A stretch of 64,000 nt of DNA from Kappaphycus alvarezii. Lineage: Eukaryota; Rhodophyta; Florideophyceae; Gigartinales; Solieriaceae. The DNA lies in contig NADL03000171.1 in NCBI GenBank assembly GCA_002205965.3, positions 86,790-150,789 of the forward strand. The letters are read 5' to 3'. The position numbers were made by a program, and so were the translations under genes. Shown piece by piece: positions 1-64,000 of this stretch; within the stretch, counting starts at the first letter, position 1, and each line of letters starts with the position of its first letter. Below the pieces are notes generated by a model. The model saw only the letters and a list, made by a program, of their open reading frames with translations. It made no database searches and had not been told where the DNA came from.

Positions 1-2080
1 ACGTAATTTGCCTAGTTCTTTTACTTCTGGTGGTTGAACGTATATTGACCTTATTGATGGCACCCGAAAAAGGGACTGAGTACATACGAAACGTTTTTTG
101 CTATATTCTTCCGTCTTCTTAAAACGCCTGGTTCGTCATTACTATATAATCAAAATTCGATATCAACAATTTATTATTTTTTAAATTCAGGGTTGCAGTT
201 TGTCATCAAACCATTTTGCGAGGATATAATTATTCAGAAATAGTGTAGGGCGAAACTCTCGGATGTAAGCTACACAATAAGAATACATGAGTAGGTTCAA
301 TCCTTTTGAGGTTTAATGACCCTCCAATAAATTAAATACGTTCAAGACATCATAGTAAGTTAGGAATTTTTGTTATATTATTTGTATACCTGCGTATTGA
401 TCTTTCTTGTAAGAAATATTCAGAAAACTGAAATTACTTTCCTATTCATTTTGCACTGAAATATAGTTCTAACTAATGATTCAAAATCTGCTGTGATAAA
501 AAAGGCAAATATTTCAAGGAACTTTTACAATTGGAATAATATCTGCTGTTCTGAACCGTGGCCCTGAAAACAACAAACCAAGAGATATTCGAGTGTTATT
601 TGTACTTCTAATACCCCAATCCTTAAACATAACCTTACATATCTTCCACGACTTTCAAAATCATTGCAAGCTCATTTTTGTGTAACAAATGCGACATTAT
701 ATTATAAAAACACCCGACGGATAATTTACTGAAATATTGTAAAACGTTTTGGTTAGTGCAAAACTCTAGACACCCTCTAGATGATGTTTCCAGTTATCTA
801 GCTCTAGATATTGAATGCATAAGAAACTTATATTTCTGCATCTCAATCATGTATTACTCCATGCACCTTTTAATGTGTATCAGACAACTTTACGACTGTT
901 TGAATACACAGAAATAATCTTATTACAAGTTTACAAACCAGAACAAATTATTGTAAGCGAATACAGTTCAGCTGTTACATTTCAGATGAAAAAGAGAAGA
1001 GTATTAATACTAATACCCTAAGAATATTATACTGGTTAAAAGGATCTTCTTTTTTTAATTAGTTTGTACGTTTAAAGGTTCTTCTGCTGTTTTCAAACTT
1101 CGTTGCTACTACATTATGCACGTAATTATGTTTTTCAAGCTTCTTTAAGTCCCCGAATAAGAGACTATGACTCAACTTACGTACTTTTTTAAAGCGTCCC
1201 AGTATCCAATATGGAAAAATGCAACAAGAAGTACACTCGAACTAAAGGTGTAGAAAAGGAAAACTAAAAAAGTAATAATTTCAAAAAGCACCTGCCCCTG
1301 CCACTCGTGGTTAGTATCCCGAGAAATAAACTTAAGAAGGTCTTTTAAGTATCCATCGGACCTGGAGCTTCTTCAAATAATTGCGAAACTGTTCTTGACT
1401 TTGCACTTACTATTCGTAAAAGTTGCTCTGAAATGTATACTTTAAAGACCTATCATCTTAGTTTTTCCCAATACTCAGTCAACGACCACCCTATGTCATC
1501 AAACGATCACTTAATTCACAGATGGTGTCCAAGTTTCCAAAAAACTGTCCTCGATGATCCGTTCATGTTCCTACAAATCAACTAGACAGATTTCACTTTC
1601 CAAACATTCGTACATCTAATATTTCTCTTTTCTCATCCTCCACTAAACATCCGTATTAAAAAACTCCCTAACACGGTGGGGCTCCATCACTTGACGAAAC
1701 TTGGCGAAGATTTGTGAAATTTTCTGAAGAATTGCTAGTCCCTCGATGATTTATGGAATTAGATTTTACTGAAAATGGTGTGAACAAGGCGGTGCGCAGT
1801 CAGTCTAAGTTTTTTTTGATCAAAAAACCAAACACGCTTTTGGGTAAGAAAAATAAGCAAAATGTCTTTTTAGCAATTTAATAGGTCTGATTCTCTGAAA
1901 ACTTCAAATGTTTGGTCTAATGTAAACCTTTGTGGTCGTGTGCAACTTTTTCACTCGGGATATGTTGTGAGAAGTTTGTCAAACTTCCCGCACAAAAATG
2001 TCTTAACGATTTTGAAGAAGAAACTGAACACAAAACCGAAGATTTGTGATAGAAATAAATCACTGAGGATGAGATTTTCA
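1..2080. other. AT-rich interval with no recognisable gene
   Basis: Both strands are broken by frequent stops. The longest open stretches (about 60-70 codons near 815-1,021 and 1,940-2,128) have no recognisable motif, signal peptide or similarity to anything else in the window. I see no LTR sequence, tRNA or tandem repeat here. Confidence 0.5.
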
Positions 2081-2099
2081 GGGTTAGTTATACTATGGT

Positions 2100-3110
2100 G
2101 GATATTGCAAGCAAAATGGTGTTGCTGAGGTATAGTTGGGGGAATAGATGAAAAGAGCGGTGGATCAAGTTGCTACAGTTTCGTATAGAAGGATCATACT
2201 CTACTCTATATGATTAGTGACCAGCGTGGAAGAAATTCTTCTTAGGTAGGAGGTTTAATTTCAACTTCTCAACTATTCAGGTCTGCATTTGAACTTGTCT
2301 CCTAATTGCTTGGTCCGTTCCAAAGGAAAAATATACTCATTATATATAGAACGTTTAGGTAATCTTAAAGTCTCAAAAGATCATACTGAAAACCACAAAA
2401 TGAGTCAAACAAAAATTTGTGGAAGAGAGAAACCAGCGCCTATGTGACCATTGTTCTAGTAAGAGGTTAAAGTTTAGGGACAAATTTTTTTCTGATTTTC
2501 AGTGCTAACTTTTACTTTTGACAGTGATTTGGCTATAATAAAACAGACATTCCTGTAATTTTAACGCTGGTAAGAGTAAGAATCACTTTTACCTCTGGAC
2601 GAAATCGATTTTAGTACCGATTTGCCGCAATTGGAAACTTCTATAGCTACACGCGGACTACCAAGCTGAAGTGATGCAGAGGTTTAAGCAAATGAGCAAA
2701 TTTTTGCTGAAATTCATGTTTCCAGAGTATCTTTTCCGGTAGAGAGCTAGCTACCGAAAAATGTTTAAATTGATACACTAGCTGTAAATATTTGTATAAC
2801 AAAGAGATTTTCCTCATATGAGGACAAAATGTGCCTCATATATGAATTAATGTAGAAAAATTGAGCCTCATATGAATACACTACTATTGCGGATTGAAAT
2901 CAGCAGTACATAATATCAAGATGAATATGTAGACCTTCTCATCAAAATCTTCGACCTCGAGATTAGAGGCAAACAACTTCTCAGAAATGGCATACGCCTA
3001 ATAAGCCTAATGAAGTTTCTACAAACTCAGCTGAGCGCCAGGAATGACATATACTCCTAGTGCATATCGAGGTCCTCCATTTACTTCTAAGGAACCTAAA
3101 ACTTCGTGCT
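2100..3110 (-). repeat. Eroded long LTR with remnant of its internal acidic frame
   Basis: Two blocks align by eye with the long LTRs elsewhere in the window, in the same order. Bases 2,271-2,420 match the promoter-proximal U3 block, with a TATATA-like stretch, 'taaagtctcaaa' and 'accacaaaatg'. Bases 2,925-3,050 match the 3' end of the LTR-internal acidic reading frame seen at 49,269-49,330 and 63,795-63,870. Sense is the minus strand, as in Element 1. Divergence is high and no open frame survives. Exact ends and a target duplication could not be defined. Confidence 0.5.
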
Positions 3111-3249
3111 ATTCCCAGCAGAGGAGCCCTAGAACATGGTGCAACACCGACCTTTCACTATATCCTCACAGAAACCTATCTACGGTTGTAGAACAATAGC
3201 TCTACGGCTACACCTTTTCCTTTTTTATCTTCTGATCCCTCCACATTCG

Positions 3250-3674
3250 CCTCAGCCTTCTCCTATCATTGTTATTTTCTCTTTCCATTTTTCTCCGTGA
3301 TCTTGTTTAACAATTTTCATTGATTGCTTCAATTTATGCAATCTCGGGACTTTTCTCTGCATACACTGGCTGTTCTGTGTTCTCTCGGTGCTCGGCCGAT
3401 GTTTCAGCCGTCTAGATCCAAGTGGCTGACACGCTTTAATGTGCACATAGGAAGACGGAATGACAAGTCGACATCCCATCCTCCGCAACGTTTTCGCCCG
3501 TTTCTGTAAGGAGTTTCGGATCGTCGCCCTCGTCGATCATCCGCTTCTCTACCAGGTTCCCGATTTGTCTGCACATTCAGAGTCACTTGCGTTACGAATG
3601 GACATCTACATTTCCGTTGCCGATGGGCTTCACAGAACTAATATTGCCGTCGACGCCAATGTTGCCTAACCCTC
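3250..3674. other. Left flank of Element 1; GC-rich block homologous to 50,656-50,915
   Basis: Read on the minus strand, 3,674 down to about 3,408 matches 50,656-50,915 closely (for example 'gcgtcgacggcaatattag' and 'cagacaaatcgggaacctgg'). Similarity stops near 3,408. Together with the right flank of Element 1 (11,150-11,500) this reconstitutes the uninterrupted locus at 50,199-50,915, so Element 1 split this block. Several frames are open over about 60-80 codons. None is convincingly coding. Confidence 0.6.
3670..3674. repeat. Target site duplication of Element 1 (left copy, CCCTC)
   Basis: CCCTC lies directly before the left LTR end (TGATA...), and an identical CCCTC follows the right LTR end at 11,145-11,149. 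A 5-bp duplication is typical of Ty3/gypsy integrases. The homologous unoccupied site at 50,651-50,655 reads GAGAG on the opposite strand, one mismatch from the expected GAGGG. Confidence 0.85.
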
Positions 3675-4389
3675 TGATATGGGTAAATCGGCGGGGAAGA
3701 GATCCTCAGAACCAATTACCCTGAGAAGGAGGTGTTGCGAGCGACAAAAGTGCTACCGTGGTATTGTTGAACGAACAAAAGGGAGTGTATATAGAAGAGA
3801 GTTGAAAGCTACAAGCAAGTATAAAAGGGGCAGGGTCTACCACCGACGCTCTGCGACTAGCGTAAGAAAAAGTTTTCTTGGGTCTGAAGTTGACTCTCAA
3901 CTTCCTACTACTCGGGACTTGGCTTGAAGTTGTCTGCCAACTTGCTTCACCTCCACTAAAGGAAGCAGTTTACTCGGCTTATATAGACTTTTGGCTACCC
4001 CAAAAGTCTCAAACAAACATACTAATAACCATAAAATGTATTCACGGTAATCGTGTGAACCAGAGAGACTATTAGGAGATATTTCCTCAAGGTAAATATC
4101 TAGGTGCCATACCCATGCCAGCCACCCATCGGCCAGGGGTGGGAATTGATGTGGCCATTATATAGACCTTTCAGAGCTACTTGTAGTATCCCACAACCTG
4201 GAACTGTACTGACATCTACTATGACAGCGTGTCCTAAAATGAAAAAATCAACCGATGAATTTGCCACACTCACCCAAATTAAAAATATCTTGCAAATTCA
4301 AAAACTGTAAAAATATCTTCCCAATTCCGATACTGTATACAATCATGGTCCTCATCTAGATTTTTTCGTGTGCGAATTTGCGCACATCA
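3675..4389 (-). repeat. Element 1 3' LTR (715 bp, short type)
   Basis: In plus coordinates it begins TGATATGGGTAAATC and ends GCGCACATCA, giving TG...CA in sense orientation. The minus strand carries TATATAAG near 3,977-3,984, the likely promoter TATA box. The U3 portion differs from the long LTRs of this family and contains no acidic reading frame. Confidence 0.9.
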
Positions 4390-4402
4390 CGCCCTCTCGC
4401 TC
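4390..4402 (-). promoter_or_regulatory. Candidate polypurine tract
   Basis: Directly upstream of the 3' LTR in sense orientation the sequence is GAGCGAGAGGGCG, the only purine-rich run at the expected plus-strand priming position. The same run precedes the 3' LTR of Element 2. Confidence 0.5.
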
Positions 4403-4422
4403 AAGACGAACGTCCCGACTCG

Positions 4423-5470
4423 TCACTGCTCTTCTTCTGCTTCCGTTAGTGTTCGCTGTCTTATTGATAAAATGTATGGTCTCTCAAACGGGTACGGATG
4501 CAACTGATTACCAATATGATGCTCTAAAAAGTAGGTTCGCATTACTGGTACCTCACTTTGTAGCATAGCCTCATATATTGGTTTGATCACATCGAGGTGG
4601 GGTTGAATACATTCTTCTTCCGTGACTCTTCCGAATCTTCCAAGAGTGAAAAAATATATGTGATATGCAAACTCTTCTGGAAGATGCCGGAGGAATGGAT
4701 GTCGATAAGAAAAGAAGACGCGCATCATCAAGAACGAATCTTCGTAAGATAAGTGCGGTCCATGTAGCGCCCTAAAACATAAACAGATGCTTATCATGAA
4801 ATAAGAAATGACCTGCGCATCGTTCGCATCCTCGGAGATATTGCGCAGCCAAAAAGATAATCTTCTTCTTCCGACTGTATGCTGTGCATGGTTGTGAAGG
4901 AGAGCTAGAGATGAAGTTGTGGTGGACGGTCCCGATGAATGGCCGCGACCAGCTCCTGACGTACTGGGACCTGCACGAGGTCCTCTCGGGGGACGACCGG
5001 AACCTCTTCTGGGCGGGTTGTTGTCTCCTGAAGGTCCTCCTCTGGTCATCATCACTGCTTCAGGAGGATCCTCGCCGCCTCCAACGTTCCCAATTTGTGG
5101 CGGAGAAACGTAAGGTTCCCATAGAGGATACGGGACCAGCCTGTATTCCATATCCGGGGGTAAGGCGTAACCTCTCAGTCGCACGTCTTGGTTGTTCTTG
5201 AGAAATACGTAAATTGGACGGATAATATTCAGATACGTTTGCGACAAGTCTCCAGCAGCTACCATTCCATATCTTCCTATAGAGTAATGATATATTACCT
5301 CCACAAACTCTGGACCTGCTTCCGTGAACCTTCCGTTTTGGAATGAAAATAGAACTCTTATTAATAGTCGGAAATCTTCTTCAGGTAGCAATGGTCCGTT
5401 CAACGTACGAAAACATAGGCATATATTAATGTAGAAATGGATGATTACGTGGAGTTCGTAGTAGTCCCGC
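4423..5470 (-). other. Pol C-terminal extension with two copies of an unrecognised domain
   Basis: After the integrase C-terminal domain the frame continues without a stop into a segment I cannot assign. Two stretches of about 120 residues (about 5,469-5,100 and 4,839-4,462) align with each other. Each has an ICLCFR-x-L-x-GP core, an E/D-D-F/S-x-L-L/M-x-RV-x-FS-Y/F block, a GR-Y/F-G motif, an IxPIY motif and a final P-Y-P-x-x-x-PY. A linker of about 80 residues rich in Gly, Pro, Arg and Ser separates them. No signal peptide or clear membrane anchor is seen, so it does not look like an envelope protein. The same segment is present in Element 2 (37,251-38,300). Confidence 0.75.
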
Positions 5471-8400
5471 GTAACCGAGATGATCCATTCCCAGGCCCTT
5501 TTTCCTCCCATAGGAATCATTCTATAGTTAAAGATGAGTATGCCCCGTGGTTGCGCATAGTCCTGTGTGAGAAGGAATTCTTCAGGCCTCTGATGGTAAG
5601 GGACCAGACGACGTGCATGGATGGCCCTCCTTGATCTCTTCCCTGAGCTTGAACAGAGCTGATAGTGCGGGTGTCTTTCCTCCGTGACGATGCAAGGGTT
5701 CGAGTACTTGGTTTGGAAGGCCGGCCACTTCACAGCCTGCTGCATTGCTTTTCCATGTACTACAAGTACTTTAAGAGCCAACTGAAAAGGTTCTGACTGC
5801 AGGTTCTGCATCCTTATTTCTTGTCTGTGTTAGCGCGCGGTGTGATCTCCAGCCTTCGGTGGCCAGTAGTTCAACTTCCCTACTCTCTTCATCGATAATA
5901 TTTGTTTCCATGTCTCTCTGTAACATTCTAGGAGCCCTTCCGTACATTAGCTCGAATGGTGAGCGTCCATTTCTTCCTCTTCTTCGACGGTAGCCGTATA
6001 ACACTTTTGGTAAGGCATCTTCCCACTGGATTTCATTCTCCAACATAGTTTTCGATATTGCTCGTTTGATGGTTCCAACCATCCTCTCCGCTTTCCCGTT
6101 GGACATAGGAGCGTATGCGAGAACGGTCTTCAGCTGAATCCCTTTCTCTTCCAAAAAACGAAGCAGTGAAGTTGCAGTAAAACAAAGGGCGTTATCCGAG
6201 ATGATCCTTTTTGGAAGACCAAACGGTTCAATTATTTCTTTTTCGATGAATCTCAGTACCACCTCAGCATTTGCCTCCTCGACTGCAACTGCTATTGGCC
6301 ATCCAGTAAGATGTTCCACCCCTATAAGGAGATATTTGTTTCCGGAAGAAGTTTCCTTGAACGGGCCCGCGAAGTCAATTGAGAAGGTTTCAAAGAGACC
6401 GGAAACTGGAAAACTTAGAGTTGTCTTATACTTCCGTATTGGAGTGAATTTTTGGCAGTTGTCGCAGCTTTTCACGAATTATAGACGTCCTTATGGATAC
6501 CGGGCCACCAGAATCTCTCAGTTACGAATTTTTTGGTTGTTTCGAGATCCCAATGCCCTAGCTCATCATGGAAAGTCCTCAAGATCTTCATTCTTTCTTT
6601 CAAAGGGGCCACTAGTCGGGGACCGGCTTTAGTGTGCCGGAAGTTTCCCATTCCACAATGTAAAAGCCTTTTGATTCCTGCGTACCCAATTTCGGTGTTC
6701 AAGATCAACCTTTCTCATTTCTAGTCCATCGAGGAATTTGATCAGTCCGTGAATATTAGCTTCGTACTCGTTATCGTTCGGCAACTGCAACTCGGCGACT
6801 CCGACGATGTCCTCCGAAGCTTTTTCATTTGGAATCAGTGCGTCCCTCAAGCGGGATAGGTAATCGGCAGGCTGATTATTGCGTCCGGGTCTATACACAA
6901 TTTCAAACCGATATTCTGCGAAAATGTCGAGCCATCGGGCCAAGCGGTGATGTACATCCTTCTTTTGGAATGCTGTTTTAAGTGCCTGGTGATCAGTTAT
7001 CAAGACAAATTTCTCGAGTGATAAAAGGTATACGCGAAACTTTTTCAGCGCGAAGACGACAGCTAGCGCTTCTTTCTCGCAGACTGAGTATCTCTTTTCC
7101 GCGTCATTCAGAGTTCGGCTTGCGAATTGAACAGGGTGTAGTCTTCCGTTTTCATCTTTTTGGGACAAAACGGCACCCAAAGACCGTTCTGAGGCATCTG
7201 TCTCCACAACGAATGGTCTCTTGAAATCTGGGTACATGAGAACTGGGGGACACATAGCTTATCTTTAAGCTCCTAAATGCAGTTTCCATTTCCTTGTTCC
7301 AGTAAAATTTTCCGTTCTTCGTAGTGCTGGCATGTAACGGTGCTGCAGTCTTGGCGAAATCTTTGATAAATCTTCTGTAATATGAGGCCAGTCCTAAGAA
7401 GCTTCGGACCTCCGTCTTTGAAGCGGGCCTTGGTGCCAACTTTATTTTTTTCGTTTTCTCTGGATCCACTCTAATTCCCTCTTGGTCGACGATATGACCG
7501 AGTAATTGGATAGAAGTTTTCGCAAAGAAGCATTTGCTCAACTTAATTTTCAAGCTATACTCCGATATCCTCTCCACAACTGTCTTGACGTGCGAGATGT
7601 GCTGATCCAATGTTTCTGAGAATATGACGACATCATCGATATAGACTCTTGCGAATGGAAGTCCTTTCAAAACCTCGTTCATCATTCTTTGGAATGTAGC
7701 TGGTGCATTCATGAGACCAAAAGGCATCACTTCGAACCTGAACGTACCGGCTTTGCTGGTAAAGGTTGTTTTTTCCTTACATTTTTCATCCAATGGAATC
7801 TGCCAATAGCCAGTGTAAAGGTCAATTGAGGTGAAATATCTCCCGTCCTTCAGGTCCTCGAGGATCTCCTCCATGTTCGGAATCGGAAATCGATCGGGTA
7901 TCATTCTCTGGTTCAGTTGTCGGTAATCGACGCAAAAACGCAGCTTTCCATCCTTCTTTGGTGCGACCACAACTGGAAACGACCATGGGGATGAAACTGG
8001 TCGAATAATATCATTTTTCAGCATACTTGTAACATTTTCTGAGATAAATTGGTCATATTTTGGCGGTTGACGTCTAGGCTTGTGGTAAATCGGTTGAGTG
8101 TCGGTAAGTTCGAACGAGTGAGTAACCGGTACACTTGCTTGTCTTAAATCTGAAACGCTCCATGCAATTACTTCGGAAGATGTTAACATGTCGGATATTT
8201 TCAGTGAGGCGGGGCGGGAAGGTGCTGCACTTTTCCTTGGATTTCTGCCATTTGGCGCCCTTTTTCTTCTTGATCCTCAACCTCAATATTTTGAAGGACC
8301 TCTTCCGTCGTGCTCACATCTTCATATATGGAATTCGACGTATTCTTATTTTCTTTGCAAAGGTAATCTTCTTTCATGCTCCGAATTCTGTCCTTTGATT

Positions 8401-8506
8401 CGATATCATCGCAAAAAGAAACACATTCGGGTTTCAAACTTATCCTAGAATTCCAGTCGTCATCTGTTTCAAACCCGGAATCATAATCGTCCCATGCCAT
8501 GTTCAT
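4423..8506 (-). pseudogene. pol: Element 1 pol: RT, RNase H, integrase and C-terminal duplicated-domain extension (frameshifted)
   Basis: Replicative polyprotein of the element. Visible in order: an acidic N-terminal stretch (8,506-8,201); reverse transcriptase with the YIDD catalytic motif at about 7,643-7,632 and a GYWQ motif upstream; RNase H with the conserved acidic residues in ETDAS, EKEAL and ITDH; integrase zinc domain (HX4H, then CX2C); integrase core with D-D-35-E (IDFAGPF, ISDNALCF, NGKAERM); a basic integrase C-terminal domain; then about 350 further residues. Single- or double-base indels break the frame near 8,212, 7,274, 7,247, 6,645, 6,476 and 5,770. At each position Element 2 reads through, so the ancestral frame was probably one ORF of about 1,360 codons. 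Translation probably starts at the ATG overlapping the gag stop. Confidence 0.9.
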
Positions 8507-8508
8507 TA
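8504..8508 (-). promoter_or_regulatory. TAATG stop/start overlap between gag-protease and pol
   Basis: The gag-protease stop TAA (8,508-8,506) overlaps the first ATG of pol (8,506-8,504) by one base. This places pol in a different frame with its own start. Such overlaps are known to support termination-reinitiation in some retroelements and viruses. Element 2 has the same arrangement at 41,320-41,324. Confidence 0.7.
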
Positions 8509-10380
8509 CCCCCGAGGGTACCCTTTTCCACTTCCGAAAGTGTTAGTTGGTTCCGAATCTTCGCTGTCATAGCTAGAAGTGAAATCTTCACTGTCCGTTT
8601 CTTTTAAATCTTCAGGATGCGTGCTTTTGTCGAAATCCAGGGGCATCTTCACGGTTCTGCCGTCAATATTAACTGAAACCATTTGGTTGCCCAAGTCAAT
8701 GCATGTTCCTAGTCTTTCCATGGGGCAGCCAATGATTGCATCGAAAGGGAGATCCGGCATGACAAGAAAGTCTACATCAACTTTAGAGTCCCCAAAGAAC
8801 ACGGAAACCTTGTCAACAGTGCCCATGCATTTTGAGACGGTTCCATCCGCTACAGTTATTTTTCGAGTCGTTGGAGTAATTTCGAGACCTAGATCTGTCA
8901 CCAAAGTTTCTGAAATGAGGTTTGGAACAGCACCCGAATCGAAGAGAGCTTGGGTTTTCATACCCAATACTTTGACTGGTACCAGCTTAAGACGTCTTGG
9001 TGCTGTCGAGGCCGATTGAAGAAACAGTTTCTTACCCTTAGCGGACTTATTAGACCTGATAATTTTTTTGAGTTCTTTTCTCGCATCCTCTGCGTCGCCC
9101 CTCAAAAGTTGACCAAACGTTATCCCAGTTGGGGCCGATGCAAGCTCAGCCACCAAATTGTACCTCTTCACATACTCTAGTACGTCCTTAGAGATACTCT
9201 TAACTTTCTTACTCTTTTTCGTCTTCTTGGCCGGAGTGACTCCCACTCCTGGAACAACTTGATCAGACCTCTTGGTTCGAGGAGGTACAGGTGCTGGGAT
9301 ATGCTCCAGCATTCCATACTCTAGCCTAGGTTTCTTCGATAAAATGTTCCCTTCCCCATCCCTTTTTGTCACATTGACTTGACTAATCTCTTCAGCGATG
9401 GATACGTTACCGGCATCCGTCAACCTTTGATCCCTTCTATTTTGTAAGATTTTCACCTCTGGTCCTGACTCACTCCTTGCTTCCGATAAATTTGCTCTTC
9501 TGTTGTCTTTAGACCAGCAGTTACTTTCATGATGCCCATATCGACCGCACTTTGCACAACGAGTGTTTCTATGTGGATTATCAGGACACCTGTTTGCAAA
9601 GTGTCCAGGCTTGTGACAGTAAGAACAGACTTCTGCGGCCTTAGGGGCCCCAGACTGGTTCTTCTTAATGGTAAGAGTAAGGCTTTCCAACTGCGAGGTT
9701 ATCATGTCAAGTCGATTATCGAATCGGGTTTCCAACCTTTCTTCCAAGTTTTTGACATCGCTCCTGACAGATTCTAATGCCGCTGCACTAGTAGCCGGCC
9801 TTTGATAATTCTTTTCAGGATGTACGATAGACATCGATGTGCGGGTTTCCCTCGGTACCTCACTCAGTGACTGAAACGTCTCCGAATTTTTGACAAATTC
9901 TACTATGGTACCCTTCAGTTCATCAAAAGTGTGAGGGCCCTTGATGAGGAGGAAATCGGAGAGCCGCTTATCCCCCATAGCCGCCTTACGCAGCATTCCG
10001 TACTTGGCTTGGGCGTTGAACCCAGCCTTTTCATAAAGATCACACAAGTACACCAATGAGCTTAACAAATCGTCGAAGTTGAGCCGGGCCTCTATGGCGG
10101 TACGAATCATCTCATCTGGTTCTACCTCCTTAGCATACTCTTTCACAAGCCACTCACATACCTCACCGAAGTTACGCCCATTCCCGTTAAGAGACCACCC
10201 GTCGATAAACTTGGACTTATATTTGTGCTTTGCGTCACCATGAAGATAGGCGAAGATACTTGCGGCCTTCTCTTCATCGCCCTTCTCTCGCATCACAACG
10301 TTGACATATGTGTAAAGAAACTCCTCAACGTCTTCAGTCTTAGCCCCTGTGAACGTTATACGAGCAGCATTGAGATCCAT
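8506..10380 (-). CDS. gag: Element 1 Gag-protease polyprotein (624 aa, intact)
   Basis: Structural and processing polyprotein. The N-terminal half (about residues 1-220) is a helical capsid-like region. Around residues 225-250 is a probable coiled coil rich in Leu and Glu. Two CCHC zinc knuckles of the CX2CX4HX4C type follow (CSYCHKPGHFANRC and CAKCGRYGHHESNC). A basic Lys/Arg-rich linker comes next, then a retropepsin-like domain with the DSGA active site (ALFDSGAVPNLIS) and the downstream hydrophobic-hydrophobic-Gly signature (AIIG). The start is the first ATG after an 89-nt leader, and the same start is used in Elements 2 and 3. It is one residue shorter than Element 2 near AIIGC because of a 3-bp deletion. 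Gag and protease sharing one ORF, with RT in the next, is unusual but not unknown. Confidence 0.92.
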   Translation of the reverse strand: MDLNAARITFTGAKTEDVEEFLYTYVNVVMREKGDEEKAASIFAYLHGDAKHKYKSKFIDGWSLNGNGRNFGEVCEWLVKEYAKEVEPDEMIRTAIEARLNFDDLLSSLVYLCDLYEKAGFNAQAKYGMLRKAAMGDKRLSDFLLIKGPHTFDELKGTIVEFVKNSETFQSLSEVPRETRTSMSIVHPEKNYQRPATSAAALESVRSDVKNLEERLETRFDNRLDMITSQLESLTLTIKKNQSGAPKAAEVCSYCHKPGHFANRCPDNPHRNTRCAKCGRYGHHESNCWSKDNRRANLSEARSESGPEVKILQNRRDQRLTDAGNVSIAEEISQVNVTKRDGEGNILSKKPRLEYGMLEHIPAPVPPRTKRSDQVVPGVGVTPAKKTKKSKKVKSISKDVLEYVKRYNLVAELASAPTGITFGQLLRGDAEDARKELKKIIRSNKSAKGKKLFLQSASTAPRRLKLVPVKVLGMKTQALFDSGAVPNLISETLVTDLGLEITPTTRKITVADGTVSKCMGTVDKVSVFFGDSKVDVDFLVMPDLPFDAIIGCPMERLGTCIDLGNQMVSVNIDGRTVKMPLDFDKSTHPEDLKETDSEDFTSSYDSEDSEPTNTFGSGKGYPRG

Positions 10381-10469
10381 GATTACCGAAAAGAAATCCC
10401 CCCGAAGTGTTCCTTACTACTGCTCAACTCGAATACCTCGGGTGCAACCCCCTCCACAAGAGTACCAAA
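10381..10469 (-). promoter_or_regulatory. Leader with candidate primer-binding site
   Basis: Directly after the 5' LTR end (...CCTATCA) the sense strand reads TTTGGTACTCTTGTGGAGG. The TGG two bases in is where a tRNA 3' CCA would pair. Element 2 is identical here; Element 3 reads TTCGGTCCTCTCTTGAGG. I could not match it to a specific tRNA. Confidence 0.45.
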
Positions 10470-11144
10470 TGATAGGGGTAAATCGGCGGGGGAAGAGATC
10501 CTCAGAACCAATTACCCTGAGAAGGAGGTGTTGCGAGCGACAAAAGTGCTGCCGTGGTATTGTTGAACGAACAAAAGGGAGTGTATATAGAAGAGAGTTG
10601 GAAGCTACAAGCAAGTATAAAAGGGGCAGGGTCTACCACCGACGCTCTGCGACTAGCGTCTAAGACTTCAACTTTCTTGGGACTTGGCTTGAAGTTGTCT
10701 GCCAACTTGCTTCACCTCACTAAAGGAAGCAGTTTACTGCTTATATGACTTTTGGCTACCCAAAAGTCTCAAACAAGCATACTATAACCATAAAAATGCA
10801 TTCACGGTAATCGTGTGAACCAGAGAGACTATTAGGAGATATTTCCTCAACGTAAATATCTAGGTGCCATCCCTGCCAGCCACCCATCGGCCAGGGGTGG
10901 GAATTGATGTGGCCATTATATAGACCTTTCAAGTCTATTTAGTATCACCCACAACCTGGAACTGTACTGACATCTACTATGACAGCGTGTCCTAAAATGA
11001 AAAATAACCGATGAATTTGCCACACTCACCCAAATTAAAAATATCTTGCAAATTCAAGAACTGTAAAAATCTTCCCAATTCCGATACTGTATACAATTAT
11101 GGTCCTCATCTAGATATTTTTTGTTTGCGAATTTGCGCACATCA
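10470..11144 (-). repeat. Element 1 5' LTR (675 bp)
   Basis: Matches the 3' LTR from TGATAGGGGTAAATC to GCGCACATCA. It carries several small deletions, including one that alters the TATA region to CATATAAG. Followed by CCCTC at 11,145-11,149, the right target duplication. Confidence 0.9.
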
Positions 11145-11476
11145 CCCTCCGCCGCCGCCACATTTCGCCAAGTACCGTTACCGCAAACGCAGCCGCGACA
11201 CTCACAGAGCGCGAAAAACGCCTTCGTTACTACGACTACTGCGACCAAAACGTTATCCTCCTCTGCCCGGTACGGATTGATGTCTTTGGCGCCGTAGGCG
11301 ACGACGGCAAGGGTATTTTACGCCGCCTTGCTTCCTTCGCCGCTTCCCGACGCGGTTACTCCCCAACAGGAGCCCAGCGTCTTCGTTACCCGTTTTGCGT
11401 TTAGTCTCCAAGTGATGCAAGCGCGACAGGTTTCCACCCGCCGCCCACATTCCAAGTTAATTTCTTAATGCCCTCC

Positions 11477-11580
11477 TCACGCTTCTGTGCCACACTGTAC
11501 AACTCGTAAAGATTTACAACCACCACACGCAATATGTCCCTCGCTGTTGCAATTGAAGCACTTGGTTTTGAAAGGAGTCG
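11477..11580 (-). pseudogene. Short frame with zinc-knuckle-like motif (gag-like or host remnant)
   Basis: On the minus strand a frame of about 35 codons reads KCFNCNSEGHIACGGC before a stop. The CX2CX4H part fits a CCHC knuckle, but the last cysteine spacing does not. A solo LTR interrupts the same motif in B2 (48,800-48,840) and B4. It may be the end of an old gag-like gene. Flanking frames are too broken to decide. Confidence 0.35.
11521..11525. other. Empty site for the 48,840-50,193 solo LTR
   Basis: CACCA here, inside continuous module sequence, is the complement of the TGGTG target duplicated around the solo LTR in module B2. Module B3 has the same uninterrupted site at 54,394-54,398. 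Confidence 0.8.
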
Positions 11581-12087
11581 ATGAGACTAGACTTTGACGA
11601 GTTCTTTACCGTGATCCTATACCATATCAAGCTTGGTCATACCTAGAGGTGTCGAGGCCAAGTTGAAAACCCATGGGGCTACGTTTGGAGCTGTTCTCTT
11701 TGAAGATGTCTTCAATATATCCTGAAGTTTTCCGGACAACCACAAATGAATCAAAATGGCATGCCAACACAGAATTTGAGAGGAAATACGTTTCCTAAAA
11801 GGCAACCTTAAGGTTATCTATAAACTCAGCAACATTGGACACGACGGTTGTTGCAGCGTGCTTTTGCATGAAACCCATGGTGTGAAGGCTCTTTGGGTGA
11901 AATTCATTAGTGTTCTTAACAAAGAAAAATGGTAGCACAAGTAACTTTTAGAGAGGTATGCCCATTTCGGCTAATAACGCGCGCGCTGCCTCTAAATTAA
12001 TGAAGCAGCAAAGCTTTTCTCCCGTTTAGAGAGGTTTCGAATTAGTAGGGGTGGTCTCTAACGATTAAATTCAGCTAAATTCTTTTA

Positions 12088-12526
12088 CTATCCAGGCATA
12101 TGAATAGTTCTAGCAACCCTTTTCCAGCAACCCTGACAGACTGCCCAGGATGAATTACTGCTACTTTTTAATTTTGAGTCTGTGGCTAGAACGCTCACTA
12201 CGCGATTCTGGCAGCTTCTCGATCCAACATTCTCGGATACGCCAGGTAGACTGTGGTGGAGAGGGGGCGAGTAAGCAGACCAATTTGGAACGGAACTAAT
12301 TCCAACGGTCATTCCGATGCTGTTGTGGGCCATTTTAGGACAACTTAGGGACAATGAGAATGAAATTACACATAAGCGAACTATCAAAACAACAGGAATC
12401 GCAACTGTGGTCAAGTACACACATGAGCTAGAAATTCCACGGCAAAAAATAAAACATGGGCATGGGCATATTCCATTTAAGAAAGAGCCAGTCAAATACG
12501 TCCTGGAGCAGTCCAGATCATTTTAA
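12088..12526. other. Overlapping opposite-strand ORFs, coding status doubtful
   Basis: A minus-strand frame (12,088-12,495) and a plus-strand frame (12,317-12,526, 69 codons) overlap here. Both recur in modules B3 and B4, and the minus frame recurs partly in B2. The copies are recent duplicates, so conservation says little. The few differences in the plus frame of B3 (R/K, P/L, G/R, K/R) all change amino acids, which does not suggest selection. Confidence 0.25.
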
Positions 12527-13245
12527 TTCTCATCACGGACCGAACGTCTCAAAAGATATTCCCACACTTTTATACGTCTAGTGTACCTTTCAAGAGTCAA
12601 ACACCGAGACTTTTCCGATTTTATGAATATCGTAAATATGGCTCCGTTCTCGCGGGACACAGCCGTCAGTACGCTAATTTTTGAATCACGTAAACTTTTC
12701 GTCGTATTGGGAACTATAATAAATAAAAATATTTGAAACTGAAATTGATACTAGATCACCCCAAAGCTTCCTCCAGGTTAAGCCCTCCAAAGTCCTGCAG
12801 TAGACACACCCCCAACTTTCCCAATGAAACTGGTGCATCGTCTCAACATGCGATCATTTCAATTGGTCAAAATTGCGAATCTTTTTTTCCAGTCTACCCA
12901 GTACCGCTGCGTTCTTTGCTGGGCCGGCTTTATAAATGAGCAATACGACGCTGGCAAAACCAGTAATCCTCATATTGCAAAAGCTTTTACGGGTTGCTCA
13001 CCAGTCTGATTTGGAAAGCATAAAGAATTGGTCTCCGTAGTACAGCTTTTTGTACACAGAACAGCGGCTGACCAGTTAAGGTCTGACGGGGCTGCTCGAC
13101 AGTGAAAATATGCTGGTAAAAGCTTTTTTGTTACTACAATTTCATTTGACTCTATAACGAGGATATCACCATACGGACTTTCTAGGTGGATATCTTTAGA
13201 TTCCTATTTTTTTGAGAGGTAATCTTATCGCTATAATGCAAGATG

Positions 13246-13251
13246 TTTATT
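13246..13251 (-). terminator. Poly(A) signal of secreted peptide gene copy 1
   Basis: AATAAA on the minus strand about 215 bp after the stop codon of the 13,465-13,742 gene. The same signal is at 47,108-47,113 and 61,643-61,648 in the other module copies. Confidence 0.5.
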
Positions 13252-13464
13252 ACCACGGGAACACAGGCTTTTTTAAGGACGAATGTAACAGGAAAATAGA
13301 TGAAGGGCAACTAATTTCGAACCGCAATGCATAGCACACTTGGTGTGTAGTTGTGCTTGTTGCAACACTTCGCAATCACATCAGGTGTAATTGTGTTGTG
13401 TACTTCTAGCACTGTTATTCCTTAGCTCGTTCACTACATTCGAGACCTGTTCCACGTTTCCAGC

Positions 13465-13742
13465 TTATGCAGGACGACATGTGCATCGGAAGCCACGTCT
13501 GGTTCCCCTCTGGCATCCCTGGATGATGCAGTTGGAGTCATCGGTCATCATGGCTCTACATTGGCTCGCGGCACGGCCCCGACCTCCACAAGGACCCTGT
13601 AAATCGCCCCAGGGCGCACCGTATCCTCTATTAGATCTTCATTGGCGAAATTTTCCTTTTCGACATCTTCACTTGGGATGGCAACTGCAAAAGCAGCGAG
13701 GAAGAAGAGGACAGTAGTGAGAAGCAGAGTGAGACGAGACAT
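13465..13742 (-). pseudogene. Secreted cysteine-rich peptide gene, copy 1 (frameshifted)
   Basis: Copy of the family described at 23,739-24,017: hydrophobic signal peptide starting MSRLTLLL, acidic propeptide and cysteine-rich mature part. One G is missing from a run just after the codons for AIYR, where the intact copies have four Gs. The mature peptide is therefore out of frame, although its sequence is otherwise preserved to the stop codon. This could be a real lesion or an assembly indel. A TATA box lies at 13,856-13,862. Confidence 0.8.
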
Positions 13743-13855
13743 ATTGATGATTGCAACGATTTGGCTTGAGCAGTCTTGAGATCCTTGACGAATGAAGAGT
13801 TGTTGGAGTTGATGAGATTGAAATTCGGGAGCAGAAGTGGCTGTTAGGGGCAGCC

Positions 13856-13862
13856 TTTTATA
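13856..13862 (-). promoter_or_regulatory. TATA box of peptide gene copy 1
   Basis: TATAAAA on the minus strand 114 bp upstream of the ATG, conserved in position and flank ('cttataaaaggctgcccc') in the module B2 and B4 copies and, with changes, at 24,131-24,137. Confidence 0.6.
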
Positions 13863-14662
13863 AGATCTAACTGAGTATATACATCCTGTCTTCATTAAGC
13901 CTCGTGCTGAAATCTCTGAACAGCTGTTATTGAGTGAAATTGCATTGTATGAAACTCCTAGCCGAGGACATCGTGACTCATTTTTCCTTCAATCTACCAT
14001 ACTGCTTCCTATTTCCATATGTGCTGTAAGAGGTACTCGCTTGTACTAATAAACGGGGTTGATTTATTGCGGCCGTTTCAGTGGTTCTAGTGAATTGCTG
14101 ATCTCCCGCGAAGCAAGTAAAGCAATCTATGCATACAGAAGGGTAGGATAGCTTGCTCGTATCTTCCACGAGTAAAACACCAAAGCCTTTCCTCCTACAG
14201 AAAGAAACGTTTCTTATCCTGACATATGTTGACATAACTCTCGAGCTGTCTCCCTAGCATAACAAGTCAGGTAAAAAGATAATCTCGATGAGGTATCAAA
14301 TACATGTTCAGGGACTGGCGCTTGAAACAGATACTTTCATTCTTCATTTACAGGCCTGATTTCAACTAATATTTCCAATTAGTGGGGCAGCCAGAAACAA
14401 AATTCTCTCCTCTCTACATTTTGAACAAAGAACGTAGAGAAACCTTAAACAATTATCCCAAATAGGGCCAAAGAATTCTACGGAAAGCGAACTATCATTT
14501 TGAACCTGTACAATGGAGTGATACTCGCTCCTGCTCCGTAGGATTGCGACACATTTTTCAATATGTACTTTTCTGATGCTTTCGTTAATGGTGTCTCAAA
14601 TAGGTCACCGGACAAGTTTTTTTGAATAAATATTGATGATATTTAGGGTACAACCGTGCAAA

Positions 14663-15723
14663 TTAACTGCTGTCGGTCATCCCCTGTCGCTCAAATATAA
14701 TCTCCTCCTTCTCCCTATCTCGTGCCGTAATTGAATTCCGTAATATTTCTTTCAAATCCTCTCCAATGCTAGAGGGATTGGGAAACGGTGGAATGGCGAA
14801 ATTTTCGCCCTTATCATGCTCACTCGTCGAGCTGCAGTATGGTGGATGTAGGGTATGCCTATAGTGAGGTTTCAGCAATGGCGGCGGAGAAGACAGTTAC
14901 ATGAATAGTTCCGATTAGATGAAAAGATTATTGGATGATGGAAAATTGCTTTGACTGGCCCTGTGGCCAGCTGATACGCAAAATCCGGTTAGTAACTGAA
15001 TATTGATCATTAAAGGTGATGCTTTCGTTAGTAACCATCAGTTCACACAGATTTGTGTTGAAAGATAGTTTTTTTTCTGTAGCGGGAAGTGCAGTAACAG
15101 TAGGACTGCTGTAGAAAACAATCGGGTTATGAGAGCTGTGAATTTTAGTACCCAATAGGATGTCTTATTGGTTAGGGTATTCTAAAAACCATGTGCCAGC
15201 GGCTTATGTCGCATTCAAGAGATTGTGTTACTGCCTAATTTTCTGTAATCTACGGCCTTGTTGGAAATAGTTTAGGGTGACAATGAACACGTAGAATCTA
15301 GAACTTCGCTTATTGTTATGAAAACATAGCAGTAAGAGGAAAGTCGATTTGGTTCTTCAATGTTTGAAAAGTACGGTTCGGCTACCCCCAGTGTATGCTG
15401 TTGTGTCCAGGATAATGGGTAATGTCACTCGTGTGCCTAAATGTCGTGTGTGTAAATGGCAATAAGAGAAGTTCTAGAAAATCACAAGTAGGGTATATGT
15501 AAGTCGCGCAAACCTGGATATGGTGGAAGACGGGGGTTCGTTCACTGTAAGAGATATACTGGCTGATACCCAGTCAACTTGGATGGCAGTGTCCACGGGG
15601 ATATTGCTTATCAATGCCTGTAAAGAATCAGTTCGAAAAGAACTTCGCAAATTACCCGTTAGACACGTTGTTGCAACCTCAGCGTTAAAGCGTCTGGGAT
15701 GCCAGTTCATGCTCAGAACTTAG
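14663..15723 (-). other. Possible exons of an unidentified gene in module B1
   Basis: Minus-strand open segments at 15,710-15,474, about 15,130-14,928 and about 14,905-14,663 have plausible protein composition. The second follows a good splice acceptor (GATTGTTTTCTACAG). The third ends in a charged, helix-like stretch (EILRNSITARDREKEE) before a stop. Counterparts lie at 44,659-45,700 and 59,400-60,230. The divergent copy keeps part of the last segment open (minus strand, about 25,237-25,025). I do not recognise the product and cannot join the segments in a consistent phase. Confidence 0.3.
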
Positions 15724-16132
15724 CATGAGAGGTGCTTTGTGGGTTTTTCCTTTTGCTGGTTGCGATGTAATCTTTACGAGTTCCTCATAGCTGACTCACC
15801 TCATCAACTCCAACTATCCATTTCATTTAGCGATAGTTTCAGGATTGCGAAACCACAAATCAGATAAGTGTTGAGTGGCCCTCTAGCTGTAGAGGTATAC
15901 AATGGAAACGGTACCACAACAACAATACCCATGTTCTTGGAAATCAACAAATAATGCCTTGCAGCACCCTATGTATCAGATAAAATAGAAAAGGAACCAT
16001 AGTTAGACCCAAAGGTCGTTTCAAAAAATAAGTTTTGTCTTGAACGCCTGCTTGATGACTGGCCTGAAGGTAGCCTTTTAGGGAGCGTAGTTCCTTCCCT
16101 ATTACTGTGTCTGCATCATACCTTTTTGAGTC

Positions 16133-16200
16133 CATTGTGTTTGTCTAGAAAAACGATGGGATAGATCGGACATATGTTCCAAAAGTAAAACACCGAACCT
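16133..16200 (+). repeat. Short dispersed repeat (about 70 bp)
   Basis: Reads 'ttgtgtttgtctagaaaa' ... 'gatgggatagatcgga' ... 'agtaaaacaccgaa'. Related copies occur at 44,155-44,222, 48,616-48,680, 50,429-50,500 and 26,272-26,330. A partial second copy follows directly at about 16,212-16,250. Confidence 0.5.
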
Positions 16201-16611
16201 TTCCACCTCTTGGATAGATCAAATATATCTTCCAAGAGTAAAACACCTATACCCTTCCGTTCTTCTTGAATTCAAACCACCAGTTACACTATGAGAACGA
16301 TGCGTTTCGTGGCAGTAATCGCTGAGCTCGCTAAACAACGCTCACCTTAAAGAATCCCCTTGTTTGCAGCCCTTCGAAGTCTAGCGTAAAACCTCCCCCT
16401 TTTCCTCAATAAATCGCGGAGATGTACTTGAGAAAGCTATTATCCTGAGCATGTCTAGCATACACCGGGGATAGCCGAACCGCACTTTTCAAAAATTAAA
16501 GAACGAAGTTATTCGACTTGAGAAAGCAACAATAGGCTATTGCGCCGAAAGTTCCGTCCCAAACTTCGTAATACATAGAATAAGACATACCGGGAATTCT
16601 TCTGATTTGCT

Positions 16612-18011
16612 TGTAATACAGAAAATGGTCCTCCTCTTGAGTAACCCAGCAACCCACAACGATCCCGCCCCTGACTCCGCTGACCGTCCCTTCCAAATTT
16701 GCCTACCATCCTCCCTAGATATTTCAATACTCTATCCTCTCATCCAAATCAGCGTTTTATGTCTTCGTTATCTACCTTCCCAATCAAATTCTTTCCTTAC
16801 GTAGAAATTTCACGCAAATGTGCTACTGCAATTTCGATTTAACATTTTAGTACCGACTCCAGTCCGCCTCTGGGGTGTACTTGAAACAGTTTTACCCAAA
16901 TGCTTTGACATCCATCAAACCCTGCACACACTAAACTCCCTCTCATACCCTATATCCTCCATACTCTAATCGCCTCACTCCATTTACAACTAAAATGAAC
17001 AACCTTCGCCCCTTCACCTCCATCACCAAAAAGCGACACCCCGCCCCCTAAACGCCATTCCTCTACTCCCTTTCGGACCTAATAACCGTGATGACTTCCT
17101 ACGCCGACAAACAAAAAAAAGTTCTCGAATTTACGCGTCGTTTATTCGTCGATGAGGATGCGAAGGAAGTACCTGTGGGACAGGAGTGGGAAGTCTAGGG
17201 GGAGCAAGGGAGACCTTCGAGAAGTGGGCAGCCTCAAAATTGGTCTACGAGTTTAACGACGAGAAAGATCATGAGGAGGGCGAGAAGGATCATGAGGAGG
17301 ATCATGTGGAGGATGAGGAAGATGATGAGGACGAGGATCATGACGAGGTCGAAGAGATTGAAGGACAGGGAGGAATGGTGTTGGAATGGTGGAATTTATG
17401 GAACAAGTGGTACCGACGACGGAACCGGATGGGGATATCTCTATTATTTTAGATATCTTCTAGGGGAAATAGATAGGTATGAGCCGTTCGCAGATATTTG
17501 TAGGGATTAGTTGGGCAGAATGGCTATTTTAGAGAAGTTATTTGGATCTGATTTAGAGAATGGGAAGTAGGAGTACCATACTTTATGTTAGTTTCTTACG
17601 TATCTTTTGTTTAGAGTATATCGTCCACACAAAGTGTTTTTATGCATTTCTTGGTATCTTCTGTAGTTTGTTCGGACTTTTTCGGTAGCCAAAAGTCTAC
17701 ATAAGCAGAGTAAACTGCTTCCTCTTGGAGAGGTCAAGCAAGTTGGCAGACAACTTCAAGTCAAGGTCCAAGTAGTAAGAAGTTTAGAGTCAACTTCGGA
17801 CCCGAGACACATTTTTCCTACGCTAGTCCCAGAGCATCAGTGGCAGACCCTGCCCCTTCCATACTTGCTTGTAGTCCTCTCAATTTTCTTCCATATTTAT
17901 TCCTTTTTGTTCGGTCAACTATACCACGGTAGCACTTTTGTCGCTTGCAACACCTCAGTCTTGGGTTAGTTGGTTCTGAGTATCTCTTCTCCCGACGATT
18001 TACCCCTATCA
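16612..18011 (+). repeat. Element 3 5' LTR (1,400 bp, long type)
   Basis: Begins TGTAATACAGAAAATGG and ends ACCCCTATCA, by homology with the solo LTR at 48,840-50,193. A primer-binding region and gag follow, so this is a genuine 5' LTR and not a solo copy. It holds the acidic reading frame (16,995-17,569) and then the promoter block ('gccaaaagtctacataagc'). Confidence 0.8.
16995..17569 (+). pseudogene. LTR-internal acidic protein gene, Element 3 copy (frameshifted)
   Basis: Starts MNNLRP at 16,995, as in the solo LTR at 48,840-50,193. A central run is rich in Glu, Asp and His (17,265-17,370), and the end is LFGSDLENGK at about 17,569. Indels and stops break it into at least three frames. It lies inside the LTR ahead of the element's own promoter. 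Function unknown; the composition resembles acidic regulatory proteins, which is only a suggestion. Confidence 0.65.
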
Positions 18012-18094
18012 TTCGGTCCTCTCTTGAGGGGGTTGCTCCGAGGTATTCGAGCTGTGGAGTATTAAGGAACAATTAGGAAGATTTTTCTGTAACC

Positions 18095-19975
18095 ATGGAT
18101 CTCAACGCTGCTCGTATAACGTTCACAGGGCGGCAAGAGTGAAGATGTTGAGAAGTTTCTTTATACATATGTTTATGTTTTGATGCGATGAAGAGAAGGC
18201 CGCAAGTATCTTCGCCTATCTTCATGGTGACGCAAAGCACAAATATAAAGACAAATTTATCGACGGGTGGTCTCTTAACCGGAATGGGTGTAACTTCGGT
18301 GAGGTATGTGAATGGCTTGTGAAAGAATATGCTAAGGAGGTAGAACCAGATGAGATGATTCGTACCGCCATAGAGGTACGGCTCAACTTCGACGATTTTT
18401 TAAGCTCATTGGCATACTTGTGTGATCTATATGAAAGACCGGGTTCAAGGCCAAAGCCAAGTACTGAATACTGCGTAAGGCGGCGATGGGAGATAAGCGA
18501 CTCTCCTATTTCCTCCTCATCAAGGACCCTCACACTTTTAATGAACTAAAGGGTACCATAGTAGAATTTGTCAAAAATTCGGAGACGTTTCAGGCACTGA
18601 GTGAGGTACCGAGGAAAACCGTACATCGATGTCTATTGTACATCCTGAAAAGAATTATCAAAGGCTGGCTACTAGTCCAGCAGCATTGGAGTCTGTCAGT
18701 AGCGATGTCAAAAACTTGGAAGAAAGGATGGAAACCCGATTCGATAATCGACATGACATTATAACCTCGTAGTTGAAGAGCCTTACTCTTACCATTAAAA
18801 AGAACCAGTCTGGGCCCCTAAGGCCGCAGAAGTCTTCTCCTTCTGCCACAATCTTGGACAATTTGCAAACAGATGTCCTGATTATCCACATAGAAATTCT
18901 CTTCCTGAAAAGTGCGGACGATATGGGCATCATGAAAGCAACTGCTGGTCTAAAGACAACAGAGGAACAAATTTATCGGACGCGGGGAGCGAACCAGGAC
19001 CCAAGATGAAAATTTTACAAAACAGAAATGATTAAAGGTTGAAGGATGCTGGTAAACGTATCCATTACTGAAGAAATTAGTCAAGTCAATGTGACAAAAA
19101 TGGATTGAGAAGGGGACATTTTATCGAAGAAATCCCGGCTAGATTATGCAATGCTGGAGCATATCCCAGCACCTGTACCTTATCTGACCAAGAAATCTGA
19201 TCAAGTTGTTCCAGGAGTGGAAATCACTTCGGCCAAGAGGACAAAAAAGAGTATGAAATTTAAGAGTGTCCCGAAGGACGTACTGTAGTATGTCAAGAAG
19301 TACAATTTGGTGGCTTAGCTTGCATTGGCTCCAACTGGAATAACGTTTGGTCAACTTTTGGGGGGCGACGCAGAGGATGCGAGAAGAGGACTCAAAAAAA
19401 GTATCAGGTCTAATAAGTCCGCTAAGGGTTAGAAATTGTCTCTTCAATCGGCCTCGACAGCGCCAAGACGTCTTAAGCTGGTGCCAGTCAAAGTATTGGG
19501 AACGAAAACCTAAGCTCTTTTCGGTTCGGGCGATGTTCCAATCCTCATTTCAGAAACTTTGGTGACAGATCTAGGTCTCAAAATTACTGCAACTACTAGA
19601 TGAATAACTGTGGCCGATGGAACCGTCTCAAATTCCATGGGCACTGTTGACAAGGTTTTCGTGTTCTTTGGGGACTCTGAAGTTTATGTAGACTTTCTTA
19701 TCATGCCTGATCTCCCATTGGATGCAATTATTGCCTGCCGTACCATGAAAATAGTACGTACATGTATTGACTTGGGCAACCAAAACGTTTCAGTTAATAT
19801 TGACGGCAGAACCGCAAAGAAGCCCCTGGATTTCGATAAAAGCACAAATCGGGAAGATCTAAGAGAAACAGACAGTGAAGATTTCACTTCTAGCTATGAC
19901 AGCAAAGATTGCGAACCAACTAACACTTTCGGAAATGTAAAAGGGTACGCTCGAGGGATAATGAACATGGCATAG
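18095..19975 (+). pseudogene. gag: Element 3 gag-protease remnant
   Basis: Begins MDLNAARITFTG like Elements 1 and 2 and follows them through the capsid-like region, both zinc knuckles (several cysteines lost) and the protease region. Multiple stops and frameshifts break it, and the DSG active-site triplet is mutated. It runs through TAATG into pol. Protein-level divergence from Element 1 is roughly one residue in five, so it is much older than Elements 1 and 2. Confidence 0.8.
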
Positions 19976-20250
19976 GATGATTTGATTCTAGGTTTGAAAC
20001 AGATGACGGCTAAAATTTTAGGGTAGGTTTGACAGTTTAAATATGTTTCTTTTTGCGATAATATCGAATCAAAGGACGGAATTCAGAGCCAGAAAGAAGA
20101 TTTTTTCCAAAGAAAACAAGAATATGTCTAATTCCATATTTGAAGATGTGAGCACGCCGGAAGAGTTCCTTCAAAATTTTGAGGGTGAGACTCAAGAAGA
20201 AGACCAGCGCCAAATGGCAGTAATTCAAGAAAGAGTACAGCACATTGAAG
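19976..20250 (+). pseudogene. pol: Element 3 pol N-terminal remnant
   Basis: Matches the acidic start of pol in Element 1 (8,506-8,200) with several indels, including the CDNIESKD and SIFEDVSTPEE segments. Similarity ends near 20,250, before reverse transcriptase. Confidence 0.65.
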
Positions 20251-22250
20251 CAACTTCTACCATCAAAGACCCCATCGCCTTTCCCGCAAACTGTCTTACT
20301 TTGTCACCTACATTTTTCCGTCCACCATCGTCGCGAATTAAACTAGAGCTCGCCGTCCCATCAACCTAGCTTTGATGTCCAATGGTCCTACTGGTTGCGA
20401 AGATTACGAGAAGGATGGACATAAAATGAGTTCGGGAGAGGAGACACTGCCAATATGTGAGGAAGGGAAACAAAGCAGACGATGTGGAGTAAAGCTGACA
20501 CAACCCGAGGATTACTACAACTGGATGAACCCGTGGTAGCCATTTGTATGGAAACGTGGTAATTTTGCTTTAGAGATGGTCGGGAGAGTGAGAGTTTGAC
20601 CGCACTCTCGGACTCCGCTGTTACAGATGAAGTGGAAAATAAATATTATGAGAAAATCTTGGGGGTCTCAATATTTCCCAAGACTTTATTTATCATTCTG
20701 GTCAGTATTCCAGAATTTCCAGGGAATGCATTGGACTTACGGGTATTTTGTAGGCGGTGCTTGACTATGAAATTGATGATGAAACATTTGACTAATATAT
20801 ATGAATAATTATTCCGATAGCATCCACTGTTAATCTTTGTCATCGATAAGATTCCCTTTAACTCATATTCTGTTACTTAATAATTTAATTGAGAATTTAA
20901 TACTGGACAGAAAAGTGCATAGAAGCTGATTGATTACAACGATTCCTCCTAGGAGAGGTCAATCAAGTTCGCGAATACCACAAGTATTTATTTACAACTT
21001 CATTTTTCCAAAATTATGCCTCGATAACATTTTTGTTTATTACAACACATCTGTTCTAGAATAATTAGCCCATAGAATCTCATTTGCGTCAAATTTCTTC
21101 TATGACAGAGAAAGAGAGAATCTAGTACCTCAGCACAAGGAATGGGTGGTGTATTGTAGTGTGCGGTGTGCGAAAAATTGGAAACGCGCTACGAATGTGA
21201 GGTGGTGGAAGTCGGTAACAGCGAGATGAATGACAAGGTCACGATGAGTGAGAAAGGCGAATCTTCCTGTGAAGAGCCACAGTATGTCTAATATTTTAAG
21301 AAGAATTGTGGCGAATAGTGGATAATAAACGATTTCACACCAACTACAAACTAATTCTTTATCCAAAGTAGGATTTAAAGCGAAGATCCTGGAGCGCAAG
21401 TCGAAAATTTGGTATTTCGTCTGATGGTATATGTAATATCGTGTTTCCTTCCTTGAATGTGTTCTTTCTAGGAGTACATTGAGGAGGTTTTTGGTGCTTT
21501 ATCCTTGGAAGCTAAATTCCACTGAAATAGAAGAATATCGTACATTTAGCTGACAAGACCAGCGTCGAAATCATAATTCGGACACTCTTTGTGATACTAG
21601 GGAGAATATGCGGGGTTTATTTGTTGTAACAGCCAAAATCACTGATACCCGGTCAACTTCTATAACAGAGTCAACCTTTTAAATGTTCTCGAAAAAGCAT
21701 GGCACAAGTGAGACTGGCGAATTGTGTCGAAATACGATCATTTTCATTGGGTATATTTTCTGAGTCTGTAGCTACTCGTTTTCAAAAGGATTGGGTTTGT
21801 ATTATTTTACGCCTGCTTTCTATCTGAGGGTATACAAAGCTGAAAATCGTGCCTAATTAGATTGTAAAAAGGTGTAGGGTCTGGGATAATTCCTAATAAT
21901 CTGACTTGGACAGCATGATGAATAAGTCCCCAAAGAACAACTTTCTGTACATGAAATAGCAGGTGCCCCGCCGAGGTCTGTTGAAACTGCCAAGAAGTGA
22001 AAACATACCCTCGAAATGGTTTGACTACTACAAGTACGTTAGGGAAGGATGAGGTTGAATTTCAAAGCAAGTTCGTGTCTTAAGAAGCTGCATGGTACAG
22101 CAAGGCCGAAGGACCCACCCTACGACGAGGGGTTAAGGTGCTATGGACCAGCCAGTGAAACTTAATTATGAGTCCTGTCAAGTACATTTGAATCCCAAAC
22201 ATATGAGGATCTCAACACAAAACGTAAACAGCCTTGCTGTACTGCGAATG
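20250..22250. other. No confident gene; mixed unique and eroded sequence
   Basis: Open stretches are short. A plus-strand segment near 20,400-20,580 has a protein-like run (PEDYYNWMNPW) between stops that I could not place. Around 21,640-21,680 the phrase 'actgatacccggtcaactt' echoes module B1 near 15,560-15,590, so parts may be very old module copies. Confidence 0.3.
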
Positions 22251-22259
22251 GTGCTGAGT

Positions 22260-22400
22260 TTTGGAGTCCAAAGAAATGGGAAATTGATTTGGTTCTTTAA
22301 GTTTTGAAAATTGCGGTTCGGCTATCCCCCGGTGTATGTTGGACATGTTCAGGGTACTGGGTAATGTGACTCATGTGCCTAAATGGCTGGCTCGAAGCCT
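22260..22400. repeat. Module B fragment
   Basis: Matches 15,340-15,455, including 'gattggttcttt'-like sequence, 'gcggttcggctatcccc' and 'actcatgtgcctaaatg'. Related copies lie at 16,455-16,500, 43,850-43,920, 44,940-45,020 and 59,490-59,550. Confidence 0.6.
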
Positions 22401-22409
22401 GTCATCAGG

Positions 22410-23730
22410 CATATTGCATTGCTCATCACTGCTGCTGCCACATGCCTTTGGTTAAAACCGCTCGAACTGTCCCGTATGTGTGAAAATTGACCAAATCTTT
22501 TAATATCTATCCCGGTGTCCTACAGTGATGCTGAATTGTGGAACAATATTTTTTATTGAGGCCCACAAATTACATTTATTGTGAATCATCAAGGAATAAT
22601 TTTATCTATATACACTAGCACTATTTTATGCTGAATTGAGTTTGAAATAATGTTTATGTCCTACAGTTGTGGCTTTATATTATACAGGCTATAATTATTG
22701 CATTTATGCTACCAAAAACTTATTATCTGGATGATTGCTTACCTGGAAAATACTGCAATAATTATTGCTGAGCCTGAATTATGTCTACCAAAATTATTGA
22801 ACGGCTCACGTGATTATTGTAGCAGGTTCAACCTGGTGTAGAGTATAAGTAGTTTAGGTTGTTAGAAATATTTTTTACATCCTCGGGCCATCGAAATATT
22901 CCCCTCGATCACCTATCATTAAATTTGGTTTTCTATTCATTATTCATTCTAAGGTTAATTGCGGCATTTATTTATTTATTCAAGTTGGAACTACTTATTA
23001 TTATTTGGATCTACCCATCCCAATTATTTTGCAGTATGTCTCCATTGTCCTAACAGCCAGGTTCCGCATAACTTTTATTGAATAAACGTTAAACCCACCA
23101 CCTACAGTAGAAGAAGAAGATGATGAAGACTTTGCCAAGCAGGAAAGGGGGGCTAGCGACCCTCAAAAGGGGAAAAATCTATCCGAGCCAGGAACGGTTG
23201 AGTAGTCTTAGGTTGATCGCGACAGAAGTTCGTTGTTGTATGAGCGAACTGATAATCGTGAACAAGCGATCGCGCTCGAAGGCAGGGCTACTGCCTTTCC
23301 GTAGAGCGATGTACTCAGCAATTCTGGACAGACCTCGTTCGGCACCGGGACCGGCAGACACTATATCACGCATAACGTATTAGCCTCGTGGATATAACCG
23401 ACCACATCTTCCATGCATTAAAATAACCAAAAATTCCCCCATATAGTATACTGTAAATTAATTCTCGTAAGCCTGTATTCAGTTCCATAATATTTTTTTG
23501 AGTAGTCTTAGCGTTGCTGTAAAGGGTACTTGTAACTACGAGAAAGGATACTTTTATCACGACAGATGCGACGGGAACAAGTATGAAAGGCGACTGATTC
23601 TGGCAACGAGGAAGGACGAAATTGATGTCTAGTTGTATTTCTTGGACCATTCCTCACGCATGGGGTGCAATGGTATTGCGTACTTCTAGCCCTTCCCTAC
23701 CTATCCACCGCATTCCGAACCTGGTCCACA
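22410..23730. other. No confident gene
   Basis: AT-rich to about 23,060. The more GC-balanced stretch at 23,120-23,383 is open on both strands for 64-87 codons, with no motif I recognise. No LTR sequence seen. Confidence 0.3.
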
Positions 23731-23738
23731 CTTTCATC

Positions 23739-24017
23739 TTACGCAGGGCGGCAAGTGCACCGGAAGCCACGTCTGGTTCCTCTTTGGCAACCCTGAATGA
23801 TACAGTTGGAGTCATCGGTCATCATGGCCCTGCATTGGCTAGCGGCACGGCCACGACCACCGCAAGGGCCCCTGTAAATCGCTCCAGGGCGCACGCTATC
23901 CTCCATTAGATCTCCATCGGCGAAAGTTTCCATCTCGAGCTCCTCATATGGGATGGCAACTGCAAAAGAAGCGAGGAAGAAAAGGACGATAGTGAAAAGC
24001 AGAGTGAGACGAGCCAT
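23739..24017 (-). CDS. Secreted cysteine-rich cationic peptide precursor (92 aa), intact copy
   Basis: Probably a secreted defence-type peptide; the exact family is not recognised. Residues 1-21 (MARLTLLFTIVLFFLASFAV) form a signal peptide. About residues 22-49 are an acidic propeptide ending RPGAIYR, a plausible processing site. The mature part of about 43 residues is basic (about ten Arg) with six cysteines spaced C-9-C-9-C-4-C-9-C-1-C. That spacing lacks the CX3C needed for the arthropod/plant cysteine-stabilised alpha-beta fold. I chose the second in-frame ATG because the signal peptide starts there and the other copies use the same position; the upstream ATG at 24,053 would add 12 residues. 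A TATAAAA box lies 114 bp upstream. All differences from the 46,617-46,895 copy in the mature part are silent. Confidence 0.85.
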   Translation of the reverse strand: MARLTLLFTIVLFFLASFAVAIPYEELEMETFADGDLMEDSVRPGAIYRGPCGGRGRAASQCRAMMTDDSNCIIQGCQRGTRRGFRCTCRPA

Positions 24018-24130
24018 GATGGTGATTGCAACTCTTTTGCTCAGGCAATTCAACGAATCTTAACGAAATAAAAGCTGTGGGAGTTGATGAGCGTGACGAT
24101 AGGGAGCGGAGGTGACTGTTAGGTGCAAGC

Positions 24131-24137
24131 TTTTATA
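24131..24137 (-). promoter_or_regulatory. TATA box of intact peptide gene
   Basis: TATAAAA on the minus strand, 114 bp before the chosen ATG, in the same context as the other three copies ('actcag...gttataaaagc'). Confidence 0.6.
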
Positions 24138-25285
24138 ACAAATAGCTGAGTACATATATCCTGTTGGGATGCGTTCCTACAGAGATGATTATGTGAACGG
24201 CCATTATTGGGCAAGGTTACAAGGCTTCAAGCTACCAGCAGAGCGCATTGTCAGTGATCTTTCCTCTGATCCGCTGTGTAACTTTTTGCACGTCACATGT
24301 GATCGGAGAAGTGCTTTGTTGCATTACGGAAATAAGTGGGGTTTGAATCGTGCGATTAGTCAATTGAGCTTCTAAGAGATTGCTGATACTTCAAGGCGGA
24401 GGCAAAACAACCCATTTCTGCATGAGCTTACAGAATGAATAGTTTCGAATCCTAATCATTGTTGTGTTAGCTCTATAGCTTAATACACTCAGAGAAAAGA
24501 TAATTTGGTTACTATATAAGCCACCTTGCATCCTTCGCTGCTTCCCGTGGCGGTTCCTACCCTCAACAGGAGCTCCGTGACTTCGATACCCGATTTTCGT
24601 TTAGTCTCCAAGAAATGCAGGCGCGACAGGTTTCCACTCGTCACCCTCCATTCGTAGTTAATTTCTGAATACCCTCCGCACGCTTCTCTGCAACATTGTA
24701 CAACTCATAAAGATTGATTTAGCTCATACAGACACCACTGTATGAGCTACTTATTTAGAGAACGTTGCTTGATGCATATACTATCTTTGTAAGATTGCAG
24801 GTACAACTGCGGCTTGTATTTCCGATATGCAGCGCTGACATAAACTTAAATCTCTCCTGTACACAGTACGAACAAACAATGCATTGGAACCTTTAATGAT
24901 TATCCCAAACGGAACCAAAGGACTCACTGGAAAGCATAATATCAGTTGTGAACCTGTAAAATGAAGGAATACGAACCGCTCCGGCTCCATTGGATTGTTG
25001 TAAATTTTTATGTCTGTTTTCTGCTCATTTCGTTGATTGCGTTTCAGACAGTTCACTGTACAAGTTTATTGAACAGATATTGATAAAATTAAGGATATGA
25101 TCATGCAATTTGGTGTCGATCAGTACTTTGGGCAGAAAATAATCCCAAGTTCTTCCGCATTGCGAAATTGAGTTCAGTAATATTGCTTCATGAAGTTGTC
25201 CATTCTTTCTCAATGATGACGCGCTGCGTTGATCCATTAGTTGAATCTATACCAAGAGAAGAAACATTGTCTAGTAGGGCTAAGA

Positions 25286-25341
25286 ATCTCCAGCTGTCTG
25301 CACAGCATCTCCAGCTGTCTGCACAGCAGACAGCTGGAGAT
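25286..25341. repeat. Two direct 21-bp repeats followed by an inverted half-copy
   Basis: ATCTCCAGCTGTCTGCACAGC occurs twice in tandem at 25,286-25,306 and 25,307-25,327, followed by AGACAGCTGGAGAT (25,328-25,341), the exact complement of the repeat start. The second repeat and the inverted part can form a perfect hairpin with a short loop. It is absent from the corresponding B1 position. Confidence 0.85.
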
Positions 25342-26099
25342 TTGCACTGGAGATCTGGCACTACAAGACAAATCCAACACGACATTTAAATATCCTGAAA
25401 ACTAAAAGGATTAAGAGTGTAAGTCATCTATTATTGTGTCTGATGGGTGCTAGCAGGAAATGAAGAAATAGAAAAGTAAAAGTTTTAACGGAGATTGATA
25501 ATACAGATAACAAAATGGTGGAAGCAAATTTCAGTACACCAGTCGTTTCATCCAATTGCTACGGGCTTAGCTTCTGACACGCTGTCTGGATTGTGTCCGG
25601 ATAAAGCGTCGCTCGTGTAATGGAAGTACTATTTGAGTAAACAGGGTAGATATCTACGTCAGTAATGGAGAGTTTAGACAATTGGCTTGGCAAAGTCCTC
25701 ATCTTGTTGGTGCTCATTCTTCGAGCTCCAGTTTGTTCGCTGTAGGGCCATGGTAATGCGGAGATTTCAGTAGATGACAGTGGATGTGATGACTGCATAA
25801 AACGGTCATATTACATGACATGGTTGTTCGGTGCCATAAGATTTTTTTGAGTAGCGCTTGGGACAACTGAAACACAAAATGAGAATCATGAGTACGCACG
25901 GCTTTCTATTTAGAATCAGCTTTTCTGTAATTAGAAGGACAGTAGCACAACAAAGCTATAGAAAACAAAGGGGTTATGATAGTCTGAAGAATAGCATATG
26001 ATAGATTGTCATATCGGGTAGGATATTCTAAGAATAATGTGTCAAGGAATGTAAGTATTTTTTGTGTAATCCACGTCTTTGGTGGAAATGGTTTAGGAT

Positions 26100-26146
26100 G
26101 ACAATGAAAACATAGATAGAATTGTAAATTCTATGTTTTCATTGTC
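26100..26146. repeat. 16-bp perfect inverted repeat plus a tandem echo
   Basis: GACAATGAAAACATAG (26,100-26,115) and its exact complement (26,131-26,146) surround a 15-bp spacer. The right arm with its flank 'atatagcc' is repeated imperfectly at 26,153-26,190. In B1 only one arm exists (near 15,280-15,296). Confidence 0.85.
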
Positions 26147-27105
26147 ATATAGCCAAATTTACAATTCTATGTTTTTATTTTCATATAGCCAACCTTTGTG
26201 AAAGAATTCTCAAGTACTTCAAGTCGCAAGAAGCAACAGGGATATGGGCCATAATGCCTGAGGGGAATTTTTGAGTGTTTTTACTGTTGGAAGATATGTT
26301 CGATCTATCGTAAAGCTTTCCAGGCAACCTCAATCGACTCGAAAAGGTAAGACCCGGACGTAGTAATGCGGTATCAGCTACGCTCCTTAAAAGACCAACT
26401 TTAGGGACATATTAAGTGAAAACAGGTTTCTTGCCTTTTGTTGAAGGCGGTATCAAAAGAGGCTCTAATGCTTCTAATATACAATTATTGAGCATTTCTA
26501 CAGTTTTAAGCTCGAAAATTGTATGAAATTGGTGCAATGCGGAAGGTTTAAAGAATTTGTAGTTGTTTCTATGAAAAAACCTTATTGCTCTCCTTATCGC
26601 CGACCAAGCATATCCACTCTAGCTATATATCTTCTCAAGCGATAATTTGAGGATTACTAAATCTTATATCTGGTGGGCGTTGAATGGCCAACGAGCCTGA
26701 CAGAGACACGATGGAAGCTGGACAAATCCCTTATTTCTTTGGAAGCAACTATCGATGACTATAAGCAATGAAGAGCCTTCTATGTCATATGAATTGACAA
26801 CATGGCGCCATATGTCAGCATCTTTCAGCAGGTTTCACGCCTTGGACGACTTTATGGCAAGTATGTTTTCTTCAAGGTCTGTTGAGGGTGTAGCATACCG
26901 AAAGTGTAATCCAAATAACATCTTAAATCCTAAAATTTGACAGTTTCTGGACGAAGCAGTGAGATATCAATTGAGGTCTGTGTTCGATTATTGCGGGACA
27001 CAGTTTTTTTTGTCCTGTTGGGACTATGTTGTCCTTCCCTGCTCTTTTTTCAATTGAATTCGAGTATAAACACTATTCAAATTGATTGAAACCTGAGCTG
27101 CATCC

Positions 27106-27405
27106 ATGAAATTCAAAGACACAGTGAAAGCGAATCTTAAAAATGGAACGAGTGATATCCTTTGCAGTGCATTTGATTTTATCTGTAATATTTCCTGTTT
27201 CATGTATGTTGCTACTATAATGCAGACTGTCACTACATACCCGACCCTTTCCGAAATTCCTGTTCCCTATATAGAGGGATCCATTTGTGGCCTCTCCGTT
27301 TTGGAAACTATTGTCCTCCTTTTTTTAACAAAAAGGAATTCTGCAGTTCTTTTACTTTTTGAATCCATATTCACTGTACGACTTCATACCGTATTCTATG
27401 TTTGA
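27106..27405 (+). CDS. Hydrophobic 99-codon ORF, unrecognised
   Basis: Two or three hydrophobic stretches (around residues 15-45 and 60-95) could be membrane segments. No homologue, motif or second copy is seen in the window, and the surrounding DNA is AT-rich. It may be chance. Listed because its composition is more protein-like than its neighbours. Confidence 0.2.
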   Translation: MKFKDTVKANLKNGTSDILCSAFDFICNISCFMYVATIMQTVTTYPTLSEIPVPYIEGSICGLSVLETIVLLFLTKRNSAVLLLFESIFTVRLHTVFYV

Positions 27406-27639
27406 AGATTTGGTTCTCTTTTCTCAAAAAGAAATACTTCGTCTCGCGGATCGCTTAGTCCCCCCAATTCAGTTCCGGTATTTGAAAAAGCGTATTATTT
27501 GATTATTTCCTTCATGTATGCAAAATCAAAACCACGACGTTGTCCCTTTTTTAAATTTCACCTAGAGCCGGGAACCTTTTCGAAGATATTTACCTATTTA
27601 GAGTTCGATATCAACGTCGTTGAAGCAAAAGCCCTGTTT

Positions 27640-28400
27640 TCGTCAATCTCATCGGCTCACTTCTCTTATGCTTCCAACATGTCGAACTAACATGCGTCCC
27701 TCATCATCGCCACGGCATCTGGAGCCCTCTATCCCGTCAAAACCTAGGCCGTGGTGGACAATGGACAAACTAAATACGAAGAAAACCATAGACAGATGAA
27801 ACATGAATACGTTCGGGATTTGGAGTGCCGTTACTGCTTCAAGGAGACAGAGAAAGCAGACGAAGAGGTGGCACAGAAGGGAGAGGAGGAGGAGGAGGCT
27901 GCGGCAAATGTGGGGGAAAAAAATTGAGAAAGATTGGGCGGACAAATGGGAGCCACTGCTGTACAAGTATGGGGGCTGCTGTGGAGAGCGGGGGGGATAA
28001 AAAAGTTAGTAATCTTTATCTTGGACTTCCTAGACAGGAGTAAGGCAGAAAGTGGAGGTAATGAGGACTATTTGAAGGTACCAGATATGTCCGGGGAGGG
28101 TTTCTATCATTCTGGTCCGTGCATCGCAAATTAAAGGGACGACATTGGAGGTATTGATATTTTAGAGTAAGTTTTGGGATGTAATCTCGAGGGCTAATAT
28201 TATAAGAGATAACACTACAGTGGGTAAATCTAAATAACAATCTTGGTGTTAGCTGCTGTTAATATTTCTCTACGACTCGATTATCTTAATTTAATTTCAT
28301 GGCATTTGTTATGTTGTTTGATTCTTTCGGGTTAGCCGATGTTGCGTAGTACCCTCATTGAAAGGGAATGTGGTGCAGAGTTAGAGTGGCGTTAGAAAAC
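27640..28400 (+). repeat. Eroded long LTR with acidic-frame remnant
   Basis: A plus-strand acidic run (27,845-27,920, repeated Glu) is followed by a segment resembling the C-terminal part of the LTR-internal protein (28,100-28,170, with GGIDILE). Further on, at about 28,297-28,345, is the U3 block seen in the other LTRs ('catggcatttgttatgttgtttgatt', then 'ggttagccga'). Frame and ends are lost. Confidence 0.45.
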
Positions 28401-28757
28401 GGACCCAATTGTCCAAAGAGAGGCCAGGAATCACCTTTATGGGATTTGGATTACTCAGAGACGTTCTGATAGAAATGTGAAATTAGGGGTGGTTTTACTG
28501 TTTAAAGAAACTCAATCAGAGATTATGAACTGGTTGAATGGTAGGGAGGATAATGGGCCATTGTTTATTTGAGAGCATGTATTCTGACAGGGTGGCTATG
28601 TATGTCCTTAAAAGTTGTCTTCCGAGGCACTTGTCAGTATCTTTGGTCTATGCAGTATTTGGTGCATTGAAATGATGCTGAGCGTGGAGTTCCTTGTTCA
28701 GGCAAATGGCTAGGGAAGGTGTTTTTGAAATGGGTTCCTCTGTCTCAGATTAATATG

Positions 28758-28801
28758 GTAGCAGCTCCAAAAGCAGCAAATTATCTTCTTGGAGCTGCTA
28801 C
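28758..28801. repeat. 13-bp perfect inverted repeat
   Basis: GTAGCAGCTCCAA (28,758-28,770) and its exact complement (28,789-28,801) flank an 18-bp spacer. It lies about 100 bp before a retroelement fragment. Confidence 0.8.
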
Positions 28802-28899
28802 AACAAAATGAGCATCAGGAGCCTCAGTTGGAAGAAAACAATAGTTAGAGAAGCATTTTCCTTGATCGTTAAAACATTTGACAGAGAATGATTATTATC

Positions 28900-29352
28900 C
28901 CAGTTAATATGAGTGCGAAAGCAAAATTTCATTTCAAGGTGCAGTACAAGGACATTGCCATCATGTCCCGCTACGGAAGAACCACCGACCAACAACCTGG
29001 AACAAACACAAGTAGCACACGTGCCCCACCTACACCACATACCTTTCGACAGGAGGGCCCAAACGTTTAATCCGCTCACCTCTCTCAATGCGGCCGCCTC
29101 CGCGAAGCATAGGAGATATGATTCTTTAATTGCAACCTCCGTGAGAAGTAGGCTCGTCCCTATTCCTATATCTACTCTCGGAGGGTGGCACCCGGACGCT
29201 TATAGGGTGCCAACCGACGTCGCGCGCACGTGGCCGTTAGGGCGATGGAGGCATATGGTAAGGTCCGTGCGGTACTCACTCAGAGACACGCTGCCGCGGC
29301 CGTAATGTCCAACGCAGCCTGTCTGCTGGAGGGCCTTCAGCTAGCTTTTTAG
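28900..29352 (+). pseudogene. 3' end of a retroelement reverse-transcriptase-type ORF, frameshifted
   Basis: The GC-rich interval encodes a run ending IPISTLGGWHPDAYRV, then, after a frameshift near 29,245, a stretch rich in Ala with QRHAAAAVMSNAACLLEG before a stop at 29,350-29,352. That layout resembles the C-terminal tail of non-LTR retrotransposon polyproteins, recognised by pattern only. Base composition differs sharply from the AT-rich flanks, suggesting a 5'-truncated insertion. No poly(A) tail or target duplication was found. Confidence 0.45.
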
Positions 29353-29699
29353 AGTAATTTTAAAGGTATCACTCGGCACCCTGTAGGATATTCCGGGTCA
29401 CAACCGACCATATTTTTCAAATATTAAATCACCCCAAATTCACCACCAAATTTCATTTGATTTCTTTTCATGAATTTCATAATCATACGGCCTAGGTGTG
29501 CAATGTCCTGATGAGGGGTAGCGAAATGAAGGCAAGATTATTAAAAGCTGCGTACGTCCTCCGCCACGGCCTTTCAGTAGTAATGGAGCGCATATATCTG
29601 CAATGTGTTTTCATAAACACTGTGTCCACTAAATCCGAAACAAGCAATGATATAAATGCGAGGTTGAAGATTGGTATGGTCTGCATAGTCTAGATGACA

Positions 29700-31340
29700 C
29701 CGGAGTCAATGCCCTATGGGTGTTTATTTCTAGTAATCCTCAGCCCAGAGTCATCAGAGGGGCTGAAGACCTGCTGAGTTATTACAATTTTACTTGCTTC
29801 AGGCCACCTACACTTTTTGTCTCAAGACACAACGGGGCACTGAGAAGACGTGCTATTTGCATGTGGGACAATTACTGATATCCTTCAGCGCAGATTGGTT
29901 ATTACTGCAACCACAATGGGAGAGCAGGTCTTGCGACCAGTTCATTAGTCTATCATTGTGGATATAGGGGCACTGGAAAGAGGGGAACAGCATCCCGCAA
30001 CTTCGCATTATGTTACGTGCTTTACGTGACATGGCTATAGAGCATTGATGCGAATTAGAAGAGAAAAAAAATTATATGATAGGTAAACATGCATAACCCC
30101 TTCCGGATGCATGGGCAAATAGTCCAAGCGACAGATACTTCATATGACGACAGCTGGCTTTTTTCCAAGCGCGGATAATTTTCGGGATGAAGAGTTGAAT
30201 GAGCACGAGGGAAAAGACAAAGGTTTATGGTTTGGGTCGTACAGTAATGCTCCAAACGATCCTTTGGTATTTGAGTAGAGATAACGGACCAGTAAGGGGT
30301 GCTTCCATCTGTAAAGAGACAAAAGGTATTGTTCGAATGAATATTTGCTAGGCTCATGGCATAGTTAATAGCCTTTTTGATATCCTGAAAGGCATTTTAG
30401 TGCGAATAATTACATTTTGGCTCCTTGCGAGCAACTTTGAGACGGATCGTTTCTTGTGGTGCCAGGCTCAAGTGTAACTGATTCCAGAAGACCCAAGATA
30501 GGTACAATTAGTTTTGTATAGTTTGCTGCTGCCTTATGTATCCAGTTTTCGGAACAGAGAAAGTGCTGTAGTTCGGCCCCTTGCTCGGCGATGGCATTTC
30601 GAACGGTGCTAGTAATCTGGACAGATCCAATTTTCACAGGTTCCATCAATGAAACGACCGCATCAGCACAGTTACCTTAGATAGGCACTTTTTTTCCAGC
30701 GTTTAGTTCAGCGCCAAATTTCTCACAATTTAGAAAGATTTGTTTGAGTGTTTCAATGATTCATTATTGAAGCGCCTTTGCGCGACCATGTCATCCAACC
30801 AAAATGGTAACTTTCCTGTGAGATCCTTTAAGCTCCAAGAACGCTCTTTGACAGTAATCTATAACATTTTATGTCCATTAATAACCGAGTGGATAGTTAT
30901 ACTGCGTGAAGGATAATAAAGCGTTGAAATTCTTGAGACTTAAGGCCAAATGAGCACTGCCAATATCCGCGACAAACTTCCAAGCCAGAGGAACAACGTC
31001 TATCTTCTATTTTTGAAGTATGTGGTTTTACGTTTGCATGGCTCGTCACTGCAACTCTGTCACTTTGTTTACTGGACGCAGGTCTACCGCAAATATTCAT
31101 TTTCCTGTACTGGCTTCGGATTGAACAAGGAAGTGCAAGCCCAGGATCTCTCGGAGTTCCTGGACATGAGTACTACCCTGATTAGCTCTGCAACATTCTT
31201 ATCCAAAATGGTAAATGCTCAGCTGAGTACTTTTCGCAGACTTAGCTGTGCTGATTTCGCTATCATTTATATTTCGGTACGCATGGGAGGTATGTTCACA
31301 GGAGGATCGGATCCTAATCGCACTCGAAATATATCACAAT
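29700..31340 (-). pseudogene. pol: Element 4: heavily decayed pol of a different Ty3/gypsy lineage
   Basis: Minus-strand frames, interrupted by many stops and shifts, give in order: an RT start (31,200-31,100, WACTSLFNPKP-like); RT core with GYWQ near 30,950 and a WLDD-type motif (LDDM) near 30,790; a connection region (LQHFLCSENWIHKAAANY, 30,580-30,520); RNase H (CLFTDGSTPYWSVISTQIP near 30,320-30,260; KPLSF and KLSALGKK downstream); and an 'IHNDRL...WSQDLLS' tether segment near 29,960. The motifs differ from Elements 1-3, so this is a separate lineage. No LTR, gag or integrase core was found. Confidence 0.6.
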
Positions 31341-31344
31341 AACT

Positions 31345-32170
31345 AGTGAGCAAGCGATTCAATCGTGCTAAATGCTCCGAGCAGACCATTCTGCCTTGCT
31401 TCCTTGACCATATTGTCTAGATTGATTTGCACTTTGGCAGGTGCATGTGTGCGTAGTTCAATCAACACGCGAAAATATAAGCTTAGCATCTGCTATAGGT
31501 GTTCCAGATGTGTGATTTTCTTCATCCAAATAACTAACGTCTTAAAGAGTTGACGATTTCTGTAGAATTTGGGACCTCACTCCTCCAATTGAATCAATTG
31601 CCGCACGAAGCTGTGTGTCCGGCTCCCATATGATGTTTGGAAAATCGGCATTGTCAAAAAAATGTCTGAGTCTACCTAAAGCAAATGCCAGGGTCTAGAC
31701 AAATGCCAGCCAACATTGAGCACCAGATGCCAGACAGGTTTTCCTTTATAAGTGCAAAAGTCCGGGTTTCTGCCTTCCACGTCGACCAATGAGGCGTCTT
31801 GTGTAGATATATCGTTCAATTCATTCCCTCCCTTTCTTGAAGTCCATTTTTTATTATCATATGAACCCTATTTTCCTATGTGTGTCGGATTTTAAGTTGT
31901 TCTTGAAGGCTCTGTTCTGTCTCTTACATTTGAAACGGTTTTTTAATCAATAAGGGAGACTCATCTGTCGCATGTAACTGCTTTTGATTTGACGAGTGCC
32001 TAGAAAAACATGCAGTTTGTCTAGGTATGCGATTTTCGTAGTTGCAGGTCCGGTTCTATTTAATGCCTGAGGACAAAAGATCTGCGTAAAGATCACATGT
32101 GCCCTATAGCTGTCCGTGTGCTGTCCACGGCTAGATTTCCGAAATCACTTCTACGTCAAAGTGCATCATA
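31345..32170. other. No gene seen
   Basis: AT-rich and stop-dense on both strands. It may hold the lost 5' part of Element 4, but I could not align anything. Confidence 0.35.
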
Positions 32171-32176
32171 ACTGTT

Positions 32177-32872
32177 ATGGATAAAGCTCCGGAGGATGAT
32201 GAGTTTAGAGCCAAGTACCCAAAGAGGAAGTTGTTGTAAGCGACAACAGTGTTACCGAAGTATGTTTGCGCAGAGACAATAGGTGCGACAAGACGGGGAC
32301 CTAAAAGCTACAAAGGAATATAGATGGGGCAGGATCTACCATCTATGCTCAGGGACAAGTGTTTAAGTGTTGAAGAAATGATTGTTAGGTCGTAAGTTGA
32401 ATTTCTACTTTTGGAATACTTTCGTCTGTAATTGAATTTAACAACAACCTTGCTTGACACCTTTTAGAGGAAATAGTTCAACCAGCTTAGGTATACTGTT
32501 TAGTTAACCCGTAAGTCTCAAACAAACAACTAACTTAAATATCACAAAATGCACTATGTGTAATCTGGTAGACAAGGAAAACTAACGTTAGGTATTATCA
32601 CGATAAATATATAGATCTCCTCCTCAAACTAGTCGCTTATGACATCAGAGCCAGAAAAATCCCCCCAATATCCACATCCGAAATGCAGTTCCTACAAATT
32701 CTTTCAATTGGCCTAAAATTATAGATATCATCTTCGGAAATACCAATGCCCTTCAAATATTTCTCAAGAACCTCAACATCCGATATAGCCGCAATAGAGG
32801 AGTCCAAGATTACTATTAAACCCTCAATTTCCCCTTCGCTCCTCAACTGCAACAATTATGCCCAGAAAACAT
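32177..32872 (-). repeat. Truncated, eroded long LTR
   Basis: From about 32,177 ('ggataaagctccgg...') the plus strand follows the family LTR: 'gttgtaagcgacaacagtgttacc' at 32,230, the promoter block near 32,480-32,560, then the 3' end of the acidic frame. It is cut at 32,872, where segment A1 begins. Confidence 0.55.
32637..32855 (-). pseudogene. LTR-internal acidic protein, C-terminal remnant (72 codons)
   Basis: Open to its stop and alignable with the 63,795-64,000 copy: LIVILDSS corresponds to IVISDSS there, and the ICRNCI motif corresponds to ICRDCI. The N-terminal part is cut off by the junction with segment A1. Confidence 0.5.
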
Positions 32873-34811
32873 TAAATTCCTTTTCATATAATTTTCTCCT
32901 TTTCAATTACTTATATGTAGATATGGATCCCTACTTGACAGAAACTCTTTTCTTGTTCCCATTTTCTTTGATTTTTCTCAATTTTTAACATCTTGTTCCA
33001 TTCTAGATATTTGTATGCCCAGATTCTGCAATAACTTATTCGTTCAAAGGCAATTTTTATAATTCGCACTGTAAAATTAATTGGGACTTCTTTAATGATT
33101 CAAAAGACCTGCCAATTTTAGCCTGTAGACGCTATTTAAACCGCGTTGAGATCGGGCAAAAATTATTGACAGATTTAAGCAATAAATAAGGGACCTCTTC
33201 AACTTTTTAAAAATAAAATATGCGGAATACTTCTCTTGCCCCATTCGCAAATCCCCCTTTTCCTCATACCACCACGTCTCCGCCCCTATTCCGTTTGGAC
33301 CAAGCCGCCGTAGAGGAAGACCCCCGTCAAGAAACCAGATAGCGCTTGTCGAAGCTTTCAGCTCGACATTTGGTATGGATTGAAGAACGGTTAGTGGTTT
33401 GCGATACTTGAAAGAGGATAATAGTATGGCAGAGGAGAATAGTAAGGCCAAGGAGTGCTTCAAAGAGATGGTGGTCTCTAAACTGGTCTACATAATGGTA
33501 AAAGAGGAGAGTGGAAAGTTCAGGGATGCATAAGAGTATTCCGAGGAGCCTGGGGACAAAAAGAAAGATGCCGGTCTGGTTCATATGGTATGGGAAGGTA
33601 CTTATTGGCCATAGCAGACAGTCCTATCATAGGGCCGATTGAAGGGGCGTTAAGGTAACCTGGATTTATTGCAGAAGGGCCAAGCAAACGTGATATATTC
33701 TCAGGTATGTATGTGGATACATGCATACATGTCATTTGCTAAAGAAAAATGTGATGTTCTGAACTAGTGGACGAAGAAGATGAGCAGTAGATTTCAAAAT
33801 CATCTGTCAAGCATCTTTTTTCAAATTAGCTGTGTCTACGTGAACTACTTCCATTCTCTCTGGTGCTTTTAGAAGTCTAATCGATATTATTTTGGAAAAA
33901 AGTTTGAATAGGCTTAACATATTACTTCCTTTAGGAGAACGAAGGCAAGTTGGGAGTCAATTTAGAGCAACAAACCTTCGAATATCCTTATATCATCTAG
34001 TTGTGCGAGAGCGATCACTCTTCTTTGAGTAACCCCTCCGCGCTTATCCTTTTATGCCTACTGTAGCACTTTACTCCTTTCAATAACTTTCCCATACTGG
34101 ATATTCGGCAGCCTTTTTTCGTTCACTAGATATTTACCCTGTTAACATCGATAATGAATTCATGTTTAAGTTTCAGCCGCTGGGAGGTGTTATCCTCCGT
34201 AAGGAGAGAATACGTAGACAATTCCTTGACTTGATACTGCTAACTACCGCATTTTGTCTTGAGGACTAAGTATCCTTTCAAAATCTAATTTTCGTCGATC
34301 CATAGAGAAAGGCTAAAGTAGAAAACAGGTCCAGAACTAGGCATACGAGGTTGTTCCATGACTGTGAAATTATTGATAGAGGTAAATCGTCTGAAAGAGA
34401 GATACGCAAAACCAAATACCCCAAAAAGGAGGTGTTGCGAGCGACAAAGGTGTTATCACGATATAGTTGAACGAAAAAGGATTTCATATGGATGAGGGTT
34501 GAGAGGGCGAAAATAAAGTATGGAAGGGACAGGGTCTCCCACTGATGCTCTACGACCAGCTTAGAAAAACTTTTTCTTGGGTCCGGAGTTGACTCTCAAC
34601 TTCCTACTACTCGGGACTTGACTTGAAGCTGTCTGCCAACTTGCTTGACCTCTCCATGAAGAAGCAGTTTGCTCAGCTTATATATACTTTCGGCTTCCAC
34701 TAAAGTCCGAAAAAACTACAGAAGGTACCAGAAAATGCATGAAAGCAATTTTTGTGGACTATATAAGCTAAAAAAAGATAATTAAGAAAAATAACAATCA
34801 GTGAGGTCCTC

Positions 34812-35342
34812 TTATTTTTCATTCTCTAAATCAGATCGAAACAACTCCTCCAAAATATCCATGCTGCCCAAGAAGTCCACACGAATATCTGCGAACGGCT
34901 CATAGCTCTCTATGTACTCGTGGGAGATATTTAAACAACCAAAAATATCTCCATCTGGTTCCAGCGTCGGCACCAATTGTTTCATACTCTCCACCCCAGG
35001 CCTCACCATTCCAAATTTTCCATGTCCCGTTTTCCTTCATCCACCTCGTCCTCTTCCTCCTCTTCCCCATCCTCGTTATTAACCTCGTAGACCAATTCAG
35101 GGGCTACCCACTCCTCGAAGGTGTCCCCAGCACCCTCCTTGATGTCCCACTCTCGTCCCTTACCCACCTCCTCCGCCTCATCCTCAGTAAAAAAGAGACG
35201 CACGAATTCGATCACATTCTTTTTGGTTTGCCGAACAGGTAGTTCTCACGGTAAGTAAGTCCGAAAGGGAGTAGGGGAATAGAGTTAGGGGGCAGGGATG
35301 GCGATTTTTGGAAATGACTTTCGAGTGGCATAAATTTGTCAT
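34812..35342 (-). pseudogene. LTR-internal acidic protein gene, segment A1 copy (frameshifted)
   Basis: Begins MTNLCHSKVI at 35,342, 110 bp downstream of TATTTAAA. Central part: IEFVRLFFTEDEAEE, then a conserved FEEW-x-APELVYE motif, then a run of Glu and Asp. C-terminal part: YEPFADI and MDILEELF. Single-base losses near 35,290 and 35,235 and an indel near 35,005 break the frame. The A2 copy (58,292-58,822) is intact at the first two positions, so the ancestral frame was about 175 codons. There is no signal peptide or membrane segment. Low sequence complexity makes homology to known proteins hard to judge. Unknown function. Confidence 0.65.
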
Positions 35343-35451
35343 TTTGGTAGGCTTTGGAGAATGGGGGGCAAAATAGGGTGTTTTGGGTCTGTGAGGGGAG
35401 AGAAGTGGTGAGTAAAATGCTCCGAGACGTTTAAAACTTGGAATAAAGGGG

Positions 35452-35459
35452 TTTAAATA
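35452..35459 (-). promoter_or_regulatory. TATTTAAA box of the LTR-internal gene
   Basis: TATTTAAA in 'gagcctatttaaaccccttt' on the minus strand, about 110 bp before the ATG. Conserved with its flanks at 49,875-49,882 and 58,932-58,939. It is distinct from the TATATAAG box further downstream in the same LTR. Confidence 0.55.
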
Positions 35460-35890
35460 GGCTCCCGAGGCAGGTCTTTAGATTGAAAATAGCTAAAGTA
35501 AATGTGCAGGGGATTTTGTAGTAGTGAGTTTGCGCCCTTTTTCTGAAAAAAAAGCAAATTTGGAGGAGAAGGAAAGCTAAAAGGGGAAAAAATTTGATTC
35601 GTGATCGATTCAGATGGGTAGATGCAGTATGAAGTATCTAGATAAAAGGGAAGTAAGTTTGGAGGGGACCGCGGTAATTATAAGGAAGGCCCAAGGAGGA
35701 CGAGAAAGGACCGAAAATATAAGCAATTTTGAACAAGGAGAAGTAATGCATAAAATAAAAGTCTGTAGATGACGGCGAAAAAATCCGTTCCTACCAGCAC
35801 TCGCCTAACAATTATCTTAAGCTTGAGCAATTAGTCACATCGGTCTCCCTTAGACCCTTTCTCCTTCCCTTCTAGACTGCCCTTTCCAAA

Positions 35891-36499
35891 CTTCATTTTG
35901 CCACGCTCGGCACCTTCGCCGCATTAGGCACAGGCGCCGGGCACTCGTGTCTTCGCCGCATTAGGCGCATCCGCCGGCACTCTTGTTTTGCGCGTCTTGC
36001 GAATCGCGCACTTACGTCTACGGGGCTCTAGTTTCATCGGCTAAGGATATGGCCTTCTCAAGTGGCGATTTCTCTCGCGTCAGGAAGGCTCTCACTCGAC
36101 CAAGCACCGCAACGCTCAGTACACCTTGCTGCACTCAACCCTGGCGGTTCTCCCACCAGCATGGGAGGGTTCCTGAACCAAACGGTCCTGCTGGACGTAC
36201 CCAAGGCCGTTCTTCTGGGGCACTTGTCTTCGTCGCCATCGCTTTCTATAAGTATGACGCTTACAGCGGAAGTTTTTCAAGCAATTACACCATGGCTTGC
36301 CACTGTTGTGATAGTGATTTTTTTTCTTCCCCCGCTTTGGCGGGCATCGCACTACTGGCACATAGCGGAAGAAGGCCCTTTGCTGCTCTTCACTTGGCCA
36401 TTGACGTTCTCAACGTTCCGGCCTATCGAACCCCTCACGCCAGTCACAAATAAGTAACAAGCAGCCCTTATCTTCTCACGAAGCCGCCCCTATCAGATT
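35891..36499 (+). other. Unique GC-rich segment with unassigned ORFs
   Basis: Found once in the window, between segment A1 and Element 2. A 33-36-bp phrase beginning 'cttcgccgcattaggc' is repeated in tandem at about 35,917-35,985. Two plus-strand frames are open: 35,983-36,453 (156 codons) and 36,062-36,457 (131 codons). The second has a strongly hydrophobic stretch (WLATVVIVIFFLPPLW) that could span a membrane. I recognise neither product. The composition differs from the flanks, and there is no second copy to test coding by comparison. Confidence 0.35.
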
Positions 36500-37217
36500 T
36501 GATATGGGTAAACGGCGGGGGAAGAGATCCTCAGAACCAATTACCCTGAGAAGGAGGTGTTGCGAGCGAAAAAAGTGCTACCGTGGTATTGTTGAACGAA
36601 CAAAAGGGAGTGTATATAGAAGAGAGTTGAGAAAGCTACAAGCAAGTATAAAAGGGGCAGGGTCTACCACCGACGCTCTGCGACCAGCTTAGGAAAAAGT
36701 TTTCTTGGGTCTGAAGTGACTCTCAACTTCCTACTACTCGGGACTTGGCTTGAAGTTGTCTGCCAACTTGCTTCACCTACACTAAAGGAAGCAGTTTACT
36801 CGGCTTATATAGACTTTTGGCTACCCTTAAAGTCTCAAACAAACATACTAATAACCATAAAATGTATTCACGGTAATAGTTTGAACCAGAGAGACTACTA
36901 GGAGATATTTCCTCAAGGTAAATATCTAGGTGCCATACCTATGCCAGCCACCCATCGGCCAGGGGTGGGAATTGATGTGGCCATTATATAGACCTTTCAG
37001 AGCTACTTGTAGTATCACCCACAACTGGAACTGTACTGACATCTACTATGACAGCGTGTCCTAAAATGAAAAAAATCAACCGATGAATTTGCCACACTCA
37101 TCCAAATTAAAAATATCTTGCAAATTCAAAAACTGTAAAAAATCTTCCCAATTCCGATACTGTATACAATCATGGTCCTCATCTAGATTTTTTTCGTGTG
37201 CGAATTTGGCCACATCA
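36500..37217 (-). repeat. Element 2 3' LTR (718 bp, short type)
   Basis: Begins TGATATGGGTAAACGG and ends GGCCACATCA; nearly identical to the Element 1 3' LTR, including the TATATAAG promoter box near 36,810. Confidence 0.88.
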
Positions 37218-37250
37218 CGCCCTCTCGCTCAAGACGAACGTCCCGACTCG

Positions 37251-40200
37251 TCACTGCTCTTCTTCTGCTTCGGTTAGTGTTCGCTGTCTTATTGATAAAT
37301 GTATGGTCTCTCAAACGGGTACGGATGCAACTGATTACCAATATGATGCTCTAAAAGTAGGTTCGCATTACTGGTACTCACTTTGTAGCATAGCTCATAT
37401 ATTGGTTTGATCACATCGAGGTGGGGTTGAATACATTCTTCTTCCGTGACTCTTCCGAATCTTCCAAGAGTGAAAAAATATATGTGATATGCAAACTCTT
37501 CTGGAAGATGCCGGAGGAATGGATGCGATAAGAAAAGAAGACGCGCATCATCAAGAACGAATCTTCGTAAGATAAGTGCGGTCCATGTAGCGCCCTAAAA
37601 CATAAACAGATGCTTATCATGAAATAAGAAATGACCTGCGCATCGTTCGCATCCTCGGAGATATTGCGCAGCCAAAAAGATAATCTTCTTCTTCCGACTG
37701 TATGCTGTGCATGGTTGTGAAGGAGAGCTAGAGATGAAGTTGTGGTGGACGGTCCCGATGAATGGCCGCGACCAGCTCCTGACGTACTGGGACCTGCACG
37801 AGGTCCTCTCGGGGGACGACCGGAACCTCTTCTGGGCGGGTTGTTGTCTCCTGAAGGTCCTCCTCTGGTCATCATCACTGCTTCAGGAGGATCCTCGCCG
37901 CCTCCAACGTTCCCAATTTGTGGCGGAGAAACGTAAGGTTCCCATAGAGGATACGGGACCAGCCTGTATTCCATATCCGGGGTAAGGCGTAACCTCTCAG
38001 TCGCACGTCTTGGTTGTTCTTGAGAAATACGTAAATTGGACGGATAATATTCAGATACGTTTGCGACAAGTCTCCAGCAGCTACCATTCCATATCTTCCT
38101 ATAGAGTAATGATATATTACCTCCACAAACTCTGGACCTGCTTCCGTGAACCTTCCGTTTTGGAATGAAAATAGAACTCTTATTAATAGTCGGAAATCTT
38201 CTTCAGGTAGCAATGGTCCGTTCAACGTACGAAAACATAGGCATATATTAATGTAGAAATGGATGATTACGTGGAGTTCGTAGTAGTCCCGCGTAACGAG
38301 ATGATCCATTCCCAGGCCCTTTTTCCTCCCATAGGAATCATTCTATAGTTAAAGATGAGTATGCCCCGTGGTTGCGCATAGTCCTGTGTGAGAAGGAATT
38401 CTTCAGGCCTCTGATGGTAAGGGACCAGACGACGTGCATGGATGGCCCTCCTTGATCTCTTCCCTGAGCTTGAACAGAGCTGATAGTGCGGGTGTCTTTC
38501 CTCCGTGACGATGCAAGGGTTCGAGTACTTGGTTTGGAAGGCCGGCCACTTCACAGCCTGCTGCATTGCTTTTCCATGTACTACAAGTACTTTAGAGCCA
38601 ACTGAAAAGGTTCTGACTGCAGGTTCTGCATCCTTATTTCTTGTCTGTGTTAGCGCGCGGTGTGATCTCCAGCCTTCGGTGGCCAGTAGTTCAACTTCCC
38701 TACTCTCTTCATCGATAATATTTGTTTCCATGTCTCTCTGTAACATTCTAGGAGCCCTTCCGTACATTAGCTCGAATGGTGAGCGTCCATTTCTTCCTCT
38801 TCTTCGACGGTAGCCGTATAACACTTTTGGTAAGGCATCTTCCCACTGGATTTCATTCTCCACATAGTTTTCGATATTGCTCGTTTGATGGTTCCAACCA
38901 TCCTCCCGCTTTCCCGTTGGACATAGGAGCGTATGCGAGAACGGTCTTCAGCTGAATCCCTTTCTCTTCCAAAAAACGAAGCAGTGAAGTTGCAGTAAAA
39001 CAAAGGGCGTTATCCGAGATGATCCTTTTTGGAAGACCAAACGGTTCAATTATTTCTTTTTCGATGAATCTCAGTACCACCTCAGCATTTGCCTCCTCAC
39101 TGCAACTGCTATTGGCCATCCAGTAAGATGTTCCACCCCTATAAGGAGATATTTGTTTCCGGAAGAAGTTTCCTTGAACGGGCCCGCGAAGTCAACTTGA
39201 GAAGGTTTCAAAGAGACCGGAAACTGGAAAACTTAGAGTTGTCTTATACTTCCGTATTGGAGTGAATTTTTGGCAGTTGTCGCAGCTTTTCACGAAGTTA
39301 TAGACGTCCTTATGGATACCGGGCCACCAGAATCTCTCAGTTACGAATTTTTTGGTTGTTTCGAGATCCCAATGCCCTAGCTCATCATGGAAAGTCCTCA
39401 AGATCTTCATTCTTTCTTTCAAAGGGGCCACTAGTCGGGGACCGGCTTTAGTGTGCCGGAAAAGTTTCCCATTCCACAATGTAAAAGCCTTTTGATTCCT
39501 GCGTACCCAATTTCGGTGTTCAAGATCAACCTTTCTCATTTCTAGTCCATCGAGGAATTTGATCAGTCCGTGAATATTAGCTTCGTACTCGTTATCGTTC
39601 GGCAACTGCAACTCGGCGACTCCGACGATGTCCTCCGAAGCTTTTTCATTTGGAATCAGTGCGTCCCTCAAGCGGGATAGGTAATCGGCAGGCTGATTAT
39701 TGCGTCCGGGTCTATACACAATTTCAAACCGATATTCTGCGAAAATGTCGAGCCATCGGGCCAAGCGGTGATGTACATCCTTCTTTTGGAATGCTGTTTT
39801 AAGTGCCTGGTGATCAGTTATCAAGACAAATTTCTCGAGTGATAAAAGGTATACGCGAAACTTTTTCAGCGCGAAGACGACAGCTAGCGCTTCTTTCTCG
39901 CAGACTGAGTATCTCTTTTCCGCGTCATTCAGAGTTCGGCTTGCGAATTGAACAGGGTGTAGTCTTCCGTTTTCATCTTTTTGGGACAAAACGGCACCCA
40001 AAGACCGTTCTGAGGCATCTGTCTCCACAACGAATGGTCTCTTGAAATCTGGGTACATGAGAACTGGGGGGACACATAGCTTATCTTTAAGCTCCTGAAA
40101 TGCAGTTTCCATTTCCTTGTTCCAGTAAAATTTTCCGTTCTTCGTAGTGCTGGCATGTAACGGTGCTGCAGTCTTGGCGAAATCTTTGATAAATCTTCTG

Positions 40201-41322
40201 TAATATGAGGCCAGTCCTAAGAAGCTTCGGACCTCCGTCTTTGAAGCGGGCCTTGGTGCCAACTTTATTTTTTCGTTTTCTCTGGATCCACTCTAATTCC
40301 CTCTTGGTCGACGATATGACCGAGTAATTGGATAGAAGTTTTCGCAAAGAAGCATTTGCTCAACTTAATTTTCAAGCTATACTCCGATATCCTCTCCACA
40401 ACTGTCTTGACGTGCGAGATGTGCTGATCCAATGTTTCTGAGAATATGACGACATCATCGATATAGACTCTTGCGAATGGAAGTCCTTTCAAAACCTCGT
40501 TCATCATTCTTTGGAATGTAGCTGGTGCATTCATGAGACCAAAAGGCATCACTTCGAACCTGAACGTACCGGCTTTGCTGGTAAAGGTTGTTTTTTCCTT
40601 ACATTTTTCATCCAATGGAATCTGCCAATAGCCAGTGTAAAGGTCAATTGAGGTGAAATATCTCCCGTCCTTCAGGTCCTCGAGGATCTCCTCCATTTGG
40701 AATCGGAAATCGGAAATCGATCGGGTATCATTCTCTGGTTCAGTTGTCGGTAATCGACGCAAAAACGCAGCTTTCCATCCTTCTTTGGTGCGACCACAAC
40801 TGGAAACGACCATGGGGATGAAACTGGTCGAATAATATCATTTTTCAGCATACTTGTAACATTTTCTGAGATAAATTGGTCATATTTTGGCGGTTGACGT
40901 CTAGGCTTGTGGTAAATCGGTTGAGTGTCGGTAAGTTCGAACGAGTGAGTGTTGTTTTCTTAAATCTGAAACGCTCCATGCAATTACTTCGGAAGATGTT
41001 AACATGTCGGATATTTTCAGTGAGGCGGGGGCGGGAAGGTGCTGCACTTTTCCTTGGATTTCTGCCATTTGGCGCCCTTTTTCTTCTTGATCCTCAACCT
41101 CAATATTTTGAAGGACCTCTTCCGTCGTGCTCACATCTTCATATATGGAATTCGACGTATTCTTATTTTCTTTGCAAAGGTAATCTTCTTTCATGCTCCG
41201 AATTCTGTCCTTTGATTCGATATCATCGCAAAAAGAAACACATTCGGGTTTCAAACTTATCCTAGAATCCAGTCGTCATCTGTTTCAAACCCGGAATCAT
41301 AATCGTCCCATGCCATGTTCAT
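37251..41322 (-). pseudogene. pol: Element 2 pol with duplicated-domain extension (frameshifted)
   Basis: Same domains as in Element 1: RT with YIDD near 40,455, RNase H, integrase zinc domain and core, integrase C-terminal domain, then the two-domain extension (about 38,290-37,290). Breaks: near 40,950 (short deletion), 40,700 (small duplication of 'ggaaatc'), 40,265, 39,195, 39,098, 38,903 (removes the frame around the integrase catalytic Glu), 38,865, 38,297, 37,980 and 37,527. At all of these Element 1 is intact. The RNase H to integrase zinc region (40,262-39,192) is open here but broken in Element 1. Confidence 0.88.
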
Positions 41323-43195
41323 TACCCCCGAGGGTACCCTTTTCCACTTCCGAAAGTGTTAGTTGGTTCCGAATCTTCGCTGTCATAGCTAGAAGTGAAA
41401 TCTTCACTGTCCGTTTCTTTTAAATCTTCAGGATGCGTGCTTTTGTCGAAATCCAGGGGCATCTTCACGGTTCTGCCGTCAATATTAACTGAAACCATTT
41501 GGTTGCCCAAGTCAATGCATGTTCCTAGTCTTTCCATTGTGGGGCAGCCAATGATTGCATCGAAAGGGAGATCCGGCATGACAAGAAAGTCTACATCAAC
41601 TTTAGAGTCCCCAAAGAACACGGAAACCTTGTCAACAGTGCCCATGCATTTTGAGACGGTTCCATCCGCTACAGTTATTTTTCGAGTCGTTGGAGTAATT
41701 TCGAGACCTAGATCTGTCACCAAAGTTTCTGAAATGAGGTTTGGAACAGCACCCGAATCGAAGAGAGCTTGGGTTTTCATACCCAATACTTTGACTGGTA
41801 CCAGCTTAAGACGTCTTGGTGCTGTCGAGGCCGATTGAAGAAACAGTTTCTTACCCTTAGCGGACTTATTAGACCTGATAATTTTTTTGAGTTCTTTTCT
41901 CGCATCCTCTGCGTCGCCCCTCAAAAGTTGACCAAACGTTATCCCAGTTGGGGCCGATGCAAGCTCAGCCACCAAATTGTACCTCTTCACATACTCTAGT
42001 ACGTCCTTAGAGATACTTTAACTTTCTTACTCTTTTTCGTCTTCTTGGCCGGAGTGACTCCCACTCCTGGAACAACTTGATCAGACCTCTTGGTTCGAGA
42101 GGTACAGGTGCTGCGGATATGCTCCAGCATTCCTAATCTAGCCTAGGTTTTCTTCGGAAAAAGTTCCCTTCCCCACCCTTTTTGTCACATTGACTTGACT
42201 AATCTCTTCAGCGATGGATACGTTACCGGCATCCGTCAACCTTTGATCCCTTCTATTTTGTAAGATTTTCACCTCTGGTCCTGACTCACTCCTTGCTTCC
42301 GATAAATTTGCTCTTCTGTTGTCTTTAGACCAGCAGTTACTTTCATGATGCCCATATCGACCGCACTTTCACAACGAGTGTTTCTATGTGGATTATCAGG
42401 ACACCTGTTTGCAAAGTGTCCAGGCTTGTGACAGTAAGAACAGACTTCTGCGGCCTTAGGGGCCCCAGACTGGTTCTTCTTAATGGTAAGAGTAAGGCTT
42501 TCCAACTGCGAGGTTATCATGTCAAGTCGATTATCGAATCGGGTTTCCAACCTTTCTTCCAAGTTTTTGACATCGCTCCTGACAGATTCTAATGCCGCTG
42601 CACTAGTAGCCGGCCTTTGATAATTCTTTTCAGGATGTACGATAGACATCGATGTGCGGGTTTCCCTCGGTACCTCACTCAGTGACTGAAACGTCTCCGA
42701 ATTTTTGACAAATTCTACTATGGTACCCTTCAGTTCATCAAAAGTGTGAGGGCCCTTGATGAGGAGGAAATCGGAGAGCCGCTTATCCCCCATAGCCGCC
42801 TTACGCAGCATTCCGTACTTGGCTTGGGCGTTGAACCCAGCCTTTTCATAAAGATCACACAAGTACACCAATGAGCTTAACAAATCGTCGAAGTTGAGCC
42901 GGGCCTCTATGGCGGTACGAATCATCTCATCTGGTTCTACCTCCTTAGCATACTCTTTCACAAGCCACTCACATACCTCACCGAAGTTACGCCCATTCCC
43001 GTTAAGAGACCACCCGTCGATAAACTTGGACTTATATTTGTGCTTTGCGTCACCATGAAGATAGGCGAAGATACTTGCGGCCTTCTCTTCATCGCCCTTC
43101 TCTCGCATCACAACGTTGACATATGTGTAAAGAAACTCCTCAACGTCTTCAGTCTTGCCCCCTGTGAACGTTATACGAGCAGCGTTGAGATCCAT
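41322..43195 (-). pseudogene. gag: Element 2 gag-protease (frameshifted)
   Basis: Same start and domains as the intact Element 1 ORF. One base is missing near 42,369, inside the codons of the second zinc knuckle, and several indels lie at 42,020-42,170 in the basic linker. The protease part is open again from 41,990 with DSGA intact. The TAATG overlap with pol is preserved at 41,320-41,324. Confidence 0.88.
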
Positions 43196-43284
43196 GATTA
43201 CAGAAAAGAAATCCCCCCGAAGTGTTCCTTACTACTGCTCAACTCGAATACCTCGGGTGCAACCCCCTCCACAAGAGTACCAAA

Positions 43285-43745
43285 TGATAGGGGTAAATCG
43301 GCGGGGGAAGAGATCCTCAGAACCAATTACCCTGAGAAGGAGGTGTTGCGAGCGACAAAAGTGCTACCGTGGTATTGTTGAACGAACAAAAGGGAGTGTA
43401 TATAGAAGAGAGTTGAGGAAGCTACAAGCAAGTATAAAAGGGGCAGGGTCTACCACCGACGCTCTGCGACCAGCGTAAGAAAAAGTTTTCTTGGGTCTGA
43501 AGTTGACTCTCAACTTCCTACTACTCGGGACTTGGCTGAAGTTGTCTGCCAACTTGCTTGACCTCTCCATGAGGAAGCAGTTTACTCAGCTTATATAGAC
43601 TTTTGGCTACCCCTAAAGTCCGAACAAAACTACAGAAGGTACCAGGATGGTAGGCAAATTTAGAAGGGAAGCTGAGCGGCGTCAGGGGGCGGGATCGTTG
43701 TCGGTTGCTGGATTACTCGAGAGGAGGACCATTTTCTGTATTACA
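43285..43745 (-). repeat. Element 2 5' LTR (461 bp), chimeric and internally deleted
   Basis: The inner part (43,285-about 43,550) matches Element 1. From 'cttgacctctccatgagg' outward it matches the long LTRs of segments A1/A2 up to 'cagaaggtaccag' (about 43,646), then jumps to the outermost end of the long LTR ('gatggtaggcaaattt'...'tgtattaca'). The acidic reading frame and its promoter are missing between these points. Confidence 0.75.
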
Positions 43746-44154
43746 GCAAATCAGAAGAATTCCCGGTATGTCTTATTCTATGTATTACGCAGTTTGGGAC
43801 GGAACTTTTGTCGCAATAGCCTGTTGTTGCTTTCTCAAGTCGAATAACTTGGTTCTTTAATTTTTAAAAAGTGCGGTTCGGCTATCCCCCGGTTTATGCT
43901 AGACATGCTCAGGATTATAGCTTTCTCAAGTACATCTCCACGATTTATTGAGGAAAAGGGGAGGTTTTACGCCAGACTTCGAAGGGCTGCAAACAAGGGG
44001 ATTCTTCAAGGTGAGCGTTACGTAGCGAGCTCAGCGATTACTGCACCAAACGCATCGTTCTCATAGTGTAACTGGTGGTTTGAATTCAACAAGAACGGAA
44101 GGGTATAGGTGTTTTACTCTTGGAAGATATATTTGATCTATCCCAAGAGGTGGA

Positions 44155-44222
44155 AAGGTTCGGTGTTTTACTTTTGGAACATATGTCCGATCTATCCCAT
44201 CGTTTTTCTAGACAAACACAAT
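44155..44222 (-). repeat. Short dispersed repeat (B2 copy)
   Basis: Counterpart of 16,133-16,200, with a partial second copy immediately before it (about 44,105-44,150). Confidence 0.5.
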
Positions 44223-46497
44223 GGACTCAAAAGGTATGCAGACACAGTAATAGGGAAGGAACTACCCTCCCTAAAAGGCTACCTTCAGGCCAGTCATCAA
44301 GCAGGCGTTCAAGACAAAACTTATTTTTCGAAACGACCTTTGGGTCTAACTATGGTTCCTTTTCTATTTTTTCTGATACATAGGGTGCTGCAAGGCATTA
44401 TTTGTTGATTTCCAAGAACATGGGTATTGTTGTTGTGGTACCGTTTCCATTGTATACCTCTACAGCTAGAGGCCACTCAACACTTATCTAATTTGTGGTT
44501 TCGCAATCCTGAAACTATCGCTAAATGAAATGGATAGCTGGAGTTGATGAGGTGAGTCAGCTATGAGGAACTCGTAAAGATTACATCGCAACCAGCAAAA
44601 GGAAAACCCCACAAAGCACCTCTCATGCTAAGTTCTGAGCAAGTTCAGAGTTCTGAGCATGAGACCTGGCATCCCAGACGCTTTAACGCTGAGGTTGCAG
44701 CAACTGTCTATCGGGTATTTGTTAAGTTCTTTTCGAACTGATTCTTTACAGGCATTGATAAGCAATATTCCCGTGGACACTGCCATGCAAGTTGACTGGG
44801 TAACAGCTAGTATATCCTTACAGGGAATGAACCCCGTCTTCCACCATATCCAGGTTTGCGCCACTTACATATACCCTACTTGTGATTTTCTAGAACTTCT
44901 CTTATTGCCATTTAGGCAACAACATTTAGGCACACGAGTGACATTACCCATTATCCTGAACACATCAGCATACACCGGGGGTAGCCGAACCGTACTTTTC
45001 AAACATTGAAGAACCAAATCGACTTTCCTCTTACTGCTATGTTTTCATAACAATAAGCGAAGTTCTAGATTCTACGTGTTCATTGTCACCCTAAACTATT
45101 TCCAACAAGGCCGTAGATTACAGCAAAATAGGCAGTAACACAATCTCTTGAATGCGACATAAGCCACTGGCACATGGTTTTTAGAATACCATAACCAGTA
45201 AGACATCCTATTGGGTACTAAATTTCACAGCTCTCATAACCCGATTGTTTTCTACAGCAGTCCTACTGTTACTGCACTTCCCGCTACAGAAAAAAAACTA
45301 TCTTTAACACAAATCTGTGTGAACTGATGGTTACTAACGAAAGCATCACTTTTAATGATCAATATTCAGTACTAACCGGATTTTGCGTATCAGCTGGCCA
45401 CAGGGCCAGTCAAAGCAATTTTCGATCATCCAATAACCTTTTCATCTAATCGGAACTATTCATGTAACTGTCTTCTCCGCCGCCATTGCTGAAACCTCAC
45501 TATAGGCATACCCTACATCCACCATACTGCAGCTCGACGAGTGAGCATGATAAGGGCGAAAATTTCGCCATTCCACCGTTTCCCAATCCCCTCTAGCATT
45601 GGAGAGGATTTGAAAGAAATATTACGGAATTCAATTACGGACGAGATAGGGAGAAGGAGGAGATTGTATTTGAGCGACAGGGGATGACCGACAGCAGTTA
45701 ATTTGCACGGGTGTACCCTAAATATCATCAATATTTATTCAAAAACTTGTCCGGTGACCTATTTGAGACACCATTAACGAAAGCATCAGAAAAGTACATA
45801 TTGAAAAATGTGTCGAAATTCTGCGGAGCAGGAGCGAGTATCACTCCATTGTACAGGTTCAAAATGATAGTTCGCTTTCCGTAGAATTCTTTGGCCCTAT
45901 TTGGGATAATTGTTTAAGGTTTCTCTACGTCTTTGTTCAAAATGTAGAGAGGAGAGAATTTTGTTTCTGGCTGCCCCACTAATTGGAAATATTATTTGAA
46001 ATCAGGCCTGTAAATGAAGAATGAAAGTATCTGTTTCAAGCGCCAGTCCCTGAACATGTATTTGATACCTCATCGAGATTATCTTTCTACCTGACTTTTG
46101 TGCTAGGGAGACAGCTCGAGAGTTATGTCAACATAGGTCAGGATAAGAAACGTTTCTTTCTGTAGGAGGAAAGGCTTTGGTTTTACTCGTGGAAGATACG
46201 TGCAAGCTATCCTACCCTTCTGTATGCATAGATTGCTTTACTTGCTTCGCGGAGATCAGCAATCCACTAGAACCACTGAAACGGCCGCAATAAATCAACC
46301 CCGTTTATCTCCTTAGTACAAGCAAGTACCTCTTACAGCACATATGGAATATAGGAAGCAGTATGATGGATTGAAGGAAAAATGAGTCACGATGTCGGCT
46401 AGGAGTTTCATACCATGCAATTTCACTCAATAACAGCTGTTCAGAGATTTCAGCACGAGGCTTAATGAAGACAGGATGTATATACTCGGTTAGTTCT

Positions 46498-46504
46498 TAT
46501 AAAA
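46498..46504 (+). promoter_or_regulatory. TATA box of peptide gene copy 3
   Basis: TATAAAA 119 bp before the ATG in 'cttataaaaggctgcccc'. Confidence 0.6.
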
Positions 46505-46616
46505 GGCTGCCCCTAACAGCCACTTCTGCTCCCGAATTTCAATCTCATCAACTCCTACAACTCTACATTCGTCAAGGATTCAAGACTGCTCAAGCCAAAT
46601 CGTTGCAATCATCAAT

Positions 46617-46895
46617 ATGTCTCGTCTCACTCTGCTTCTCACACTGTCCTCTTCTTCCTCGCTGCTTTTGCAGGTTGCCATCCCAAGTGAAGATGTCGAA
46701 AAGGAAAATTTCGCCAATGGAGATCTAATAGAGGATACGGTGCGCCCTGGGGCGATTTACAGGGGTCCTTGCGGAGGTCGGGGCCGTGCCGCGAGCCAAT
46801 GTAGAGCTATGATGACCGATGACTCCAACTGCATCATCCAGGGATGCCAGAGGGGAACCAGACGTGGCTTCCGATGCACATGTCGTCCTGCATAA
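46617..46895 (+). CDS. Secreted cysteine-rich peptide precursor, copy 3 (open, altered signal peptide)
   Basis: Open for 92 residues with the same mature peptide as the 23,739-24,017 copy (identical amino acids, six cysteines). Two compensating changes, a base lost near 46,645 and a G gained near 46,673, shift the reading frame through part of the signal peptide. The usual hydrophobic TVLFFLAAFA becomes serine- and leucine-rich (LSSSSSLLLQ). Secretion may be weakened, or the two indels may be assembly errors. AATAAA lies at 47,108-47,113. Confidence 0.7.
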   Translation: MSRLTLLLTLSSSSSLLLQVAIPSEDVEKENFANGDLIEDTVRPGAIYRGPCGGRGRAASQCRAMMTDDSNCIIQGCQRGTRRGFRCTCRPA

Positions 46896-47107
46896 GCTGG
46901 AAATGTGGAACAGGTCTCGAATGTAGTGAATGCGCTAAGGAATAGCAGTGCTAGAAGTACACAATACAATTACACCTGATGTGATTTCGAAGTGTTGCAA
47001 CAAGCACAACTACACACCAAGTGTGCTATGCATTGCGGTTCGAAATTAGTTGCCCTTCATCTATTTTCCTGTTACATTCGTCCTTAAAAAGCCTGTGTTC
47101 CCGTGGT

Positions 47108-47113
47108 AATAAA
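47108..47113 (+). terminator. Poly(A) signal of peptide gene copy 3
   Basis: AATAAA 213 bp after the stop codon, in sequence shared by the three module copies. Confidence 0.5.
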
Positions 47114-49268
47114 CATCTTGCATTATAGCGATAAGATTACTCTCTAAAAAATAGAGAATCTAAAAACATCCACCTAGAAAATCCGTATGGTGAGATCCTC
47201 GTTATAGAGTCAAATGAAATTGCAGTACAAAAAGCTTTTACCAGCATATTTTCACTGTCGAGCAGCCCCGTCAGACCTTAACTGGTCAGCCGCTGTTCTG
47301 TGTACAAATAGCTGTACTACGGAGACCAATTCTTTTTGCTTTCCTTTTTTTCCAAATCAGACTGGTGACCAACCCGTAAAACTTTTGCCATCTGAGGATT
47401 ACTGGTTTTGCCAGCGTCGTATTGCTCATTTATAGAGCCGGCCCAGCAAAGAAGCAGCGGTACTGGGTAGACTGGCAAAAAAGATTCGCAATTTTGACCA
47501 ATTGAAATGATCGCATGTTGAGACGATGCACCAGTTTCATTGGGAAAGTTGGGGGTGTGTTACTGCAGGACTTTGGAGGGCTTAACCTGGAGGAAGCTTT
47601 GGGGTGATCTAGTATCAATTTCAGTTTCAAATATTTTTATTTATTATAGTTCCCAATAAGGACGAAAAAGTTTACGTGATTCAAAAATTAGCGTACTGAC
47701 GGCACGGCTGTGTCCCCGAGAACGGAGCCATATTTACGATATTCATAAAATCGGAAAAGTCTCGGTGTTTGACTCTTGAAAGGTACACTAGACGTATAAA
47801 AGTGTGGGAATATCTTTTGAGACGTTCGTCCGTGATGAGAATTGAAATGATCTGGACTGCTCCAGGACGTATTTGACTGGCTCTCTCTTAAATGGAATAT
47901 GCCCATGCCCATGTTTTTTTTTGCCGAGGAATTTCTAGCTCATGTGTGTACTTGACCACAGTTGCGATTCCTGTTGTTTTGATCGTTCGCTTATGTGTAA
48001 TTTCATTCTCATTGTCCCTAAGTTGTCCTAAAATGGCCCACAACAGCATCGGAATGACCGTTGGAATTAATTTCGTTCGCAATTTGTCTGCTTACTCGCC
48101 CCTCTCCACCACAGTCTACCTGGCGTATCCGAGAATGTTGGATCGAGAAGCTGCCAGACTCGCGTAGTGAGCGTTCTAGGCACAGACTCAAAATTTAAAA
48201 GTAGCAGTAATTCATCCTGGGCAGTCTGTCAGGGTTGCTGGAAAAGGGTTGCTAGAACTATTCATATACTGGATAGTAAAAGAATTCAGCTGAATTTAAT
48301 CGATAGAGACCACCCTACTAATTCGAAACCTCTCTAAACGGGAGAGAGCTTTGCTGCTTCATTGATTTAGAGGCAGCGGCGTTTATTAGCCGAAATGGGC
48401 ATACTTCTCTAAAAGTTACTTGTGCTACCATTTTTCTTTGTTCAGAACACTAATGAATTTCACCCAAAGAGCCTTCACACCATGGGGTTTCATGCAAAAG
48501 CACGCTGCAACCACCATCTTGTGCAATGTTGCTGAGTTTATAGATAACCTTAAGGTTGCCTTTTAGGAAACGTATTTCCTCTCAAATTCTGTGTTGGAAT
48601 GCCATTTTGAGTCATTTGTGGTTGTCCGGAAAGCTTCAGGATATATTGAATACAGCTTCAGAGAGAAAAGCTCCAACCGTAGCCCCATGAGTTTTCACCT
48701 TGGCCTCGACACCTCAAGGTACGAGGAAGCTTGATATTGTATAGTATCACGGTAAGAACTCGTCAAAGTCTAATCTCATCGACTCCTTTCGAAACAAAGT
48801 GCTTCAATTGCAACAGCGAGGGACATATTGCGTGTGTTGTGATAGGAGTAAATCGTCGGGGGAAGAGATACTTAGAACAACTACCCCAAGACGGAGGTGT
48901 TGCGAGCGACAAAAGTGCTACCGTGGTATAGTTGAACGATAAAAATGAGTGTATATGGGAGAGAGTTGAGAGGGCTACAAGCAAGTATAGAAGGAGCAGG
49001 GTCTACCACTGATGCTTCTGCGAACAGCTTAGGAAAAAGTTTTTTTTGAGTCTGAAGTTGACTCTCAACTTCCTACTACTCGGGCTTGACCTGAAGTTGT
49101 CTGCAAATTGCTTGACCTCTCAAGGAGGAAGCACCCTACTAGCTTATATAGACTTCGGCTAATGTTAAAGTCTCAATCAAACATACTGAATACCATAAAA
49201 CGCATAAAAGGGCATCTTGTGGATGTGATTTGCCAGAGGGAAGATATTATCAAGATAAATATCTGTAT

Positions 49269-49771
49269 CTACTCCTCACAATCGTGATCTTCAGATCAGA
49301 TCCGAATAACTCTTCCAAATATCCATAATCTCGATGCAATCCCTACAAATTCCCTCGAACGACTCAGAATGATAAATGGCTTCATCAGACATATCAAGAT
49401 CCTCCAACCCTTGTTCGCGACCCTCAGTCTCCGCTTGCACCGCGTTCGAAGAATCCGAGATGACGATCACGCTCTGACTCTCCCCTCCGTCCCCACAGCA
49501 ACTTCCCCACGATTATACATTATCGGTTCCCACAGAGCTACAAAGTCTTCCTCATCCTCGATCCCTCCACGTCCGACTCAGTCCCCTCTGACTCCTCCTC
49601 CTCCGCCTCCTCCAAGAAGTGCCGACGAACCACTCCCGAACACGCTCACGGTCCATCCTCCTGAAGTAAGTCGGCGTTGTCTGTTGGCCCGTTATTCATT
49701 AGAGCTAGACCGTTGATGGGGCGAGAGGGGCGGTTTTTGGTGATAGGGGCGGAGGGGCGAAGGTTGTTCAT
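49269..49771 (-). pseudogene. LTR-internal acidic protein gene, module B2 copy (frameshifted)
   Basis: Starts MNNLRPSAPITKNR at 49,771, about 104 bp after TATTTAAA (49,882-49,875). An acidic middle follows (FLEEAEEEESEGTESD), then a C-terminal part matching the 63,795-64,000 copy. Several indels break the frame. The end is a TAG at 49,269-49,271, directly before the U3 promoter block. Confidence 0.65.
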
Positions 49772-49874
49772 TTTGATAGAAGTTGGGGAATGGGAGCAAT
49801 GTAGGGTGTTTGGGTGTGGGGGGGAGGGTGATTAGTAAAATGATCGGGGACATTTGGAACTTGGAAAAAAGGGG

Positions 49875-49882
49875 TTTAAATA
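49875..49882 (-). promoter_or_regulatory. TATTTAAA box of LTR-internal gene (B2)
   Basis: Same context as 35,452-35,459 ('ggagcctatttaaacccc' on the minus strand), although the rest of the two LTRs has diverged considerably. Confidence 0.55.
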
Positions 49883-50428
49883 GGCTCCTGGGGCAGGTTC
49901 TATAGATTACGAATAGGTAAAATAAATCTGCAAGGGGTTTGCAGTAGTGCAATTGCGCTCTTTTTCTCAAAAAAAGGCGATTTTGGAGGAGGAGGTAAGC
50001 TAAAATGGAAAACGACCTTGATTTAGGGTCGATTCAGAGGGTTAAATACGGTATAAAAATATCTAGATAAAATGGAAGTAAATTTGGAAATGACTGGGAG
50101 AAGTTAAGGGCGGGATCGTTGTAGGTTGCTGGATTAAACGAAGGGAAGACCATTTCCTGTATTACATAAAGGAGGACCATTTTTTGTATTACATGGTGGT
50201 TGTAAATCTTTACGAGTTGTACAGTGTGGCACAGAAGCGTGAGGAGGGCATTAAAAAATTAACTAGGAATGTGGGCGACGGGTGGAAACCTGCCGCGCTT
50301 GCATCACTTGGAGAATAAACGCAAAACGGGTAACGAAGTCGCTGGGCTCCTGTTGAGGGGAGTAACCGCGTCGGGAAGCGGCGAAGGAAGCAAAGCGGCG
50401 TAAAAAACCCTTGCCATCGTCGCCTAAG

Positions 50429-50500
50429 GGGAACATTTGGGTGTTTTACTCTTGAAGATATATCCGATCTATCCCATGGTTTTCCAGACAACCACAATCT
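50429..50500 (-). mobile_element. 70-bp repeat inserted into module B2 with flanking duplication
   Basis: B1 reads continuously 'gtcgcctacggcgcc' at this point. B2 has about 71-72 extra bases flanked by CCTAAG(G) on both sides (50,423-50,429 and 50,501-50,507). The insert matches the short dispersed repeat at 16,133-16,200, complete from 'ttgtggttgtctgg' to 'aaaacaccc'. A flanking duplication means it inserted as a unit. No terminal inverted repeats or tRNA-like structure seen. Confidence 0.6.
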
Positions 50501-50637
50501 CCTAAGGCGCAAAAGATATCAATCCCGACGGGACAGAGGAGGATATCGTTTTGGTCGCCGTAATCGCAGTAATGATGATTTTTCTCTAGCTTTACGAGTG
50601 TCGCAGCAGCGCCTGCGGTAACGGTACTTGGCGAGAT

Positions 50638-51430
50638 GTGGCGGCGAGCGGAGAGTCAGGCAACAATAGCGTCGACGGCAATATTAGTTCTGTTAAGCCC
50701 ATCGGCAACGGAAATGTAGATGTCAATTTTGTAACGCAACTGACACTGAATGTGCAGACAAATCGGGAACCTGGTAGAGAAGCGGATGATCGAAGAGGGC
50801 GACTATCCGAATCTCCTTACAGAAGCGGGCGAGAACGTTGCGGAGGATGCGATGTCGACTTGTCATTCCGTCTTCCTATGTGCACATTAACGCGTGTTAG
50901 CCTCTTGGATCTAAGACGGGTGCCAAGTCGACCTAGCGATGGGAGCAGACCGCACAGGGAGTATATCCAGGGAATAGCGCGATGTCGAGATGGCGAGCCA
51001 GAGCGACTTCCCACGCAGAAGAGTACATGCACGTGCCGCGGCAGAGGGGAGCAGGCAAAGAAAAGACAGAGGAAGAGGAAGATGTGCGCACGGAGAGGAG
51101 CCGTGCCTGGTCGGGTGCTGCTGCGGACAAGAATAAACTGTCAGACTTCGATAGCATGAGCTCGGTTGTGATCGCACACTGGAGCCTTTCACCAAGGACC
51201 GCCGATGAAGAACGCTCGGAAAGTACCGCAGCTGTAAGCAACGAAGACAGCTGCAGGTGATGGGAGGATAAGATCTGGGTAGCAGACCGGGGGGTCTCTT
51301 CCGAGTGGTGATCGGGGAAAAAGTCAACAGGTCGGAGATAAGTCCAAAAGACGTAACTACAGATGCTCCATATGCAGCCTCGATAATGTCCGAAGTTTGC
51401 AAAAAACTGCACACACGCTTAAAATAAAGA
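50638..51430 (+). other. GC-rich block with overlapping open frames, possibly coding
   Basis: A frame of 173 codons opens from about 50,638 to 51,159, and two others are open over parts of the same block (50,982-51,260; about 51,290-51,424, ending DAPYAASIMSEVCKKLHTRLK). Arg/Gly-rich composition and higher GC than the flanks suggest an old gene or gag-like region with shifted frame. The first 260 bp are duplicated around Element 1 (3,408-3,674). I do not recognise the product. Confidence 0.3.
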
Positions 51431-51479
51431 CCCCTATGTGCGGCAATTAATCAATTATTTGCTACGTAACAAGACCACT

Positions 51480-51740
51480 TTGGTAGTGGCAAATCGTCTG
51501 GAGAAGAGATACTCAGAACCAATTACCCCAAGAAGGTGGTGTTCCAAGCGACAAAATTGCTACCGTGGTATATTCGAGCAAACAAAAAGGGGTGAGTGAG
51601 GACGGCAGTTGAGTGAGATACAGGCAAGTATTGAATGAGTTAAGAGAGATATAAGCAAGTATATAAAGGGCAGGGTCTACCAATGATGCTCTGTGATCAG
51701 ATAAGAAAAATTGTCCTCGTGTCTGAAGTTGACTATCAGC
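51480..51740 (-). repeat. Eroded LTR fragment
   Basis: Follows the family LTR from 'ggcaaatcgtctgg' through 'gcgacaaaattgctaccgtgg', 'gggcagggtctaccaatga' and 'gtctgaagttgactatca'. A local duplication around 51,600-51,660 repeats 'agcaagtat'. Similarity then stops; U3 and the acidic frame are missing. Confidence 0.65.
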
Positions 51741-51749
51741 TGAAGGACT

Positions 51750-52660
51750 TACTGCTTTTTCAGTTAAAATCTATGACACTCATTTATCCGACAGAGGCGA
51801 GAACCATACCCCATCTTCGTTATCTGATCTTCAGGGAGCTTTCTACAGTCCAATCCTTACTCACCATATGCGAAAAAACTTTAGTTCAGTAGCTTTCCAT
51901 GCTCTGAAGTTACAGATTTTGATCCCTTTTGTATCTATATTAAGCACTAAATGACAAAGAGAAATAATCGAATGATCAGATTTTTGAGAAAGGACACATT
52001 GACGAGTCGTCACAGTGGTTCCTGAAACAAACAAAAATCCTTACACCTCATCATGCAGAATTTTACATTATCAATTCCTTTCTCTTCCACCAAAACTACT
52101 CGTTTGTAGAAATTATATTTTCAGATCAACAAATCCTAAACTAATCATTTTTATTCCACAATAATAGGAACATATAACAGTTAGGATCTCAAAATGAGAC
52201 TGGACTGTTTATATAAACGGAAACATCAACACAAAGCACTTTGGTGCCTAGGGAGCAAACACGCACACATCAGAAACGTTATTTGTCAGCTTTACGTTTG
52301 GAGATTGAGTTTTGATAAAGATAGGATTTCTTACATCCCGTAAATCAACCCTTGACAGCTTATACATTGCAATCAACATGGATAGTGTGAAAGAGGATAC
52401 ATCGATGCTTAAAAGGTGTAGACATATTGGATCAGAATGAGCTCGTCGCAGATAAAGTGAATAATTAAGCTATAAAGTGAAGTTATAACAGGAATATATG
52501 CCCAATAATCCTCGCCAAGGTCATTCATACATCACATAAAATGCTTAAACTGTAATATGCGAGAAATCAGAAGTAATAAGATTGTGCAATAATTTTTGGA
52601 ATCCTTCAGCAAGCTTCTTTCGTGCCTGCCAATGCGTATAAACCTTAAACTCAGATCAAC
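51750..52660. other. No gene seen
   Basis: AT-rich single-copy DNA with only short open frames and no repeat shared with the rest of the window. Confidence 0.35.
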
Positions 52661-52668
52661 AAAGACAA

Positions 52669-54382
52669 ATGGACAGTAATGAGATAGAAAAATTTTCAAA
52701 TAAATATCATGTTGTTTCCACACAGCCTCTATTGCTTTTGTTTAACGTTAAGATCGGGAAAGTTTACTTCCAATCGAGATATATTTGCGTACCTTGTATA
52801 GATGAAAAAACAGCCGACATTACAAGCGGTTTACATGAGCACAAATTTCGCAAGAGCAATTCCCTTACAAGTAAGTATACTACAGTCCTCACAAAAGCAT
52901 TTCTCTGCTTTTGAGCTACAAAACATATTTTATCAAGAAACTCAAAGTTCTTCAGGAACGTGTAATAAAAGGAAGAAGTGAAATGAGCGAGGTAAATGTA
53001 CACAGGAATATAGGTAAAGCAATCCGATGTAAACTCGTATGAAAACGGAATAGGCGAACATTAACATGCACCATTAAGTTTTTTATTGGTAAAAGTACTG
53101 CAATATGTGCTAGCTATAGACCAGAATAGCCATTGCAGATTTAGTGAAAGAAAAAAACAATGTATGTTGCTTTTAGGGCCTCACAATATCTTTATTTGGA
53201 AAACTTCCACGCTTTCTCCCAGAATCATCATCTTTACCATTTAAACCTATCTAATGCAATCTATACAGGTATTATAACTTGAAAAGGCTTATATAAATGT
53301 ATAGCTTGAAACTCAGTGGGATTTGAGAGTTATGTAACTGGAGAAGTTGACGACTGCATTTCTCCTACAGATATTGTTTACGTATGAAGTGTATCTCTTA
53401 AGCAATATTATCGCCCAATCAAGGTTAAAAAATATCAAGCGGGATGTTACGGGTACAATTAATGTATGTACTGATTTTACGGTTACAAAGACCGGAAAAG
53501 AAAGCTCAGTACTCACTTCATCAAACATCTGTGATCATTGTGCTAATGGAACTGAAGTAACATTTCACATAAATCACTTCCTATCCTGATATAGTACAAA
53601 AATCTCTACTATGCTTACTTGAATGGATATTCCAACGAGAGGACCTTATATTCGTCGATCAAAGTTCTCGTATAGCCAAACAAAGGGAAGGCCATGGTTT
53701 CCTGGACAAAAATATATCGCAAGCCACTCTTTGAGAGCGTCCTACCCGCAACGTCAGTATTATCGGGGAAGGCTTTTATTTCGAACTAGTAGTAAAGGAA
53801 AAATTGAGGCAAATTTCAAGTCCTGATATTTTATCCGAGGATTTAGTGATAAAAGATACAATGAATGGAACACCCTATTGCAGCAATTCTTATTACCCCC
53901 GTTGGATTTCGCATGAAAGTGGAGGCCATATTGGACTTTTGAAATTGGTGCCAAGACAAAACTCATGCATATGCACAACCACAGAGACTCATTCGAAGGA
54001 GACTATTGTTAAAACAACGAGCGATCGGAGTGTTGAACCAATCCAGCTCGTACATTTGTTGAATTCTACTTGTGAACTAAATCATGCAGTAGTATTTCGG
54101 AATGCGACTATTACACAAGACTTAGAATATTTCCTCCAAATAAACGTAGCAATACTTAACTCAAGATATTTACACAAGTTCATCAAGGGAATAATTGAAA
54201 ATTTCCTTGGATATCGTAGGAATGAAAGCTCCCACGCAGGTATATTTGAGTCTCTAGAGCGGAAAAAGAAGAAAGAATTAATATTTGTCTCAACAAAGAA
54301 TATCAATACATTCAAATTCTCAGGAATGAAAGCTATTTCTAACGAAGGCTCACGCTTCTGTGCCACACTGTACAACTCGTAA
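52669..54382 (+). other. Candidate multi-exon or broken gene, unassigned
   Basis: Several plus-strand open stretches lie close together in AT-rich DNA: 52,669-52,870, which runs to a strong donor (GTAAGTA at 52,871); about 53,372-53,589, which follows a good acceptor (TTTCTCCTACAG); and 53,760-54,340, open for nearly 200 codons without a useful ATG at its start. The phases of the first two do not join simply. The last has several N-glycosylation-type triplets and no motif I know. It ends where module B3 begins (54,345), so the true 3' end may be lost. Confidence 0.3.
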
Positions 54383-55485
54383 AGATTTACAACCACCACA
54401 CGCAATATGTCCCTCGCTGTTGCAATTGAAGGACTTGGTTTCGAAAGGAGTCGATCAGATTAGACTTTGACGAGTTCTTTACCGTGATCCTATACCATAT
54501 CAAGCTTGGTCATACCTAGAGGTGTCGAGGCCAAGGTGAAAACTCATGGGGCTACGGTTGGAGCTTTTCTCTCTGAAGCTGTATTCAATATATCCTGAAG
54601 TTTTCCGGACAACCACAAATGACTCAAAATGGTATGCCAACACAGAATTTGAGAGGAAATACGTTTCCTAAAAGGCAACCTTAAGGTTATCTATAAACTC
54701 AGCAACATTGCACAAGATGGTGGTTGCAGCGTGCTTTTGCATGAAACCCCATGGTGTGAAGGCTCTTTGGGTGAAATTCATTAGTGTTCTGAACAAAGAA
54801 AAATGGTAGCACAAGTAACTTTTAGAGAAGTATGCCCATTTCGGCTAATAACCGCCGCTGCCTCTAAGTCAATGAAGCAGCAAAGCTTTTCTCCGTTTAG
54901 AGAGTCTTCGAATTAGTAGGGGTGGTCTCTAACGATTAAATTCAGCTAAATTCTTTTACTATCCAGGCATATGAAATAGTTCTAGCAACCCTTTTCCAGC
55001 AACCCTGACAGACTGCCCATGATGAATTACTGCTACTTTAAAAAATTGAGTCTGTGCCTAGAACGCTCACTACGCGAGTCTGGCAGCTTCTCGATCCAAC
55101 CTTCTCGGATACGCCAGGTAGACTGTGGTGGAGAGGGGGCGATTAAGCAGACAAATTGCGAACGGAACTAATTCCAACGGTCATTCCGATGCTGTTGTGG
55201 GCCATTTTAGGACAACTCAAGGACAATGAGAATGAAATTACACATAAGCGAACGATCAAAACAACAGGAATCGCAACTGTGGTCAAGTACACACATGAGC
55301 TAGAAATTCTACGGCAAAAAATAAAACATAGGCATGGGCATATTCCATTTAAAAGAGAGCCAGTCAAGTACGTCCTGGAGCAGTCCAGGTCATTTTAATT
55401 CTCATCACGGACAGAACGTCTCAAAAGATATTCCCACACGTTTATAGATCGAGTATACCTTTCAAAAGTCAAACACGGACGTGGG
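54345..55485. repeat. Module B3 (partial, same orientation as B1)
   Basis: Matches 11,477-12,615, from 'ctcacgcttctgtgcc' to 'agtcaaacac'. It carries the uninterrupted TGGTG site (54,394-54,398). The peptide gene is not included. Both ends are abrupt, without flanking duplications that I can see. Confidence 0.85.
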
Positions 55486-55489
55486 CCTT

Positions 55490-56350
55490 CATTGATCAAG
55501 AACATATATCGTCTCTCATTCGCAGCCGTCACTGCCAAGTCACTAGCACAGATCTGTGCAGTATCACGAGCTCCTTCACTCCAGTAGGCACCAAAAACAG
55601 CACCTTATCAAGAAAACAAGGCACGTATGTAATTATGAAAAATAGAAGTTACGAGCAAGGGAGAACTTGAGCACCAATTTCTCAGCTTCCGTCATCGATA
55701 GACCGACCTAAAAGCCCAGTAATTGAAAATTGAATAAGTATTCGAAATTTAAACAGAACAATGATTCAAAAGTAGCTTTCTCACACGATTTGGCTTGAGC
55801 TGTGTTCATTTTTCCATTATGAATACCTTCCGAAGTGGCTTTCACCAGTTCCCTGCAAAAATGCTCATAAGTCCATGTTTTGGTAAATATTCTTTACAAA
55901 AAAAAAATTTAATTGCTTTGGTTGTAGTGTGATTCACTAGACCAAACTCTAAATAAATACAGGCGAATATCGTAAAATAATTTCAGTTCTCTGAAATAAT
56001 ATTACACAACTGCAATTTATACTTGCCTATCTTGATGTTCTTAACATATTTAAACGAATATTTTCAGCAATAGTATCGTCTCCAATAGTTGTAACATATT
56101 TAGATGTACATAATTGGGTGCTTAAAATATGAGAATGTACCCCAAAACTATTTTTGAGTAATTGTATTCAAACTTTACGTTGATTTCAAAAATGATAATT
56201 GTAATAAATATGACCTGTTGTGAGTTGATAGTGAAAGCTGGGGTCCCTTCATGTCAAATGTAACAGAACATATTAGTGGATGTTATATTCAGAAAGGGTC
56301 ACTATTTCCTACATGACGAGTAATTTATCAACGTGTTCGTTTTTTTCGAA
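55490..56350. other. No gene seen
   Basis: AT-rich, stop-dense single-copy DNA between module B3 and segment A2. Confidence 0.4.
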
Positions 56351-56761
56351 TAAATTCCTTTTCATATAATTTTCTCCTTTTCAATTACTTATATGTAGAT
56401 ATGGATCCCTATTTGACAGAAAATCTTTTCTTGTTCCCATTTTCTTTGATTTTCCTAAATTCTTACATCTTGTTCCATTCTAGATATTTGTATGCCCAGA
56501 TTCTGCAATAACTTATCCGTTCAAAGGAAATTTTTATAATTCGCACTGTAAAATTAATTGGGACTTCTTTAATGATTCAAAGGCCTGCCAATTTTAGCCT
56601 GTAGACGCTATTTAAACCGCGTTGAGATCGGGCAAACATTATTGACATATTTAAGCAATAACTAAGGGACCTCTTCAACTTTTTAAAAATAAAATATGCG
56701 GAATACTTCTCTCTTGCCCCATTCGCAAATCCCCTTTCCTCATACCACCACCGTCTCCGCC

Positions 56762-57058
56762 CTATTCCGTTTGGACCAAGCCGCCGTAGAGGAAGACCCC
56801 CTCAAGAAACCAGATAGCGCTTGTCGAAGCTTTCAGCTCGACATTTGGTATGGATTGAAGAACGGTTAGTGGTTTGCATACTTGAAAGAGGATAATAGTA
56901 TGGCAGAGGAGAATAGTAAGGCCAAGGAGTGCTTCAAAGAGATGGTGGTCTCTAAACTGGTCTACATAATGGTAAAAGAGGAGAGTGGAAAGTTCAGGGA
57001 TGCATAAGAGTATTCCGAGGAGCCTGGGGACAAAAAGAAAGATGCCGGTCTGGTTCAT
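56762..57058 (-). CDS. Hydrophobic ORF in segment A2, unrecognised
   Basis: 98 codons with two likely membrane segments (around GIFLFVPRLLGILLCIPEL and LLGLTILLCHTIILFQV). The A1 counterpart shifts frame after FQV (33,327-33,584) and continues in another frame to 33,092. No recognisable family. It could be chance, as the two copies are recent duplicates. Confidence 0.22.
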   Translation of the reverse strand: MNQTGIFLFVPRLLGILLCIPELSTLLFYHYVDQFRDHHLFEALLGLTILLCHTIILFQVCKPLTVLQSIPNVELKASTSAIWFLEGVFLYGGLVQTE

Positions 57059-58291
57059 ATGGTATGGGAAGGTACTTATTGGCCATAGCAGACAGTCCTA
57101 TTCATAGGGCCGATTGAAGGGGCGTTAGGTAACCTGGATTTATTGCAGATGGGGCCAAGCAAACGTGATATATTCTCAGGTATGTATGTGGAATACATGC
57201 ATACATGTCATTGCTAAAGAAAAATGTGATGTTCTGAACTAGTGGACGAAGAAGATGAGCAGTAGATTTCAAAATCATCTGTCAAGCATCTTTTTTCAAA
57301 TTAGCTGTGTCTACGTGAACTACTTCCATTCTCTCTGGTGCTTTTAGAAGTCTAATCGATATTTTATTTTGGAAAAAAGTTTGAATAGGCTTAACATATT
57401 ACTTCCTTTAGGAGAACGAAGGCAAGTTGGGAGTCAATTTAGAGCAACAAACCTTCGAATATCCTTATATCATCTAGTTGTGCGAGAGCGATCACTCTTC
57501 TTTGAGTAACCCCTCCGCGCTTATCCTTTTATGCCTACTGTAGCACTTTACTCCTTTGCAATAACTTTCATACTGGATATTCGGCAGCCTTTTTTCGTTC
57601 ACTAGATATTTACCCTGTTAACATCGATAATGAATTCATGTTTAAGATTTTCAGCCGCTGGGAGGTGTTATCCTCCGTAAGGAAGAGAATACGTAGACAA
57701 TTCCTTGACTTGATACTGCTAACTACCGCATTTTGTCTTGAGGACTAAGTATCCTTTCAAAATCTAATTTTCGTCGATCCATAGAGAAAGGCTAAAGTAG
57801 AAAACAGGTCCAGAACTAGGCATACGAGGTTGTTCCATGACTGTGAAATTATTGATAGAGGTAAATCGTCTGAAAGAGAGATACGCAAAACCAAATACCC
57901 AAAAAGGAGGTGTTGCGAGCGACAAAGGTGTTATCACGGTATAGTTGAACGAACAAAAAGGATTTCATATGGATGAGGGTTGAGAGGGGAAAATAAAGTA
58001 TGGAAGGGACAGGGTCTCCCACTGATGCTCTACGACCAGCTTAGAAAATATTTTCTTGGGTCCGGAGTTGACTCTCAACTTCCTACTACTCGGGACTTGA
58101 CTTGAAGCTGTCTGCCAACTTGCTTGACCTCTCCATGAAGAAGGAGTTTGCTCAGCTTATATATACTTTCGGCTTCCACTAAAGTCCGAACAAAACTACA
58201 AAAGGTACCAGAAAATGCATGAAAGCAATTTTTGTGGACTATATAAGCTAAACAAAGATAATTAAGAAAAATAACAATCAGTGAGGTCCTC

Positions 58292-58822
58292 TTATTTTTC
58301 ATTCTCTAAATCAGATCGAAACAACTCCTCCAAAATATCCATGCTGCCAAGAAGTCCACACAATATCTGCGAACGGCTCATAGCTCTCTATGTACTAGTG
58401 GGAGATATTTAAACAACCAAAAATATCTCCATCTGGTTCCAGCGTCGGCACCAATTGTTTCATACTCTCCACCCAGGCCCCACCACTCCAACGTTTTCCA
58501 AGCTCCCTTTTCCCTCATCCACCTCGTCCTCTTCCTCCTCTTCCTCATCCTCGTTATTAATCTCGTAGACCAATTCAGGGGCTACCCACTCCTCGAAGGT
58601 GTCCCCAGCACCCTCCTTGATGTCCCACTCTCGTCCCTTACCCACCTCCTCCGCCTCATCCTCAGTAAAAAAGAGACGCACGAATTCGATCACATTCTTT
58701 TTGGTTTGCCGGAACAGGTAGTTCTCACGGTAAGTAAGTCCGAAAGGGAGTAGGGGAATAGAGTTCAGGGGGCAGGGATGGCGATTTTTGGAAATGACTT
58801 TCGAGTGGCATAAATTGGTCAT
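58292..58822 (-). pseudogene. LTR-internal acidic protein gene, segment A2 copy
   Basis: The longest surviving version: open from MTNLCHSKV at 58,822 for 120 codons through the FTEDEAEEVGKG and FEEW-x-APELVYE motifs and the Glu/Asp run. A one-base loss near 58,475 then shifts the frame. A stop (CDS position near YIESYEPF) also interrupts the C-terminal part, where A1 reads Glu. Between them, A1 and A2 keep every segment open in at least one copy. Confidence 0.65.
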
Positions 58823-58931
58823 TTTGGTAGGCTTTGGAGAATGGGGGGCAAAATAGGGTGTTTTGGGTCTGTGAGGGGAGAGAAGTGGTGAGTAAAATGC
58901 TCCGAGACGTTTAAAACTTGGAATAAAGGGG

Positions 58932-58939
58932 TTTAAATA
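58932..58939 (-). promoter_or_regulatory. TATTTAAA box of LTR-internal gene (A2)
   Basis: 110 bp before the ATG at 58,822, identical in context to 35,452-35,459. Confidence 0.55.
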
Positions 58940-61032
58940 GGCTCCCGAGGCAGGTTCTTTAGATTGAAAATAGCTAAAGTAAATGTGCAGGGATTTTGTA
59001 GTAGTGAGTTTGCGCCCTTTTTCTCAAAAAAGCAAATTTGGAGGAGAAGGAAAGCTAAAAGGGGAAAAAACTTGATTCGTGATCGATTCAGATGGGTAGA
59101 TACAGTATGAAAGTATCTAGATAAAAGGGAAGTAAGTTTGGAGGGGACCGCGGTAATTATAAGGAAGGCCCAGGGAGGACGAGAAAGGACCGAAACTATA
59201 AGCAATTTTGAACAAGGAGAAGTAATACAGTAAAATAAAAGTCTGCAGATGACGGCGACAAAAATCCGTTCCTACCAGCACTCGCCTAACAATTATCTTA
59301 AGCTTGAGCAATTAGTCACAATCGGTCTCCCTTAGACCCTTTCTCCTTCCCTCCTAGACTGCCCTTCTCCAACCATATCCAGGTTTGCGCGACTTACATA
59401 TACCATACTTGTGATTTTCTAGAACTTCTCTTATTGCCATTTAGGCACACGACATTTAGGCACACGAGTGACATTACCCATTATCCTGACACATCAGCAT
59501 ACACCGGGGGTAGCCGAACCGTACTTTTCAAACATTGAAGAACCAAATCGACTTTCCTCTTACTGCTATGTTTTCATAACAATAAGCGAAGTTCTAGATT
59601 CTACGTGTTCATTGTCACCCTAAACTATTTCCAACAAGGCCGTAGATTACAGCAAAATAGGCAGTAACACAATCTCTTGAATGCGACATAAGCCGCTGGC
59701 ACATGGTTTTTGAATACCCTAACCAGTAAGACATCCTATTGGGTACTAAAATTCACAGCTCTCATAACCCGATTGTTTTCTACAGCAGTCCTACTGTTAC
59801 TGCACTTCCCGCTACAGAAAAAAAAACTATCTTTCAACACAAATCTGTGTGAACTGATGGTTACTAACGAAAGCATCACTTTTAATGATCAATTTCAGTA
59901 CTAACCGGATTTTGCGTATCAGCTGGCCACAGGGCCAGTCAAAGCAATTTTCCATCATCCAATAACCTTTTCATCTAATCGGAACTATTCATGTAACTGT
60001 CTTCTCCGCCGCCATTGCTGAAACCTCACTATAGGCATACCCTACATCCACCATACTGCAGCTCGACGAGTGAGCATGATAAGGGCGAAAATTTCGCCAT
60101 TCCACCGTTTCCCAATCCCTCTAGCATTGGAGAGGATTTGAAAGAAATATTACGGAATTCAATTACGGCACGAGATAGGGAGAAGGAGGAGATTGTATTT
60201 GAGCGACAGGGGATGACCGACAGCAGTTAATTTGCACGGGTGTACCCTAAATATCATCAATACTTTATTCGAAAAACTTGTCCGGTGACCTATTTGAGAC
60301 ACCATTAACGAAAGCATCAGAAAAGTACATATTGAAAAATGTGTCGCAATCCTGCGGAGCAGGAGCAAGTATCACTCCATTGTACAGGTCAAAATGATAG
60401 TTCGCTTTCCGTAGAATTCTTTGGCCCTATTTGGGATAATTGTTTAAGGTTTCTCTACGTCTTTGTTCAAAATGTAGAGAGGAGAGAATTTTGTTTCTGG
60501 CTGCCCCACTAATTGGAAATATTAGTTGAAATCAGGCCTGTAAATGAAGAATGAAAGTATCTGTTTCAAGCGCCAGTCCCTGAACATGTATTTGATACCT
60601 CATCGAGATTATCTTTCTACCTGACTTTTTGTGCTAGGGAGACAGCTCGAGAGTTATGTCAACATAGGTCAGGATAAGAAACGTTTCTTTCTGTAGGAGG
60701 AAAGGCTTTGACGTTTTTACTCGTGGAAGATACGTGCAAGCTATCCTATCCTTCTGTATGCATAGATTGCTTTACTTGCTTCGCGGGAGATCAGCAATCC
60801 ACTAGAACCACTGAAGCGGCCGCAATAAATCAACCCCGTTTATCTCCTTAGTACAAGCAAGTACCTCTTACAGCACATATGGAATATAGGAAGCAGTATG
60901 GTGGATTGAAGGAAAATGAGTCACGATGTCCTCGGCTAGGAGTTTCATACATGCAATTTCACTCAATAACAGCTGTTCAGAGATTTCAGCACGAGGCTTA
61001 ATGAAGACAGGATGTATATACTCGTTAGTTCT

Positions 61033-61039
61033 TATAAAA
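61033..61039 (+). promoter_or_regulatory. TATA box of peptide gene copy 4
   Basis: TATAAAA 120 bp before the ATG, same context as copy 3. Confidence 0.6.
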
Positions 61040-61152
61040 GGCTGCCCCTAACAGCCACTTCTGCTCCCGAATTTCAATCTCATCAACTCCTACAACTCTT
61101 CATTCGTCAAGGATCTCAAGACTGCTCAAGCCAAATCGTTGCAATCATCAAT

Positions 61153-61430
61153 ATGTCTCGTCTCACTCTGCTTCTCACTACTGTCCTCTTCTTCCTCGCT
61201 GCTTTTGCAGTTGCCATCCAAGTGAAGATATCGAAAAGGAAAATTTCGCCAATGGAATCTAATAGAGGATACGGTGCGCCCTGGGGCGATTTACAGGGGT
61301 CCTTTGCGGAGGTCGGGGCCGTGCCGCGAGCCAATGTAGAGCCATGATGACCGATGACTCCAACTGCATCATCCAGGGATGCCAGAGGGGAACCAGACGT
61401 GGCTTCCGATGCACATGTCGTCCTGCATAA
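61153..61430 (+). pseudogene. Secreted cysteine-rich peptide gene, copy 4 (frameshifted)
   Basis: The signal peptide is intact (MSRLTLLLTTVLFFLAAFAV). Single bases are missing near 61,218 and 61,256 and an extra T is present near 61,303, so neither the propeptide nor the mature cysteine-rich part is in frame with the start. The downstream mature sequence to the TAA at 61,428-61,430 is otherwise the same as in copy 3. AATAAA at 61,643-61,648. Confidence 0.8.
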
Positions 61431-61642
61431 GCTGGAAATGTGGAACAGGTCTCGAATGTAGTGAACGAGCTAAGGAATAGCAGTGCTAGAAGTACACAAC
61501 ACAATTACACCTGATGTGATTGCGAAGTGTTGCAACAAGCACAACTACACACCAAGTTTGCTATGCATTGCGGTTCGAAATTAGTTGCCCTTCATCTATT
61601 TTCCTGTTACATTCGTCCTTAAAAAGCCTGTGTTCCCGTGGT

Positions 61643-61648
61643 AATAAA
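61643..61648 (+). terminator. Poly(A) signal of peptide gene copy 4
   Basis: AATAAA 213 bp after the stop codon. Confidence 0.5.
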
Positions 61649-63363
61649 CATCTTGCATTATAGCGATAAGATTACCTCTCTAAAAATAGGAAGCTAAAGA
61701 TATCCACTAGAAAGTCCGTATGGTGAGATCCTCGTTATAGAGTCAAATGAATTGTAGTAACAAAAAGCTTTTACCAGCATATTTCACTGTCGAGCAGCCC
61801 CGTCAGACCTTAACTGGTCAGCCGCTGTTCTGTGTACAAAAGCTGTACTACGGAGACCAATTCTTTATGCTTTCCCCAAATCAGACTGGTGACAACCCGT
61901 AAAAGCTTTTGCCATCTGAGGATTACTGGTTTTGCCAGCGTCGTATTGCTCATTTATAAGCCGGCCCAGCAAAGAACGCAGCGGTACTGGGTAGACTGGC
62001 AAAAAAGATTCGCAATTTTGACCAATTGAAATGATCGCATGTTGAGACGATGCACCAGTTTCATTGGGAAAGTTGGGGGTGTGTTTACTGCAGGACTTTG
62101 GAGGGCTTAACCTGGAGGAAGCTTTGGGGTGATCTAGTATCAATTTCAGTTTCAAATATTTTTATTTATTATAGTTCCCAATAAGGACGAAAAGTTTACG
62201 TGATTCAAAAATTAGCGTACTGACGGCTGTGTCCCGCGAGAACGGAGCCATATTTACGATATTCATAAAATCGGAAAAGTCTCGGTGTTTGACTCTTGAA
62301 AGGTACACTAGACGTATAAAAGTGTGGGAATATCTTTTGAGACGTTCGGTCCGTGATGAGAATTAAAATGATCTGGACTGCTCCAGGACGTATTTGACTG
62401 GCTCTCTCTTAAATGGAATATGCCCATGCCCATGTTTTATTTTTTGCCGAGGAATTTCTAGCTCATGTGTGTACTTGACCACAGTTGCGATTCCTGTTGT
62501 TTTGATCGTTCGCTTATGTGTAATTTCATTCTCATTGTCCCTAAGTTGTCCTAAAATGGCCCACAACAGCATCGGAATGACCGTTGGAATTAGTTCCGTT
62601 CCAAATTGGTCTGCTTACTCGCCCCCTCTCCACCACAGTCTACCTGGCGTATCCGAGAATGTTGGATCGAGAAGCTGCCAGACTCGCGTAGTGAGCGTTC
62701 TAGCACAGACTCAAAATTTAAAAGTAGCAGTAATTCATCCTGGGCAGTCTGTCAGGGTTGCTGGAAAAGGGTTGCTAGAACTATTCATATGCCTGGATAG
62801 TAAAAGAATTTAGCTGAATTTAATCGTTAGAGACCACCCCTACTAATTCGAAACCTCTCTAAACGGGAGAAAAGCTTTGCTGCTTCATTAATTTAGAGGC
62901 AGCGGCGGTTATTAGCCGAAATGGGCATACTCTCTAAAAGTTACTTGTGCTACCATTTTTCTTTGTTCAGAACACTAATGAATTTCACCCAAAGAGCCTT
63001 CACACCATGGGGTTTCATGCAAAAGCACGCTGCAACCAATCTTGTGCAATGTTGCTGAGTTTATAGATAACCTTAAGGTTGCCTTTTAGGAAACGTATTT
63101 CCTCTCAAATTCTGTGTTGGGATGCCATTTTGAGTCATTTGTGGTTGTCCGGAAAGCTTCAGGATATATTGAATACAGCTTCAGAGAGAAAAGCTCCAAC
63201 CGTAGCCCCATGAGTTTTCACCTTGGCCTCGACACCTCAAGGTACGAGGAAGCTTGATATTGTATAGTATCACGGTAAAGAACTCGTCAAAGTCTAATCT
63301 CATCGACTCCTTTCGAAACAAAGTGCTTCAATTGCAACAGCGAGGGACATATTGCGTGTGTTG

Positions 63364-64000
63364 TGATAGGAGTAAATCGTCGGGGAGAGATACTTAGAAC
63401 CAACTACCCCAAGACGGAGGTGTTGCGAGCGACAAAAGTGCTACCGTGGTATAGTTGAACGAATAAAAAGGAGTGTATATGGGAGAGAGTTGAGAGGGCT
63501 ACAAGCAAGTATAGAAGGAGCAGGGTCTACCACTGATGCTCTGCGAACAGCTTAGGAAAAAGTTTTTTTTGAGTCTGAAGTTGACTCTCAACTTCCTACT
63601 ACTCGGGGCTTGACCTGAAGTTGTCTGCCAAATTGCTTGACCTCTCAAGGAGGAAGCACCCTACTCAGCTTATATAGACTTCGGCTAATGTTAAAGTCTC
63701 AATCAAACATACTGAATACCATAAAACGCATAAAAGGGCATCTTGTGGATGTGATTTGCCAGAGGGAAGATATTATCAAGATAAATATCTGTATCTACTC
63801 CTCACAATCGTGATCTTCAAGATCAGATCCAAATAACTCTTCCAAAATATCCATAATCTCGATGCAATCCCTACAAATTCCCTCGAACGACTCAGAATGA
63901 TAAATGGCTTCATCAGACATATCAAGATCCTCCAACCCTTGTTCGCGACCCTCAGTCTCCGCTTGCACCGCGTTCGAAGAATCCGAGATGACGATCACGC
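63364..64000 (-). repeat. Solo long LTR in module B4 (cut by window end)
   Basis: Starts TGATAGGAGTAAATC after the same flank ('ttgcgtgtgttg') as 48,840, so it is the duplicated form of that insertion. Its far end is outside the window. Confidence 0.85.
63795..64000 (-). CDS. LTR-internal acidic protein, C-terminal part (partial)
   Basis: Open for 67 codons from the window edge to a TAG: a hydrophobic-Ser-rich start (VISDSS), acidic middle, SFEGICRDCI motif, MDILEELFGSDLE motif and acidic end. This is the best-preserved C-terminal half of the family. The B2 copy of the same segment is broken by indels. The motif pair ICR-D/N-CI and DILEELF recurs, more or less altered, at 17,500-17,570, 28,110-28,170, 32,640-32,720 and 34,812-34,930. 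Confidence 0.6.
   Translation of the reverse strand, partial: VIVISDSSNAVQAETEGREQGLEDLDMSDEAIYHSESFEGICRDCIEIMDILEELFGSDLEDHDCEE

Follow-up and report, generated by a model that had tools for sequence, protein, structure and literature searches.

We show that the U3 region of a Ty3/gypsy long terminal repeat (LTR) in the red alga Kappaphycus alvarezii holds a complete small gene at a fixed place, and we regard the existence of a selected gene inside this LTR as close to certain. A dedicated second gene in U3 had been proposed in the first-pass annotation of a 64,000-nucleotide stretch of one contig (hereafter the window), and the proposal is supported by intact copies elsewhere in the genome and by dN/dS ratios below 1 between subfamilies. 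The window's own copies of the gene are decayed, and the copy that the annotation singled out is dead.

LTR A and its relatives in the window

The solo LTR in which the gene was proposed (LTR A; 48,840-50,193, minus strand) is 1,354 bp long, and the features that had identified it as an LTR are all present: TG...CA ends, a target duplication (TGTTG at 48,835-48,839, with its partner TGGTG at 50,194-50,198) and two unoccupied homologous sites. Its full span (1-1,354) is matched by 17 of 20 fetched genomic copies, and the remaining three match most of it. The boxes TATTTAAA (49,875-49,882), the presumed promoter of the LTR gene, and TATATAAG (49,143-49,150), the ordinary LTR promoter box, bracket an acidic frame (49,291-49,771) in sense order on the minus strand, as had been described. 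The last ~340 bp (48,840-49,180, minus strand) form a tail common to the LTR types compared within the window. What had been said of the frame's position stands, but its openness does not: ATG-started sense ORFs that overlap it reach just 33-53 aa, and six single-base indels over 504 bp separate it from an intact relative. This broken copy has the same start codon as the intact relative P0011, and a C-terminal piece that includes VIVISDSS is open (49,294-49,470, minus strand).

The layout of LTR A is seen again in solo LTR B (34,374-35,810, minus strand), which has a perfect target duplication (ATTAT/ATTAT) and a broken gene of a second type (type II), and in LTR B2 (57,853-59,291, minus strand), a segmental duplicate of LTR B in which the type II gene is open over its first 120 codons (58,460-58,822, minus strand; P0001). 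The 5' LTR of Element 3 (E3; 16,612-18,011, plus strand), to which the same layout had been ascribed, bears it out in part: it contains a broken type II gene (~16,995-17,561), and the sequence 3' of the LTR shares 86% identity with the gag region of the 3,675-11,144 element, but neither of the exact TATTTAAA- and TATATAAG-type TATA boxes looked for in this LTR is present. The gene's C-terminal half occurs in a second A-type LTR that is cut by the window end (63,364-64,000, minus strand) and is still visible in an old LTR relic (32,172-32,834, minus strand). Old relics of the gene also lie on the plus strand at 27,689-28,191, where it is nearly full length, and at 20,342-20,780. Scans of the window with Rfam and for tRNAs gave no hits.

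TG...CA ends and a 5-bp duplication, hallmarks of Ty3/gypsy LTRs, are found in LTR A, in LTR B and in a full-length element of the same family (3,675-11,144, minus strand; target duplication CCCTC). The Ty3/gypsy domain order (protease, RT-RNase H, integrase) is seen in Pfam hits along another element, L021, and protease is likewise succeeded by RT and RNase H at 6,629-10,380 of the window.

The window also contains large duplicated blocks (11,521-16,712, 43,644-48,839 and 59,362-63,363), which are 95-97% identical and partly inverted, with a further pair formed by 32,873-35,889 and 56,351-59,372. The 5' ends of A-type LTRs (for example L008, L009 and L005) carry ~28-bp tandem repeats, in 1-6 copies in 18 of 20 LTRs, with none recognised in the other two.

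Intact copies and their place in the LTR

The window's own 336-Mb assembly was searched for further copies. The annotation had allowed that the frame might be open in no consensus of the family; we judged this from natural copies in place of a DNA consensus, and intact ones are found in the genome. The DNA of the frame gave 533 candidates, of which 40 were scored, every one at 91% identity or more; among 20 fetched copies, 15 are open for at least 144 aa from the ATG through the conserved C-terminus and the other five for 63-136 aa. P0011, a 168-aa protein from one natural genomic copy, gave 10,176 candidates, and the 150 of them that were scored yielded at least 156 genomic matches. By a count made by eye, at least 55 among the matches listed span 160 or more of its 168 residues without a stop, and identity among its nearly full-length matches goes down to 55%. 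A search with a diverged copy as query reaches 46% identity.

These copies sit in LTRs. We inspected 41, namely 40 P0011 matches picked for divergence together with the copy L003, and all 41 of these chosen copies have the shared LTR tail, at least in its first part, 3' of the frame. The tail begins 78-110 bp beyond the match end in 40 of the 41, and 168 bp beyond it in one whose match stops early; an ordinary TATA box lies 120-130 bp 3' of the frame in 27. The gene is present at both ends of a full-length element (L063) whose LTRs are 98.3% identical, with ~210 codons open in each. The LTRs of another full-length element (L064; 96.9% identical) are of the same type, and neither has an open frame of 200 codons.

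Solo LTRs keep the gene as well. In a set of 60 fetched LTR copies, internal element sequence follows four and precedes five, and the end of the tail was not reached in ten; in 22 of the remaining 41 a perfect 5-bp duplication is found at the distance expected, so many of them are solo LTRs. The suggestion that the gene is retained by solo LTRs is borne out by frames that are open in solo LTRs with target duplications. On contig C782 of the assembly (G000), between ~16,800 and 48,400, four gene-bearing LTR copies run in the same direction at a spacing of ~10.37 kb, which suggests a tandem array.

The further claim that every LTR of the family contains the gene fails on an abundant subfamily with 715-bp LTRs, represented in the window by the 3,675-11,144 element, whose LTR lacks the acidic gene. 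A query with the 715-bp U3 gave 1,612 candidates, and all 40 that were scored, among them the window's own copy, match the query at 99-100% identity, which indicates that this subfamily spread recently. Gene-bearing LTRs have also spread recently, the five closest ones checked being 99.3-99.6% identical to L003, and we make no claim about the relative age of the two groups. The internal regions of gene-bearing elements are about 94-99% identical to that of the 3,675-11,144 element. Since a subfamily without the gene is both abundant and uniform, not all members require the gene in cis: it may be dispensable, or elements that lack it may draw on the product made by others.

Two further observations concern elements with the 715-bp LTR type. 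The element at 36,500-43,743 has unlike LTRs, its 3' LTR being of the 715-bp type and its 5' LTR starting like the long type with ~1 kb missing; its outer flank matches the Element 3 flank, within a duplicated block. Near the 3' end of the 3,675-11,144 element, a 462-aa ORF (4,423-5,811) has no Pfam match, and its two halves look alike by eye (ICLCFR.L.GP...).

Selection on the frame

The dN/dS test proposed in the first-pass annotation gives ratios well below 1 between subfamilies, and thus points to purifying selection. It was made on 36 of the 41 inspected copies over 164 codons (Nei-Gojobori, ratio of means), after L023, L026, L027, L041 and L052 had been dropped as visibly frameshifted in stretches; 598 of 630 pairs entered the true-frame calculation, the corrected distance of the other 32 not being computable. 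In the three more distant bins, which compare subfamilies, dN/dS is 0.36, 0.24 and 0.39, and in the two closest bins, the range where dead copies decay, it is 0.67 and 0.83. When these rows are read in the two shifted frames, the ratio rises to 0.99-1.22 for the distant bins and lies at 0.74-0.95 for the close ones. Omega from a codon model fitted to the entire tree is 0.60 for the true frame against 0.84 and 1.14 for the two shifted frames, and its reading is tempered by the control that stands at 0.84 and not at 1. The 28 pairs formed by eight diverged copies have pN/pS of 0.29-0.79, with an upper 95% limit below 1 in 27 pairs, and a block table of diverged copies shows the constraint outside the acidic tract also.

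Because the rows of these tests had been retrieved by protein similarity, which favours low dN, we made two tests that are free of that bias. The first uses alignments made on DNA only. Between L003 and LTR B, differences within the frame fall on third positions in 98/167 cases, against 62/167 and 69/168 for the other two positions. The third-position excess is significant for L003 against LTRs B, B2 and E3 (Fisher p = 4e-5, 0.0012 and 0.012; LTRs B and B2 are duplicates, so their comparisons with L003 are not independent) and for B2 against E3 (p = 0.014). In the flanks of the frame the phases differ little, as judged from counts with no significance test.

The second test retrieves copies with a non-coding query, the U3 upstream of the LTR B gene (1,796 candidates, 40 scored, 20 fetched). 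The N-terminal block of the protein is recognised in 15 of the 20 copies, the C-terminal block in 17 and both in 12, and neither block occurs in antisense in any of the 20, the motifs having been derived from the same copies. Essentially the whole frame is open in two of them, L078 (182 aa) and L086 (236 aa), whose proteins are 45-46% identical to P0011; against L003 they give pN/pS of 0.53-0.54, with upper limits of 0.66 and 0.70 (from four of 15 pairs computed). The frame is more than chance.

Product, putative promoter and proposed function

The predicted product is very acidic: P0011 has 50 D/E and 14 K/R among 168 residues and a pI of about 4.05, and its first 25 aa are basic, with a net charge of +4. 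Two blocks are conserved: a segment at the N-terminus that includes an Arg-rich stretch, and a C-terminal ICRDC...DILEELFGSDLE segment. The protein comes in two types, type I with a frame of 168 aa and type II, which belongs to another LTR subfamily, with 182-236 aa in its two intact copies; they are ~45% identical, and the type II acidic tract varies greatly in length among L086, L075 and L078. Most type I rows contain VIVISDSS, which we take to resemble a SUMO-interacting motif, that is, a hydrophobic V/I-rich core with an acidic flank. Both intact type II copies have another sequence at that place; the stretch therefore cannot carry a shared function, and SUMO interaction was rejected as a function common to both types. 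No homologue of P0001 or P0011 was found among 5.8 billion proteins, no family for the LTR protein was found in Pfam, PHROGs or PDB by sequence and profile, and viral contigs gave no match to it. An origin from gag-pol was also rejected, since a comparison with the internal regions of two elements gave no significant similarity.

Similarity along the LTR is decoupled between its parts. Between L003 and L024 or L043 the upstream U3 is hardly alignable (27-57% identity in 30-bp steps), and in comparisons of L003 with L024, L025 and L047 DNA similarity starts near the start codon or a little beyond it and falls just past the stop, before the shared tail. L003 and LTR B2, conversely, have the upstream U3 in common and strongly different genes. 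The LTR therefore looks like three modules (upstream U3, gene, and promoter with R-U5) that have probably been exchanged between subfamilies.

A promoter belonging to the gene is supported, at the level of the motif, by a TATA-like box whose position is fixed. A TATA-like core lies at -125 to -60 of the start codon in 26 of the 41 inspected copies, a place comparable to that of TATTTAAA in LTR A, whereas no other interval of equal size among those counted exceeds 5 of 41. Of 24 diverged copies, 14 have such a core, against a mean of 1.6 (maximum 6) after shuffling. The -125 to -60 interval was picked after a prior look at the data, and relatedness among the copies inflates these counts. TATTTAAA itself stands at positions 420-425 of the fetched stretch in 18 of 20 DNA-retrieved copies, for which the query held the box.

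From these features we propose that the first TATA box, 60-125 bp 5' of the start codon, serves the LTR gene, and that a short transcript would run from it to the LTR's own polyadenylation site, past the ordinary LTR promoter box that lies ~120 bp beyond the gene's stop. The very acidic protein (pI about 4.05) with its basic N-terminus would enter the nucleus and act in trans on the family's LTR copies, as an activator of transcription or as an antagonist of host silencing. Any LTR, solo ones included, could then feed a common pool of regulator, and elements that have lost the gene, such as those with 715-bp LTRs, could live on it. We give a probability of roughly 45% to such a trans-acting nuclear regulator made by the LTR, most likely an activator of the family promoter or an anti-silencing factor. 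A point against this reading is that a product that acts in trans places weak selection on any one copy, so the observed constraint needs some cis advantage. More tentatively, the whole may be a free-standing LTR cassette of promoter, regulator gene and terminator, which would move with the element, survive in solo LTRs, exist with two swapped protein types and support a gene-less subfamily in trans.

Accessory proteins of retroelements can also act on Gag, and a short acidic protein with a conserved Arg-rich segment and C-terminus could be a structural or packaging accessory (a Gag partner, or a chaperone or inhibitor of Gag assembly) and not a nuclear regulator. We consider this unlikely, since the gene's position 5' of the main promoter box and its own TATA-like box suggest expression apart from gag-pol, and since no sequence significantly similar to the gene was found in the internal regions of the two elements compared. 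Somewhat less likely again is a role in competition between elements, with the two swapped types as specificity or exclusion factors that, for instance, limit insertions by related copies. Types ~45% identical on interchangeable upstream U3 modules would suit such a role, but module swaps are expected anyway in LTR elements, through template switching. A host gene captured by the LTR, with its original still elsewhere in the genome, would explain why the frame does not resemble the element's internal region; that the LTR tail follows all 41 inspected copies and that searches of protein collections found no homologue make this improbable, although a distant host gene could be missed when 150 candidates are scored per protein search. 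Finally, that the frame is no gene (a low-complexity acidic tract, a former coding piece or an artefact of choosing rows by protein similarity) might be argued from the broken copies in LTRs A, B, B2 and E3, the acidic repeat within the frame and the protein query behind the dN/dS rows, but is already contradicted by a signal that persists in DNA-only alignments, under non-coding retrieval and outside the acidic tract, and by the many intact copies, and we give it almost no credence.

A regulator made by the LTR itself, our preferred reading, can be set beside several known systems. Foamy virus Tas is, to our knowledge, not a complete gene inside each LTR, unlike the gene described here, and VANDAL elements, with which one of the proposed functions invites comparison, are DNA transposons. 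In position, the nearest precedent is the sag gene of mouse mammary tumour virus (MMTV), which the excerpted text of PMC4667437 places for the most part in U3, mentioning multiple promoters and LTRs that are ordinarily non-coding. We liken the two by position and not by protein comparison, and claim no membership; unlike sag, the gene here belongs to a Ty3/gypsy element, encodes an acidic protein and has its entire frame inside the LTR. The likeness to Tas/Bel1, described in the excerpt of PMC517496 as a regulator acting on the LTR and an internal promoter, is one of logic only, involves no sequence comparison and again implies no membership. The rice elements Retrosat2, RIRE3 and RIRE8 are, in the excerpt of PMC3485330, likewise retrotransposons with long LTRs and an extra ORF (ORF0) of unknown function; unlike the LTR gene, ORF0 lies upstream of the gag-pol ORF and is not placed in the LTR. 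VANC of the Arabidopsis VANDAL transposons, a different protein, is a transposon-encoded anti-silencing factor according to excerpts of PMC5735166 and PMC10398659, and countering silencing is one of the functions that the LTR protein may have. MMTV apart, the excerpts of PMC3485330, PMC4667437, PMC11117352, PMC1560396, PMC12037069 and PMC4016481 report no gene inside an LTR, a statement confined to those excerpts that does not imply absence from print.

LTRs are usually treated as non-coding, and a solo LTR as regulatory debris; here the repeat itself carries a gene, which is present twice in a full-length element, has been spread genome-wide by solo LTRs and is clearly kept by purifying selection when subfamilies are compared. 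Should its product control the family, these elements would provide a simple system for studying element self-regulation and its possible exploitation by gene-less derivatives, and for asking how selection keeps a product that acts in trans.
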